64,000 nt of DNA, from assembly GCA_019914995.1 (NCBI GenBank), contig CM034126.1, forward strand, positions 6,949,001-7,013,000. The letters are read 5' to 3'. The notes under the pieces were generated by a model. The model did no database searches and was not told the DNA's origin. It saw only the letters and a program-made list of their open reading frames with translations. The stretch is from Acanthochlamys bracteata. Lineage: Eukaryota > Streptophyta > Magnoliopsida > Pandanales > Velloziaceae. The position numbers and the translations under genes are program-made. Below are positions 1 to 64,000 of the stretch, piece by piece. The number at the start of each line of letters is the position of its first letter. Position 1 is the first letter of the stretch.

Positions 1-1
1 A

Positions 2-103
2 ATTGATGACATATCAAATGCACTAGATGAGAAAGATTTTTCAGAGGTTAAACCACCTGAAGAGCTTCTTCAGAATCCAGCGTTCCAATTTTTACAGCAG
101 TGA
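2..103 (+). CDS. 3' end of an unrecognised protein-coding gene (partial)
   Basis: The first 33 codons of frame 2 are open and end at TGA 101-103. The peptide is acidic and soluble-looking, ending in QNPAFQFLQQ, and the codons do not resemble the AT-rich DNA that follows. The window cuts off the rest of the gene, so the family cannot be named. After the TGA the same frame stays open for 28 more codons to TAG 188-190, and that stretch also looks like protein (RPPSGRVPGYREY). The TGA could therefore be a recent nonsense change or an error, or a splice acceptor could lie at the TTTTTACAG just before it. A pseudogene fragment is also possible. Confidence 0.45.
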   Translation: MDDISNALDEKDFSEVKPPEELLQNPAFQFLQQ

Positions 104-190
104 ATTGCTGGAGCCTTGATGCTTTCTCTTGATAGCTCTTCTCATGCAAGGCCTCCATCTGGACGAGTGCCTGGCTATCGAGAATACTAG

Positions 191-1654
191 ATATTTATCC
201 ATTCTTCATTGTTTACAAAGCTATTCTCTGTATTTAATTATAGGAATTTTGTAGTGTAGCCTTTTTTTAATTTCTAATTGTTTTGTTGCATTCTTTGTTG
301 GTTCAATATTTTAGCTACAGTGTTGTGGAAGGGGGAAATTTGTAAAGGCTTCCTATTTCGTTTGTTCATTTTCAGAAACAAGTGTAAAGTGACAGAATTT
401 AAGATGGAACGAATAAAGCATATCAAAAGTTGTTTTGCTTTCTGGGGAGATTATGGACATGTTTACTGTTTACTTTGCTTTAAAATGAGTTACCTATTTT
501 GCTTTAACATGAGTTACCGAAAGTAAATCTATGAAAAATAAGTTACTTAAGTAGTGTAATTTGAAATAAGTTTAATTTGTGTTTAATTTTTATAAAAAGT
601 CAGCTTGGAAGCAAAGTTTGTAGTTTAAAATATTGTTGAAACTGAAGCTTTTTTACGAAATAATTGAATTTAATTTTTATATTTATTTTTAACTAAAAAT
701 AAATTAAAAGTAATTTTTTTGGAAAATATTGAGTTTAATTTTTGTTATTTCTTTGTTGAAAGTGAGAGTGAGGTTTATTTGTTTTGAGAAAAAACTTGAG
801 TTTAAAGTCTAAAGAGATCGTTCTTCGAATCCAGTCAAGTTACCTGAAGCCGTAACAATTGTTTTCTTCGGTGCATGTGTATAATCAGGCAACGATCAGA
901 ATATTCTTCTAGATTCTCTAGTGAAGAGCTAGTTCATACGTGCAGTTCCTAGGTTTTGTGTTAAAGTAAGGGGTGTTTCAAAATTTCAGAACTTCACTTT
1001 TTTTTAAAAGATTTGCAGTTCAAAAATTTCACGTGCTTCAGTTATACATTAAATTTAAAAATTTATTTTTATTTTACTATTTAAGAACTCATCACTTTAA
1101 TTTTAAAACTCTACATTTTCTACTTCTACTTCCAATAAAATTAATAAAAATTAAAACTCACCATAGACCTATTTTTCAAAGAATTTTATTTTATAGAAAA
1201 TCTCTATTATTCCTACAAATCCTGTTGCCAAGAATGATAAAGAGAAATTGATTCATTTACTTATCATACTCTGATTTTTTGTTCGATATTTTCTCAATTT
1301 TTTCTTTGATTTTGTCCGATTTGTTCTTTTATTTTTTTCGATTTCATTTATTTTATAGATTAGATTTGTCTATAAAATTTCTGATTTTTATTATTGATAA
1401 AGTTTTTTTCTTCTATAAGCAGAACATCTCAAGCTTCTTCTCCATCTTATTTTGATAAATTTTTAGAAACCATTTCACTTACTAAAAAAATTAAAAAAAT
1501 AGATTTTTTTTATACTTTTATTTATTTTTCAATTACCAAAAAAAATAGCTATTTATTATTATTATTTTTACTAATATATTTAAATAATTAAATAAAATAT
1601 TATTTTTATTTTTATCTCTACCAATTACTTTTTTTTTGTTACTTTTACTTATTA
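191..1654. other. AT-rich intergenic DNA and presumed 3' UTR
   Basis: The first part is probably 3' UTR of the upstream gene, with a canonical AATAAA at 412-417. From about 540 onward the sequence is strongly AT-rich with homopolymer runs. The open frames at 278-526, 973-1251 and 1394-1591 are low-complexity and match no family I know. No gene or RNA is seen. Confidence 0.5.
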
Positions 1655-1659
1655 TTCTT
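1655..1659 (+). repeat. Target-site duplication of copia element A, left copy
   Basis: TTCTT directly precedes the 5' LTR and is repeated exactly at 5446-5450 after the 3' LTR. A 5-bp duplication is the normal length for Ty1/copia integration. Confidence 0.8.
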
Positions 1660-2234
1660 TGTTAGAAATTGTAAAACCATTATGTAAATTAGTGGTTCAT
1701 TAGAATACAACAACTTAAATATGCATTCATATTGGAATTCCAAAGATCAAGGAAGACGAACCATTACCCAAAAATTTGAAAAGCCAACGGTTAAGGATTT
1801 TGAAACATCTCTTGATAGATGAAAAGCCAAATGACTTAAATAATTATTGAGAAGATGAAAGGACAACCGTTTGGAAATTCAAAAGTCTCTTTGGGGCATT
1901 ATATATATGAATAAGAGGCATTTGCTTGAAAATGAGAAAAAGAGAAAGGATCATTTTCACATCAAGTGTGAGAATTATAAACAAAGCATTCTAGTGAGAG
2001 TTCCTACTTAAAGTGTAACACAAGAGTTTGTAATTGCTTTTGTTTAGTGATTTTCTTGAAGGCTAGTTTGTCTTTCCGTGAGTTTTTTTTTTCATTTTTC
2101 TCCACATAAATCTCTTGTCTTTGTGATTGTCTTGCTCTTATCTCAATTCTCGTATTGCTTACGCAAGATCCTTGAGTGTGTTTTATATTTCCGCTGCGTC
2201 TATCGACGATTGAATACACTCGCTATTTCCAACA
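1660..2234 (+). repeat. 5' LTR of copia element A
   Basis: The repeat begins TGTTAGAAATTG and ends CCAACA, and aligns along its whole length with 4874-5445. It contains the TATA-like run ATTATATATATGAAT near 1900, where an LTR promoter would be expected. Confidence 0.88.
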
Positions 2235-2236
2235 AG

Positions 2237-2250
2237 TGGTATCAGAGCCA
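2237..2250 (+). other. Primer-binding site of copia element A
   Basis: TGGTATCAGAGCCA lies two bases after the 5' LTR. It is the standard plant copia site complementary to initiator-methionine tRNA and fixes the element on the plus strand. Confidence 0.9.
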
Positions 2251-2444
2251 TTGATTTGTTGCAATGACAAGCAAGTACGAGATTGAAAAGAAATGCAAGA
2301 TTATGGTAAGTAAGGTTGGAGGTGCGGATCACTCGAATATCCTTACTTGTGTGGCGTACTGATAATAGTGAGGCTCTAGTGGGAGAGACAATGGTTACTG
2401 TATGTGACAAGTTTTGAAGTTGCTGGAGTCAGTCTATCAAATTT

Positions 2445-4530
2445 ATGGCAAATTATGGAAGAGAAAATATCATCAGTAAGGTACGTTTTATTTTTCGTCT
2501 TACGAAAAATTTGTTATCTGTAGGAGAATTGGATGACCTGGACTGCAAGACTCGCGGTGGATGCAAGATCATTAAGGTCATCAAGGACGGGTTGGAAAAA
2601 CTGGAGGTTAAAATGATCGACTCAAATCTGTATAAGGTGCATGGGGTGACACGAGTGCAGTAAATGCTTGTGTTGCATCGGGCAATATTTGGGATATCAC
2701 GCAAGTATGGCACCTGAAATTTGGGCACATTTCGGAACGTGAGTTGAAGATCCTCAGTGATCGGAAGTTCCTGATGGGACTATCCGAGGTAAAATTGCCG
2801 TTCTGCGAATAGTGTGTCACCGGTGAGCAGCACTGTGAAAGATTTAGAGATCATTTTCAGTTTAAAGACAATTTCGACTTGTTTCACTCGGACTGGAACT
2901 TGTATGTTTCCAATCCGAAGGAAGTTCGATGTTTTTGAGATATTCAATTTTTTAAAACCCGGACGGAACTTGATTCAGCAGCAGAATTAAGTCCAGAAGA
3001 TGCCTATGATATGCTAAAGATGTTTGGGGTATTACCTATGGTATCCCATTGCCCATACGGTTATCTTCAGCAGAGATGTCATATTTGCGGAGGACCAATT
3101 GTAAAGAGTGACTGAACGCAATGATGTAAGGGAGAAGGAAGCATCACTCCCAGCGGTGACCACATCGGTACTGGAAGATAATGATTAAAAAGACGATCCT
3201 AATCTGGAGCATGAACCAGCTGATGAGCACATGGAAGAGGATGGAGTTCCCAGGCCTACATCCCTTAGGCATTCAACTCGCAAGAAAAACACACCTGAGA
3301 GGTATGATGACTATGTTATGGAGCTATCTCAATCTGCATATTACTTATTCACAGAAGAAAAAGAGTCATCTTCTCTCAAAAAAGCTCTGGAGAGTTCAGA
3401 TGCGTCTCTGTGGATGAAAGCTATGCAGGAAGAGGTTGAGTCACTTCATAAAAGTAGCACATGGGAGTCGGTCCCTCTGGCTCAAAATCGTAAGGCTATT
3501 AGGAATAAATAGATCTACAAGATCAAGCGAGGTAAGAATGATCAATTAACACGGTATTGTGCTCGGCTGGTGGTGAATGGCTACGCCCAGATAGATTTTT
3601 AGGGATCGACTTTGATGAGATCTTTTCTCCAGTGGTACGTTTGATAACTATTCGTGTGGTTTTAGCGTTGTGTGCATCATCGGTTCTCCATCTTGAACAG
3701 CTCAATGTCAAAACAATATTTTTGCACGGGGAGTTTGAAGATGAGAAATATATGGTCTAACCAGAAGGCTTTGCCGTGAAGGTAGAGAGGATCTGGTTTA
3801 TCGGTTGGCCAAATCTCTTTTTGAGCTTAAACAAGCACTATAATGTTGGTATAAGAGATTTGATTCTTGTATCGGGAGCCTTGGATACAGCAAGCTGGTC
3901 TCAGACTCTTGTGTGATATCAAGAAATTTACGCGAGGTGAGTTTGTCATCTTGCTACTGTAAGTGGATTGTATGCTTGTGTCAGGTGCAAGCATAGGTCA
4001 CATCTAATAATTGAAGGCTCAAATGGCTAGTGAATTTGATACCAAGAACTTGGTGTCGGCAAACAGAATTCTGGGGATGTAGATATACCGAGATAGAAGC
4101 AATAGAGAGATGCGGCTATCTCAGGTTAGTTATCTGAGTAAAGTGTTTGGAACGGTTCAATATGTATGTGGGAAGTCGATGTCTACCCCACTCTCTATTA
4201 GTCTTAAACTATTCTCTTTGTTATCCCCTAGTTAGGATCAAGAGAGGATATGGATGTCTCGGGTACCATATGCATCAGCAGTGGGAAGCCTAATGTATGC
4301 CATGATTTGCACTCGGTCTGACATTGCACATGTAGTGGGAGTGGTAAGTAGATTCATGGCATGTCCTGACATTGAGCATTGGAAGACGGTGAAAAGGATC
4401 CTTCGGTATATGAAAGAAACTTTGAATGCTGCATTGTGTTACAGAAGATCTGGATTTATTGTCAAAGAATTTATTGATATAAATTATGCAGGTGATTTGG
4501 TAGGAGGTTATTTTCAGTGGGAGCATTGAC
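2445..4530 (+). pseudogene. Degenerate copia pol (GAG-pre-integrase, RT and RNase H remnants)
   Basis: Recognisable pieces occur in order. NLLSVGELDD and WHLKFGHISE (about 2500-2740) are the GAG-pre-integrase region. RHSTRKKNTPERYDDYV (from about 3268) is the linker before reverse transcriptase. GIDFDEIFSPVVR and LNVKTIFLHGEFED (3604-3745) are the RT core with its first catalytic region. PYASAVGSLMYAMICTR onward (4263) leads into RNase H. Stops and frameshifts separate every block. The integrase core is essentially absent, which explains the short element. No functional protein can be made. Confidence 0.85.
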
Positions 4531-4873
4531 ATGCTCAAGATTTCTACCAAAGAGAACCCTGTGGGTGCCTTAACTGAGACGGTAATCCTTCACATATTTT
4601 TATTTTGTAGATCTCTATATGGAAACTTAATAGAGAACAGCATTGGATGTGACCGTTGTCACAAGAAAGTCGAAAGAAAATCACTTCAAGATAGCAATGA
4701 AATCGGAAGAAGATAGGTAGCAGTATGAGGTAAAAGGAAGTCAGCTAGCATGCGTGCTAGCCCTACTCTTTTCAATCGTACCTATTTTCACTGTCGTCGA
4801 ATTTTGACGATTACGTATCGATTTCTTGTTATTCTTGAATTGCAATTTACAAAGTATCTTTAAGTGAAAGATT

Positions 4874-5445
4874 TGTTAGAAATTGTAAGGCCACTATATA
4901 AATTAGTGATTCATTAGAATGCAACAAGTTAAATGTACATTCATATTGGAATGCCAAAGATCAAGGAAGACGAATCATCACCCAAAAAGTTAGAAAGCCA
5001 ACGGTTAAGGACTTTGAAACATCTTTTGAAAGATTAAAAGTCAAAGGACTTGAGCAATTAGTGAGAAAATAAAAGGACAACCGTTTGAAAATTCAAGAGT
5101 CTCCTTGGGGCATTATATATATGAATGAGAGGCATTTGTTTGAAAATGAGAAAAAGAGAAATGATCATTTTCGCATCAAGTGTGAGAGATATAAACAAAA
5201 CATTCTAATTAGAGTTCGCACTTAAAGTGTAACACAAGAGTTTATAATTGCTTTTATTTAGTGATTTCTTTGAAGGCTAGTTTATCTTTCGGTGGGATTT
5301 TTTTCGTTTTTTTTCACGTAAATCTCTTGTCTTTGTGATTATTTTGCTCTTATCTCAATTCTCGTATTCTTACGCAAGATCCTTAAATGTGTTTATATTT
5401 TTCGCTATGTTTATCGACAATCGAACACACTCGCTATTTTCGATA
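4874..5445 (+). repeat. 3' LTR of copia element A
   Basis: Direct repeat of 1660-2234, preceded by a purine-rich stretch (AAGTGAAAGAT) as polypurine tract. Its last bases have drifted from CA to TA. TTCTT follows at 5446-5450. Confidence 0.88.
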
Positions 5446-5450
5446 TTCTT

Positions 5451-6629
5451 TTATCCAAACATATATGAATTTTGACGGTGAATGGAATCTTGTGTCCTAC
5501 AAATGTATTACTTTTGGTTTTCAAATTAAATATCTAAATCATTATATTTTTAATTAACCAAAAAAAATCATAAAATGTTTATAGAGACGGAATAGCCTCG
5601 TTTATCTAATATTATTAGCATGTACGATAGGATATTAATTAACATAAAAGGCTATTTAACATCAGTCTAGCGTTTTCTGAAATTTATTTTCTTGAAATAA
5701 ATTAGCATCTCAGTATATGACTTGCTTCACCTAATGTAGAGGACATATAAACATAAACATATATTTGAAATGTATTAATATGGAAGAGGTTTGTAAACGT
5801 TTAACCTGTTAACTTCCTTGGTACTTTTTGTTTTTTATTCCATATTCCATATTCAATTACCCATCTAAAGAGATGTATCTAATCACATCTCTACCCTACA
5901 ACAAAAATAAATCACCCGAATGAGAGGGGTTTGAGAAGTTGTGCTAAGTTCCCCAACTGATAACAGTACCTTTAAAAATCACTTTCAGTATTAAGTAGTT
6001 CATTTGTGATTGAATAATTTACTAGAAAATTCAAGATAGCTGATAGATCAATGAAGACTTTCGTTCACTTTTTGAATTGCATTTAGGAGATCGAACATTG
6101 TTTGTGGTGCATAATATGGTCCACCGAAAGTGGTGCAGAAACACATGCGAAGATTAGATAGATTGGTTTTTAATTGGAGAATTGACTGAAATTGTAACGA
6201 CTTCAAACAATAGTTTACGGTAAAAAAGTTGAACTGTTCTATCTAATTGAAAAACTGGTACTCTTGTATTTATAAACGACGACCAAAGGTCTCTTTAAAT
6301 ATGGACAACTTGGAAGTAACCAGAGGACCAGACATGTCTCCAATTCTTAATTTGCCTATGTTCAACTTTTGCTTATCGGTCTCTGGTACACAATTATTAC
6401 GTACACTACAAATTAGTTTGATTAGAATCTCACGTTTTTCACAATTTTGGTCGTATTTTATTGAAACTAATACGGCAATCACATGCATTTGGCTAATAAC
6501 AATATCTCTTGACTTGAACGTAGCTTAGCGGGCGGATAACTAGGGAAATGGCAAGCAATTCCTTCAGTCATTAAAATGAATTATTATTCACTACAGACTT
6601 AGTACATGGTTAACTAATCATCACTGGTC
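5451..6629. other. Intergenic DNA upstream of the peroxidase gene
   Basis: AT-rich sequence with no family-like reading frame. The overlapping opposite-strand frames at 6247-6528 show no recognisable domain. The last few hundred bases presumably include the peroxidase promoter, but I recognise only the TATA-like box at 6630. Confidence 0.4.
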
Positions 6630-6637
6630 TATAAGTA
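6630..6637 (+). promoter_or_regulatory. Putative TATA box of the peroxidase gene
   Basis: TATAAGTA lies 75 bp upstream of the chosen ATG (6705), a good spacing for a short 5' UTR. It also argues against the in-frame ATG at 6645, which would sit at or before the predicted transcription start. Confidence 0.45.
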
Positions 6638-6704
6638 AGGATCAATGCTTGTGCTTGAGCCTGGAACAGAAGCAAGCAAGCAATTAACGGCCTCTTATAC
6701 AACC

Positions 6705-7941
6705 ATGACTTCTTCTATTTGCCTAGCTCTCTTCTTCTGCTTCTTCACTCTATTTTCTTCGTTCACTGAAGCAGACCAAAATCTACCGCCGCCGGTGAAC
6801 CGTGGTCTCTCCTACACTTTCTATGGATCGATCTGCCCAAACCTTGAGATCACTGTGAGAAACTATCTCAGGAATGCCATCTGCAAAGACGCAGGCCTTG
6901 CTGCTGGCCTTCTCCGTCTCCATTTCCATGACTGCTTCGTTCAGGTAAATTAACTACTACACTCATATACATAGATGTAGTAGAAGACAGACTACACATC
7001 TAAACACATGCTAGCTATAATGGATGATTACCATGTTACAGGGTTGTGATGCATCCGTGCTGCTAGATGGATCAGCAAGCGGACCAGGAGAGCAGAACAC
7101 GCCGCCTAACCTCAGTCTACGACCGTCGGCATTGAAGACAATCGATGACATAAGAGCTCTTGTCCATAAACACTGTGGACGTGTTGTCTCCTGTGCCGAC
7201 ATCACTGCCCTCGCCGCTAGGGATTCGGTCTTCTTGGTACGCATACATTGACTTCATATATTGTGTTAAGCTTCTACATCGATGTTTTATATTGGCTCCA
7301 CCTCTTTCTCCATGCAGGCCGGTGGTCCCGATTACCGTGTGCCGCTAGGCCGACGAGACGGCCGGAGCTTCGCGACGCTCAATGAAGTTCTTGCAAGCCT
7401 GCCGGCACCCTTCTCCAATGCCACCGTCCTCCTCGCCGCTTTTGCAAGGTTGAAATTTGATGCCAACGATCTTGTCGCCCTCTCTGGCGGTCACACCATC
7501 GGCATCGGCCACTGCTCATCATTCAGTAACCGTCTCTTCCCTTCACAGGACCCTACCATGGACAAAAACTTCGCCAACCAGCTCTACAAAACATGTCCAT
7601 CTTCAAACTCACCGAACACCACAGTGCTGGATATTAGGTCGCCGAATACGTTCGACAATAAGTACTACGTCGATCTCCTCAACAGGCAGGGATTGTTCAC
7701 GTCAGACCAAGACTTGTACACTGATCTAAGGACAAGAGACATTGTCACTAGCTTCGCGTTGAACCAGACCAAGTTTTTCGAGCAGTTTGCTGCGTCGATG
7801 GTGAAGATGGGGCAGCTGGGCGTACTGACTGGCGGACAAGGTGAGATCAGGTCGAACTGCTCCACAAGGAACTCCGGCAGCAGTAGTCAGAGCTTATGGA
7901 CTGTGGTGGAAGAAGGCGAGGGCATCAGTGCCACATTCTAA
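6705..7941 (+). CDS. Class III secretory peroxidase, peroxidase 12-like
   Basis: A haem peroxidase of the plant secretory pathway, using H2O2 to oxidise phenolics in the wall or apoplast. Exons are 6705-6944, 7042-7236 and 7318-7941, all joined in phase 0 with GT/AG introns of 97 and 81 bp, giving 352 residues. Residues 1-23 form a hydrophobic signal peptide. RLHFHDCF (71-78) holds the distal Arg and His75, GCDASVLLDG follows the first intron, and LVALSGGHTIG (197-207) holds the proximal His204. The end has the family's GEIRSNC plus a short tail. ATG 6705 is chosen because the upstream in-frame ATG at 6645 would put 20 polar residues before the signal peptide. The introns sit at two of the family's three conserved positions; the third, around the LSGGHT motif, is absent. 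The frame is intact. The closest family member I recognise is Arabidopsis peroxidase 12 (LDGSASGP, LFPSQDPTMDK). Confidence 0.93.
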
Positions 7942-8248
7942 GCTCGCTTTTAGTTATCAGCATGTCTTTTATTTTAAGTTAGAGATCCATAAATGTGTTG
8001 ACGCAGCACTGATAATCTGTGTAGTCTACGTTTTAATTCTGTTAGACTTGATGTATTGAAGTTTTCTTTCTGTCTTGTGTCACTAGCATGGCTTGATTTT
8101 GTGTTGTTAGTTAGCAGTGGTTCTCTCCTCTATTTGATTTTGTTTAATATTCTACGAAGTTCTGCATATAAATCTTTATTATTGAGCTTGCGAGAAGCGA
8201 GAATGACAGTCTTCGTCGTCTCTCTTCTTGTGTTGAACTGTTAAGGTG
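7942..8248. other. Peroxidase 3' flank
   Basis: T-rich sequence between the peroxidase stop and the next retroelement, presumably containing the 3' UTR and polyadenylation region. I do not see a clear AATAAA and no other gene. Confidence 0.4.
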
Positions 8249-8253
8249 TACAA
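8249..8253. repeat. Target-site duplication of copia element B, left copy
   Basis: TACAA here is matched by TACAA at 18440-18444 on the far side, after allowing for loss of the last two bases (CA) of the right LTR. Confidence 0.65.
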
Positions 8254-8865
8254 TGTTAGAAAAGAAAGAACGGAGAGATAGCCCTTGTAGAACTAAGTAA
8301 CTCATAACCAAAGCAAAATTGTTTCTAACAAATAAATAATCAAGAAATCCACTTAATACAAAATACTTAGTGATAAATCAAAATATAGCCAAAATAGTCA
8401 CTAGAAACATAAATGATATCGAGAATAACAACAACAAAATGAAAATAATATTTAACGTGGTTCGGCTTCAGAAAGAAAACCTACGTTCACGAATACGAGA
8501 AAAAATCTATGCAGAAAAGAGTAGAAACAGAAAATTAAAAAAAAAAAGATAAAATACAAAGTCTGTCAAATTCTATCTAAGGTTTATAACTGGTCGTACA
8601 GAAGTCGAGAATAGATCGATAACTGAGATATAGGTCAGTAACAGGTCTAGAACTCCTTTCTCTGAAAGAGAAGCAATTGTAGTGCGACCAGTGCGAATAT
8701 ACAAGATCGGAAAATACTATAGCGGGTGGGGAAATATTATAGTAAGATCGCCCAAAGCCTAACAGAGATCGTATAAAGTTGATAATACTTTTGACGTCGA
8801 TAATAGGTTGACAAAAGATTTCAAATTTGGTCATCTAAGGTCGGAATCAAATGCAAAGCATAACA
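8254..8865 (-). repeat. 3' LTR of copia element B
   Basis: Direct repeat of 17696-18439. Shared blocks include TTTAACGTGG near 8451 and AAGGTCGGAATCAAA near 8837. It lacks about 150 bp present in the other copy around 17940-18110, including the AATTCCACTATG block. Confidence 0.85.
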
Positions 8866-8902
8866 AATCTCCACCTTGACTTGAATGCCGACCGAAAAAA
8901 GT

Positions 8903-9016
8903 CTTTTCTCCATTAAAGTGTTGTAAGATATATTTATAACCTGCGTATACTAAGAAAATCTTTTCTCCATTAAAGTGTTGTAAGACATATTTATAACCTG
9001 CGTATACTAAAAAAAT
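8903..9016. repeat. Two-copy 57-bp tandem repeat inside copia B
   Basis: A unit beginning CTTTTCTCCATTAAAGTGTT and ending at TGCGTATACTAAGAAAAT is repeated head to tail with a period of 57 bp and few differences. It lies between the polypurine tract and the RNase H remnant. Confidence 0.8.
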
Positions 9017-9033
9017 CCAACTAATGTTTGAAC

Positions 9034-9815
9034 CATAGTTGTTAGACCCGGACCGACCCGTCCGGATCGATCCGGAAACCGTCAACCCGGACAGTAAACC
9101 GGTCCGGCTTTACTAAAAGACCTTTTATGCAATCGATCCAGTTTGACCGATTCTGACCCGCCCGCCCGGGTCAAATCGGGTTGAAAATTTTTTTTAAAAA
9201 TTATTAAAAAATTTTAAATTGATGACATATTTAATGCAAAAATAATTATTAATAGTCCTATATTAAAAAATGATATGTAGTTTAGATTTAGCATTTGGAT
9301 GTGATAATACAAAAAATATAATTGATTATTTCTTATTTGTAAATATCAATTATTAGTGATTTTTAAATTTTTATATTTTAAAATATTTAAACTCAAATAT
9401 GTATACCTAAAAAAGTTTATTATATCTCTTTTATGATTTATCTATTTTATGGTTTTATTTTTTTCTAATCTCCTAATTTATTTAAAAATTTCTATTTAAA
9501 TTTTAGTTGTTATTATTGTTGTTGTTGGTGGCAATTATGGTGGCAATATTTTAATTTTTGCGGTGATTATTATTACTGTTGTTGTTGATAGTAATGACAT
9601 AATAAAAATATCTAATTTTTTGTTATGATTGCTATAGCTATTATTATTGGTAGTATTATTAGCAGTAAATTTCTTACTATAATTATTATTATTAGTTAAA
9701 AATACTTTAATATTATTGATCCGACGGTTCGACCGGTTGATCCGACGGTTCAATCCGAGAACCGTGACCCAGACAATTTTACGGTTCGATATCCGGTTCG
9801 GTTCTTACAACTATG
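9034..9815. mobile_element. hAT-like nonautonomous DNA transposon (782 bp) nested in copia B
   Basis: The ends are inverted repeats: CATAGTTGTTAGA at the left, and the right end ...TCTTACAACTATG reads CATAGTTGTAAGA on the other strand. They are flanked by a perfect 8-bp duplication GTTTGAAC (9026-9033 and 9816-9823). Eight-base duplications are typical of hAT elements. Both subterminal regions carry CCGGTCCGG/GGTTCGGTTC-type GC-rich motifs around an AT-rich core with trinucleotide-like runs. No transposase is encoded. Confidence 0.85.
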
Positions 9816-9900
9816 GTTTGAACTTCCAAAAAGAATAAACCTTTACTAGCATATTAGCTGGATTTTCTGCAATTACAAGCTTTTTGACAATAACAGCATC

Positions 9901-10094
9901 TTAAGAGATGATGTCTTTTACAAAATGAAACATAATATCAATGTGTTTAGATCTCTCATGATATATTTGGTTTTTAGTTATATAAATAGCATTTTGACTA
10001 TCACAATAAACTATAGCAACATTATGATTTAATGCAAGCTTTCTATATAAACCTCGCAACCAAATAGCTTCCTTAACGGCTTCAGTAACAGTCA
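9901..10094 (-). pseudogene. Copia B RNase H, C-terminal part
   Basis: The minus strand reads TEAVKEAIWLRG, YCDSQNAIYI and HERSKHIDI, which are copia RNase H signatures. It is cut from the rest of the domain by the foldback insertion at 10095. Confidence 0.85.
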
Positions 10095-11293
10095 TGATAA
10101 GTATACAATTGAATACATTTGAATGTAATATTATTATACTATAAATAATACTTTTATAATTATTATGAGCTAAATTGAATTAATTGAGATTAATTATATG
10201 CTTATTAAGTCAAATTGTACATGCTATGTAGGTAAAGAAGAAAAAAAATCAAAGAAATATCATTGAGCCAATAAGAAGAAGATGAGCTTATGATAAAAAA
10301 GGCCCACAAGGAAAGAATTAAAGAAAAACGAAGATCAGAGTAGAGACGAAAAAATTTTCAGATTTACTTTCTTCTCTTTTCCTAATGTTTTATTTTTTAT
10401 ACAATATTATTATGTGTAATATTAATATAAATGGCTAAATTTTCTAAACTAGAGTTAGGATGAAATCCTAATAAATTTAATTTATTTCTAATATTATGTG
10501 ATATATGAATTATTAATTTTATGTGAGTTGTTAATTATTATTTGAAAGGATATTTAGATATTAAATTTGCATACATGATCAGTATTAAGTTTGATATCTA
10601 GATTATTATATTAATTGTGTTTGCGAGGACCAATCGGAACATAGTTTATGAATTACAGAATTAATAGCTGTAGTTAATGTTTACTGGACCAAAGTGAATG
10701 CAACTACATGATTTATAATTTCGTAGGACTTAATGCATCGTTAGTAATTTCTAAATAAGGAGTTAGAATATCACTAGTGATAGATGATTTTATACTGAAA
10801 CAAGGTTAAAATCATAATTAGAAATCGTACGTAAGAATTGGACCAAGGTGTTAGGTACAAAGTCTTCATAATCATCATAATCTATTATCGCATTTATTTA
10901 AGGATTAAATTAGAGATATTAGTGGTGGATTCTAACTCCAGTTTAGAGAATTTAGTCATTCATATTAATATTACATACAATAGTGTTGTATGGAAAATAA
11001 AATATGAGTAAAAAAGAAGAAAGCAAATTTGAAAAATTCTTCATCTCTACTCTGATCTTCCTTTTCTTTAATTCTTTTCTTGTGGGCCTTTTTATCATAA
11101 GCTCATCTTCTGCTTATTGGTTTAAAGATATTTCTTTAATTTTTTTTCTTCTTTACCTACATAGTATGTACAAATTGGCTTAATAAGCATATAATTTATC
11201 TCAATTAATTCAATTTAGCTCACAATAATTATAAAAATATCATTTATATTATAATAATATTATATTAAAATGTATACAATTGTATACTTATCA
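10095..11293. mobile_element. Foldback element with about 370-bp terminal inverted repeats
   Basis: The left arm (10095 to about 10466) is repeated in inverted orientation by the right arm (about 10926-11293). Matching landmarks are TGATAAGTATACAATTG at the tips, GGCCCACAAGGAAAGAATTA and its complement, and CTAAACTAGAGTTAGGAT and its complement. The loop is about 460 bp and has no coding capacity. A perfect 5-bp duplication AGTCA flanks it (10090-10094 and 11294-11298). The interrupted RNase H frame runs on directly if the insert and one AGTCA are ignored, which confirms the boundaries. The superfamily is unresolved: long arms suggest a Mutator-like or foldback type, but 5 bp is not the usual 9-bp Mutator duplication. 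Confidence 0.88.
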
Positions 11294-11298
11294 AGTCA

Positions 11299-11837
11299 CA
11301 TACTCAACTTCAGTAGTAGATAAATCAACTACATATCGTAAGAAAGCTTTCCAAGTTATAGTAGCACCGGTAAGAGAGAATATATAACCGGTTAAAATCT
11401 CCTACGATATAAATCTTCTGCATAGTTTGAATCAACATAGCCAACAAGTGTACAACTACTATTAGTAAACTCCAAACAAATATTTGATGTACCTCGCAAA
11501 TATCAAAGAATCCATTTAATAGCTTGCCAATGTTCTTTTTCTGAATTTTCATATATCTACTAATAACACTAATGGTATGTGAAATGTCTGGATGAGTGCA
11601 CACCATTGTATACAGAAGACAACCAATTGCACTGGTATAAGAAAGTTGAGACATAAAAGACCTCTCTTTTTCAGTTTGATGTGATAGATTTAAAAAGAGT
11701 TTGAAGTGAGCTGCGAAAGGAGTGTTAACAAGTTTAAAATGCTTTATATTGAAGCCCTGTAAAACATTTTCAATATAACTCTTATGAGACAAAAATAGCT
11801 TTCCAATTTTGCGCTCTCTGAAGATTTTCATACCCAA
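11299..11837 (-). pseudogene. Copia B RT C-terminus and RNase H, N-terminal part
   Basis: The minus strand reads SYTSAIGCLLYTMVCTHPDI and related copia RNase H-linker motifs, continuing across the foldback insertion into the piece at 9901-10094. Small frameshifts disturb it after GKLLNG. Confidence 0.8.
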
Positions 11838-11987
11838 AATTTTCTTGCAGCTCCTAAATTCTTCTTCTCAAAATTTTTATTCAGCTTGTTATTGAAATTG
11901 TAGATCTCTCACATGTTCTTTGTAGCAATTAATATATCATCAATATAGAACAACAGATAAATAAAATATCTATTATCAAGCTATTTA

Positions 11988-12247
11988 GGGTGCCTTTGGG
12001 ATTACTTATGAAATGGAGCTTTTCTAAAATAGAAGGTATTTTTATCTTTTTTGGAAAACGAGCTCTATTTTTTTTACTTCCAAAAAATAATAAAAATATG
12101 CAATAAAAAGATCTCATTACGTAAAATTTTTCTACATTATCTAAATTTTTAAATAAATTTTTTAAATACTTATAAAATATGTATTGAAAAACGTAAAATA
12201 AGGAAAAGTGAAAAAGTGGCTTTTGGTATGCACTACCAAACGCACAC
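11988..12247. mobile_element. Tourist-like MITE (260 bp) nested in copia B
   Basis: Ends are GGGTGCCTTTGGGATTAC and, inverted, GTGTGCGTTTGGTAGTGC. They are flanked by a 3-bp TTA duplication (11985-11987 and 12248-12250), as in PIF/Harbinger-derived MITEs. The interior, read on the minus strand, closely matches 56456-56710, showing a repeat family within this window. It interrupts the copia RT region. Confidence 0.85.
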
Positions 12248-12324
12248 TTAAAGTATATGCAATTGTGATATTAATTTCGGTTGTAGCTAATATCCACAAT
12301 AAGTGAGTCAAACTTTTTATACTA

Positions 12325-12708
12325 CTATCTAGGAGATTGTTTTAAACCATATAAAGACATTTTCAGCAAACAAACATGCTCTTCTTTCCCCTCAAAAATA
12401 AAACCTTCAGTTTGATGCATACAGATTTGCTCTTCTAATTCACCATAAAAGAACACAGTTTTGACATCAAATTGGTATAATTCAAAATCATGCATGACTA
12501 CTAATACAAAAAAGAGACAAATAGAAATATGCTTCACAACAGGTGAGAAAATATTATTAAAATCAACACTTAGTGCCTGCGAGTAGCCTTTTGCTACAAG
12601 CCGCGCCTTGTATTGCGCATTTACGATTTCTGAAACATCTTTCTTCTTTTTGAAAATCCATTTGCAATCAACAATTTCTTCTCTTGTGGTGGATTTACCA
12701 AAACCCAA
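12325..12708 (-). pseudogene. Copia B reverse transcriptase remnant
   Basis: The minus strand encodes CKWIFKKKKD, YKARLVAKGYSQ, FSPVVKHISI, FDVKTVFFYGELEE and SLYGLKQSPR, in the order of the copia RT domain. The normal catalytic YVDD region would lie beyond, where the MITE at 11988 interrupts it. Confidence 0.88.
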
Positions 12709-13502
12709 ATCATGTTCTTGTAATTACTCGATTTCTTTATTCATTGTAACGAGTCATTTTTCAGACTCAGAATAGGATATAGCTTTCTTGTAGGAAGTTA
12801 GTGTAGGATTATCAACAGTCTCAACAACAAATAAGGTACAAGATCTACATTACCATACCTTTGGGGTGGTATAATTGTTTTTCTTTCTCTATCTATTGCA
12901 CCTACTGTGTTGATGTGCTGGAATTTGAGATTGAGGAAATGAACTTTCTTTTTCATAAATAGACATATCAAGTGAATAAGGTTGAGAAAACACAGCAGAA
13001 GTCAGCGTGTGAGAAAAAGTGGAACTTCTGGTTTCCACAATGACCTTAGAAGAAGGTAACTGATTTTCTGAGTTTGAAGAAGCTATTGAATCCTTACTCT
13101 ACTGAAGCAAAGCTGATTTATCGAAGGTCACATCACGGCTAATTAAAAATTTAGGTGACTTAGGACCAGTACACCATAACTTGAAACTTTTGACACCAAA
13201 AGCAAAAGTAAGAAAAATTCACTTCTTGGCTCTTGGCTCTAATTTGCCGTCTTGACGTGCATATAAGCACGACAACAAACACTTTAATGTTGGAATAATC
13301 TGCAGGAGCACCAGACTATACCTCTTCTGAAGTTTTATATTCAATGGTTATAAGTGGAGAGCGGTTTATCACATAAAATGCCATAGTAACTGCTTCTGCA
13401 TAGAACTTTTTGTCAATACTGCATTGGACAACATAGAACGTGACTATTTTAAAATGAGTTATGTTAATGCGTTTTGCAACATTATTTTTTTGCGGAGTAT
13501 GA
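12709..13502 (-). pseudogene. Copia B integrase C-terminal and linker remnants
   Basis: Minus-strand sequence between RT and the Harbinger-like insertion. No frame stays open long, but it occupies the expected integrase C-terminus and linker position. Confidence 0.5.
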
Positions 13503-14378
13503 GGGTCTGTTTGGATATAGGAGTAATAAATAAGAGTAAATAAGAGTAAGATTAAACAAGAGTAGATTATTCGGGTGGAGACGAGAGTAAGAGTAATAAT
13601 TTATCTCGTCTTGTTTGGATATATTAGTAAGATTAATTAAGAGTAAATATTATTCTTATTTGGTAACTGAAGAGTAAATAAGAATAATTTTTATAAAAAG
13701 ACTGAAATATCCTTTTATGTTTTTTTTCAACTAATAAAAAAAAGCATGCAATAAAAAATAACATTGAGCAAGATCTAACTAATACAAAATACTTCAATAC
13801 TTCTACAATTAAAAAGAAGATATACATATCTAACTAACATTAAGCAGATTGAAATACTCAGTTTGGAAAACCAAAATCACAGCATATATATAGAGATCGT
13901 ATTCTGTTTCTTAAAAATATACAACTTAAAAAGATGATGTGAATCATGATATAAGGAATAAATACATCAGGGTAGCAATCTTGATGGATAATAGTTTGAT
14001 TTTCTAATATTATCCTCATTGCACAGAAGCATAAAAAGATACAACTTGAAAAATTCTTTCTTTCTTTCAAAGAACAGAAATGTCTAGTTTGAATTTTCTG
14101 CTATAACTTCTTTTCTCTTCTTGAAACTTTCAATAATGCCTCATTTCAATCCAGCTTCTTTCAAATAGCTGCTTTTATTCTGAAACTTTCATTTATTCTG
14201 CAGGAGATCATACAACAACTGAGGTCTTTTGAAGGTTTTCATCACAAGAGCCAAAGGAAAAACGAAGGAAACTAGGATCTTATTTTTGCTGAGATGAAGA
14301 AAATCAGAACGCTGAAAAGTCTTTTAATGATATTTGCGGTACTTATTTGAGCTTAAATGTTGATGAACTGCTTCACAC

Positions 14379-14603
14379 CTACATAGCACAAGCTAAGTGG
14401 AGAAAGGTTGCTTCTGACCATGGTCTGCCTATAAACTGAAGGCCAATTGACAAACCTCCCTTATTATATCCAACCTGCATTCAGAATAAAACAGAAAGTT
14501 TCTATTTTATTTTTGTTCTGTTCCAATAATTTTTCCATATTTCCAAAAAATTTCTAATAGAACCAGTACCTTTACTATTACAACAGGCAATCCAAGAAAT
14601 TTC
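14379..14603 (-). pseudogene. Captured exons of a fatty-acid-amide-hydrolase-like amidase
   Basis: Two minus-strand exons joined by a GT/AG intron read as the C-terminal region of an amidase-signature enzyme. Exon 14603-14570 gives KFLGLPVVIVK, and exon 14474-14379 gives VGYNKGG then GLQFIGRPWSEAT and FLHLACAM. The order (GLPAV..PVGY..GLP.GLQ..GRPW.EAT) matches plant fatty acid amide hydrolases, which cleave N-acylethanolamines. The second exon ends in an in-frame TAG where Gln would fit, followed by an intact donor GTGTGA. The catalytic Ser-Ser-Lys part is absent, so no activity is expected. It lies inside the Harbinger-like element, and the intron shows that genomic DNA rather than a cDNA was captured. 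Confidence 0.72.
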
Positions 14604-15456
14604 CTATTATTAAGAACCTTACCAGAGCAGCTGAAATGAACATCGACAGCAAATACAGTATTAGGACCGTATCTTAAGGAGTTCTACATGCGTTAAATTG
14701 TAAAACGAACGTATCTTAAAGCTTATTTTCAATTGGTGGTTGTCATAATGTTTCTATGATAAAGCCAAACAAATATTTGAGTTGTTTAACAAGTTCGATT
14801 CCTATTATCTGATAATTGATATTAAAAATAGATATTACACCAGCTTTGCACTTCACAGCTTTGCTATGAGATTGTTGTTCAAGCTTCATCTTGGACTATA
14901 TCCTACAAATGCAGCTTGACATGGCATTCTAATAGTAAGAAAGGAGCCATTGACTTTCTTGCATAGGACTATTCTAATCATAGTCAACAGAATCATGTCA
15001 ATGTCTATTAAAATAAAATAAATTCTAGTTCATAAATGGAATCTAAGAGAGCTGATTTAACAAAAGGGACATATCTAATTCAAATAAGAATAAAATAAGA
15101 AGCTTAAAATTGTGCAATTACAAAAATATTACATGAATTAGCCAAAATCATAATCCAATTGCGTTCGCTCCGATATAATTCCTATTGTAACCTATACAAA
15201 CATCAAGCATGACGTACTATTTGAGCAAATGCTACCTGGTTCAAAGCATAGATTTATTGGATTAAAAGACTAAAAATTTCTGAGCTTCTTTGATGTCCTT
15301 TTTCAAAAGCATCATTCGTAAAAATGATCTCATACTAATTAAACAACTGAAACAATTAAAGGGCCGTAATGACTCAAATATACATTACCAACCTAGCATT
15401 TTATCAATTGATCATGATTTATTTAAAAGTGAATCTCAAAGATGGAAGAATCAAAC

Positions 15457-15546
15457 CTCAATTGGAACATCAACGAAGAGAAGCTGTAGCTTGCCATCAA
15501 CCTCTGTAAAAGAGTATCTAACGGTGTCGATCCTTTTGCTAAATCC
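15457..15546 (-). pseudogene. Exon-like fragment inside the Harbinger-like element
   Basis: The minus strand has a 90-nt open block of 30 codons between an acceptor (TTTACTTGATTAG) and a donor (GAG/GTTTGA). It reads GFSKRIDTVRYS and DGKLQLLFVDVP, clearly protein-like, but I do not recognise the family. It may come from the same source gene as the amidase exons or from a second captured gene. Confidence 0.45.
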
Positions 15547-15945
15547 CTAATCAAGTAAAAAATTTCCTAAACAACACTGACTCCATCAAGATGCAGCTCA
15601 GTTTCACTAGCGAGACCAATCCGAGATCGACGGTGGCGAGGCGCGGCGCAAGCGAGAGTAGAGACGAGCAGCAAGGAGTGAAAGAAGAACAAAAAAATAA
15701 TGTGGTTAATACAACAAAACTTAAAGGATAATATGGGAATTCACTGACTACAATAGACATAGAAATTCTCTTCACTTGGTTACACCCCATATTGAGGTGT
15801 AACGAATTACTCTCAAATGAAGATTAATAGGAAGAAATTTTACTCTCGATTAATCTTATGAATTGATTGCCAAACAAGAGCAACGGAGAGCAATTAGTTC
15901 ACTTACTCCTAATTACTCCCTCTTACTCTCAATCCAAACATAGCC

Positions 15946-17678
15946 TAAGGGATTATATAATACCTTACAATTTCTTGATTCAAATAGAAGCTATTAAACT
16001 TTCCACTGCAGAATTCAAGACCATTATCTATTCTTAGCAGCTTAATCTATCTCCATGTTTACTTCTTAATCAAAGACTTTCATTGTTGAAGGTTTCAAAC
16101 GCCTGACTCTTTCATTTTAAGAAGAAAATCCAAACTTTTTTCTCGAGAAGTCATCAATATAATTGAGCATATAACGGGCACCACCTTTGGAGGAAACTTG
16201 TGAAGGACCCCAACGAAGAATGAATATAATCTAAAGTGCCTTTCGTTTGATAGACTACTGCGCTGAAAGCAATTTTTTTTTGCTTGCCAAAAAGATAATG
16301 TTCACAAAAATCTACATTGCCAATTTTTTAGTTACACAACAAACCTCTTTTGTTCAGAATTTCTAAACCTCTCTGACTCATATGGCTCATTCTCATGTGC
16401 CATAATTTAGTAAGTCAGCTTCAAAGAGAGATGAAGAAGCAACAGCTATTGAATCGAAGACAGTGCTACCATCCAGAAGATATAAAGTGACAATCTTCTT
16501 TGCCTTCGTAACTATCAAATTTCCTCAGCAAATCTTCATGGTTCTATCTTTAGCTGAGAATTTACATCCATTATAATTAAGAGTGCCCAAAAAAATACGG
16601 TTTCTTTTCAAGTAAGGTACAAATCTAACATTAGTTCGAGTTCTCACAACTCTATCATACATCTTAATTTGAAATGTCTCTATTCCAATGGCTTTGTAAA
16701 CAACATCACTAGCCATATTGATAACTCAATCTTTAACTGAGTCATATGTGGAGAAAAAATTCCGATTGGAACATATGATAGGAACAAATAGAATCCAATA
16801 TCCATTCATCCTTGAATTTAGATCTATAATCATCAACAATAGCAAGAATCGAAACATGATCTTCGGCAATACTTGCATCTACAGAGTCTTCAGACTTTAC
16901 CTCTTGACTTTGCTCGACTCTCTCTATTTATTCTTCAGCTTGAAATACTCATATATGTGATGTCATGGCTTCTTACAGTCGCTACAAGTAATATTTCTGT
17001 TCCTTGATTTTGATCTAAATTGTGGTCTTAGTGGCAGCAGCGCCTTCTGAGTAATTCTCCCCCTCGCAAAAAGAGCATCATTAGATGTAGAAGATGATGT
17101 ACCTGCAGAAACAAGTTTGTTGTCAATAACGTCTTTAAACAACAAAGATGTCTTAACGTCTTCAATATAATGGTTTCTCTACCATACAAAAAGATGTCTG
17201 GAAAGTGCGTATACAATTGGGGTAAAGAGCACAACAATAATAATGCTTGATCTTCATTACCAATCTTCACATCAAGATTTTACAAATTCATAATAATGAA
17301 ACTAAACTGGTTGATGTGTGATTTAATAGACGTGTCGTCGACCATACGAAGTGTATAAAACTGCTCCTTTGTTGTTAGCCAATTTGCGAGAGACTATCAT
17401 ATACAACGACTCTAACTTTAGCCACAAAGTTGTTGCAATCCTCTCACCTAACACTTCTTTAAGAACGGAATCTGATAGACAAAGTTGGATGACAGTCAAG
17501 ACTTGATCATCCAATTCATCCCACTGACTATCTAACATATTAGCAGATTTTTTCTCCTTTCCGGATAAAGTAATCTTCAATTTTTGTTGTGTCAATACAG
17601 CATATATTCGAACACGTCATAGACCAAAGTTGATATTGCCGTCGAATTTCTCAATGTCAAACTTTGTGACTGACATTT
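15946..17678 (-). pseudogene. Copia B gag and integrase remnants
   Basis: Minus-strand blocks run from right to left in copia order. Gag is at 17595-17323 (SQWDELDDQVLTVIQLCLSD, WLKLESLYM). The zinc-knuckle start CSDCKKP is near 16965. A GAG-pre-integrase-like stretch lies at 16716-16525 (MYDRVVRTRTNVRFVPYL). Integrase scraps follow to 15946. Several frameshifts and stops separate them. Confidence 0.78.
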
Positions 17679-17692
17679 TGGCTCTGATACCA
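17679..17692 (-). other. Primer-binding site of copia element B
   Basis: The plus strand reads TGGCTCTGATACCA, i.e. TGGTATCAGAGCCA on the minus strand, three bases from the inner edge of the right LTR. This sets the element's orientation. Confidence 0.9.
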
Positions 17693-17695
17693 ATT

Positions 17696-18439
17696 TGTTT
17701 GAATGGAGAGATAGCAGAAGCACTGTAGAACTAAGTAATTTGGAAGTAAAGTAAGATTGCTTCTAACAAGTAAATAATCAAGAGATCTACTTAATACACG
17801 ATACTTAGTGATTAATCTTTCCAAATCTAATAAAAAACAATTGCCAAAAACATAAATGACATCAAGAGCAAGAAAATAACAATAATAAATGAAGACAATA
17901 TTTAACGTGGCTCGGCTTTAGAAAGAAAATCTACGTCTACGGAGAGGAAAGGGGAAATTCCACTATGTAATTGCGAAGCTTACAAAATATTGGTGTAAAA
18001 GATAGCAAAATCTTGTAAAAGCTCTAATTAGAAGATGAAAGAACTCTCTAGAGAAAGAGAAGTGAAAAAATAAGCTTTTGACAACCAATACATACTTTTT
18101 TCAAGAAAAACTCATGTAGAAAAAGGTTGAAATAAAAAATTAAAAAAAAGAGAGCTAAAACAAAAAATCTCCCAAATTCTGCTTGAGGTTTACAATTGGC
18201 CGTGCAGAAATCGAGAACAGGTCGATAACTGAGGCAAAGGTTGATAAAAGACTTACAACTCCTTTTCAAAAAGAGAAGTGATTGCATTATGACCATAAAA
18301 GATCGAAAGATACTATAGCAAAGCCGCCCAAAGCCCAATAGAGATCATATAAGGTTGATAACACCTTTAAGGTCGTTAAAAGGTCTACAAAAGACCTCAA
18401 ACTTGGTTGTCCAAGGTCGGAATCAAAGGCAAAACATAA
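17696..18439 (-). repeat. 5' LTR of copia element B
   Basis: Pairs with 8254-8865 and is the fuller copy of the two. The outer end reads ACATAA where ACATAACA is expected, a likely loss of CA, directly followed by the TACAA duplication. A third, partial copy of this LTR family lies at 49875-50219. Confidence 0.83.
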
Positions 18440-18444
18440 TACAA

Positions 18445-19993
18445 AATATACAACCTAAAATTCCATATAAATAATATATACAATAAATATGCGGAAAAAT
18501 TAGTTCTATTATTTTACCACCTCTCCATAAGTATTTACGTCTCCTATATTTTCTCTTTAGAATTTAGCCCAAAAATAAAACTAGCAAAAGTTTTTAGCCG
18601 CCCCTTTGCAAAGGACAAAAACAAGTTGTCCCTCACATTGTAACATTATAACTAAATTAAATCATATTTTATTGTCCATTGTTTATATATATTAGCAAAC
18701 TTGATGGCATGCTCTCTGTTAAGTCATCCTTCCGGTCGTTCCTATCGTCATGGTTAACTAGTAGTTAAGGAAGTAGAAAAGAGATTAAAAAAATAGGAGC
18801 AATTCCAAAACCGCATAACAACAACACATACTTAACATCATCCAAGTTATGACCACTAGAAATGTAAGGATTCATAGTTTTTAAGGTTCTGGTGATTTTA
18901 AATACGTATTATTTTGAGTTTTAAAATTGTTTTATTTTGAAATTATTTAAATGATAAAAAAAAGATAATATATATATTTTTATTTTTTTTGTCATCTTGA
19001 TCAAAAAGTCAAATGAAGGTTGATTCGTGATCGATTGAGTTAAAATTTTATAAATATATTTTTAACTCATATTTTTCATATCTAACGGTCAAGTTCAAAT
19101 TTAGAGCCTTGATCGATAGGACAGTATTGATGTGCACTAATGTGCGTTTAAGAAGTTATGTATGCTACGGTATACAATTTATCTATAATTTTCAAACTTT
19201 AAAAAATTTTAAGATAAAAAATTTAGTAGAAAATATAAAAAAAATTGAAATGAAAAGTAATATCATAAGCATTGCAAATGTTCCCTAAGGTGAAATGGAA
19301 ATATTATGAAACTGTTCCCTACAACATGTTAGAGACTGAGTCCCCGAACTTATTTCTTCCTTCTAATTTAAATTCGAATCATTTCATATATTTTAATTAC
19401 TATTCTAAAATTTAATCTTATTTTTCTATCAAAGTTTATTTCTCTTAAACTTTTATTTCATCTCTAGTTTACATACTTTGTTACCGCTTTAAATTCTATT
19501 TTATCGATTCTATTTTTCATAAAATCTACTTCTTTAGAAATTATTTTATGAAATTCACTTTCAAGAAGCTGAAAGCTTGAAACATGCACTCAAAGTCGGT
19601 TATTAAAAAAAAAACCAACGACTATCCGAAAAGGAGAATTAGCTTTTACTTGGAACCGGCCGCTGCCATGAGATCTCCACCTCCACTAATCTCATTCATA
19701 TCCCTCTTCTCTTACTTACTCCTGTTTCACTCACGCTGCTGCTACTGCTTCTTTGTCTCTAATGACAAGACTCTTGCTAAAGTTACTAGTTTCTGCGGTT
19801 ATTTCATCGCCACTGTTTTGAAGTTTAGTCATTGAGCAATATAATAATTATCTTGGCTAATTTTTCTTTTATTCTTTTGTGAATGAATTAATTCCAGGCA
19901 TGAGAATATGTTTTCTGTCTTTTTTTTTTTGTTTGAATTATCACAAGAAGAGTTCGCTCTTATGTCTTCTTCCACTTCTTCTCAAAACTACCC
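18445..19993. other. AT-rich intergenic DNA
   Basis: No gene or structured repeat is seen. The frame at 19584-19835 contains a hydrophobic stretch (PPPLISFISLFSYLLLFHS) but has no family match and no clear splice context. It could be the remnant 5' region of the downstream pseudogene's source gene. Confidence 0.4.
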
Positions 19994-22158
19994 ATGATCC
20001 ATTCCCAAAACCTCCGAAACTTCCTCCCTCCACACTCAATCCTTCCCTCCCTGGCCCTCCATCTCCATTCCCACAATGCCTATCTCGCCTTTCCCAAGCT
20101 CTCTTCTATTCCTAGATTGCCCCTCTTTTGCCTCGCAATCAATTCTCTCACCTAAACCTCCTCGATGATGCTACCATCGCCTCTAAGTGTTTGACTACAA
20201 CGAATAAATTAGATGAGTCCCAAATGAAGAAAAAATACAAAATGAAATATGTTCATATACTAGAAAGTTTCTAAATCCATTGATTTAAATTTTTGAGTTG
20301 CATTCACTTTTATAGTATATGGGCAGGATAGTTGAGTAAGATCCTTATCTTGGGTTGGCTACTCGAATATTGTATTCTCCAACAAGTGATATTATAGCCG
20401 ATAGTTCGATAGGGCTCCTGAGTAACTGACGCAAGTCGTGGCTCTCTTGGTAGCATGATGAGCTAGTTAATAATAATATAACTCTCATGAGCTCTACATA
20501 GTAAGTGATGATCCAGATAGTTGGGCTCTGAATGTTTTTGGTGCGTGATAGCGGTGCTTAGATGAGAAGAAAAAATGTAAATAATTCATCTTTAAAGGAA
20601 AGATTGTTGACTATAAAAAATGAGTTGATTAGCCCACATGGAAAAAGAAGAGACATAAAAAAAGTTCATTCGCTAGAAGTTTCTAATATATTGATTTAAA
20701 CTTTTGGATTGCGTTAGACTTTATATAATATGTTGTTGACAAGATATTTGAGTAATTCTTACCTTGGGCTGAGTCCTCTATATTTTATATCCCCACCACT
20801 GAGATCGTAAAGTGCTTTCGGAAACTGGAAGACAGAATTTTCCACTAGGAGGAAGCCCTTGCCTTAGCATGCTTGAAAGTCGCGACTAAAATTATCAAAT
20901 TGCCATCGCCTGAAGAATACTAAATTGCCATGGATTTTGCTCTCAGAGCTATCACCATCTTCCAGAACTCTGGTGAAGCACCACTTAAAATCACCGAGGC
21001 GCTCTATGTGCTTTGTTTTGCAAAGTTTCAAGCTTGGAAGGCTTCAGAATAGCATTGAATCTCTGCGGAGTGCGTTCTGTAGAGTTAAGATCAGAACTGA
21101 ATGCCGGCGCTGAGGCGAAAAGTTTGAGTCTTGCTGTCAGTTCCAGCTGAGCAAGACAAAAGTAGAAATGGGTCGGAGGTACAGTGTGGTGAGTAACTTG
21201 AGGAAGGCATTGGTGGTGAAAGAATCATTGTTGGTGCAAGGCAGCTGGAAATTTGCTAACGACTAAGAGCTTTGCGGAGGCTTGCAATGCTGTCTTGGAT
21301 TTTCGAGAGGCTCTGTCCATGTCTCTTAAGGCGTCGGAAATTTATGAAAGCAAGTTTGGGTAGGACCCAATGGAGGTGGTAGGGATTCGGCAATTCTTGG
21401 AGTAGTGTATATTGGGTTGGGGGAGAGTGGGAAGGCACTGCTGCAGTATGAGGCTGCAAGGCCCTGGAGAGATTGGGTGTGTAGATGATTTGTTGGTTGA
21501 GGTTAATATTGAATCTTCTCCTGTGCTCATTGATGTGGACAGGCTTGATGCGATCAACACTCTGAAAGGTGCAATACAAAGATTGGACAAGGAGATTGAG
21601 TTGCGAGCAAAAGTCTCTTCATTAATGGACAAGACTATGTTTGATCAGGAGAAGTTTTATATGCCAAAAGATGCTTGGAGATATCATCCAGTCCTTGACA
21701 AGAAGGATATGGAGCCGCCGGTGAAGGTTGCTGAAGTCTTACAGAGGTATCAATGTATATGAGGCAATGAGTGAGTTTGGATTGCCATGTCTTTGACTAA
21801 GAGGACACTCGTTATACATGAAAGGCTCCCAGAAGAGAGGCACCTTGAGGGCAGTATCTCAGCAAGACTTGGCTGGTTCCATCTTTTGACGGGCATAGTT
21901 GCTCAGGCTGTTCTTTATCTTATGAATGCGCCGTTGAGAGGCTGAACAGAAGCTTTGGGTCAATACATTTTGTGTTAGGATTTTCTTACAAACATTTGGG
22001 TCAAGCATACATAAAAATGGACCAGCCTCACTCTGCTATAAAGGTACTTGTACTTGCAAAGAGCATCATTGATGCATGCTTCGGGCAGCAGAACCAGGAC
22101 TCCATTGAAGCGCGTCAGTGCCTTGGATATGCATATGGGTCATATGGAGGGCATTGTT
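19994..22158 (+). pseudogene. Intronless TPR (kinesin-light-chain-like) pseudogene
   Basis: Translation in shifting frames gives a coherent tetratricopeptide protein. It opens with a Leu/Ser/His-rich leader from ATG 19994 (MIHSQNLRNFLPPHSI), possibly an organelle transit peptide. Helical repeats follow: EEALALACLKVATKI, MDFALRAITIFQNSGE, DRLDAINTLKGAIQRLDKEI, LGFSYKHLGQAYIKMDQPHS and AIKVLVLAKSIID. There are stops or frameshifts roughly every 100-200 bp. No introns are visible, so it is either a processed copy or the decayed copy of an intronless gene. The last repeat (SIEARQCLGYAYGSYGG) is followed by unrelated sequence, so the C-terminus is lost. About 620 bp within it belongs to a TRIM-like insertion. 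The family resembles plant mitochondrial-type KLC-like TPR proteins; the exact orthologue is uncertain. Confidence 0.78.
20188..20807 (+). mobile_element. TRIM-like mini LTR element inside the TPR pseudogene
   Basis: Two direct repeats of about 195 bp (20188-20384, from TGTTTGAC to CCAACA; 20605-20798, from TGTTGACT to CCACCA) flank a 220-bp noncoding interior. A degraded primer-binding site (GTGATATTATAGCC) follows the first repeat, and a purine tract (AAAGGAAAGAT) precedes the second. The TPR frame continues from ...GCCTCTAAG at 20187 to TGCTTTCGG at 20813, so this is a genuine insertion. The duplication is imperfect (CTAAG against TAAAG), with a few extra bases on the right. Confidence 0.72.
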
Positions 22159-25100
22159 GATCCTTTTTATGACGTTTTCATAGCTTTGCTTGTACCTATA
22201 AATTCGCAATTGTCTTCTATTCGTGCACGTGAACTTAAGCACATCCATTTATCAGTAGCAATTATCTCGTATTCATGACATGAGATTTTTTACATAAATA
22301 CCTTATTTGCATTTATCCTTGAACGAAAAAATTATTGAAGCCAATTCACTCAGATGCTTTGCCAAGAGATATACCGATAACAAATACATGGTTTCCCTTG
22401 TCTTTAGGGGCTTCTAGTAGTGCAATTAGAGAAACTCTATGGGTGTAGGGGTATGACTAGACAAGGTGTTGTGGTACCATACACAGCTACTAAAGACATG
22501 TATGATACCTCAATATTTGCATTAAAGCATTGTGTATTTGATGAATGACTGCTGCACTATAAAGTATTGCTATGCTTCTCCATACCATTAAATTCATTTG
22601 AATCCATCTTGGTATTGCACACGCTTATTATACATAACTATTTTGACATTACTCGATATATGTTCTTGCAGACAAGACAAAACTATATTTGAATTATGGA
22701 CAATATATTTAGAAGAACCGTATTACCTATAGTGGTTAGTGCTCATCCTGCCTTGTATAGTTCTTCCGTTTTATGTCAATACTGATTAGATCATCAATCA
22801 TGTTATTTATGTAAGTGTAAATAATGGTGTATCTATGTAATGATCAACAACCATCATTTAAAATTGAAGAACCTAACCTTATTACTTGACATAATTGCGT
22901 TGTTTTTCAAGATAACAGTCTAGGACTGAATGGCAATAGGATCTACTTTACAAAATTATGAAAACTTTGTGATGGTTGAACTATGAATTTCCCATTTCAT
23001 ATGTTCTTTAGATGTTTGAACTTTTATATTCCCATTACATATGTTTCTCCGATTCCTTTGATGTAGGCTCAACTCACACTGGGCCACTTCACGGAATAGA
23101 TGTGGGCCTACTTAAACTGCATAAACTTAATAAACCAAGTACGGACTCCATTTTTATCAATTCGGAATTGTCGTCGTCATTAAACTTTGTATGCTGCGAT
23201 AACATCACAATAGTACACTAATATGGAAGTTAAGCTTTCTACAAATTGATCATTGAGGACTGATACATACCATCTATTCAATTTCTTCTCTTTGTAGTTT
23301 ATACATTTCATAATTTTGGACAATTTGAGGTACTTCACAATGTGGATAGTATATTGGTACAAGTCTCTTTGATCTTGAGGAAAGCCAAATGGTGATCTTT
23401 GGAATGGTTTAAAATGCAGCTTTCCCGCTTTCAAATTTCAGTATGGTGGGTGGTGTAAACTGAAATTCATGTTTTGTCGTCTCCAAAACGCAAGGACATT
23501 AAAAATCGATGAACGGGAGCTTGTAATAAAGAGAAAGAGGCTCTACTCTTTTCTAGGCATAATGAGATACAATGGTGTATACAAACTGATTGTGGTTTAA
23601 GTGTACTTTTGAAGGAACATGAAGGTATTGTAATTTGTTAAAAGAACTATTTGATGTGAAGCTCAATTAGTTCGGCCTTTTAGGGAGATTAAGGTATTTT
23701 GTCATAGTTAGAGGGATTTTCATGAAAAGCAATATACTTAGAGCACATCATATAATTTTAAAGTGCACAAGTCAATCCACTTGGGTCTTGATAGTTGCCG
23801 GTAATGGTCAATTATCCTATCCAACTTGGAAGTGTAAGAAAATGTTCTTAACAGGTGACGAAAAGAGATTAAATATGAGATGTTTTGAAAGATGATGAGA
23901 TGGCAAAAGATACTTTCTTATGTACCTTGTAAGGATGACTGGCAGATGGTTGAAGTGGTGAATTTTGATCTTATGCAGGTTTTGTGTGGGGGGTTAAGAT
24001 GTTTAGGAAACGTTTTCAGTTTTCAGCCTTTATGAAACTTGTTGTATAATATGGATGTCCCTAGCCAGATCATGATTGTTAAATTGAAATTATGGCACAA
24101 TCCAGCTGTCCATGCAGCAGACTTTTGATACTCGAGCCCTTTTACTTCTTTCTTAATTATTGCTGTATTTATTCTGGTTTTAAATCTTTAAGGACTGGTG
24201 ACTGTTTTACTTTTAGTTTTGAACCTCGGCTGAGTCCCTCTTTTGGAGCTAGATGATTCTCCCAAGTTGTCGAACTGTTATTAAGTTAAATATTTCCAAT
24301 CATGTAAAATAATAACTTCTACTGAAGCTATACAAAAGAGAAACATAGCAGGAGCTATTATTGTTTTTACTAGATTTCCTAGTACAAGAGCTCATAGCCA
24401 GCTTTTCTAGTTGCAATAAGGTAGTGGAATATCCAGGAACCAGTTCAGAATAGCTGATGCTATAACTAATGTTATATAGCATGTACTACAGATGTAGTAT
24501 GAGCAAGCTTCTGTTACTCGTAAATGAGTTTTACCTTATTGGGGTTATTGTTGTTGCAGTTATCTTTGGACATGTTTGATAGAGCAGTTAAGGATTAGAA
24601 CTTAAAATGTAGAATCTTTGAGTCTTTAACTTTCACGTAACTAATGTTTTTCTGATTCTCAATAGGTAGGTCCCTTATTAAACATATATACCAAATATTT
24701 TTCTCCATTAAAATCTGTAATCAGAAACTACAATCAACAGATTAAGGTGAAACCAAACATCTTTTAGCTTTTATCAAAATATAGAATTTAGAATCTGATT
24801 TTAATAGCTCTGCCAAAAGTGCTCTCCAGCTAGTTTTATGACGGATATGTCACTTTTTTATCTTTTCCGGTGATACCCCGCACAAGGTCAAGATAAATTG
24901 CTTACTTTTGTGGTATGATTACCTGGTTGGATTTTGTCCTGGTTGTTTGTTCACCTTATTGATGCTCAACCTCTTTGATTTTGTAGGTATAATTAGGTGG
25001 TATGATGGAAGGGGCTCGATACAAGAATATAACATCAGCACAATGTACAAACAAAGGTCAAGCTATTTGACACTCTTTTCAAGAGAACAAGTTGCTTGCA

Positions 25101-27725
25101 AATTGTGAAATGAAAGTTTTCGATGATATGTATTGTAGGTTGCACATCAATAGCAGGTTGGTTTGTTATTCGAGATTTCAAGAGGTCATGCCTGATTTCC
25201 TTAGATATGATCCATGGTTAAATAATTATGCTTGTTTATCACCGCTTGATTCATGACTAAAACATCTCCACCAAAGGGCTCGAAATAGATTGCTGGAAGA
25301 TTTATGCAGAATGCTCATTCCAGAGAATTTATTGACGTTTACTCCTGATATCAGCTTAGTTTGGGCAGTGTTATACATGACTTACTGTAGCAATACATGG
25401 TTAGAGATGTATTTGTCTTACATGCCAAAAAGCTGATGTTTTTGGAGGTTTTTGTGTCTGGTGTCGGTAGCTCTTCCACCTCATTGGATGTGTGAGTCTA
25501 GTGTAGCAAAATGCTATAGCCTCAGGTCTTTCACCTGAATCTGTTACTGTTCATAGGCAAGAATGTTCCTTACATCATAACTCTTATTGATGCTTGTATG
25601 TTTATAAAAGCCGAAGCTGCACCAGATCTAAGCTATGTAGAATCATATTAAATGCTGTTGTAAGAAGTTATATAAGAATGCCTGTTGTTTCAGGTATTCC
25701 GTAATTGGTGGGTCATCATTGCCTGGCTTGATCTTATTTATAATGCATTGTTGATGAGTTAATCACAGCAATCATGTGATAGTTGACTGACAATGTTTAC
25801 AGTCTGTATTCTGGAGTCGAGCAAGCTTATTATATTTGGTGTTCATCTTATATCTCATATTATATGAAGTTCCAAGTCTATAATTATGTTTTTGAGATTT
25901 TATATGTTTAGTCTGGAGGAAGCTATGCAGCTTTTTGTTTTTCTCAAGTTTTTAAAAATCTGTCTTACAAGTTACAAGCACAGTCAAATCCAGCAATTGC
26001 AATACTATGTCCGGTATCATTATACGGAGCTCGTCAGAAAATCAGAAATCATTATGTGGAAATGAATCAGGTATGTTAAAATTTTGATTAAATTTTAAAA
26101 TTTTATGATTTTATATCAACAAAATTATCCTACTTGATACAAGATTTCGACCTTACTTTCAATTCATAAGATTTTGGATTGTAATCCTAAAATCTTAACA
26201 TCCCGATCTTATTTGCAATCTTACGATTTCAGCTTATAAAAAACTTTCATGAATTTAGAGAGCTAGAGAAGATCCGTCGTTCGTTTGTAAAGAGTGCGGT
26301 GGTATTTAGAAATTTTTTATAGGAGCAAAAAATTTTTTTGTACGGTGGTCTTTTGGATGATTTTTTTTCTCTTTATTTTGAGGTGATAAAAATAATTACT
26401 TGACGTCTAATTGATTGATTACGTAAGAGATTAAAATTTCTAAATATGAGTATAACTATATAAATGTGTATTTATAAATAATGACATAATTATGTAAAGA
26501 TATTGTGATAATGAGCTAAATGAAATATAAAAATTTATTAATGATATAGTCCATCTGAACCACAATATGAATATTTTAATTTATTATAATAAGATAAAAT
26601 ATAAAAAAATTATGTCTTAAACTTTAGCGATTTTAATAAGTACTATCTAAAATTTTTAAAAGTATTAAATAATTTTATAAAAAATTATCGATAAGTAATA
26701 TTAGGATTTTATTTAAAATCTCGATTTTACAATTCTATTCTATATAAAATTTCAATTTTGACAATCTTGGCTACATGTAAAGTGTTGCGCTGTTGTCTGA
26801 TGGGTTTATGTAAAAATCCATTTACTGAAAGGCACAATAGATTTTAGGTGCCTTTGAAATTGAATGGGTTCTATTTGCATCAGTAACTTATGTAGGAAAA
26901 TAGTTCATCATGGATGCCAAGTGGTTATTGAATAGCGAGCGTTTGGCATTGCTTACTACAAAAATAATTTTTTAATTTTTTATTTCACTTTTTTAATTTA
27001 TCTTTTATAAGTATTTAAAAAATTTATTTAAAAATGTAGAAACTATAAAATAATTTTACAGAGTGAGATATTTTTATTATATATTTTTATTTTTTTTTAT
27101 TAAAAAATAGAGCTCATTTTTTATTTTAGAAGCTCAATTTCAAAAATACTATTTTAAAGATTTTTTTTCATGTAGATTAGCAAGTGGTTAGTGTATTCAC
27201 ATAAAATCATATCTTTATTAAGATTGTTATTATTGTGATCTAATGATTGTTAGTGTTGTGATCTAGCAAATTGAATTATACTGACATGCTGTTTTTTTGT
27301 TTGAGACGAAATTGATTTTCTTGATGTGCTTGCTGATAATGGTTTGTAGAGCTGTCAAGTAGATAATTTCGTCCGTACTCGTTCATAATTGGCAGATCAT
27401 TGTCAGGATATAGTACGATTGATGCAGTGATAATCAAGTGAACAATGGCTTAAGTAATTGACTTGACATAAAGGAAAAATACGTGCAAGTTTGATCTAAG
27501 ACTTCAACGCCTCTTCCCCTCGGGATCTAAGTTAGAGGTAAGCTTAGGCTAGAATTCCGAACACAAACGAAACGAGGCAATGGTTCTGATCCACATGAAA
27601 TCATTGCGTTTTGAGTCCCCCTTTAAGATGCAATGCCTGTAAGCTTCGAGGATACCCTTTTCATTTCTTTAAACTTATTCCGAGTATGGCATTAGCATAT
27701 GAGAGATGTCCTTCAGGAATTTACT
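22159..27725. other. Long intergenic region without recognisable genes
   Basis: About 5.5 kb of moderately AT-rich DNA. Many short frames exist, but none shows domain motifs, consistent codon use or a splice chain I can defend. One MITE lies at 26936-27170. The stretch 24900-26070 has transcript-like base composition, but I cannot support a gene there. Confidence 0.45.
26936..27170. mobile_element. Degenerate Tourist-like MITE
   Basis: Starts GCGAGCGTTTGGCATTGC and shares with 56456-56710 the internal order TTTATAAGTATTTAAAAAAT, a GTAGAAA block, ATTATATATTTTTATT and ATAGAGCTC. The right end is eroded and no clear target duplication is seen. Confidence 0.6.
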
Positions 27726-27865
27726 TGATATTGGACGATATTATTGAACTATAAGTAAGACAAATTTATTATATGTACTTTATAAATACTCGTACGATGT
27801 AAACTCTAGTTATCATTATTCATCATATTCAATTCTACTATTATTTTTCTTCTTCACTTGTTTTA
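27726..27865 (+). repeat. 5' LTR of copia element C
   Basis: Begins TGATATTGGAC and aligns over its whole length with 32397-32536, including TATAAATACTCGTACGAT as a TATA region and AACTCTAGTTATCATTATTC. Confidence 0.8.
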
Positions 27866-27878
27866 TGGTATCGAGTCA
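27866..27878 (+). other. Primer-binding site of copia element C
   Basis: TGGTATCGAGTCA abuts the 5' LTR. It differs from the standard TGGTATCAGAG by a small change but is in the correct place. Confidence 0.6.
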
Positions 27879-27965
27879 AATTGATTTTTGAAAAATTTTT
27901 TCTACATATAATTGATTCTTTTCTTTTCAATTTTTCATCTTCATTAACAAACAAAAAAAAAAACC

Positions 27966-28020
27966 CTAGCGCCGCCGCCGCCGCCAGATTCGTCGCCGCT
28001 GCCGCTGCAGCCGCCTACAA
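27966..28020 (+). repeat. GCC-repeat tract at the start of copia C gag
   Basis: A (GCC)n-like, GC-rich stretch in an AT-rich region, encoding poly-alanine in one frame (27881-28174). It lies between the primer-binding site and the recognisable gag domain, so it belongs to the element leader or gag N-terminus. Confidence 0.6.
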
Positions 28021-28217
28021 CCGACGTCTTCTCCAGCCGTTGCCGCTATCGTCGTTTGTTTCCGCCGTTCGTCGCCACTGCTCTTCTTCACTTTCGCCAT
28101 CGCCTGCTGTTGCCGCCGCAGACGCCCGCACCTACTTCGGGCCAGCCCGGCCCGTTTCAAAACTATTTTGGTGATTCCTTCGTCTGAATTCTTTCGAGAC
28201 TTTCTACCGCATCAACG

Positions 28218-28819
28218 GATTTTTCTTTGAGTACTGCTGATGATTGGGCGGAATGGGTTGCTTCAGTTAGAACTATTCTTCGTGGACGTCGTCTTCTTGG
28301 TCATCTTGATGGCTCTATTCAGCGTCCTCTCTCACCATCAGATGATGCTTCTATTGAGGTAAAGAATAACATCGCATTGCGCAGAACATTTGGGATGATC
28401 ATGATGAACGAATTCTTGCATTTATCATTGCATCTGTTGATCAATCTCTTCGACCACATCTTGAAGACATCCCGACTGCTGCATTATTATGAGAGATTTT
28501 TACTACTCAGTTTGTTCAATCAAGTGGTATTAGAGAGTATCAAATTCTCACCGAGGCTTGGGCCGCCAGACAGGGTGATCGCACTCTTCAGGAGTTCGCT
28601 ACATTGATGCGAGGTTACTGGTGCGAGCTCTTGAAGCTTGAAGGCCATGGCTGTGCCTGCCATGAACGTCGTATCTGTCGTGAACGACGTCAACTTTATC
28701 AGTTTCTTATGGTTTTGCGTCCAGAATTTCAAGCAGTGAGTGGTCGTATCATACAAAATAACACCAGTCTAAATGCTGCCATTTCTGAACTCATTGCCGA
28801 GAAGACTCGCTCTCGATGA
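28218..28819 (+). pseudogene. Copia C gag, frameshifted
   Basis: Gag-like sequence DDWAEWVASVRTILRGRRLL and LRPEFQAVSGRIIQNNTSL is spread over at least two frames with shifts between about 28380 and 28560. The structural gag would package the element RNA, but this copy cannot give one continuous product. The gag C-terminus and zinc knuckle continue in the next frame from 28816. Confidence 0.75.
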
Positions 28820-30066
28820 TGGTACCCATCTTGACTCCTGCTTCAGCTACAGTATTTGCTGCATCTTCACGCACTTCATCTTCCACTTCGGGAGATACTG
28901 GTGCTCATTCTCGCAGGAATTCTTCCCATTCTCGTCAGCAATCATTCTGTACTCATTGCAAGAAATCGGGTCATACTGTGGATGGTTGTTTTCAGCTTCA
29001 CCCACATTTACTTACTCAGTATCGGGAGCGGAAGAAGGCGAAAGATTCTTCCACTACTCGCCCTCCAGTTGCACCGGCGAATGCTGTTGATGCTGTTCCT
29101 ATCTCTAAGTCTATCACCAATGATTCAACAGATATTCACTATCGTCTTGCTCAGATAGAACTTCAGCTTCAGCGACAATCCATTTTTGCTGGTTCATCTG
29201 CCTCTGCTTCTTCCGTCGCTCCTGGTATGTCTTCCTCTTGGATTTTAGACTCTGGTGCATCTTATCATATGACTTCTGATCTATTATTGTTATCTGACAC
29301 GACATCTTTACCACCAAACTTTCCATCTTTACATACTGCTGATGGCTCTCAACTAACCATCACTCAATCTGGCTCCGTTATTTCTGACTCTCTCAGTCTA
29401 CCCTTTATTTTACATGTTTCTCATCTCACCCTATACCTAATCTCAGTCAGTTCTCTTTGTGAAAGCGAGCTTATTGTTGTCTTTGATTCCCTTATTTGTT
29501 CTGTGCAGGATCTTCGTACCGGCCAGACGATTGATCGTGCTCATAAAAAGGGGCGACTGTATCACTTAGAGTATCTCCATCTTCCTTTTTCGACTACTTC
29601 AAATCTTAGTTGTGCTGCTTTTATTGTGTCTGCTGCTGATTTGTGGCACAGACGTTTAGGTCATATTTCTGAATCTCGTTTAAAGAGTCTCATAGATAGT
29701 GGAGCTTTTGGGCGAGTTTCTTTTTCTCCTTTATCTTCATTTACTAGCTGTAAGTTGGCAAAACATTCAGCTTTAACTTTTCATCAAAGTTTATCTAAAA
29801 CTTCTCATGCTTTTGATCTAGTTCATTCTGATATTTGGGGACCAGCTCCAATTCCATCTATGACTGGTTTTGTTTACTATGTGAGTTTCATTGATGATTA
29901 TACTCGTTACACTTGGGTTTATCTTATCCGTCATCGTTCTGAAATTTCTACTATATATAATACTTTCAGCACTATGGTTAATACTCAGTTTAATACTCGA
30001 ATTAAGATTTTTCGTTCTGATGGTGCTCGTGAATATACATCTTCTATTATGAAATCCATCTTATAG
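28816..30066 (+). pseudogene. Copia C zinc knuckle, protease and integrase (open segment)
   Basis: The longest open segment in the window (416 codons), in order: CCHC zinc knuckle CTHCKKSGHTVDGC (about residues 45-58), aspartic protease WILDSGASYHMT (about 145-156), GAG-pre-integrase LWHRRLGHISE (about 277-287), and integrase HSDIWGPAP with FIDDYTRYTWVY. It stops at TAG 30064-30066 within integrase. The same frame carries on beyond, with a further stop, then NGVAERKHR, so this is a nonsense break rather than the natural end of the polyprotein. Confidence 0.88.
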
Positions 30067-31400
30067 TCTCATGGAATTCTTTTTCAATAATGTTGTCCTT
30101 ATAAATCTGAACAGAATGGAGTAGCGGAACGTAAGCATCGTTATATTCTTGAAACTGCTTGCTCTCTCTTGCTCTCCTCTTCAGTTCCTCAAACCTTTTG
30201 GGCAGAAGTTATTCTTACCTCTATTAATCTTATCAATATTACCCCGTCATCTGTTTTGTCTAGCAAGACACCTCATAAGAATTTATTTTTATCTCCTCCA
30301 GACTATAGTATGATCCGCACTTTTGGGTGCACTTGTTTTGTTCTACTTCCTTCCACTGAGGGGACAAAATTGACTGCTCGATCAATCAAGTGTGTCTTGC
30401 TTGGCATTAGTTCGGAACATAAGGGATATCGATATTATGATCCCACAGCACGCCGACTTCGCATTTCTAGTCACGTCACTTTTCTTAAGGACTCCCCTTA
30501 TTTTTCTTCTTCACTTCCTGATGTTCAATTTCTAACACCATCATATTCTCTTTCATCCAGTTCATCTGACTCTTCTCACATGTCTATAGATTCTACTCCA
30601 TACTTTTCTCTATTGATACCGCCCCTTCTTCGACGATATAAACGCTGGCTAACGAGGATCCTACCCATTCTTCTCCAATTTCACCAATATCTAGTTTATC
30701 TACATCTCCACCACCACTTGTTCGTCAGTCACAACGTCCTCATCGTCCTCCTACTCGTTTTACATCAGATTGTTCAGGCCCGCTTGATAGGTTTGGTTTT
30801 ACCACCCTCACCTCTTACTCTCCACAGTTTCATTCATTTCTTACTGCTATTCATACTACTTGTGAACCTAATTCTTACCAAGAGGCAATTCAGTACTATG
30901 AGTGGCGAGAGGCTATGGCAGAGGAGTTTCGTGCATTTCAGCAGACAGGTACTTGAGATGTAGTTCCATTACCGGAGAGAGTACAGCCTATCAGTTGCAA
31001 ATGGGTTTTTAAGGTTAAATATCGACCTGATGGCTCCATTGAGAGGCATAAGGCTCGTATTGTTGCTAGAGGCTTTACTCAGGAGCATGGGATTGATTAT
31101 GATGAGACATTTGCTCTTGTTTCCTAGATGACTACTGTTCGCACTCTATTAGCAGTTGCTGCTATACGTTAGTGGCCTCTTTATCAGATGGATGTGAAGA
31201 ATGCTTTTCTTCATAGTACATTATCGGAGGTTGTTTATATACAGCCACCTCCAGGTCTTTCTACTCCTCTGGGTCATGTATGTCGTCTTCGTCGTGCTAT
31301 TTACGGACTCAAACAGGCTCCTAAACCTTGGTTTGAGTGTTTTCGTCTCGCTATTACAGAGGCAGGATTTCAGTAGAGTTCTCAAGATCACTCTTTATTT
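30067..31400 (+). pseudogene. Copia C integrase C-terminus and reverse transcriptase, with stops
   Basis: Integrase continues from NGVAERKHRYI to TFGCTCFVLLPSTEG and SHVTFLKDSPYF. A frameshift near 30610 follows, then RT from WREAMAEEFRAF through [45 protein letters not shown] and YGLKQAPKPW. In-frame stops interrupt RT near 30955, 31126, 31170 and 31374. Each looks like a single-base change in an otherwise well conserved domain. Confidence 0.85.
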
Positions 31401-32387
31401 GTGCGGTCTTCACCGCAAGGGCGGATACTTCTATTATTATATATAGATGATATGATTTTAATAGGGGATGACATTGCAGGTATTGCAGCCACGAAAAAGC
31501 ACCTACATCAACAGTTTCAGATGAAGGACCTTGGATATCTACGCTATTTTCTTAGATTGGAGATTGCGCAAAGTACTAGAGGAATTCTTATTTCTCAACA
31601 AAAATATACTTATGATATTATTAAATCTGCAGGCTTATCTGATAGTCGAACGGTTGATACCCCTTTAGAGCTTCATATGAAACTTCGTCCTACAGATGGT
31701 GAGCCTCTCACAGATCCTACTCGGTACAGACGGTTTGTCGGTCAGCTTGTCTATCTTTGTATGACTAGGCCAGACATTTCTCATGCAGTAAGTGTCGTCA
31801 GTCAATTTGTTTATGCACCGCGATCAGCACATTATAGTGCTTTACTCAAGATTCTCATATATCTTCAAGGCACTATTACTCGCTCTTTGTCTATATCTTC
31901 CACATCTACTTTGGAGCTTCGAGCTTTTACTGATGCAGATTGGACTGGTGATCCAACCACTAGATGTTCTACTACAGGTTTCTGCTTATTCATTGGTGAT
32001 TCATTAATTTCGTGGCACAATAAGAAACAGGATGTCGTTGCTTGTTCTTCAACAGAAGCCGAGTATCGAGCTATGGCTGCTACCATAAGGAAAATTATTC
32101 ATGTGCGGAGATTACTTATTAATATGGGAGTTACTTTTGCAAAAGCTACTCCTCTTTACTGTGACAATCGGAGTGCTATTCAGATTGCAAGCAATCCAGT
32201 TTTTCATGAACGAACAAAACATATTGAGATTGACTGTCACTTCGTTCGTGAACATTTTCTGTCAGGTACTATTTCTTTACCATATGTTGCCTCTACTGAT
32301 CAATTGGCAGATTTTTTTACAAAATCGCATCCAACACCGAGATTTCAAACATTATTGAACAAACTCATGTTGTTTGACCCATCATAA
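31401..32387 (+). pseudogene. Copia C RT palm end and RNase H
   Basis: An open segment with the RT catalytic box LLLYIDDMILIGDD (here YIDD in place of the usual YVDD), the linker YRRFVGQLVYLCMTRPDI and a full RNase H: FTDADWTGDP, CSSTEAEYRAMA, CDNRSAIQIA and HERTKHIEIDCHFVRE. It ends naturally at TAA 32385-32387, just before the 3' LTR. The frame has no ATG at its left edge because it is the continuation of the upstream pol frame. Confidence 0.9.
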
Positions 32388-32396
32388 ATTTGAGGA

Positions 32397-32536
32397 AGAT
32401 ATTGGACTATATTATTGGGCTATATGTGAGACAAGTCCATTATATGTACTCTATAAATATTCGTACGATATAAACTCTAGTTATCATTATTCATCACACT
32501 CAATTCTACTATTATTTTTCTTCATCAATTGTTTCA
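32397..32536 (+). repeat. 3' LTR of copia element C
   Basis: Pairs with 27726-27865. Its first base pair has drifted (AG for TG) and it ends TTTCA. Confidence 0.8.
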
Positions 32537-34215
32537 CTTGGTTACTGGAGTGCAATCAAAAATCTTATCCAACAATGCAGCTGCACATCAGAGTCTAGAT
32601 GATTTCAGGAATTTACTTGGCAGTCGTGATAAATTTTCAGTCTGCAACTGCGTGCGAAAAATGGTCAGCCGACCGACCACGACCAAATCCCTTAGTATTA
32701 CATCAGACGCGGCAATAGTACTGAGCTCCTGATTAAATTCAGCAATAAATGAATATAGCTGCTTAGTTGTTTATGTTTACTTTAGCAGATATGTACTATA
32801 AGGGAGCTCGAAATATATAGATGTATATATGATAATGATCACCAGTAGACCAATATGCTTTGGTATGTAGATTCAAGACTAAGGACTGACTTCCATAGTT
32901 TCAATTGTTAGGGGAGAAGTACTACATTCAAAGGCACAGAACCTGTCTATCCAATTCAAAAACTTAAGTCACCAACAACCGAAGAACCCTTATAATTCTG
33001 AAAATGATTCCCTCCTTTCGAAGAATTTGGACTTTTCATTTTATTTCTCACGATCATATGCAGAACCATGCTGGTAGAGTGACCAGTGTGTAATAAAAGT
33101 GCCTGTAACCATCATTTAAGAAGGTAGTGATGTGGTGTGAATTTATGCCCATCAATTTGATTTGGTCAGTGATGATGTTTGGGACAAAGTGGAATTGGTG
33201 CTGGTGCATCTCCAAACATGGAAGGTCCTTAAACAGGGAGCAGAATCCTTTGACCTTCTTTCATCTCAAACACAATGATCGTGTCTCCAGCAGAAGAGTA
33301 TGGGCCTCATCAAGGTTGGTGCACAGCAGAAACTAGTGAGTCAGAAAAGTTATGCAGGATCGTAATTGCCACTTACGAGTTCCTCGACCTTCACAAAACC
33401 TGTACAAGAACATAGAATACCAAAAGTCGATAGAGATACAACCTATACATACGAGGTTCTATGATTTGACTCCTTATATAAGCTATAACATGTTTCTTTG
33501 AGTAAATACTTACATGATATATAAGTGGTCAACTGTGAATTCAGTCACAATACGATACGTATGGTTACAACCTTAATGCAAGTAGAGGTTCGATACACTT
33601 GAACTAATTATTAGTACAATAAAGTAATCCTTTTGCAGTAACAAGTACATGATATATAGCGTTTTCCTTTCTGATTTATATGCAATGAACAATCAATGGG
33701 AATCAAATACTCTGCGGTCCTTCATTAACGAGACTAGTAACATATAATATTGTTGTCTTTTTGAAATTCGAATCTTCCAGTCGCGAATGATTTAGATTTC
33801 TTATTACCAATTTGAAAAGGGTACACATATGAAGTAGGTATTCTAGCGTTAGACGGAACTCAATCCCTGACATTAACAAGAATTTGGTAATGTTTATGAC
33901 CCACTTTCACATCCGATTTACATGGTACAATCAAACAAAATTGGCAGGTATAGATCAAGTTGAAATCATAATGAGATGATTATGTTCTAATCATGGAACA
34001 ATATACGAATGAACCAGACCAAAATGTGTACCTGCCCTAGGGCTTGGCAGAACTTGCTCGAAATTTATTTTCCGTATACAGAGTTGTTTACCAACTCTCC
34101 AGAACAAGCTAGCTAGCTATGAACTCTTCGACACCCTTCAAATCAAACAGAGAGGCAAATTACCCAAAAATTACCAAAAGAGAATAAAGAATTCATATGA
34201 TCAACTCCGTTTTGA
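32537..34215. other. Intergenic DNA and ATL 3' flank
   Basis: An open stretch to 32732 reads SLDDFRNLLGSRDKFSVCNC, which looks protein-like but matches nothing I recognise; it may be a leftover exon cut off by element C. The remainder shows no gene. Near the right end, TTTATT at 34064-34069 is an AATAAA on the minus strand, about 150 bp past the ATL stop, and is a candidate poly(A) signal. Confidence 0.4.
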
Positions 34216-35265
34216 TCAGAGCAGAGTCTCAGCTGGAAGAACAGCATTCCTAGAGCTACGGCCATGCCCGAAAGAGAAGAACGATCGCCGAATCTTCCCT
34301 ACTCCGCCGCCGCTACTACTGCTTCCTTCTCCACATGATCCATTATCAATATTAGTACTACTCCCTTGAAAGTACTGTAGTTGGTTTTTTCTCAACAAAT
34401 CCTGAACAGAGAGGTATAACTTACGATCACAACAAGAGTCCATGGAGAAGGACCTCCGTATGGGTTGGACGCCCGTGAACAACTCATCTTCTTCACCTCT
34501 TACAATGTCAATGAACTCATCCCCTATGCTTGTGGTGACCCCTTGCCTCTTTTTCCTACCATCACATTTTTTGTTTACTACCTGATCATCTCTTGTCTCA
34601 CTCTGTTCATTTTCAGCTTCTAGGATTTCTATGATTACGTGATCATCACCATCATTATTGTCTGAAGCCGCAGGTTGCAATACTGGTAGGTCAGTAGCAG
34701 AGACGTCAGCAATTTCACGACGACAAAGCGGGCAGTTAGCATTCGACAGAAGCCATGTGTCGATACAATCTATGTGGAACTCATGGCTGCAGACAGGAAG
34801 AAGTCGGAGAAGCACTCCGTCTTGGAATTCAGTAAGACAGACAGCGCACTCTCTCGCCCATGTCACAGTATTGCTATTGCTCAAACGAAAACGAACGCTT
34901 GGTAGATTGTTGATTGTTTGTTGGTCGAGACCTGTCCGGGTTTCACGAGATGCATTGGCAGTAAAGAAAAGTGTAGTCCGTGCTGCCGCTTGGCGCATGC
35001 TGCTGGACGTTGATGTCAGGCGACGTAACAATTCACTTCTGCGCCAACTTATGCAGCAGTTGATGACGAAGATGTAGTAGCTCACCAGTAAGATAGCTGT
35101 AGTAAGAATGCCTAAGATTGAGATAGCGAGGATCGGAAAACTTGTTTCCGATGACGACGGTGACCGCGGAGTCGGTGGTGGTGGTGGACTTGTGGAAGTA
35201 GGACCAGAATACTCCATTTGAAGAGACGAAGAGCTTGAATCGGAGAAGCTGAAGTAGAGAAACAT
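34216..35265 (-). CDS. ATL-family RING-H2 E3 ubiquitin ligase
   Basis: A single-exon, intact gene of 349 codons. Residues 43-68 form one hydrophobic membrane segment after a Pro/Ser-rich N-terminus. A basic stretch (RRSELLRRL) follows, then the ATL GLD motif (TGLDQQTINNLP, 111-122). The RING-H2 finger has zinc ligands C140, C143, C159, H161, H164, C167, C178 and C181 with canonical spacing, plus the E2-contact Trp171 in CIDTWLL. The C-terminus has acidic and Ser/Gly-rich stretches and RRSF repeats. ATL proteins transfer ubiquitin from E2 to membrane-associated targets, often in defence or hormone responses. A second in-frame ATG (codon 17, 35217) starts MEYSGPTST, and either could be used. 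A copia element of the same orientation begins 296 bp upstream. The member number cannot be assigned from sequence alone. Confidence 0.93.
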   Translation of the reverse strand: MFLYFSFSDSSSSSLQMEYSGPTSTSPPPPPTPRSPSSSETSFPILAISILGILTTAILLVSYYIFVINCCISWRRSELLRRLTSTSSSMRQAAARTTLFFTANASRETRTGLDQQTINNLPSVRFRLSNSNTVTWARECAVCLTEFQDGVLLRLLPVCSHEFHIDCIDTWLLSNANCPLCRREIADVSATDLPVLQPAASDNNDGDDHVIIEILEAENEQSETRDDQVVNKKCDGRKKRQGVTTSIGDEFIDIVRGEEDELFTGVQPIRRSFSMDSCCDRKLYLSVQDLLRKNQLQYFQGSSTNIDNGSCGEGSSSSGGGVGKIRRSFFSFGHGRSSRNAVLPAETLL

Positions 35266-35560
35266 CTATAGTTGATGTTTACTGACCGAAAAGAAGAAGA
35301 GCCTGAAGAAGAGAGTCTTCGTTTTAGGATCGGAACATGAAGACTGGGAGGGAAGGGGATTATTCTTGTTGTTGTTGTTGAAGCTAGAGAAGGAATAAAA
35401 AGTTGAAGGGACTGAGCGTGATATATTATGATTCAAGAGTTGGAGAGGAGAACAAACAAAAAGGGACCATTGAGGAGTGGAAAGAAAAATAATGGGGAGA
35501 AATGGTGGATAAGCTAAGCTTATTACCTAGCTCGAATAATGGGCGGAAGACATTAATATT
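35266..35560 (-). promoter_or_regulatory. Truncated upstream region of the ATL gene
   Basis: Only 295 bp separate the first ATL ATG from the copia insertion. A TATA-like ATATATTA at 35421-35428 (TAATATAT on the minus strand) could be the native core promoter. GAAGAAGAG-type purine repeats nearest the gene look like a 5' UTR. Any distal promoter elements have been moved at least 4 kb away by the insertion. Confidence 0.45.
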
Positions 35561-35812
35561 TGAAACTAATGGAAAAATATATATAATAAAATTGATAATA
35601 ATAGTTGATAATTATTTTACATTTAATAGCTATTGTATATATAACTAATCATAAGAGTCTAATTAATAAATATAATTAATGTGGGACTAAAGTAATACTA
35701 AACGGATCAAAATAAAACTAGACAAAATAAGATAAGTCTATATGTAAGTTCAAATAATCTAACAATGGGCCAAGATAAGATGAGCCTATACATAAATCCA
35801 AATAATCTAACA
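35561..35812 (-). repeat. 3' LTR of copia element D
   Basis: Pairs with 39418-39621 but is about 48 bp longer, because the end segment CAAATAATCTAACA with its upstream AAGATAAGATGAGCCTATA context is duplicated in tandem. It contains a TATATATA-like box near 35634-35641 that points towards the ATL gene. Confidence 0.82.
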
Positions 35813-35889
35813 CGTCCTCTCAAACTCATAGAGGATCAAACAATATGAGTTTGCCGAATAATATCTGAAATCTCGGTGTAGGGTGTGCC

Positions 35890-38800
35890 TTTATAAAAAA
35901 ATCTGCCAGTTGATCAGTAGAAGTGACATGTGGTAAGAAAATAGTATATGATAGAAAATATTCACGAATAAAATGACAATCAATCTCAATATGTTTCGTC
36001 CGTTCATAAAAAATGGATTGCCCACAATCTGAATAACACTTCGATTGTCATAGTATAAAGATATAGATCTTGTAAGTATAATATCCATATCGGACAGTAA
36101 TCTACGCACATGAATAATTTTCTCTAGTAATAACAATCATAATTCTATACTCTGCTTCTGTAGAAGAACATGCAACTACTGTCTATTTCTTGCTACGCCA
36201 CGAGATCAACGAGTCACCAAGAAACAAACAGAAATCTGTAGTAGATCTTCTGATGGTTAGATCACCTGCCCAGTCTGCATCTGAAAAGGTTCGAAGCTTC
36301 AAATTTAATGTAGAAGACATAAAAAGTGAGCAAGTAATCGTACCTCGAAGATATCTAAAACTTCGCAGTAAAGCACTATAATGTATTGATCGAGATGTAG
36401 AGACAAACTAACTGACAATACTAATTGCATGAAAAATATCTGGCCTTGTCAAACAAAGAATATAAGCTGATCAACTAATCGTCTGTACCGATTAGGATCT
36501 GTGAGAGGCTCACCATCAGTGGGACGAAGCTTCACATAAAGCTCCACAGGAGTGTCAACTGTCTTACAATCCAATATATCTGCTGCTCCAATAATATATG
36601 AGGCATACTTTTATTGAAAAATAAGAATACCTCTATCACCCTTAGCAATCTCCAATCCAAAAAAATAACGTAAGTATCCAAGATCTTTCATTTAAAATTG
36701 CTGACGAAGATGTCTTTGAGTTGCTGCTATTCCTACCCAATCATCTCCTGTTATAATCATATCATCTACATATAAAAATAGAAGTATCCTCCTTTTTGGT
36801 GAGGATCATACAAATAAGTAATGATCTTGACTTTGCTGAAAATCTGGCTCTATATTGGCTCATATAAAACACTCAAATCAAGCTCTAGGAACCTGTTTGA
36901 GTACTTAAATAGCACGTCGAAACCGACATACATGACCTGATAGTGTAGAGAGACCAAGAGAAAGCTGCATATAAACAATCTCGAATAAAGTACCATGAAG
37001 AAATACATTCTTTACGTCCATCTTATAAAGAGATTACCAACTTACTACAACAATAGCTATTAAAGTATAAACTGTGGTCATCTGAATTATAAAAGCAAAT
37101 GTCTCATCATAATCAATTTAATGCTCCTAAGTAAATCCTCGAGCAACAAGACGAGCCTTATGCCGTTCAATAGATCAGTCGGGTTTATATTTGATTTTGA
37201 AAACCCATTTACAACTAATAGTCTGAACTCTCTGTGAAAGTGGGACAATATTCCAAGTACTTGTTTTCTGAAAAATATGAAACTCCTCTGCTATAGTCTT
37301 CTGCCACTCAGGGTACTGAATTGCTTCTTGATAAGAACTAGGCTCTCAAGTAGTGTGTATTGAAGTATGAAAAGAATGAAACTGTGGAGAATAAGAGGAC
37401 AATGTGGCAAAGCCGAACCTATCTGGTGGACCAGAACAACTTGGGGTAAACCGATCATGTGGTCTGTGAACTCGTTGTGATTGACGAATATGTGGTGGTT
37501 GAGGTGGATGTGAGGGTGGTGATAAAGGTGAAGATAGTGAACTCGAAATAGGGAAAGAATATGGAAGATTCTCATATGCCATCGTCAGAATATCATTGAA
37601 GGGACTGTACTATTAGAAGAAAATAAATGAGTTGGATCAATAAAGATATCAGAATACTAAGTAGACGATATATAAGTATGTGTGTCTGATGATGTTAAGA
37701 ATTCGACGTTAGAAGATATAGAAAAATAAGTTATATTTTCAAAAATGTAATATGTCGAAAAATACGAGTACGACGAGCCAAAGGATCATAACAACGATAT
37801 CATTTATGCTCGAAACTAATGCCAAGAAGGACACACTTAGCTGAAGTAAAAGACAGCTTCGTACGCTCAATCGGAGGAAAAAGAACAAAATAAGTACATC
37901 CAAAAGTGCGAAGCATGTTATAGTTAGGAGAAAATTAAAAAAAAAACTCTCATGAGGGATCTTGTCAGATAAAACATATGATGGAGTGATATTGATAAGA
38001 TTAACTGACATAAGAATTGCTTCTGCCCAAAAAATTTGAGGTACAGAATATGATAACAAAAGAGCACGAGCATTCTCCAAAATGTGACGATGCTTGCGTT
38101 CTGCTACCCCATTCTAGTCATGAATGTAAGGACATGACTGCTTAAAAGAGTACCATGAAACTGTAAAATGGATCTTATCGTAAATGACAGATACTCACGA
38201 GCGTAATCAGTACGAAAAATTTTAACTCTACAATTAAACTAAGTATGGATCATAGCGGTGAATCGGTTATAAATAGAAGAAAGATCCGACCGACTGTGCA
38301 TGAGATAAACCTAAGTATAACGAGTGTAATCATCAATAAAATTTACATAATAGAGAAAGCCAGTCATAGATGAGATAGGTACAGGGCCCTAAATGTCAGA
38401 ATTAACTAACTCAAAAGGACGTTTTGTTTTAAATAAACTTTTAGTGAAAAAAAGAGCTAAATATTTTGCCAATTTACAACCTGTACATGCAAATAGTTTA
38501 AAAAAGATCCTTACCCGAGGGCTCCATTTTGGAATAAATTTTTAAGTCGAGATTTAGAAATATGAGTCAAACGTCTATATCACAAATCAGTAGTAGATGA
38601 AACAATAGCAGCACAGCTAATTGTGTAAGGATTAAATAAAATAATATAAAGATATTCAAAATAATAGAGTCGTCCTTTTCTACGTGCACAACCAATCGTT
38701 TGGCCAGTATGATGATCTTTTACATTACAGATAAGAGAATCAAAAGTAACAATGAATCCACTCTCGCAAAGGCTACTGATGGATGTAAGATTAAAAGTAA

Positions 38801-39200
38801 TGTTTGGAACATGTAGAACAAAAGGTAAAGTTAAAGTATATGAAATAAAACATCCAGATTTGGTAATGAGTAACTGAGAACCAGCTGCTGTGTGTATGGA
38901 TGAAAAATGTGATTGCAAAGATATTATTTTAGATAATAAAGACTTATGCGAAATCATGTGATGAGAAGCACCAGGATCTAATATTCAAGAAAAAGACATA
39001 CTTGGAGAGGCAGAAAAGGCAAATATAAAGGAGCCAATAAATGATAATTGTTGTTGAAACTGGAGTTCTAATTGGGTAAGATGATATTTTTGCTTGAAAA
39101 TATGAGGTAAGAAAAGTCAGGAGAGATCTGACGAGCTGCCGATACACTATCAACGATATGTGTTTGAAAATCTTGAGAGCAATTTGAAGAGAAGAGGTAT
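35890..39200 (-). pseudogene. Copia D gag-pol remnants
   Basis: From left to right on the plus strand (C- to N-terminal): RNase H (35.89-36.3 kb), RT (36.4-37.3 kb), a Ser/Pro-rich linker (37.3-37.6 kb), integrase C-terminus (PQIFWAEAILMSVNLINITPS, near 38.0 kb), integrase core and GAG-pre-integrase (38.1-38.7 kb), and a protease-like region (TAAGSQLLITKSG, near 38.9 kb). Every domain has stops or shifts. Confidence 0.78.
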
Positions 39201-39405
39201 TTCACCTTCATTTGCTCTCGATATTGTTAAACTAAATATGGATAAAATTGAAAATAATTATCCACAAGATGACCAAACTTATGACAACGAGAACAAGAAA
39301 TGGTCATATTGATTACAAACTAAACAAAAAAAAAATTTTAATTTGATGAAAGGAAAAGATAAATTTAATTAAATTAAAACTTGAGAAAGTTCTCAAGATC
39401 GAATA

Positions 39406-39417
39406 GTTTTGATACCA
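39406..39417 (-). other. Primer-binding site of copia element D
   Basis: The minus strand reads TGGTATCAAAAC directly next to the inner edge of the 5' LTR. Confidence 0.75.
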
Positions 39418-39621
39418 TGAAACGAATTGAGAAAAAAAATATGATAAAATTGATCATAATAGTTGATAATTGTTTAATATTGAATAGCTACATATATATA
39501 ACTAACTATAAAAGTCTAACTAATAAATACAATCAATGTGGGACTAAAGTAATACTAAACGGACAAAAATAAAATGTGCCAAAATAGGATGAGCCTATAT
39601 ATAAGTCCAAATAATCTAACA
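39418..39621 (-). repeat. 5' LTR of copia element D
   Basis: Starts TGAAACGAATTGAG on the plus strand and ends ATAATCTAACA. It aligns with the left LTR over its full length except for the tandem duplication there. Confidence 0.83.
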
Positions 39622-39893
39622 ATGTTCGAGGAGCATTTAGAAAAGAGATTGCTATAGTCTACGGAGAAGCAGATGTAAAATTTTGTCCGAATAAAAGACT
39701 CGGTCATCAAAATGGGCCCTCCCATATGAATTACATCCGTGCTTTGGGAAAAACGTAGTTTTTATAGGAATCCTAATAGCTAGGATTTTTTGGTGCAATA
39801 ATTATTACTATACAAATAATTTTTTAACCAAATTATTTAAATTGAGGAGGTATTTGGCATTGCTTTTCATTCCAAAAAATCACTTGTGTCTTG

Positions 39894-40476
39894 TATAGAT
39901 ATAAAAATAGGCCGAGCTAAATGGGCCAGCCCGCGGCCCAATAGATGTTATACTCTGTACAGAGTGGTTCTTTGAGAAGAAAGATCAGTCTATCTTCGAT
40001 GCCTGTCCACTGATGAGACACTCTGCAGTCTATTCGTGCCGGTCTTTACGGTAAGTTGGCCCGAATACTGGCCCGTCCGGTTCAGTGAATAGTAGTAGGA
40101 CTGGACCGGTCCGGCCCGAATCTTATAGACAGTATCGGATTGATTTTTTCGGCCCGCCCGTCCGATTACTGTTAACATTGACCAGTCAATATGACCAGTC
40201 GGTGTTGACAGTTGATCTGGTCAACTTTAACCGTTGACCAAATCAATTTTTAATTAAAATTTTTTTAATAATAAAAAATTATAATATTTATTTTTTAACT
40301 TTTAAATAAAATTTAAATTTTATTTTATATAAAATAAAAAATAAAACTGTATAAATAGGCTGGGCCGAGCTATAAAAATATAACCGAGCCGGATTGATCC
40401 GACCCAATCTATTTACTTGGCCCGAACGGGCCAGGTCAAATCGGGCCAGCTCGGTCCGGCCATATTTGCACCTATA
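39894..40476. mobile_element. hAT-like nonautonomous element (583 bp)
   Basis: Inverted ends TATAGATATAAAAATAGGCC and TATAGGTGCAAATATGGCC are flanked by 8-bp duplications GTGTCTTG and ATGTCTTG (one mismatch). Both subterminal regions are dense in GGCCC/GGGCC and CCGGTCCGG motifs, strikingly GC-rich against the AT-rich core. No coding capacity. It sits inside an AT-rich MITE-like repeat. Confidence 0.72.
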
Positions 40477-40790
40477 ATGTCTTGCAATAAAGTTTCTGTA
40501 GTATTAACAAAATAATTAAAAATTACTAAAAAGTTGTATGTTATAAAATTTTTAAGTGTATAATTTTTATTTTTTAGGTAAAAACTTAAACTTATTTTTT
40601 GAAAAAATTCAAAATACTTTCACTTCGTGTCTTCTAATAAAATTTTTATAATATTAACAAAAAATTTAAAATATATAAAAAGTTTGTGTATCGTAAAAAA
40701 TTTTATATGTTAATTTTTATTTTTAGGTAAAAAAATTTGAGCTTATTTTCTAAAAAAATTTTAAAATATTTTTATTTTAGAAAAACTCTA
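40477..40790. repeat. AT-rich MITE-like repeat with a two-copy tandem unit (about 150 bp)
   Basis: GTCTTGCAATAAAGTTTCTG (from 40479) and its diverged copy GTCTTCTAATAAAATTTTTA (from about 40628) begin two similar head-to-tail units containing TATTAACAAA, TTTTTATTTTTTAGGTAAAA and AAATTCAAAATACTTT. With the sequence left of the hAT-like insertion (39835-39893) they look like one older MITE that duplicated and was then split. Confidence 0.5.
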
Positions 40791-43300
40791 TTTCAGACAC
40801 TACTAAATGTTAACTAAGTTTCTCTAATCTATAAACTAAATTATTAAACAAAATATCATAATTTTTGTTTCCATTTTTTTAAATAGGTGTACTCTATTAG
40901 GTGGATTTAATTTTTCACAAAATCATATAAAAAATGAGTAATATTAAGCATGATTTATAGGCAAATGCTTCATAACGATTGTAGGTAAGACATTCTCAAT
41001 ATTATCTGATTCATTAGCCAATATTTTTTTGATTGTTATCCTGAAACCTTCGTAGGCAACACAAATACAACCCTAGGATATTGTAAGAAATTTCTTTCTT
41101 CAACCCTTCCAATAGCCACAACATCACTATTCTTAGCATGCAGTAGAGGAATGCAGGCCTGAAGAGAATTGAACAGAAAAGAGTAACAAGAATTAAATTG
41201 AAATAACCAGCACCAACTTACATGAATACAACCACTTATACAGCTAATGATCAAAGAAGTATTTCACGCATCATTTAGTGAAATTAGTAGATTCTAACTA
41301 AAAAGCACAAATATGGTGTTAATCACTGTTGGGCCTCCAAGTTAGGCTAAGTTTGGGTTAGTAGTGTGTAGGGCTTGATGAACCCGAGTGAAAGACGGAC
41401 TAGTTTGGTGGGCTAGGGCCGGGTTAGTAGCGGAGGGGCCTGAGCTGGTGCCCAAGTGAAAAACGGACTAGCTAACTTGGAGGTGGGCCAGCAACTCGCC
41501 TTGGGTTGGGCCAAGTGGACCCTGGCTTGGTGGGCTTAACAGCCCACGCCCCTTAATAGTCCCACGTTGGCTGGGTGCTGGAATGGGTATGTGCTTATAA
41601 GTAGGGGATGCTAACCCCTAAGAGGTTGGCCAATCCTTTTAGTATAGGGACCCGATCTTACAATCACATATGTCATGCCTTGCGAATATCAAAGAAAAGA
41701 CATCATAACTACTTGAAAGAAGCATCTTTACAGGCAGATTCATATGTATTCATCTTTATTTTCTTCGTAAGCCAAGCAGTACCACCACATTTTTTCTACC
41801 GGGTAATTAGATAGTACCAAAACTATTATTGTGCTCCATAAATTGATTTTAAAAGACCTACTAATAAGAAATCTCATAAATAACCTGCAATTAAGAGACA
41901 TTTGAAGACATTTATATATATAAATACACACTGCATTATAATTTCATCCGCTAGTAGTATAATATTTTCACCTTATTACTACTTTCACTACTAATTATGA
42001 TATTACCTATCAAAACTATTCATTTTTTGTAACCTCATAATTACATGGCATTTGAAGACAATATAATTATCATGGATTTATTACTAGATTTCCAACATTG
42101 AACTACTTGCTATCTATACACTACTTTGAAGGATATTCGAAAATATGTTTATTCGAGTTGAGATAGAATAGTACTAAGAGTCGAAGAATGAATTTCCAAG
42201 GAATATATAGTTCGATTTGGAATAGCGGTTGAAGGAAGGTATTATTCGATCACTATATGAGTAGGTTGTTATTTGAACTATAGTTGAGCATCTCGTTAGT
42301 CCAGTGAAATTCGAAATCAAGTCGAGGATAGATCAAGGAAGCCAATGGTATGAAGAACATATTATTCGACTGTAGTTTGCGTAATTGTCGAATGGTGGAT
42401 GAAAAGTTCGGTTCAGAAAATGTTGTTAATCGGCTTAACCTCGAACAACAATTAAACAAGCATTGACGAAGAAATATCATAGAAAAACTTCGTACATAAA
42501 ACTCCGACGTAGAAAAAAACATGCCATAAAAACAAAATTACGTAGTAAACTAAATAACTATAAACATAACTATTGATGTTATTGTTGTTTCAATAATGGT
42601 TAGGTCCTTCTAATAAATGATCGTGGATAAAAGCTCCACTCTTTAAGAAACAGAAGCCGATGATAGGGTATACTTTCTCTAGAGAGAAGGTGAAAACGAC
42701 ATTAGAAAAAAATTTTGAGCAATAATTTTGAGCTGATAGTTTATTGTATTTAAAAAATTATTTTATATTAAGAGAATACAGATAAAAACAAATTTTAAAA
42801 AAATGAAATAATATTAAGAGTATTTTGGTAGATTACTCTATAGAATAAAAAAATTATTTAAATTGAATTAGAAAAATTATTTGTATAGCAAATAAATTGT
42901 TTTAAAAAAAATCTCTACTAGTTATTATGCAAGTCACGACTCTTTCATTTAATCTGTGCGGTACTGTTTAACTCGACTTGCTGGGCGCCGTTATGGACTT
43001 TTACAAATAGCACATGTATATCAGATTTTGATTCATAACTCCATCTAGACCTTCGTGTATTAGAATGACCAGTAGAAGAATCAGAAGAGTGAAGGGCAAG
43101 AAAGTGAATTCCGCAGGAACCTTCCATCTCATTTCGCTCAAATCGGTTAAATTCTGTGAATGGTGAAAGCCATAAGCTAATCATTCCCAGCCCAGGGCCA
43201 CATGTTGGGCCGTCATTTGTCCAGCGGAAGCAGCAGGTAGGAACAAATCAAATGCTTGCAGTCGAAGGTCTCTTCTTCTAGTTAATTAATTAATTAAAAT
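40791..43300. other. Intergenic DNA with an LTR-like fragment
   Basis: 41324 to about 41640 has LTR-like features: it begins TGTTGGGCC, has a TATA-like CTTATAAGTAGG near 41593, is GGGCC-rich, and contains two internal diverged copies of a GGGTTAGTAG...ACGGACTAG unit. Its mate is not seen, so a solo LTR is possible. The minus-strand frame at 41036-41254 includes an exon-like block (ACIPLLHAKNSDVVAIGRV) that may be a transposase scrap, but I cannot confirm this. The rest has no recognisable content. Confidence 0.4.
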
Positions 43301-43308
43301 AGCAGTAG

Positions 43309-43315
43309 TATAAAA
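43309..43315 (+). promoter_or_regulatory. Putative TATA box of the small ERF gene
   Basis: TATAAAA lies about 215 bp upstream of the ATG at 43528, leaving a 5' UTR of roughly 180 bp. Confidence 0.5.
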
Positions 43316-43479
43316 ACAAGCACGAGTACTTACTTCAATTTCCATATAGTTAGAAATTCGAAAGAACCTCATCCTCCAATTACACAAACGTAAGAGAGCA
43401 TCCCACCCTTCTTTCTATTCATTCCAAACCAATTTAACATTCCAAATAACAACGTTCTTCGAGCAGACCATACCTTTCA

Positions 43480-43501
43480 AACAACAACAACAACAACAAC
43501 A
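43480..43501 (+). promoter_or_regulatory. (CAA)n tract in the 5' leader of the small ERF gene
   Basis: Seven consecutive CAA-type triplets end 27 bp before the ATG. Unstructured CAA-rich leaders are known to favour ribosome scanning and translation in plants. That this one acts so is inference. Confidence 0.5.
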
Positions 43502-43527
43502 TTAAAAAGTTGGAGGCTGTTAAGCTA

Positions 43528-43938
43528 ATGGAGGAGGAGAGTTCTCCTAGGGGAGGAGAAGGAGAGGTGAAGTACAGAGGTGTTCGACGTCGGCCATGGG
43601 GGAAATACGCGGCGGAGATCCGTGACTCGAATAGGAATGGCACCCGCGTGTGGCTCGGCACGTTTAACACTGCTGAAGAAGCTGCGCGTGCTTATGATCG
43701 TGCAGCGTTCAGGATGAGAGGATCTCTTGCCGTGCTCAACTTCCCGCGAGAGTTTGCTGCAGCAGCAAGCAATAACGACAGCAGCGGAGGATGCTTTTCT
43801 CCTTCAATGGCGTCCTCTCCTTCAATGGCGTCCTCGTCGAAGCAAGTGATAGAGTTTGAGTGCTTGGACGAGAAAGTGTTGGAAGAACTTCTGGACAATG
43901 AAGATCATAAAGAGAATAAAGGGAACAAGAAACAATAG
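43528..43938 (+). CDS. Small group IXc ethylene-response factor (ERF95/96/98-like)
   Basis: A single-exon gene of 136 residues. Residues 15-73 are one AP2/ERF domain ([30 protein letters not shown]), with the Ala and Asp in AAEIRD that mark ERF rather than DREB binding; the expected target is the GCC box. The Ser-rich middle holds a duplicated SPSMASS. Residues 107-123 ([17 protein letters not shown]) are an EDLL-type acidic activation motif as in Arabidopsis ERF95-98. The start is ATG 43528; the frame is open six codons further up, but only with TTG. A nuclear activator of ethylene/jasmonate or stress genes is likely. It lies 14 kb from a larger ERF1-like gene in the same orientation. No defects are seen. 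Confidence 0.93.
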
Positions 43939-45003
43939 TGATTTTTTCTGAAGTTCATGTCAAGTGCCTTCAGAGTTCATTGTACTACTATCTATGATAT
44001 CGATCAGAGATGGATATTCTCTGAAATTAATCAATAAGAATTAATTTTCTTTTGCAATACCTTGATCTCTCTAGCAAGCACAACCACTCTTGTGCCTCCT
44101 TGGAATCCAGACTAGGCGGGAACTGATTAATTAACCACTCAACCATGGATTTCAAATATATAACAGCTTTGAATTAAAAATGATTGTACTTTGATATTAA
44201 CCGTATACTTTTGTCCTCAACAGTATGTGCGGTCATATTTTAACTATATATCAGGCAGTTCATTCTAATAGTTCAATCGTAGGACACATTTTGGGCACCT
44301 TTGGCATTCCATTTCTTTTAACTATTTAAAAATGATTCCATTTTTTTCACAAAACAGCATATAATTAAATTTGGCGCTTTACTGCCAAAAAAAAAAAAAT
44401 CAATTTCTTAGTCATGAACGAGACATTCCTTCGAGTTTGACTACTAGAAAGATTACTTCATCGTTTCATCTGCTTGGGATGAAAGGAGATCCGCACTCAT
44501 GAAGATATCGGATGTTCAATTGAAACAGCAAGAGTGACGCTTAGCTTTATCCTTGAGCGTCACCACTAGTCGAGTTAGGCAGATTTGGAGGGTGATGGGG
44601 TTTCTCCACTTCATACTCCGTGTTATGTAGCATGCTCCAATACCGTAGATAACTCTCTACTCAGATTACTGTATACTGTTGTTGCGGTGCTTCCAGTTCT
44701 TGGAAAGTCAATCTATTGCCTAGTTTGGTTTAATGTTGATCAAGGTACATGTAAAGTTGGGTTGTAGATTTTGGTAAACAGCAATTTTTTTGGTTATATT
44801 TTGGCTTAGATTTTGATCCAAGATGACCAAATTTGAGTTTCATTATCGACTTCAGAGGAGTTTATCGATCTGCTGTCAACCTCAGAGATGTTAACAACCT
44901 TATACGATATTTTATGAGTTTTGGCAGACCTTATTTGAGCTCCTTCCAATCTTCCGCATTTATATCCGACCCTATATGGTCGTACTAGTCGCACTAGGCC
45001 ATT
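43939..45003. other. Small ERF 3' flank and intergenic DNA
   Basis: The 3' UTR probably ends near the AATAAG-type signal around 44030. The remainder carries short frames without family signatures. Confidence 0.4.
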
Positions 45004-45006
45004 TCT

Positions 45007-48000
45007 CGCTACAAGACAGAACACCAATACAGATCACCAAAGCCAGTCTATATTAATTGAAAACGGTCGCTAAAGCCTTCGGCGACCAGCGATTGAAGGT
45101 CACCAACGTGGTCTCTCTAGCCTATTCGTTGAAGCTTTTCGCGATCGGCTTTGGTTGGTGGTAGTTAATGTTCACACCAAAAGCAACCATCTCTGTTCAA
45201 TTATTAGCGACCAGGTTAACAAGGTCGCAGTTATACTGCAAACCACGAATGGCAAGTAGCGGTCGCTGCTACACACATAAGCGACTAGAAGAAAGCTGTC
45301 ACTGATACACACATCAACGACCAGAAGAAAGTTGTCGCTTGTTCGGACATCAGCGATCGTGACGTCTAGTCGCTTTAGAAAATAATCGCGACCACTGGTG
45401 TCTAGCCGCAGATGTTGACATCGGCAATGGGCTTGTACTGGTCGCCGATGCTCCTATTATTTACCAATTAGCGACCATATGAAACCGATCACTATTAGTT
45501 GAAATCCGCGACTGCTTCTTGCTGGTTGATAATTTAGTTTTTATATCTCTTTTTATTTATAATAAAAAATCATATAGCATAGTAATTCAATACTAAATAT
45601 TACCAAAATTAAAATTTCATTCAACAAATACAAAATATAGTGAATATTTAAATAAAATTTAAACTATATCATTATTTTCATACAACAAATACAAAATTTA
45701 TAAAAATATTACATTATATTATTTTAATATAATAAAAAGCTATCTAACAAAAGAACCAACCACCTAGGGCACTCTTCTCCTCAAATAAGAGCAAAAGATT
45801 TTGAAACTGAAATGAAAAAAAATATAAGAATATTAGCAATATTCATCTATGTATTGAAATAAATATCTATGCTATTTTATTTTAAGATCTCTAAAACATA
45901 AACATACTTTCAACTTACTTTTTGTATCTCCAAATTTGATTCCGACTCTTCCTACAAGTCACACTCGTCGGGCCAATTGTGTCAACGCCAATTTTGTACC
46001 ATTTGATGGCTTAGTTTAATTTTGACCCCCTATGTTGTTAAATATATAAACTATTCTACATTAAGATCGTTGAGACCTAAAATTGCTTCTAACTTTCTCA
46101 TCTGACCTCCAAATCTGATTCTGACTCATCCTACAAATCACAATAATTGAGCAATTGTGTCGATGCTAATTTCTTCGTACCATTTGTCGACTTAATATAT
46201 ATTTTGACCATATATCTGTTAAATACCTAAACTATTCTATATTAAAATATTTAAATTCTAAACTTGCTTGTAACTTACTACACAGAATTCTAAATTTGAT
46301 TATGAATCTTCCTACAAGTCACATCCGTAGAGCCGATCGTGTCGGTGCCAGTTTTTTGCTATTTGAAGGGTTAGTTTACATTTTGACCTCCTATGTTGTT
46401 ATAAATTAAACTATTCTATATTAAGATCTTTAAAACCTAAACATACTTCTAACTTACTTCTCGGATCTTCACATTCGATTCTAACTCTTCTTACAAGTCA
46501 CACTCGTCGAACCGATCGTGTTGGCACTAATCTCGTACCGCATGATGGCTTAGTTTATATTTTATCCTCTTATATTGTTTTAAACTATGTTATTCTAAAT
46601 TAAATTTTCTAGGTCTTAAACTTGCTTCTAACTTACTTCACGAGTCTCCAAATTTAGTTCCAACACTTCCTACAAGTGACACTCGACAAGCCTATTTGTG
46701 TCGGCATCAATATCGTGTCGTTTGATGATTTAGTTTATATTTTTAGCTCCTAAATTTTCTAAATCCTAAATTTTTCTTAACTTGCTAATAACTAAATATA
46801 TCGTCTAACAATACTAGTAAATTATAATAAATAGCGATCGGCATCAGAACATTGTCGCCGATGTAGAACCCAATCATGACTGACATCACATAACAGTTGT
46901 TGATTATCAGTGTTTCAAAATCGAGCTGAGCTCGTTCACGCGCTCGGGTTATTCGTAATACCATCTCCGACTGTCAAGACGAGCAAGTGCAGATGTGGAA
47001 ACTAATAGCGACTAGAAGGCTCAGTGGTCGTTGGTTGTTAGTGTTTAGGCGAGTTCATTCATACGCTTGGATTAGTATCAAGAAAATTAGCAACTATAAG
47101 TCTGAATAGTTGCTGATTTCACAACATACGCTGTTGTCATCTCGGGCGATCGCAAATGCTCTAAGACATTAGCGGCTAGCTTGTATGCCCAAACGCTAAT
47201 AGACCAGAAATAGGGACCAACTAAATTTTGGTCCCTATAACTTTAAATTTTAAAAATTTTAGAGTAATTAATTAAATATAAACTGTTGGATGTGACTTTT
47301 ATTTTTTACATATATTGTTCAAAATGTTTAGATTATTTGGGTGATATTTGCTACTCTATCATAATAAATAACTAACGGACGTATACGATTTAACAATTTA
47401 TATGGTTGTAATTAGAATATTAATGTATATCCAAATTTGATAAAATCTTCTATGGACGATAATGTTCTAATATTAAATATATCAAATAGCTTAGGTAATC
47501 TATTTGAAATATAAAATTATATTATTTGGATAAGTAAAATAGTGAAAGAGTATAAGTATCATGTTCATAAACAAACTTATCTTTACGTTGTTAACTCATT
47601 TACTTAATTCACACAATCTTTATGTTGTTAACTCGCTTACTTAATTCACACAATTATAAAAATAAAATCGACATCTAAACCGTTGAAAATATTATATACT
47701 CTAATATTATTGTTCACACAAATTTTTATCAAAATTGGATATAATTATTGCTTCAATTTATGATAATAGTATTGTCATATCCTACACATTCATCAATTAT
47801 TTTTTGTGATTGAGTACAAAATAGTATCCAAATGATTTAAAGTTTTATCAATATGAGACATATAAAATATAAATCACATCTAACGATTTAGATTTTACTA
47901 AATAAATTACTATTAATTAATTTGAAATTCATATTTTTTACTGTATTAGAGATCAATTAAGCGTTGGTCTCTAATACATCTAAATTATGACCAATTTTTA

Positions 48001-48404
48001 TAGCCTAGTCATTGTTCCTAGATTAATATCGACTAAGAAAACTGTCGGTCGCTATAGCTTATAGCAATAGCGACCTTCTTATCAAATGGTGGTTGTTTCT
48101 CTAAATATTAGCGATCGGTAGAAGGATGATCGCTATACTCAAGGTAATAGCTAATAGGATTATGACATTTGCTGTTGATTAGAAATAGTAGCGACTAAGA
48201 CAATAAAGGAGTCGGTATTACCTAAAGCAGTAGCAACGATGGAGTTTGCTGATAACTGCTACCTTTACATTTGCGACCATTTAAATGTTCCATTCGCGGA
48301 TGAGTTAATAACAGCGACCGTATACGCTTTGGTCACTATTTAATAGCGACCCTATTGTTTCAGCGATAATTAGCTGGCCGCTAATAATCTCCTTCCTTAT
48401 AATG
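45007..48404. mobile_element. Degenerate nonautonomous CACTA (En/Spm-like) transposon, 3.4 kb
   Basis: The ends CGCTACAAGACA and (inverted) CATTATAAGGAA are each two to four changes from the CACTACAAGAAA consensus. They are flanked by a 3-bp TCT duplication (45004-45006 and 48405-48407), the CACTA length. About 450 bp at each side is packed with TAGCGACC/GGTCGCTA-type motifs in both orientations, as expected for subterminal transposase-binding sites. An internal TAGCGACC-rich patch lies at 46820-47220. No transposase is encoded, and the interior is AT-rich with a tandem array. Confidence 0.72.
45868..46785. repeat. Tandem array of five 180-bp repeats inside the CACTA element
   Basis: The marker CCTACAAGTCAC (with small changes) recurs at 45951, 46130, 46311, 46490 and 46669, i.e. 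every 179-181 bp. Each unit also has CTAACTTACTTC, CCAAATTTGATTC, CGATCGTGTCGGC, GATGGCTTAGTTTA and AAACTATTCTATATTAAGAT. Copies differ from each other by roughly 15-25% by eye, so the array is old, yet spacing is preserved. Confidence 0.85.
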
Positions 48405-48407
48405 TCT

Positions 48408-49874
48408 CCATTTTGAAAATTTTCGATTTTAATCCTCTTTTTATATGTTTTATATTTTTATCTTTATATGGATTAGTTTTTTAGAGAAGTTTGTCCTGAT
48501 TGAAAAGAGCTTGTTTTCTCGATCTCTCTTTCTCTAGAGATTTCTGATGTGCTCAAAGATATACATAATATGATGCACTCTTTGATCATATATGCTTAGT
48601 TTTTATATAGAAAAATAATTTTTTCGTGGAGATTTTATGACGGCCAATTCGATTTAAAAGCCAAGACATTCAAGTTGGTTCATCAATTATTTCAAAATTT
48701 TAGGGCAACCATTTGATATTTATTCACTGAAGAAGTTGAGATACGATGTAGACCCAAATCATGTGTGTAGTCTCTAAAACGAGTGCTCTTGACAGTCTTT
48801 TCGAATTTTCAATAATATATGTGAGATATGGCTAGAAACATAAGACATTGATACTAACTTTACATATATTATTTTTTGGAGGCAAAACAGACACTAAAAC
48901 GGTGCAGACAAACGGGTGAAAAGAGAGTTCGAATTAGTTTGAACTACACCTACCTAATTATGGAAAGAAAAATCCAATGGTTTTAAATTCTCAAATTTCG
49001 GATTTCCAAGACAGGACAACAGGAAGAGGCGGCTCATCTATCGTTTATTTTCTATGGTTCTTGCCGCTAGAATAGGGAGAAAGATGGACGGAAGCACGAA
49101 GCAAGAAAAAAGACGGTAGTTTGCTCGACACCACTTTTTGTTCAGGATTTTTTTATTCTATTTCTCATATTTTTCTTTATTTTATTAGATATGAAAATTA
49201 TGAAATAAATTTGTACTTGCTAGGGCTATGATGTAACCGGACTATGATATTTTAATTCTTAATTTTATGCTATTCGAAGCTTTATAATTTCTTATTGATT
49301 ATTCATTATCGTACTTAATAATTTTGAGTATGTGGCTAATATTCGATCGATTTTAGATTCGTATTGAGATAGAGATGTGATGTATGAATTGGTCTTTGTA
49401 ATGAATGTCATGAATTGTATGAGAGACAGAGATGTATTCCTATGGTTCATGAAGTTAATGCGAAATGCTATATAACTTAATGAGTTTTTGTAGTATGTTA
49501 ATTTAAATAGAGATATATTGAGTTATTGCATGAAAATACTTTTAGTATAAATTGAGAAAGTATATCAAAAAAGATTAGAATTTTCTAACTATCAATAAAG
49601 ATTATAAATTTCGATAGCATGAATACGAAGTTGAATTGGATTAATTACGGTAAAATAAAATGCCATATCGTTTAAGTCATTGAAATCTTACGAGTGTTAG
49701 TTTAAACTTATTTTGCTTTCTTTATTTTTAGCATTCACTCTTTTTAGATCGATCGTTCAAATAATTTTAAAATTAGTTATTTTATACTCAATACGTTAAT
49801 CAATTCTCGTGGTAACAATATTTTTTTCAGTATTGTATTATTTGTGCGACTCATACAATTACAATAGCAATAAG
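48408..49874. other. Intergenic DNA
   Basis: AT-rich with no open frame of note. The motif TGCCGCTAGAATAGGGAG near 49060 and the surrounding slightly GC-richer 150 bp do not match anything I know. Confidence 0.4.
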
Positions 49875-50219
49875 TTCTATCTTTTTCTCGTTAGAGTTTT
49901 TAAAAGATTTGTTCTTTTTTGCTTCAATCTTTTATCATATTTACAATTTATAGTGTAATTTTTCTCTCCTCTCCGTAAATGTACGTCTCTCTTGATGTGG
50001 ATCTACGTAAATATTGTCTTCATTTATTGTTATTACTATTATTCTTGATCTCATCTATGATTCTAGTAACTGTTTTGGCTAGATCTAAAAAAATTAATCA
50101 CTAAGTATTTTACACTAAGTAGATCTCTTCATTATCTACTTTACTAGAAGCAATCTTGCTTTGATTCTAAATTATTTAGTTCTACATTGCTTTCGCTACC
50201 TCCCCGCTCGTTATAATAT
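49875..50219 (+). mobile_element. Partial LTR of the copia B family
   Basis: Aligns with the reverse complement of 17696-18040. Shared blocks include AAATATTGTCTTCATTTATT, AATCACTAAGTAT, AAGTAGATCTCTT and TTTAGTTCTACA. The element body and the first half of the LTR are missing, so this is a truncated solo LTR in plus orientation. Confidence 0.75.
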
Positions 50220-50811
50220 TTTTATTGTTAGACTAATTCTTATTATCTATCAGATCGCTTATATTTTTAAATTAAGAATTTAGATTATGATGAGCATCTT
50301 CGCTAGTATACCACACAAATTTTACTCAAGTTTAGCTTCAATAGAAAAGAACTAATTGGCTGGTTAGTTGGATGAATATACAAGCAACACTAACGTTGAG
50401 CTAATACCCGTAATTAATGAAGTAATTCTATTTGCTTAACTAGTCTATTTTACACGAGTGAGTTGCATGGATGGATATGATTATCCAGAATTTAAACATC
50501 ATCAATTACCTTAATAGTAGTCGTTGATGAGTTCATTCCAAATTATATCTCGATAATATTTTTAAAAATTTTTTTTTAATTCAAGGACTTCTATATAAAG
50601 TATACATATGAACAACTGCTTTCACTCGCAAGTATAACCATTAGAACTATAATCATAACTGGTATAGTGACATTATATATACATAAGTTTTTCTCAAAGT
50701 CACATTTAAAACAATGAATCGATCTTATTATGATATGCCATTCATGATAACCTTTTTATTATGTCAAAGGGATAAGGACTTACGAAATCATGATTGATAA
50801 GTAGTAATTAT

Positions 50812-51600
50812 CACTACAAGAAAATGATCAAGCCCATGCAAATGTGAAGACATGTTAAAATTACGTACTATTAGAAAGATCTTACTAAAATCACAACTAT
50901 TACACATTATGATCACAACCAATTTCAGCCAAAACATCACGCGACCAACACATAAAAATCACAGAATGTGTAGCTCATATATATTGCAATCACAATACAT
51001 GAGAAAACTACGTACAATTTTCAATCATAATTACTACAAAACACAGCCAATTTTTAGCCAACAATGTATAATCCAAAGCTATGAATATCTAAACGTACAG
51101 TCATAACGTATAGATATTACGACCAAAACAAGAAAATCACAGCCATCACAGCTAATCCATGCTATAGTTAAGGCCAAATATATCACAGGCAATACATGCT
51201 GCGATCATAAAGAACTATAAAATCACAGCAAACTATAGCTCATACATGCTGTAATCATAACACATAAAAAAAATCTATAATTTTCAGCCAATACAGCTAC
51301 AATAACTACTAATCTTTAACCAATCAATATATTATCCAAAGTATGAAAATCAAAGCGGTCATAGCCACCATATACTGCAACCAAGCTATAAAAATCATAG
51401 CCATTGTAGCTGCCAAGAAAGCTATTAAATTCACATCATCGGAGCCACTAAATTCTGTTACCAAGATATGCAAATCAGGAATTTGATCATAACTGCTAAA
51501 AATCCATCAAAATACAGTAATTTTTACATACAACTAATTTCCTAATACTTAACTTTGCAAAATTTTACATACAGCTACAACCTATAAAATCACTTATGAG
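50812..51600 (+). mobile_element. CACTA terminus with subterminal repeats
   Basis: CACTACAAGAAAAT at 50812 is a perfect-looking CACTA end. It is followed by at least five spaced copies of an AAAATCACAGCCA / CATAGCCA motif with TAGCTCATA companions to about 51420. The opposite terminus (TTTTCTTGTAGTG) is not seen, so this may be a one-ended remnant. Its motif differs from the TAGCGACC motif of the element at 45007, so it is a different CACTA family. Confidence 0.62.
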
Positions 51601-54237
51601 AAGTGATTCATAGGTTCAATTAGCTAGCTGAAGTAAATAGTGGGAGGACAAAATAGCATAAGGGAAAAAAATTGGTAAGATTAGAGTTTCGTCAGTGAGG
51701 TTGATTCGGTGTTGAAAACAATAGTGAGCAGATCGGGGTCCAAAGTACAGCTCATAAGAAGTTTTGAATAAAAGTAGACATAGGGAAGTAAATCGAAGTG
51801 GCTATGAGCAGTGAGTGAGAGCGAGTGCTGCAGGAGGTGAAAAGGAAATGAGAAAAATATAAATTGTTAAGAAGTATTAGAATCAATTAATTTTATGAAC
51901 ATCTGATGCGCAAAATTATCATTGCACGTACCCACGCCAAGGAAAAAAGCTTCGTGCGTTTTTCTTTTGTAAAGCTATAATTCGTAGGTTTTTCTGACCA
52001 TCCAAAAACGACACAAGAAGCAGTTTTAAAAATTACTTGCATCCATTTTCACTATTTTTACAAAAAAAGCTTAGCCAGACGTGGGCTTATCCAGAAGAAA
52101 ATTTTTTGCATGAATTACTTAACTAAGGAAGCTTCCTAGATTGGAATTTGTTTCGGAAAACCTTGCGAGTTTCCAGAAGGTCCAATATAGGTCTAGCTAA
52201 TATTCAAAAGGAACTTTGACGAAGAAGAAGAAGTTGGTCAGGTGCATTGAAGAGGGACATGAAATGAGGTAGAATTAGAAAGGCTATGAAAAATAAATAA
52301 ATAAATAAATGAAGCTTGTGATTGGTGATGTGGTGGGTTCTAATTTCCACCATATTCTAGCTAAACATTTCAAAGGTTCAAAGAACCTAACACTTTCAAC
52401 TTTCAAGACAACGACATTCTCACCAAGCATCTTTAGTTTCATAGCCTTTCTACATTTATCCTTATTTTTTACATTTATCCTTCATATATATATATCTATA
52501 TATATATAAAGTATTTGTAAGGTATATATGCATAAAGGGACAACCTAGTGAAACTAGAAACAATTCTAAATTTGGCTCAATCTTATGTTATGTACTTCTA
52601 GTCAGCATGGAAATTCTTAGGAAGTATAAATTTTCTAGTATCTTAAGGCAAGATAAAATCTAAAGATATCAACAAAAGTTAACATTTAGACTAAAATTGA
52701 TCTATATAATAATCGAGTCAAAATCGTTAAATTTTAATCTTATATATATATATATTTATAAAAATCAAATTGTCAATTATAATTTAACATAATTAATATT
52801 TAGGTCAAACTTAAATCGACCTATTTGATAATAAAAATTAGTGAAACGAGAATCATAAAACTTATTTTTAATAATAATAGATAAAATTTATTAGTTATCA
52901 TATATCTAACATAAAAAATATTCTTTTGATAAAATCTATAAATTAAATAAAAATTAATCAAAATATGATAAATATAAAAAAATACTATTAGATATTTTAT
53001 AAATATTAGATAATATATGTTATATAATTAATTTAATGAATTAAATAGACTAATTTCGGATCGATTTGAATCTGAACCGAATTTATTTAAATTATGGGAT
53101 TGATTTCCGGATGATCCAAAATTAATCCAAACCTAGCTAAGCTCAAATCCGAATTTAATTTGAATGGATCATGATTGAATTTACGGATGAGGTCATATAT
53201 TACCGTCCTTGATAAACACCATAAAAAAAAAAAAAAGTAGTTTGTTGGGGTGAGTAGTATTTGTTCTTCTTTGTAGAGTGAAACCTACAAGTCCAATCCA
53301 CTTATTCATGTATAGTAAAAACAACTTTATTCCGTCTAAAACAATCAAAATTTTCACATATTTTAATCAGTCTGTCTACAGTTATTTGAATTTGTTGCTA
53401 GAAAAAATCGCATAGTTAAAATTTTTAATTTTATGAGGATGTATGAATTCTTAGCAGAATTACTACTTTCAAAGTTGTTGACCAAATTCTAAATTTGCAT
53501 CTTCTAAGTAGATATGCATACAAAACCAAAAAGTATTTGTAAAGCTTATACGCCATATTCAATCTAATATTAAACTCTCTATTTTTGGAAATCTAAAGAA
53601 AAAAATATGATTTTGACATGGAAGATAACGTTCCTATGTTTTGACCAGTCAAGTAGATGTGGACTCCAAAGTTTTGGTCACAAGAATTAGCAGAAAGTTA
53701 TAGCTGTGTTTTACATAGTACAAAGTGAGCTTTATAAATTTAAGTTTGATGAAACTGAATTAAGTAATAATTAAAGATGAGTTCGGTAAATTTGAAGTAA
53801 ACTAAAAATAAAAAAATGAGTTCGAACTTAACTGACGAGAGAAATAAATTTTGTTTAATTGAAATATATTGTAGTGGATTACAGTTTCTTAGAATATATA
53901 TTGGTGAATTACTATAATGAAATTTATATCTTGGCTCTTCACACAATTGAAGGATACACATTACAAGGATCTAGAACTCTTCGATTCAAAAACGGAGTTT
54001 GGAGGTTGGAGCTCAATGTCAGTTGACTCTTCAACCCAAAATTTGATTTGGTTTTTCATGACAAAACTGTTGACACACTAACAGTTCAATGAGTGACAAA
54101 TCAGGTGCAACATGAACATGTTACATCTAGCTGCACCAATGAATGAAGAGGGCAAAGCTGTGAGAAACTTTACTTTCCATTCCAAAACCCTGGCTTCTAA
54201 AATTTGCATCTATCTGGACAGGTTTTGTCTTTTTGCT

Positions 54238-54492
54238 GAGTGTCTGAAATAAAGCTTTTCTGTTTTTTTAATATAATTTTAAATTTTAAATTTTAAATTT
54301 TTTAATATATATTTTATAAGTATTAAAAATTTTACTTAAAATTTTAAAAAATAAAAAAAATTCTACGTAATAAAATTTTTTATTATATATTTTTATTTTT
54401 TTAAAATAAAAAAGTAAAAGTTATTTTTAAAAAAATAAAAATATTTTTTATTTTAAAAAAATTCTTTTTTATAACAATTTCAAACGCACCCA
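54238..54492. mobile_element. Tourist-like MITE, AT-rich variant
   Basis: Right end ...CAAACGCACCC is the inverted GGGTGCGTTTG terminus. The left end GTGTCTGAAATAAAGCTTTT is eroded. The interior shares TTTATAAGTATT and a TTCTACGTAATAAA block with 56456-56710. Confidence 0.62.
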
Positions 54493-54838
54493 ACTTATTG
54501 GTTTCGTTCCTTTTGAGTTACTCAATTCTTTTGTGGTCATAGTTGCCGCATGCACAACCTTCTAAAATAGCCATGAACAATCACGAAGGATCACTGATGT
54601 AGTGCATGTTTGACGCTGAGTTCCAAGACGCTTCTTATTTTAACTCAGTTTTTTTATTTTCAATTTTTTTTAAAAACAATATTTTAAAAATATTTTTTAA
54701 AATTTAAAAATAATAATGAATTTATACATTATAAAATTTTTATATAAAATTTCAAAAATATTTTTTAAAGAAAATTTTATTTTAAGAATTCCAAATTTCC
54801 TTGCAATTTTTCTAAAAACAAGGTTGCACTTTCAATTA

Positions 54839-55040
54839 GAGTGTGTTTTTTTATATACGGAAATGACTATTTTTTTATTAACAAATTATTTCTAACTCAC
54901 TATTTATTATAAAAAAATATAAAAAATAATTTTTAATTTATTTTTAATAAAAAAATACATTACTTTCAACAATATTATTTCTAACAACTCAAAGAACTCA
55001 TTTTTAAAAAAACTTATTTTCAAAATCAAAAAAACGCACC
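54839..55040. mobile_element. Tourist-like MITE (202 bp)
   Basis: Ends GAGTGTGTTTTTTT and (inverted) GGTGCGTTTTTTT are flanked by a TTA duplication (54836-54838 and 55041-55043). Noncoding, AT-rich. Confidence 0.72.
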
Positions 55041-56455
55041 TTAATGATAGAAATAATATATGTAATCTCATGTTTAACTAAATTTAAAAAAATTGTCTAA
55101 GTTTAAACAAAAAAATTATTTTGGGCCGTGTGCTTATTTATCTGGTACTAAAACGTTCCTAAAGTTATAATTATGATGCAAATAGCCATGCCATTAGTTT
55201 GAACCTAACAGCATCATCAATTAACACTTATTTTGGTTTTCATTCAAATTCGAAAGATATTCTAATTTCTGGAATAAATAAGACTTTTTAAATTGCTTGT
55301 ACAAAAAACCATTTTTCTAGTATCTCCAATTACTTAAAGGAAATCTTTCGACTGTGTCATTTTCAATTAGCTCATTTCTAAAGTCAAGTTTTTCAAACCC
55401 TTCTATCAGTACAGTAAATATTAAAATTAGTTACAAACATCAACAGTCAATATTTAAAGGTCTCCCATAATCGGAATAAGACAATTATTTTGGCAGAGGA
55501 AAGGAAGAAAATTCAATGAAAAACATGTCATCCATGCCTAATGAAGTGAGAGAGCCATTTGACAAAATTTTTCATTTCATTTTATTATTTCATTTTAAAA
55601 TTTTATTTCAAATAAACGTTCTATATTTCTGATGCTATGTATGGTTTTAATTCAAGTAAACCATCTTTTTATAAAACGGACTAATTCAAGTAAACCGGTA
55701 TTCAATGTAACGAGTTTATTTAATTTGAATTGTTCTTTCAACTACCATTATATATTTATTTTTAGATAAACCTTATTATTATTATTTTCTGCTCCCTACG
55801 ATTTTATTAAAAACGTATTGCTAGAGATAGAGAAATATTAAACCGTGCTTTTGGATACAAATTTTGAGTGCAATAGGAACTATTTTTCAGATTACAGTTT
55901 AACAAGGACGTCAGATTTTAAAGAAAAAAATTAGAAGTGGCAATATATGCCCAGTTCGATTTGAAATTGACTCACAAATTTAAATTATTATTTTTTAAAT
56001 AAATATCTTTTTCTAATGTTTTTAGTAATAATAAATATTTTGATAATAAAAAAAATTGATAATAGTAATATATAAATTATATTGTATTATAATTCATCAT
56101 TTACATTTATATACTAATAAAATAGTTTAAGATGAGAATTATAATATTATCAAAAGTTAATATGTAGGTAATTTTTTAATGACGAATTTAGATTTAATAA
56201 AAAATATTTATCAAAATTTTGTTAACTAGTTATATTTTATCGAAATTTTTATCGTTAGTATTACTATGTATATAATCGTAAAATTTCAATTTTTACCACA
56301 TATTTTTAAAAATAAAAATAAAAAATTTTTTTAGAATATTTTAAAGATGAATGAAAATACTAATGAATGCACAAATTGACGCATACACAGCATATCACTT
56401 CACCAAGAAGATTGTCTATATTTATTCCAACTTATTTTAAAATTTTAATTATTAA

Positions 56456-56710
56456 GGGTGCGTTTGTTTTTACTTTTCCCGACGAAACTTTTAAATTTTT
56501 CATTTCACGTTTTTTAATATATATTTTATAAGTATTTAAAAAATTTAGTTAAAAATTTAAAAAGTGTAGAAAAATTCTATGTAATGAGATCTTTTTATTG
56601 TATATTTTTATTATTTTTTTGAAAGTACAAAAAATAGAGCTCGTTTTTCAAAAAGAATAAAAATACTTTTCATTCAGAAAAGCTCTATTTTATAAGCAAT
56701 CCTAAATAGA
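56456..56710. mobile_element. Tourist-like MITE, best-preserved plus-oriented copy
   Basis: Starts GGGTGCGTTTGTTTTTACTT after a TAA and contains ATTTTATAAGTATTTAAAAA, ATTCTATGTAATGAGATCTT and AAAATAGAGCTCGTTTTTCA, all matching the reverse complement of 11988-12247. The right end (ATAAGCAATCCTAAATAG) is degraded. Confidence 0.75.
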
Positions 56711-57284
56711 TCGATCTGAATTTGATGCGCTTATTAAATAAATTAGATTAGAATTGACAATTTTGATCTATATAAATATATAAATTAGATTAAAATTAAA
56801 CAACTTTGATGTATTATTATATAAATTACTCAAAATTGATTTACCAATCTTAATTATCATTTTAAAAATAAATTACTTCACTGCAAGCATGAATTCAAAG
56901 AGACGATTTTTGGAAGTCTACACCTCAGAAACTTGAAATAGTCCGAAAGTCGGAGATATTTGATAATACTTTTAGAAAGTAATTTTTTTAAAACAGAAAA
57001 TATTTAAAATTTAAAATAATTAGCTTTTTTTTATTTTAAAAAATTATAATAATAAATAATAATAAGATTTTATAGCGTAGATAGTTTTATAATTTTAAAA
57101 GTTTAAAGAAATTTATAAAATGTTATTAAAAATATAATTAAAAAAATAAAATACAATTAAATATGAAGCAATCCTAAATTCTACCTACTTGATTTTCCTA
57201 CAAAATGAATTGGGATCTTCCATCCATCATGCTGAGATAAGCGACCTGTTATATTATAGTTTTATTTATAACCTTATCTGACAT

Positions 57285-57353
57285 GCCGCCGTGCTCCATT
57301 GACCCACGTGCAAATTCCAAAACCTCCTCCTTCCCTCCTTCCTATGGCACGTG
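57285..57353 (+). promoter_or_regulatory. Stress-type cis-element cluster upstream of the ERF1-like gene
   Basis: Within 70 bp: GCCGCC (GCC-box core, 57285-57290), TTGACC (W-box, 57299-57304), CACGTG (G-box, 57305-57310) and a second CACGTG (57348-57353). These are the usual sites for ERF, WRKY and bZIP/bHLH (including MYC2-type) factors. The W-box and first G-box abut. The cluster is about 105-170 bp upstream of the TATA box, a functional promoter position. Confidence 0.7.
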
Positions 57354-57454
57354 TGAAATGGGTCCTATTCTATATACGTAGTAAGCATACCTATGTATTA
57401 TTTCTTGTTATCGTGCTTAATTAATTGAAAATTCTACTGATCCCATTCCACACG

Positions 57455-57463
57455 TATATAAAG
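57455..57463 (+). promoter_or_regulatory. TATA box of the ERF1-like gene
   Basis: TATATAAAG lies 145 bp upstream of the ATG, giving a 5' UTR of roughly 110 bp that contains no upstream ATG. Confidence 0.75.
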
Positions 57464-57599
57464 GAGCGGGATCACAGAAGCTTTCATAAAGATACAAACA
57501 CCAGCATTGCTTCCAACGAGAAAAACAGAACAAAACAGAGAGCTCTCCATATCGACTCTTCATCTTCCCCTCGTTTATTCCTCAACGGAGTCCTAGGAA

Positions 57600-58196
57600 A
57601 TGGGGTCACCGGAAACCTTCTTCCCTTACAGCTATCCTCTCTCTTTCAACATCAACGACTCCGAAGAAATGCTCTTGCTCGAAATGCTGGCTGACGACTC
57701 TGTTCAGGCCTCGGAGAGTACTTACAACTACAGCAGTAGACATCAAGTCAAGGTCGAAGTGGATTCGGAGCACAAGCATGGCCCTGTAGGAATCGTCAAA
57801 GAGGAGAAGAACTATAGAGGAGTCAGGCGGCGGCCATGGGGAAAGTTTGCGGCGGAGATAAGGGACTCAACTAGGAACGGCGCTCGCGTTTGGCTAGGGA
57901 CATTCGATAGTGCTGAAGCGGCAGCTTTGGCTTATGATCAGGCGGCTTTCTCCATGCGTGGCTCGATGGCGGTGCTCAATTTCCCTGTGGAACAAGTGAA
58001 GGAGTCGTTACGGGGACTCGACTGGAACTGTGACAGTTGTTCTTCACCGGCGATGGCCTTGAAGAAGAGCAACAGAATGAGGATGAAGTCGAGAGGAACA
58101 AGAAGTAGAGAGAATAATGATGTTGTTGAACTTGTTGACTTAGGCCCTGATTACTTAGATGAACTCCTCAGAGTTTCATCTGAGGGAGGAATGTAA
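57600..58196 (+). CDS. Group IXc ethylene-response factor, ERF1/ERF15-like
   Basis: A single-exon gene of 198 residues. The N-terminus holds [15 protein letters not shown] (16-30), the short acidic motif shared by ERF1 and its close relatives. The AP2/ERF domain is at 71-129 ([39 protein letters not shown]), followed by EQVKESL, a basic stretch ([11 protein letters not shown], a likely nuclear signal) and an EDLL-type end [16 protein letters not shown] (175-190). Family knowledge: Arabidopsis ERF1 binds GCC boxes in PDF1.2- and chitinase-type promoters and joins ethylene and jasmonate signals. Direct orthology to ERF1 rather than ERF15 or ERF92-type paralogues is not decided. The promoter has GCC, W and G boxes. 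The frame is intact and codons are GC-richer than the surroundings. Confidence 0.94.
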
Positions 58197-59672
58197 CACC
58201 AACAGCAACATCCTTGTTGGGCTCTACGTCTCTGTTTTAGTGAGGCTCTTCTCTTCTATACAAGTTTTCTAGAAGGGATAACATTTATTTCTAGAAGGAT
58301 GTAAGTTGTAAGAAACGAAGCTCAATTTTTTGCTTCTTCTCCATGCAATTAATTTGCTCAGATTTTTTTCTATAGGATGAAGCTAAAAGCTTTGCAAGAA
58401 AAGAAAAACAAGTCCAGATTACTCGTAATGAGTGCCACGATACTCATAATCTACGCTTTTTTTGTTGTAATATTGTTCTTGTTCTCTCTCCTTAACCAGT
58501 CTCCTAGAAGTTCAATGTTGTTCTTCTTCTTGCGTAACATTTAACCAGTCTCCTAGAACTTTGATATTGTCTCACATGACTCGTTTATGCATTCATGATT
58601 GATGAAAGATGTAAGAGATACTCTTTGTTTTCAAAATCTAGATTATCGTCTTATCACGGATTGTAGAACGAGTTATTACACAATTAGCACAGACGGTTTA
58701 ATCTAAAATTCGGTCAGAAATCAGTGTAAGATTACCAATTTCCGATCTTGGCCGGCAGGTGACGTGAATCTGACTTCACTGCTTTATGGTACCAGACTAT
58801 CAGTAATTCACTCTGTATTGAAGGACTCAATTATGAAATAGCTAATATAAATATTTTTGCTATTTCTTATTTTTAGCTGATTCCACAGAATTATTTGTTT
58901 TGCTCCTCTTTTTGTAGTTGACTCCATATATGAGTAATTTTCTACTTTTTCAGTGTGATAAACATTATTTCTGGGAACCATGAACATCGAGAAGAAATTG
59001 TGAACACATAAATTGTATAGTTCCAGTTCATTTTTTTGCTCTCTTTTACTTTTCAAACTCCGTAACCACGTTTTCATGCTATTGACTTCCAATTTGCATT
59101 TACATATTCTCTAATGACATCATTTTTCACATACTTTATTTTTAATGTTTCTCCAGGTGTTGATTTTTTTTTTTTTCCGCAGAAACTTTCCTTTTCTTTT
59201 TGTTGAAATAATTTAGGAACATGCATCTGAAACTATCTGTGCTAAGTTGTTTAATTTTCTTAAGTAATTACTAATGGCGACTTCTATTACATAGAGCACT
59301 TTCATAAATTGATTTAATTTGCACAATTTTACGAGGTGCGCACACTACCAATGACGAGTGAATAATAGGATGTCCAAAATCAAATTAGTTATTTTACATT
59401 ATTGTAAAATTATAGCATAACTAGATCAATAAATTTATAATTAGGTTTTAAATTCTTAGAATATGACGTGTTTTTTTTGAATTCATGCAATCTAAACGAC
59501 ACAGATGTCAACATTTGCTGCCTAGTATCAACATTACTATGAAAATGTTGAGCATATTTTGTTATGTTCTTCTGGTCTCATATTCTACCGGCAGCGGCGT
59601 TTTTCGTTTTTATGCATAGAGCAAGATGTTGCCATGGAAAACTTTTCGATCATACATTTTGTAGAATTGAAT
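58197..59672. other. ERF1-like 3' flank and intergenic DNA
   Basis: Presumed 3' UTR for the first 150-250 bp. Two near copies of TTAACCAGTCTCCTAGAA (58492 and 58541) form a short local duplication. The frame at 58808-59092 has no family signature. Confidence 0.4.
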
Positions 59673-60275
59673 TCTCAAACTAAAATAATTGACCAACCAT
59701 TTAAAAATTAGGATCTCTTACTTATAAATACATAGTTATTCGAGCACTCAACCAATATACAACTCTTATAGGACGTGGACTGTCAATCTCACCAATCTAA
59801 AATTCACTTATCTCAATTCAAGACGAGTTATTAGCCTACCTTCATATTTGTTAGCCTAATTTTTATTTTGGCACCATTCCTATGCTCCTCTGCAACTAAT
59901 TCGGATCTAGCATAAATTCAAGGCCCAATAATCTTCCCTAGTAATACACCAGGTGAGCTCCACTCTCGTCGGGCTCTAATATGAATTATGGGTTCGGATC
60001 ACCAAACTAAAATAATTGACCAACCATTTACGAGTTAGCATGTTCTATTTACAAGCACACATCTATTTCAACATCTAGCCAATGTATGACTATTAAGGGG
60101 CGTAGGAGGTTAAGCCCACCAAATTATGATTTATTTGGCCTAATTTAAGGAGAGTTGCTGGCCTATCTTCTAAGTTTTACTAGCTCGTTTTTATTTAAGC
60201 ACCATCTCTAGGATCCTTTGCTACTAAGCTGAGCCTAACCCAATTTGGAGGCCAACACATAGGCAAGAATTCTTC
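59673..60275. repeat. Two-copy direct repeat, 327-bp period
   Basis: CTAAAATAATTGACCAACCA occurs at 59680 and again at 60007. It is followed in both by ATTTACAAG/CTTATAAAT-type sequence, CAACCAATATACAACT / TAGCCAATGTATGACT, GGCACCATTCCTATG / AGCACCATCTCTAGG, and CTCTGCAACTAA / CTTTGCTACTAA. Divergence is substantial. It could be an LTR pair without an interior or a plain tandem duplication. Confidence 0.7.
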
Positions 60276-63200
60276 GACTCAATTAAACATGCTTATCGAG
60301 CTTCTACATTGACTACCGTTGCTTGGTAACCTTGGAAATAGATTCCTCATCAAGCTGGAAGTTTGGCGGGGAATTCGTCTCATAGTGCTCTTCTTTAGAA
60401 CAATATCCTTATTAGCTGTTGATTTATTTAGTGCTTAGGGGTTGAGTTTCAGTAGTATCGTCAAACAATATCCAAGATAGTTTCACAAATACCAGCTCCT
60501 ATTCTTAAGATGGCTATTAACTCAGATGCATCATTAGTTTCTAATAGAAGGGATGAAAACTATAAAGTCTTATTTATTAGTGTCTTGCCAGCTAGAAGTA
60601 GATGTATGTTGGAGGCGAAAGCACCGACGTTATATGATGTTTTATCCACATTCAGAGACAACATTCTGTCCTAGCTATAATTGAAGTCGATTCTTGTCGC
60701 GATGCTTATGTCAATCCACTTATCATTAAAGCACTTGTACTTGTTAGTATGCGACATCTACGGGGAAGACGATAAACTTCATGAATTTCTAAGTTTTCTC
60801 TATACATTTTCTATCCTGTTTGTATTTGAAATATATCAATAATGATCTCTGTAGTCTTGATTTGCAATTGTAGAACCGATATGTAATTATCCTTTGTTTG
60901 TTTGGATTATTTGATTATATAGACCACATCAAATTCAAATTTATTTATCTAGACCACCTTTCTGCCAAAAGACCAAAATATTCTCAACTTGAAGCTGCTT
61001 AACACAATTCTCTTCATCCTCACTGAGACTTCATCCTTTCCTTTTGTATATAACTCCTTCTCACTTAATTTGTACAAATCACTTAACTTCTAAAACAAAA
61101 TTCACTAGCTCTCGCAAAAACTTTTCCAACCGATTTCAATCACGTCGGCCATAAAATGAAATCTCTTGATGTCGTATCTCTTTTTCGCATAAAGGGTAAT
61201 AGTTTCACGAGATATGCTAAAATAACTGTAATATTTTCCAAATCATGTGTCTATTGCTTTGTTATTTGGTTTACTGTCAAGTCTACATTATTAAAGTCGC
61301 ATATACTTGTAATGGTCGCACATAGCCTTACATATGGCAAACATGGTCGCCCATGCCTAGATAGATCACACACATGGGAAGAAATGGTGGCATACATAGT
61401 GCATCTCCATATTGACTATGTATAATTTCTTCTCTTCTTGTGCGATCACGGTTTGGCAATTTGTCAGGATCAAACATAGTTATTGGACATGGTAATATTC
61501 AATTTTTTGTTTGCAATTTAGATTTCATTACAGATGATATTCAGAAGCACAAACAATAATTGAGGAGACTTCTTCATCTGGGCCAGCAATATGACAGAAG
61601 TTAAAAGAAATGAGTATAACTCAATTTTGAGAAAGCTAAAACACCTCAAATTATTTATGATTGAAGGTTAATCAATCAGCATAAGACGAACGTAATATAG
61701 CAGTTAGGTGACGGATGGAATGGTTGGTCAAAAGCTTCCTCTTCTCAACAAGCTCTTTTTAGAGATAGTTTCCTAGACAGCTCGTTTCTATTCTTATCGC
61801 ATTGAAGTTAAGCATCATTAAGATAACTTGAAACTTATCAACACTAAATTAGTCAGATTTAAAATTTTTATTGCTGACAATAATTCTATCACACCGTTCG
61901 TCATATAATATTTATCAAATGAAAACATCAAATCTGGTAATTCAGTTTTGAAACTTTTAGCTTATCCTCATGATGCTTAACTTTTCAGGCTATAAGAAAG
62001 TATTGAGTATGAACTGTCTACAACATTCTAATTAGTAGGGCTTACTTTTCATGCGTAAATAATTTAGGGCAGTCTTTTTCTTTCAAAACTGAATTATTGA
62101 TTGAAGTTTTCACATTACGGAGTATTCTTTAGTCTGAATTACATTTTTGAATATTTGTGTAAATTTATATGTAAATATGAATGATGTTCTTAACATTGTA
62201 AATAAATGTTTATAAGTGATATGGGTTTAAAAGTTTTGTCTTGCATCTTAAGCTTTGTTTGATAAATGATTTTGATTATTGTTAATGCCCTAATTGTGGT
62301 ATAATTATTAGAGCTTATTCTCATGATTTTGCATTTGTGCAACCTTAGGCGAGATATCTTTTCAGATGTTTAAACTTCAATCATAGTCTACTTAACTCTC
62401 TCCAAATCATGTCTGTGTGACCACTCAAACATTATGTGCGACATGTGCAACTTTTAAATAATTATTTTAGAATGATAAATGTCCATATTTTTTGTGTGCT
62501 AAATGTATCAAGTGATTGATTGTTAGATACAAACAGTGATTCGAGTGAGGTGTCATTTCTTCAACCATATTTATGCGACCTGATATTGTCCATGTGAGAC
62601 CATCACATGAGAGAAGCCAAATGCTGAGCGCTGCATTCACCACATGCAAAAATAAACAAAAGTCATTCATAAAATTTAGAAATATCTAAAGATAAGGAAA
62701 TTTAACATATTAATGTCTATGTACGACTATATATTTGCCTCACGCTTTACACATTTACAATGTTCAGAAATAAAATAACATTTACATATTTATAATTTGA
62801 TGTTAAAAATTTTTTATTAGATACTTTGCAACTTTGTGCATGTGTGACTAGGAACAATATGCCATGGTTCTTCTTTATTTGTCAAACAGTTTCGAACTGT
62901 ATTCTTCCTCTCTCTATGTCAAACAAGTTTCGACTACCGTTACTCGCAAGCTCTCCAAATTTCATGAGCCATAAACATTACTAACGAGATGGGAACAAAG
63001 AAGAAAAATATGAAAGATATCTCAACGTATCTCGTGAAGGCATTATTAATATCAATCGGAGAGCCGTTGATGAACTCCAAACTTGAGAGCTGACGGAGTT
63101 GAGGTTCAGCTACCGGCGTTTCAACTTGAAAATTTTAAGAGTGATTCCTAATAGTTTGGAGAATAAAAGTAATTTTAGAAAATCTGAATTAAGGTATTTC

Positions 63201-64000
63201 GTTCTTTTGACACACAATTGACCATAAAAATTATTTTGAAAAGATGGCCTACAAACACGAAAAGAGGGTGTACGTCCTGTTTAAACAAAAACATATGCTC
63301 CTCTTGAGAAAAATATGTTCATCTTAGGTTCTGAACTCATCCATAGTTACCAAAGTTGGACTGGACCCCCGAGTCAATTGAAAACTATTGATTTGTGTCT
63401 TAAATTAGTCCGGGTCTGTAATTTAACCATTCCGGCAATGACCATGTGACCCGATTAACTCGGATAGTTATCGTTGACCCAGTTGAACAAGTCCATCTGA
63501 AATTTACTAAAAAATGTATATATTTCTGATAATGATAAGTTTGTAACATATATCAAATAGATTGATTTGGAAGGACAAGAATTTGCAGTAGTGATAGTGA
63601 AGATTTTTGTCAGTATCTGCATTAATTTAGCATAAATCAGCTATCATAATGAGAAGAAGAACAATAGCGATAGATTATTTCATCGTGACGATTTGTCTTG
63701 ATCTTAACAAGATTGATAGTGATCGATTGGCAGTTATCGCTCGTTGTAGAGCGTTGATAATTAGTGCATCTGCCTTTCAATTCAAACTTGAAGTACTCGT
63801 TTTTTAGTTCACAGACACGAACGCAAAAAAAGCGCTGGTAAGAGACATCACTTCCTCGACCACCAGCATTGCTATTTGACTATGAAAAGATATCATTTAA
63901 TATGCAGATCACTAGATATTCACCCCATGCCTGAATTAAAAATAAAAAATCAGTATCGTACGTGCCGGCGAATTGCAGCAATATCACTAAAATATTACCA
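60276..64000. other. Terminal intergenic region
   Basis: No convincing gene. The frame at 60485-60690 (MAINSDASLVSNRRDENYKV) looks mildly protein-like but has no known domain. 61297-61450 and 62430-62610 share GTCGCACATA/TATGTGCGAC motifs in opposite orientation, reminiscent of CACTA subterminal sites, but termini are not seen. 63340-63500 has Pro/Gly-codon-like CCGGGT/ACCCGATT motifs resembling the subterminal DNA of the hAT-like element at 9034. Confidence 0.4.

Follow-up and report, generated by a model that had tools for sequence, protein, structure and literature searches.

The window, i.e. the whole stretch of 64,000 nucleotides of Acanthochlamys bracteata DNA analysed here, carries on its forward strand two uninterrupted open reading frames for ERF proteins of group IXc, with the following features:

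43528..43938, + strand: small group IXc ERF of the ERF95-98 type, single exon, 136 aa (ATG-to-stop ORF, AP2 domain, AtERF96 match, tree)
43570..43725, + strand: AP2/ERF DNA-binding domain of the small ERF, residues 15-66 (Pfam and AtERF96 alignment)
43843..43893, + strand: EDLL-type C-terminal motif of the small ERF (alignment to AtERF96; motif role PMC4659910, PMC7593309)
57600..58196, + strand: ERF1-like group IXc ERF, single exon, 198 aa (ORF, AP2 domain, tree)
58122..58169, + strand: EDLL-type C-terminal motif of the ERF1-like protein (protein sequence)

Each protein has one AP2 domain (PF00847: 61.9 bits in the small ERF and 58.7 bits in the ERF1-like protein, curated cut-off 33.3). The best solved relative of the small ERF is AtERF96 (PDB 5wx9, E 8.4e-44), which it matches over nearly its full length: residues 10-135 align with residues 9-131 of the 5wx9 chain, including the C-terminal EDLL region, where the EDLL (CMIX-1) motif aligns with AtERF96 EFEYLDDSVLEELL. 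Its length of 136 aa lies inside the range of ~131-139 aa of the ERF95-98 type (PMC4659910). The ERF1-like protein contains the stretch FNINDSEEM as well as the EDLL-type motif at its C-terminus. The ORFs, the Pfam matches and the alignment agree with the original prediction of two single-exon ERFs in the same orientation, ~13.7 kb apart and both ending in EDLL; from the stop codon of the small ERF to the ATG of the ERF1-like gene there are 13,661 bp. The spacer had been described as free of genes, and this holds as far as tested: none of its eight frames of at least 70 aa (stop to stop) has a Pfam match above cut-off (two weak matches below it have E 0.003 and E 0.009), neither a tRNA nor an Rfam match at gathering score came up in the window, and a gene with short exons could have escaped.

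We searched the window's own genome for related loci and found copies on three chromosomes (C2, C3 and C5) besides that of the window (C1). Pairs with the same gene order and orientation as in the window are present on C2 (C2:7004183/7018597, 85% and 80% identity, 14.0 kb apart) and on C3 (C3:9928483/9925442, 60% and 50% identity, 2.5 kb apart), and because order and orientation recur at both places, the arrangement is more than a chance one. At the fourth place, C5:730584, the ERF1-like gene alone of the pair is kept, and no remnant of a small ERF was detected in the 7.8 kb examined. In a comparison of C5 with C3, 10 of 15 short matches are collinear and the stretch bearing the small ERF is absent between two of them, with 5 of the 15 matches out of order and anchors of just 52 and 33 bp on the two sides of the gap. 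The Ks values are ~2 or beyond measure between the C1 and C3 copies, and ~0.3-0.7 for C1-C2 and C3-C5. The C2 pair exhibits two lesions, namely a Trp to Arg change at the position of W41 of AtERF96 and an in-frame stop within the EDLL motif. In AtERF96, W41 contacts the GCC box, and both binding and transactivation drop when it is replaced by Ala (PMC7593309), and the EDLL motif is needed for the activity of ERF96 (PMC4659910). Read from their sequences, both C2 ERFs are damaged at these predicted functional sites.

The class of both genes was addressed with two trees. The first, with 41 rows, comprises AtERF96 as its sole named reference and 40 of 42 ERF loci retrieved from the genome (which has 97 AP2 matches), leaving out C5:3493597, C6:6613366 and a decayed copy at C3:9920709. 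It groups the small ERF with its C2 and C3 copies and AtERF96 (92/88), with the small ERFs covering less than half of the columns retained and that of C3 on a long branch, and it groups the ERF1-like gene with its C2, C3 and C5 copies (98/91). The second tree, with 25 rows, comprises 21 of the 40 loci and three provisional Arabidopsis sequences. Here the small ERFs form an open fork, with C1 and C2 together (82/57) and C3 with AtERF96 and ERF98 (94/86; the ERF98 sequence is a provisional one), while the ERF1-like gene joins ERF1B (81/86) inside a clade with ORA59 (94/90), both references being provisional sequences. The near-full-length match to AtERF96 and the 92/88 clade support the predicted ERF95-98 type of the small gene, and the 81/86 and 94/90 groupings, on weaker, provisional references, are a lead to the ERF1/ORA59/ERF15 type for its partner.

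A further gene of the window has relatives beside the same ERFs:

34219..35265, - strand: ATL-type RING-H2 gene, divergent, third member of the block (zf-RING_2 47.5 bits; relatives beside the C3 and C5 ERFs)

This gene was absent from the original prediction. Reading its sequence, we recognized the hydrophobic stretch FPILAISILGILTTAILLVSYYIFV, a GLD-like motif GLDQQTINNLP, and a RING-H2 domain CAVC-x15-CSHEFHIDC-x10-CPLC. An N-terminal hydrophobic stretch (seen by eye), a GLD motif and a RING-H2 domain with the spacing characteristic of ATL proteins fit the ATL family, whose architecture has been described (PMC3161093). Just two close relatives are present among the 116 best of 191 candidates, namely the copies beside the C3 ERF (258.7 bits) and the C5 ERF (242.4 bits), followed by a next best score of 82.5 bits. 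Each of these three ATL genes has a IXc ERF no more than 10 kb away, and they make up three of the only four ATL-type matches (out of 116, versus 1.15 expected) that have an AP2 match within 10 kb. C2 has no ATL gene, and a possible relic there extends over just 55 bp at 80% identity, partly in simple sequence. Since the close relatives of the window ATL gene adjoin the C3 and C5 ERFs, we define the block as ATL - small ERF - ERF1-like; it is full on C1 and C3 and partial on C2 and C5. The literature, as far as it was covered, contains nothing that joins ATL and ERF genes as neighbours and no IXc small/ERF1 cluster outside Arabidopsis.

The window most likely holds one surviving copy of an old block of an ATL gene, a small IXc ERF and an ERF1-like IXc ERF. 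The ancestral tandem cluster that had been proposed for the two ERFs is borne out by three paralogous pairs and a half-lost fourth on C1, C2, C3 and C5. The block would be older than an old duplication that separated the C1 and C3 copies, and would have been duplicated at least twice, with a younger whole-genome duplication giving rise to C1 and C2 on one side and C3 and C5 on the other. Later differential loss would have removed the small ERF from C5 and the ATL gene from C2, where both ERFs appear damaged. A block with multiple copies within one genome reveals which genes travelled together, and the present one amounts to a natural experiment: all three genes on C1 and C3, no small ERF on C5, and damage on C2.

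The spacer between the two ERFs of the window contains the following elements:

45872..46685, unstranded: tandem repeat with a 179-bp unit in 4.5 copies (repeat search)
48598..49876, unstranded: dispersed repeat of ~1.3 kb, at least 41 other places at 80-83% identity (39 of 10,243 first-look candidates scored)
53461..53605, + strand: conserved non-coding stretch of 145 bp, 75% identical to C2:7017479-7017625 (in the genome search, only these two places among the matches listed)
56030..56460, unstranded: dispersed repeat of ~0.43 kb, at least 39 other places at 77-79% identity (40 of 1,296 candidates scored)

The 145-bp stretch lies ~4.0 kb from the ERF1-like gene on C1 and ~1.0 kb from it on C2, and on C3 and C5 only matches of chance length were found for it. 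Beyond this stretch and the ends of the spacers near the genes, the C1 spacer matches that of C2 only in scattered or inverted pieces, and the two are mostly unrelated. Two further matches to C2 were discarded: 56043-56445, considered as a conserved element, proved to be a dispersed repeat, and 59600-63300 versus C2:6991147-6995135, considered as a shared flanking gene in altered order, is made of dispersed repeats (among the matches listed for this region, 60 of 62 lie elsewhere on many chromosomes and two are its own place; best 40 of 337 candidates).

The pair had been supposed to be pushed apart by transposon insertion. The repeats in the C1 spacer and the spacing of just 2.5 kb in the C3 copy speak for this part of the prediction, but the C2 pair is equally wide with a mostly unrelated spacer. 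Because the C1 and C2 spacers are equally wide yet mostly unrelated, they were widened separately or turned over, and judging from the repeats transposons would explain the spacing partly. A more radical version, in which transposons alone pushed apart a compact, C3-like ancestral pair once, before the younger duplication, seems to us possible but rather doubtful: it would account for the similar lengths of the two spacers (13.7 and 14.0 kb) and for the dispersed repeats on C1, but not for the near lack of common order between C1 and C2, the different distances of the conserved stretch from the ERF1-like gene, or the repetitive nature of the match at 56043-56445.

Upstream of the ERF1-like gene we found a short motif:

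57285..57310, + strand: pair of a GCC box (GCCGCC) and a G-box (CACGTG), at -315/-295 of the ERF1-like ATG, in all four ERF1-like copies

The two boxes are 19-20 bp apart in four of four ERF1-like promoters, and none of the small ERFs (C1, C2 and C3) has the pair in its 700 bp of upstream sequence. As a genome-wide marker (12-16 bp between the boxes) the motif was rejected, with 26 places versus 31 for a reversed-pattern control; because this count is at background level, its function is argued solely by recurrence at the four homologues. The shared motif suggests that two kinds of factor may jointly control the ERF1-like gene: ERFs that bind the GCC box (its own product, the small ERF, or other members of group IX) and a G-box factor of the MYC2 or bZIP type. 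By analogy to characterized relatives, both ERFs are predicted to be GCC-box-binding activators that recruit Mediator (MED25) via the C-terminal EDLL motif, presumably during stress and defence responses of the ethylene/jasmonate type. Ethylene, jasmonate and other stress signals converge on ERF1, ORA59 and the small ERFs as central switches, and a short promoter motif that has outlasted an old duplication is directly testable.

Regulatory linkage had been offered as the reason why the cluster was preserved. Selection on adjacency through shared regulatory elements, be it a domain or an enhancer, is in our opinion unlikely: the intergenic 145-bp stretch is shared by the C1 and C2 loci (only these two among the matches listed) and the pair stays together in three of four copies, but the C5 ERF1-like gene persists without a small ERF, C2 does without the ATL gene, the 145-bp stretch and the GCC/G-box pair are both on the side of the ERF1-like gene, this pair is missing from the promoters of the small ERFs, the spacing varies between 2.5 and 14 kb, the C1 and C2 spacers are mostly unrelated, and Arabidopsis ERF96 (At5g43410) and ERF14 (At1g04370) are, by locus number, away from ERF1 (At3g23240) (PMC3623832, PMC4830619). 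Linkage of this kind is thus unsupported as something the cluster needs. Under descent from an old block, adjacency would be explained most simply by tandem duplication and slow loss, and function would not need it.

The window cluster is a well-preserved example of an already known kind of gene cluster. In Arabidopsis, At3g23220, At3g23230 (TDR1/ERF98) and At3g23240 (ERF1) likewise place small IXc ERFs beside an ERF1-type gene (locus numbers from PMC3623832). They differ from the window in that there are two small ERFs instead of one, and in that the window pair is 13.7 kb apart. The flanks may differ as well: those in Arabidopsis are bHLH34 upstream and MYB15 downstream, whereas no HLH or MYB match lies in the vicinity of C1:6.99 Mb, C2:7.00 Mb, C3:9.93 Mb or C5:0.73 Mb (for MYB, the best 150 of 549 candidates; introns split these domains), and the nearest MYB match (C2:7258716, again among the best 150 of 549 candidates) is 240 kb from the C2 copy. 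That the ERFs were joined in this lineage by independent tandem or transposed duplications, and resemble Arabidopsis by convergence since group IX genes are often in tandem, is very improbable: the failure to find the Arabidopsis flanks near the copies (for MYB, among the best 150 of 549 candidates) would agree with it, but C1 and C3 share order, orientation and a divergent ATL neighbour despite Ks of ~2 or beyond measure, and three genes would have to meet twice. In its favour are also the ~53% of subgroup IX genes that are tandem duplicates in 107 angiosperms, with repeated transposition; according to the same study, group IXc-1 underwent a transposition that is specific to the Brassicales (PMC11011629). 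Identity of the window cluster with At3g23220-At3g23240 by descent is a plausible hypothesis.

The consecutive Arabidopsis loci ATL1 (At1g04360) and ERF14/ERF97 (At1g04370) correspond to the window's ATL and small IXc ERF gene types (PMC11678080, PMC4830619), and ORA59 is At1g06160 (PMC4830619). An E3 ligase gene linked to hormone-response factors, here as well as in Arabidopsis if judged by the locus numbers of ATL1 and ERF14, is a lead that the original prediction lacked. A second Arabidopsis pair is presumably ATL16/ERF96 (At5g43420/At5g43410). One may speculate, with considerable reserve, that an ancient eudicot ATL-small ERF-ERF1 neighbourhood predated the old duplication and was broken up in Arabidopsis to give ATL1-ERF14, ATL16-ERF96 and ERF95-ERF98-ERF1, that a conserved GCC-box and G-box switch on the ERF1 gene wires ERF feedback to jasmonate signalling, and that this response may also be tuned by the ATL ligase encoded next to the ERFs.

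AtERF96 (PDB 5wx9) resembles the window small ERF nearly over its full length, with an AP2 domain and a C-terminal EDLL motif, but possesses a DNA-binding N-terminal helix (PMC7593309), while residues 1-9 of the small ERF did not align with AtERF96. For group IX as a whole, an ancient IXa-IXb tandem has been reported, in a study whose Results and Discussion mention no IXc small/ERF1 tandem (PMC11011629). The IXa/IXb tandem clusters belong to subgroups other than the IXc of the window, but they too are old tandem arrays of group IX ERFs that were kept after genome duplication. The NIC2, ORCA and GAME9 loci are clusters of this type, and in the genome of the window C1:1611958-1639365 and C2:1788917-1811477 probably belong to it too.

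The two group IXc ERF genes of the original prediction are borne out as open reading frames, and both encoded proteins end, as had been claimed, in an EDLL-type motif, the C-terminal activation motif. With an ATL-type gene, they occupy the following positions in the window:

34219-35265 (-), ATL-type RING-H2 gene, divergent, 8.3 kb upstream of the small ERF
43528-43938 (+), small ERF of the ERF95-98 type, 136 aa, one AP2 domain above the Pfam cut-off
57600-58196 (+), ERF1-like gene, 198 aa, one AP2 domain above the Pfam cut-off

The small ERF protein matches AtERF96 (PDB 5wx9) with an E-value of 8.4e-44 in an almost full-length alignment; the match of the ERF1-like protein to solved structures is confined to the AP2 domain region. 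The ERFs had also been said to have no gene between them, and we detected no credible one in the 13.66-kb spacer: its eight stop-to-stop frames of at least 70 aa have no Pfam match above the cut-off, and tRNA and Rfam searches of the window gave no match. Elsewhere in the window we noted a peroxidase exon (7270-7938, Pfam peroxidase, 164 bits) and Copia-type retroelement fragments (28789-32384 and 37742-38984) with integrase, reverse transcriptase and beta-barrel pieces, the second of which falls in the interval that separates the small ERF from the ATL gene.

Six-frame searches of the genome (195.5 Mb, 557 contigs) with each window ERF protein as the query revealed related genes on C2, C3 and C5 (the window is C1:6949001-7013000):

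C2:7004183 (+), small ERF, 85% identity to the window small ERF
C2:7018597 (+), ERF1-like gene, 80% identity to the window ERF1-like gene
C3:9928483 (-), small ERF, 60% identity to the window small ERF
C3:9925442 (-), ERF1-like gene, 50% identity to the window ERF1-like gene
C5:730584 (-), ERF1-like gene, no small ERF match nearby

On C2 and C3 alike the pair shares one strand, with the small ERF in the 5' position just as in the window; the two genes are 14.0 kb and 2.5 kb apart, respectively. Downstream of the C3 ERF1-like gene we found a decayed third ERF (C3:9920709-9921062, minus strand) with three in-frame stops, which resembles that gene and is probably a dead tandem copy.

The window ATL gene has close relatives at C3:9934659 (+) and C5:737876 (+), which score 258.7 and 242.4 bits, the next reaching 82.5 (116 scored of 191 candidates genome-wide). 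Both adjoin the local ERFs in divergent orientation, and therefore the unit of the block is ATL - small ERF - ERF1-like. An AP2 match occurs within 10 kb of 4 of the 116 scored ATL-type matches, compared with 1.15 expected under random placement, and three of these four are the window, C3 and C5 ATL genes. Upstream of the ATL genes, C3:9933862-9934004 and C5:736787-736937 share a 150-bp stretch (74% alike) that could read MSHHIHDPG on both chromosomes; it could be a conserved upstream element or a small upstream frame.

The main tree comprised 41 rows: AtERF96 and the proteins of 40 among 42 retrieved ERF loci, from a genome-wide total of 97 AP2 matches. The proposed affinity of the small ERF finds support here, since it forms a clade with its C2 and C3 copies and AtERF96 (92/88). 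The four ERF1-like copies form one clade (98/91), followed by the long-branched C13:3809517 (94/91). The latter, another ERF of the IXc type, has an EDLL-like end; its surroundings contain no ATL-clade or small ERF match, and its 3.4-kb locus lacks the GCC/G-box pair described below. AtERF96 joins the C3 small ERF (90/75), a weak hint that the C1-C3 split may be older than the divergence from Arabidopsis, weak because the C3 small ERF is long-branched and the small ERFs occupy less than half of the alignment columns. A second tree, whose 25 rows are 21 of these 40 loci, AtERF96 and three provisional Arabidopsis sequences, serves as a lead only: the presumed ERF1B groups with the C1/C2 ERF1-like genes (81/86), but the small ERFs fall in an open fork (C1/C2 82/57; C3, AtERF96 and the presumed ERF98 94/86).

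Synonymous divergence (Nei-Gojobori) between C1 and C2 is 0.45 for the small ERF and 0.56 for the ERF1-like gene, and between C3 and C5 it is 0.73 for the ERF1-like gene and 0.42 for ATL. The C1-C3 values are 2.47 (ERF1-like) and 1.94 (ATL), and that for C1-C5 ATL is 2.06; none was computable for the C1-C3 small ERF or the C1-C5 ERF1-like gene. YN00 gave 0.32-0.72 in the younger pairs and no value for the older ones. These values imply two duplications: the younger produced both C1+C2 and C3+C5, whereas the older set these two pairs apart. The younger seems to have involved whole chromosomes, since the AP2 sister pairs of the main tree run in parallel order on C1/C2 (1.61/1.79, 1.63/1.80, 1.64/1.81, 6.99/7.00 and 7.01/7.02 Mb) and in opposite order on C3/C5 (2.31/8.68, 4.58/6.68 and 9.93/0.73 Mb). 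The older may correspond to the core-eudicot triplication. AP2 sister pairs in the main tree couple C1-C2, C3-C5, C4-C6, C7-C12, C10-C15 and C16-C18, and such pairwise coupling is a mark of whole-genome duplication. A second homeologous pair of ERF clusters, C1:1611958-1639365 (four AP2 matches) and C2:1788917-1811477 (three), is probably of the group IXa/IXb type.

Some copies have since been eroded. From the ERF1-like gene to ATL, C5 and C3 share 15 short matches, of which 10 are collinear. Two short anchors (52 and 33 bp) bound C5:732748-733732, a distance of 1.0 kb in which we detected no small ERF frame; the corresponding distance on C3 is 3.1 kb and holds the small ERF. On C2, we detected no ATL coding sequence within 40 kb and no ATL-clade member among the 116 scored candidates, and C2:7000751-7000805 (55 bp, partly simple sequence) matches the window ATL 5' region at 80% in the expected orientation (45.5 bits versus 30.1 for the best control-stretch match). 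In the C2 small ERF, Arg replaces the Trp equivalent to AtERF96 W41, a residue that contacts the GCC box and whose W41A substitution lowers binding and transactivation (PMC7593309), and an in-frame stop interrupts the C2 ERF1-like frame within the EDLL motif, the removal of which abolishes ERF96 activity in protoplasts (PMC4659910). With these lesions the C2 block seems to be decaying and the window copy intact, an assembly error being a possible alternative.

The C1 spacer contains the following repeats:

48598-49876, element of ~1.3 kb, at least 41 other places at 80-83% identity
56030-56460, element of ~0.43 kb, at least 39 other places at 77-79% identity
a 179-bp tandem array

The C1 and C2 spacers have little common sequence in order. 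For a 145-bp stretch (53461-53605), the genome search listed one other place only, C2:7017479-7017625, and we did not detect it on C3 or C5; its distance upstream of the ERF1-like gene is ~4.0 kb on C1, where the 0.43-kb repeat intervenes, and ~1.0 kb on C2. The idea that transposons had spread the cluster is thus supported by the spacer repeats, but the insertion histories of C1 and C2 are separate.

All four ERF1-like copies have a GCCGCC, located 251-316 bp before the ATG, and a CACGTG that starts 19-20 bp after this GCC box; the three small ERFs lack the pair in their 700-bp upstream regions. Genome-wide, a loose GCC/G-box pattern is no commoner than its reversed control (26 versus 31 places), and the argument therefore rests on its recurrence in four of four homologues on both sides of the old split. 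This recurrence suggests that the ERF1-like gene may be controlled by GCC-binding ERFs together with a G-box factor, and this promoter motif is testable. By analogy with AtERF96 (PMC7593309, PMC4659910), the window ERFs would bind the GCC box through the AP2 domain and activate through EDLL, probably via MED25. A tandem origin followed by slow loss best accounts for the adjacency of the ERFs, and on C5 the ERF1-like gene has been kept in the absence of the small ERF.

Of subgroup IX, about 53% resides in tandem arrays, and IXc-1 transpositions have reportedly taken place in Brassicales and asterids (PMC11011629). The Results, Discussion and figure legends of that study describe an ancient IXa-IXb tandem and mention neither an IXc small/ERF1 tandem nor an ATL link. 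Among the papers listed in our search of the open-access literature, we found no account of the ATL - small ERF - ERF1-like block, nor any earlier report of the ATL neighbour. In Arabidopsis, ATL1 (At1g04360; PMC11678080) and ERF14/ERF97 (At1g04370; PMC4830619) have adjoining locus numbers and are of the same gene types as in the window.
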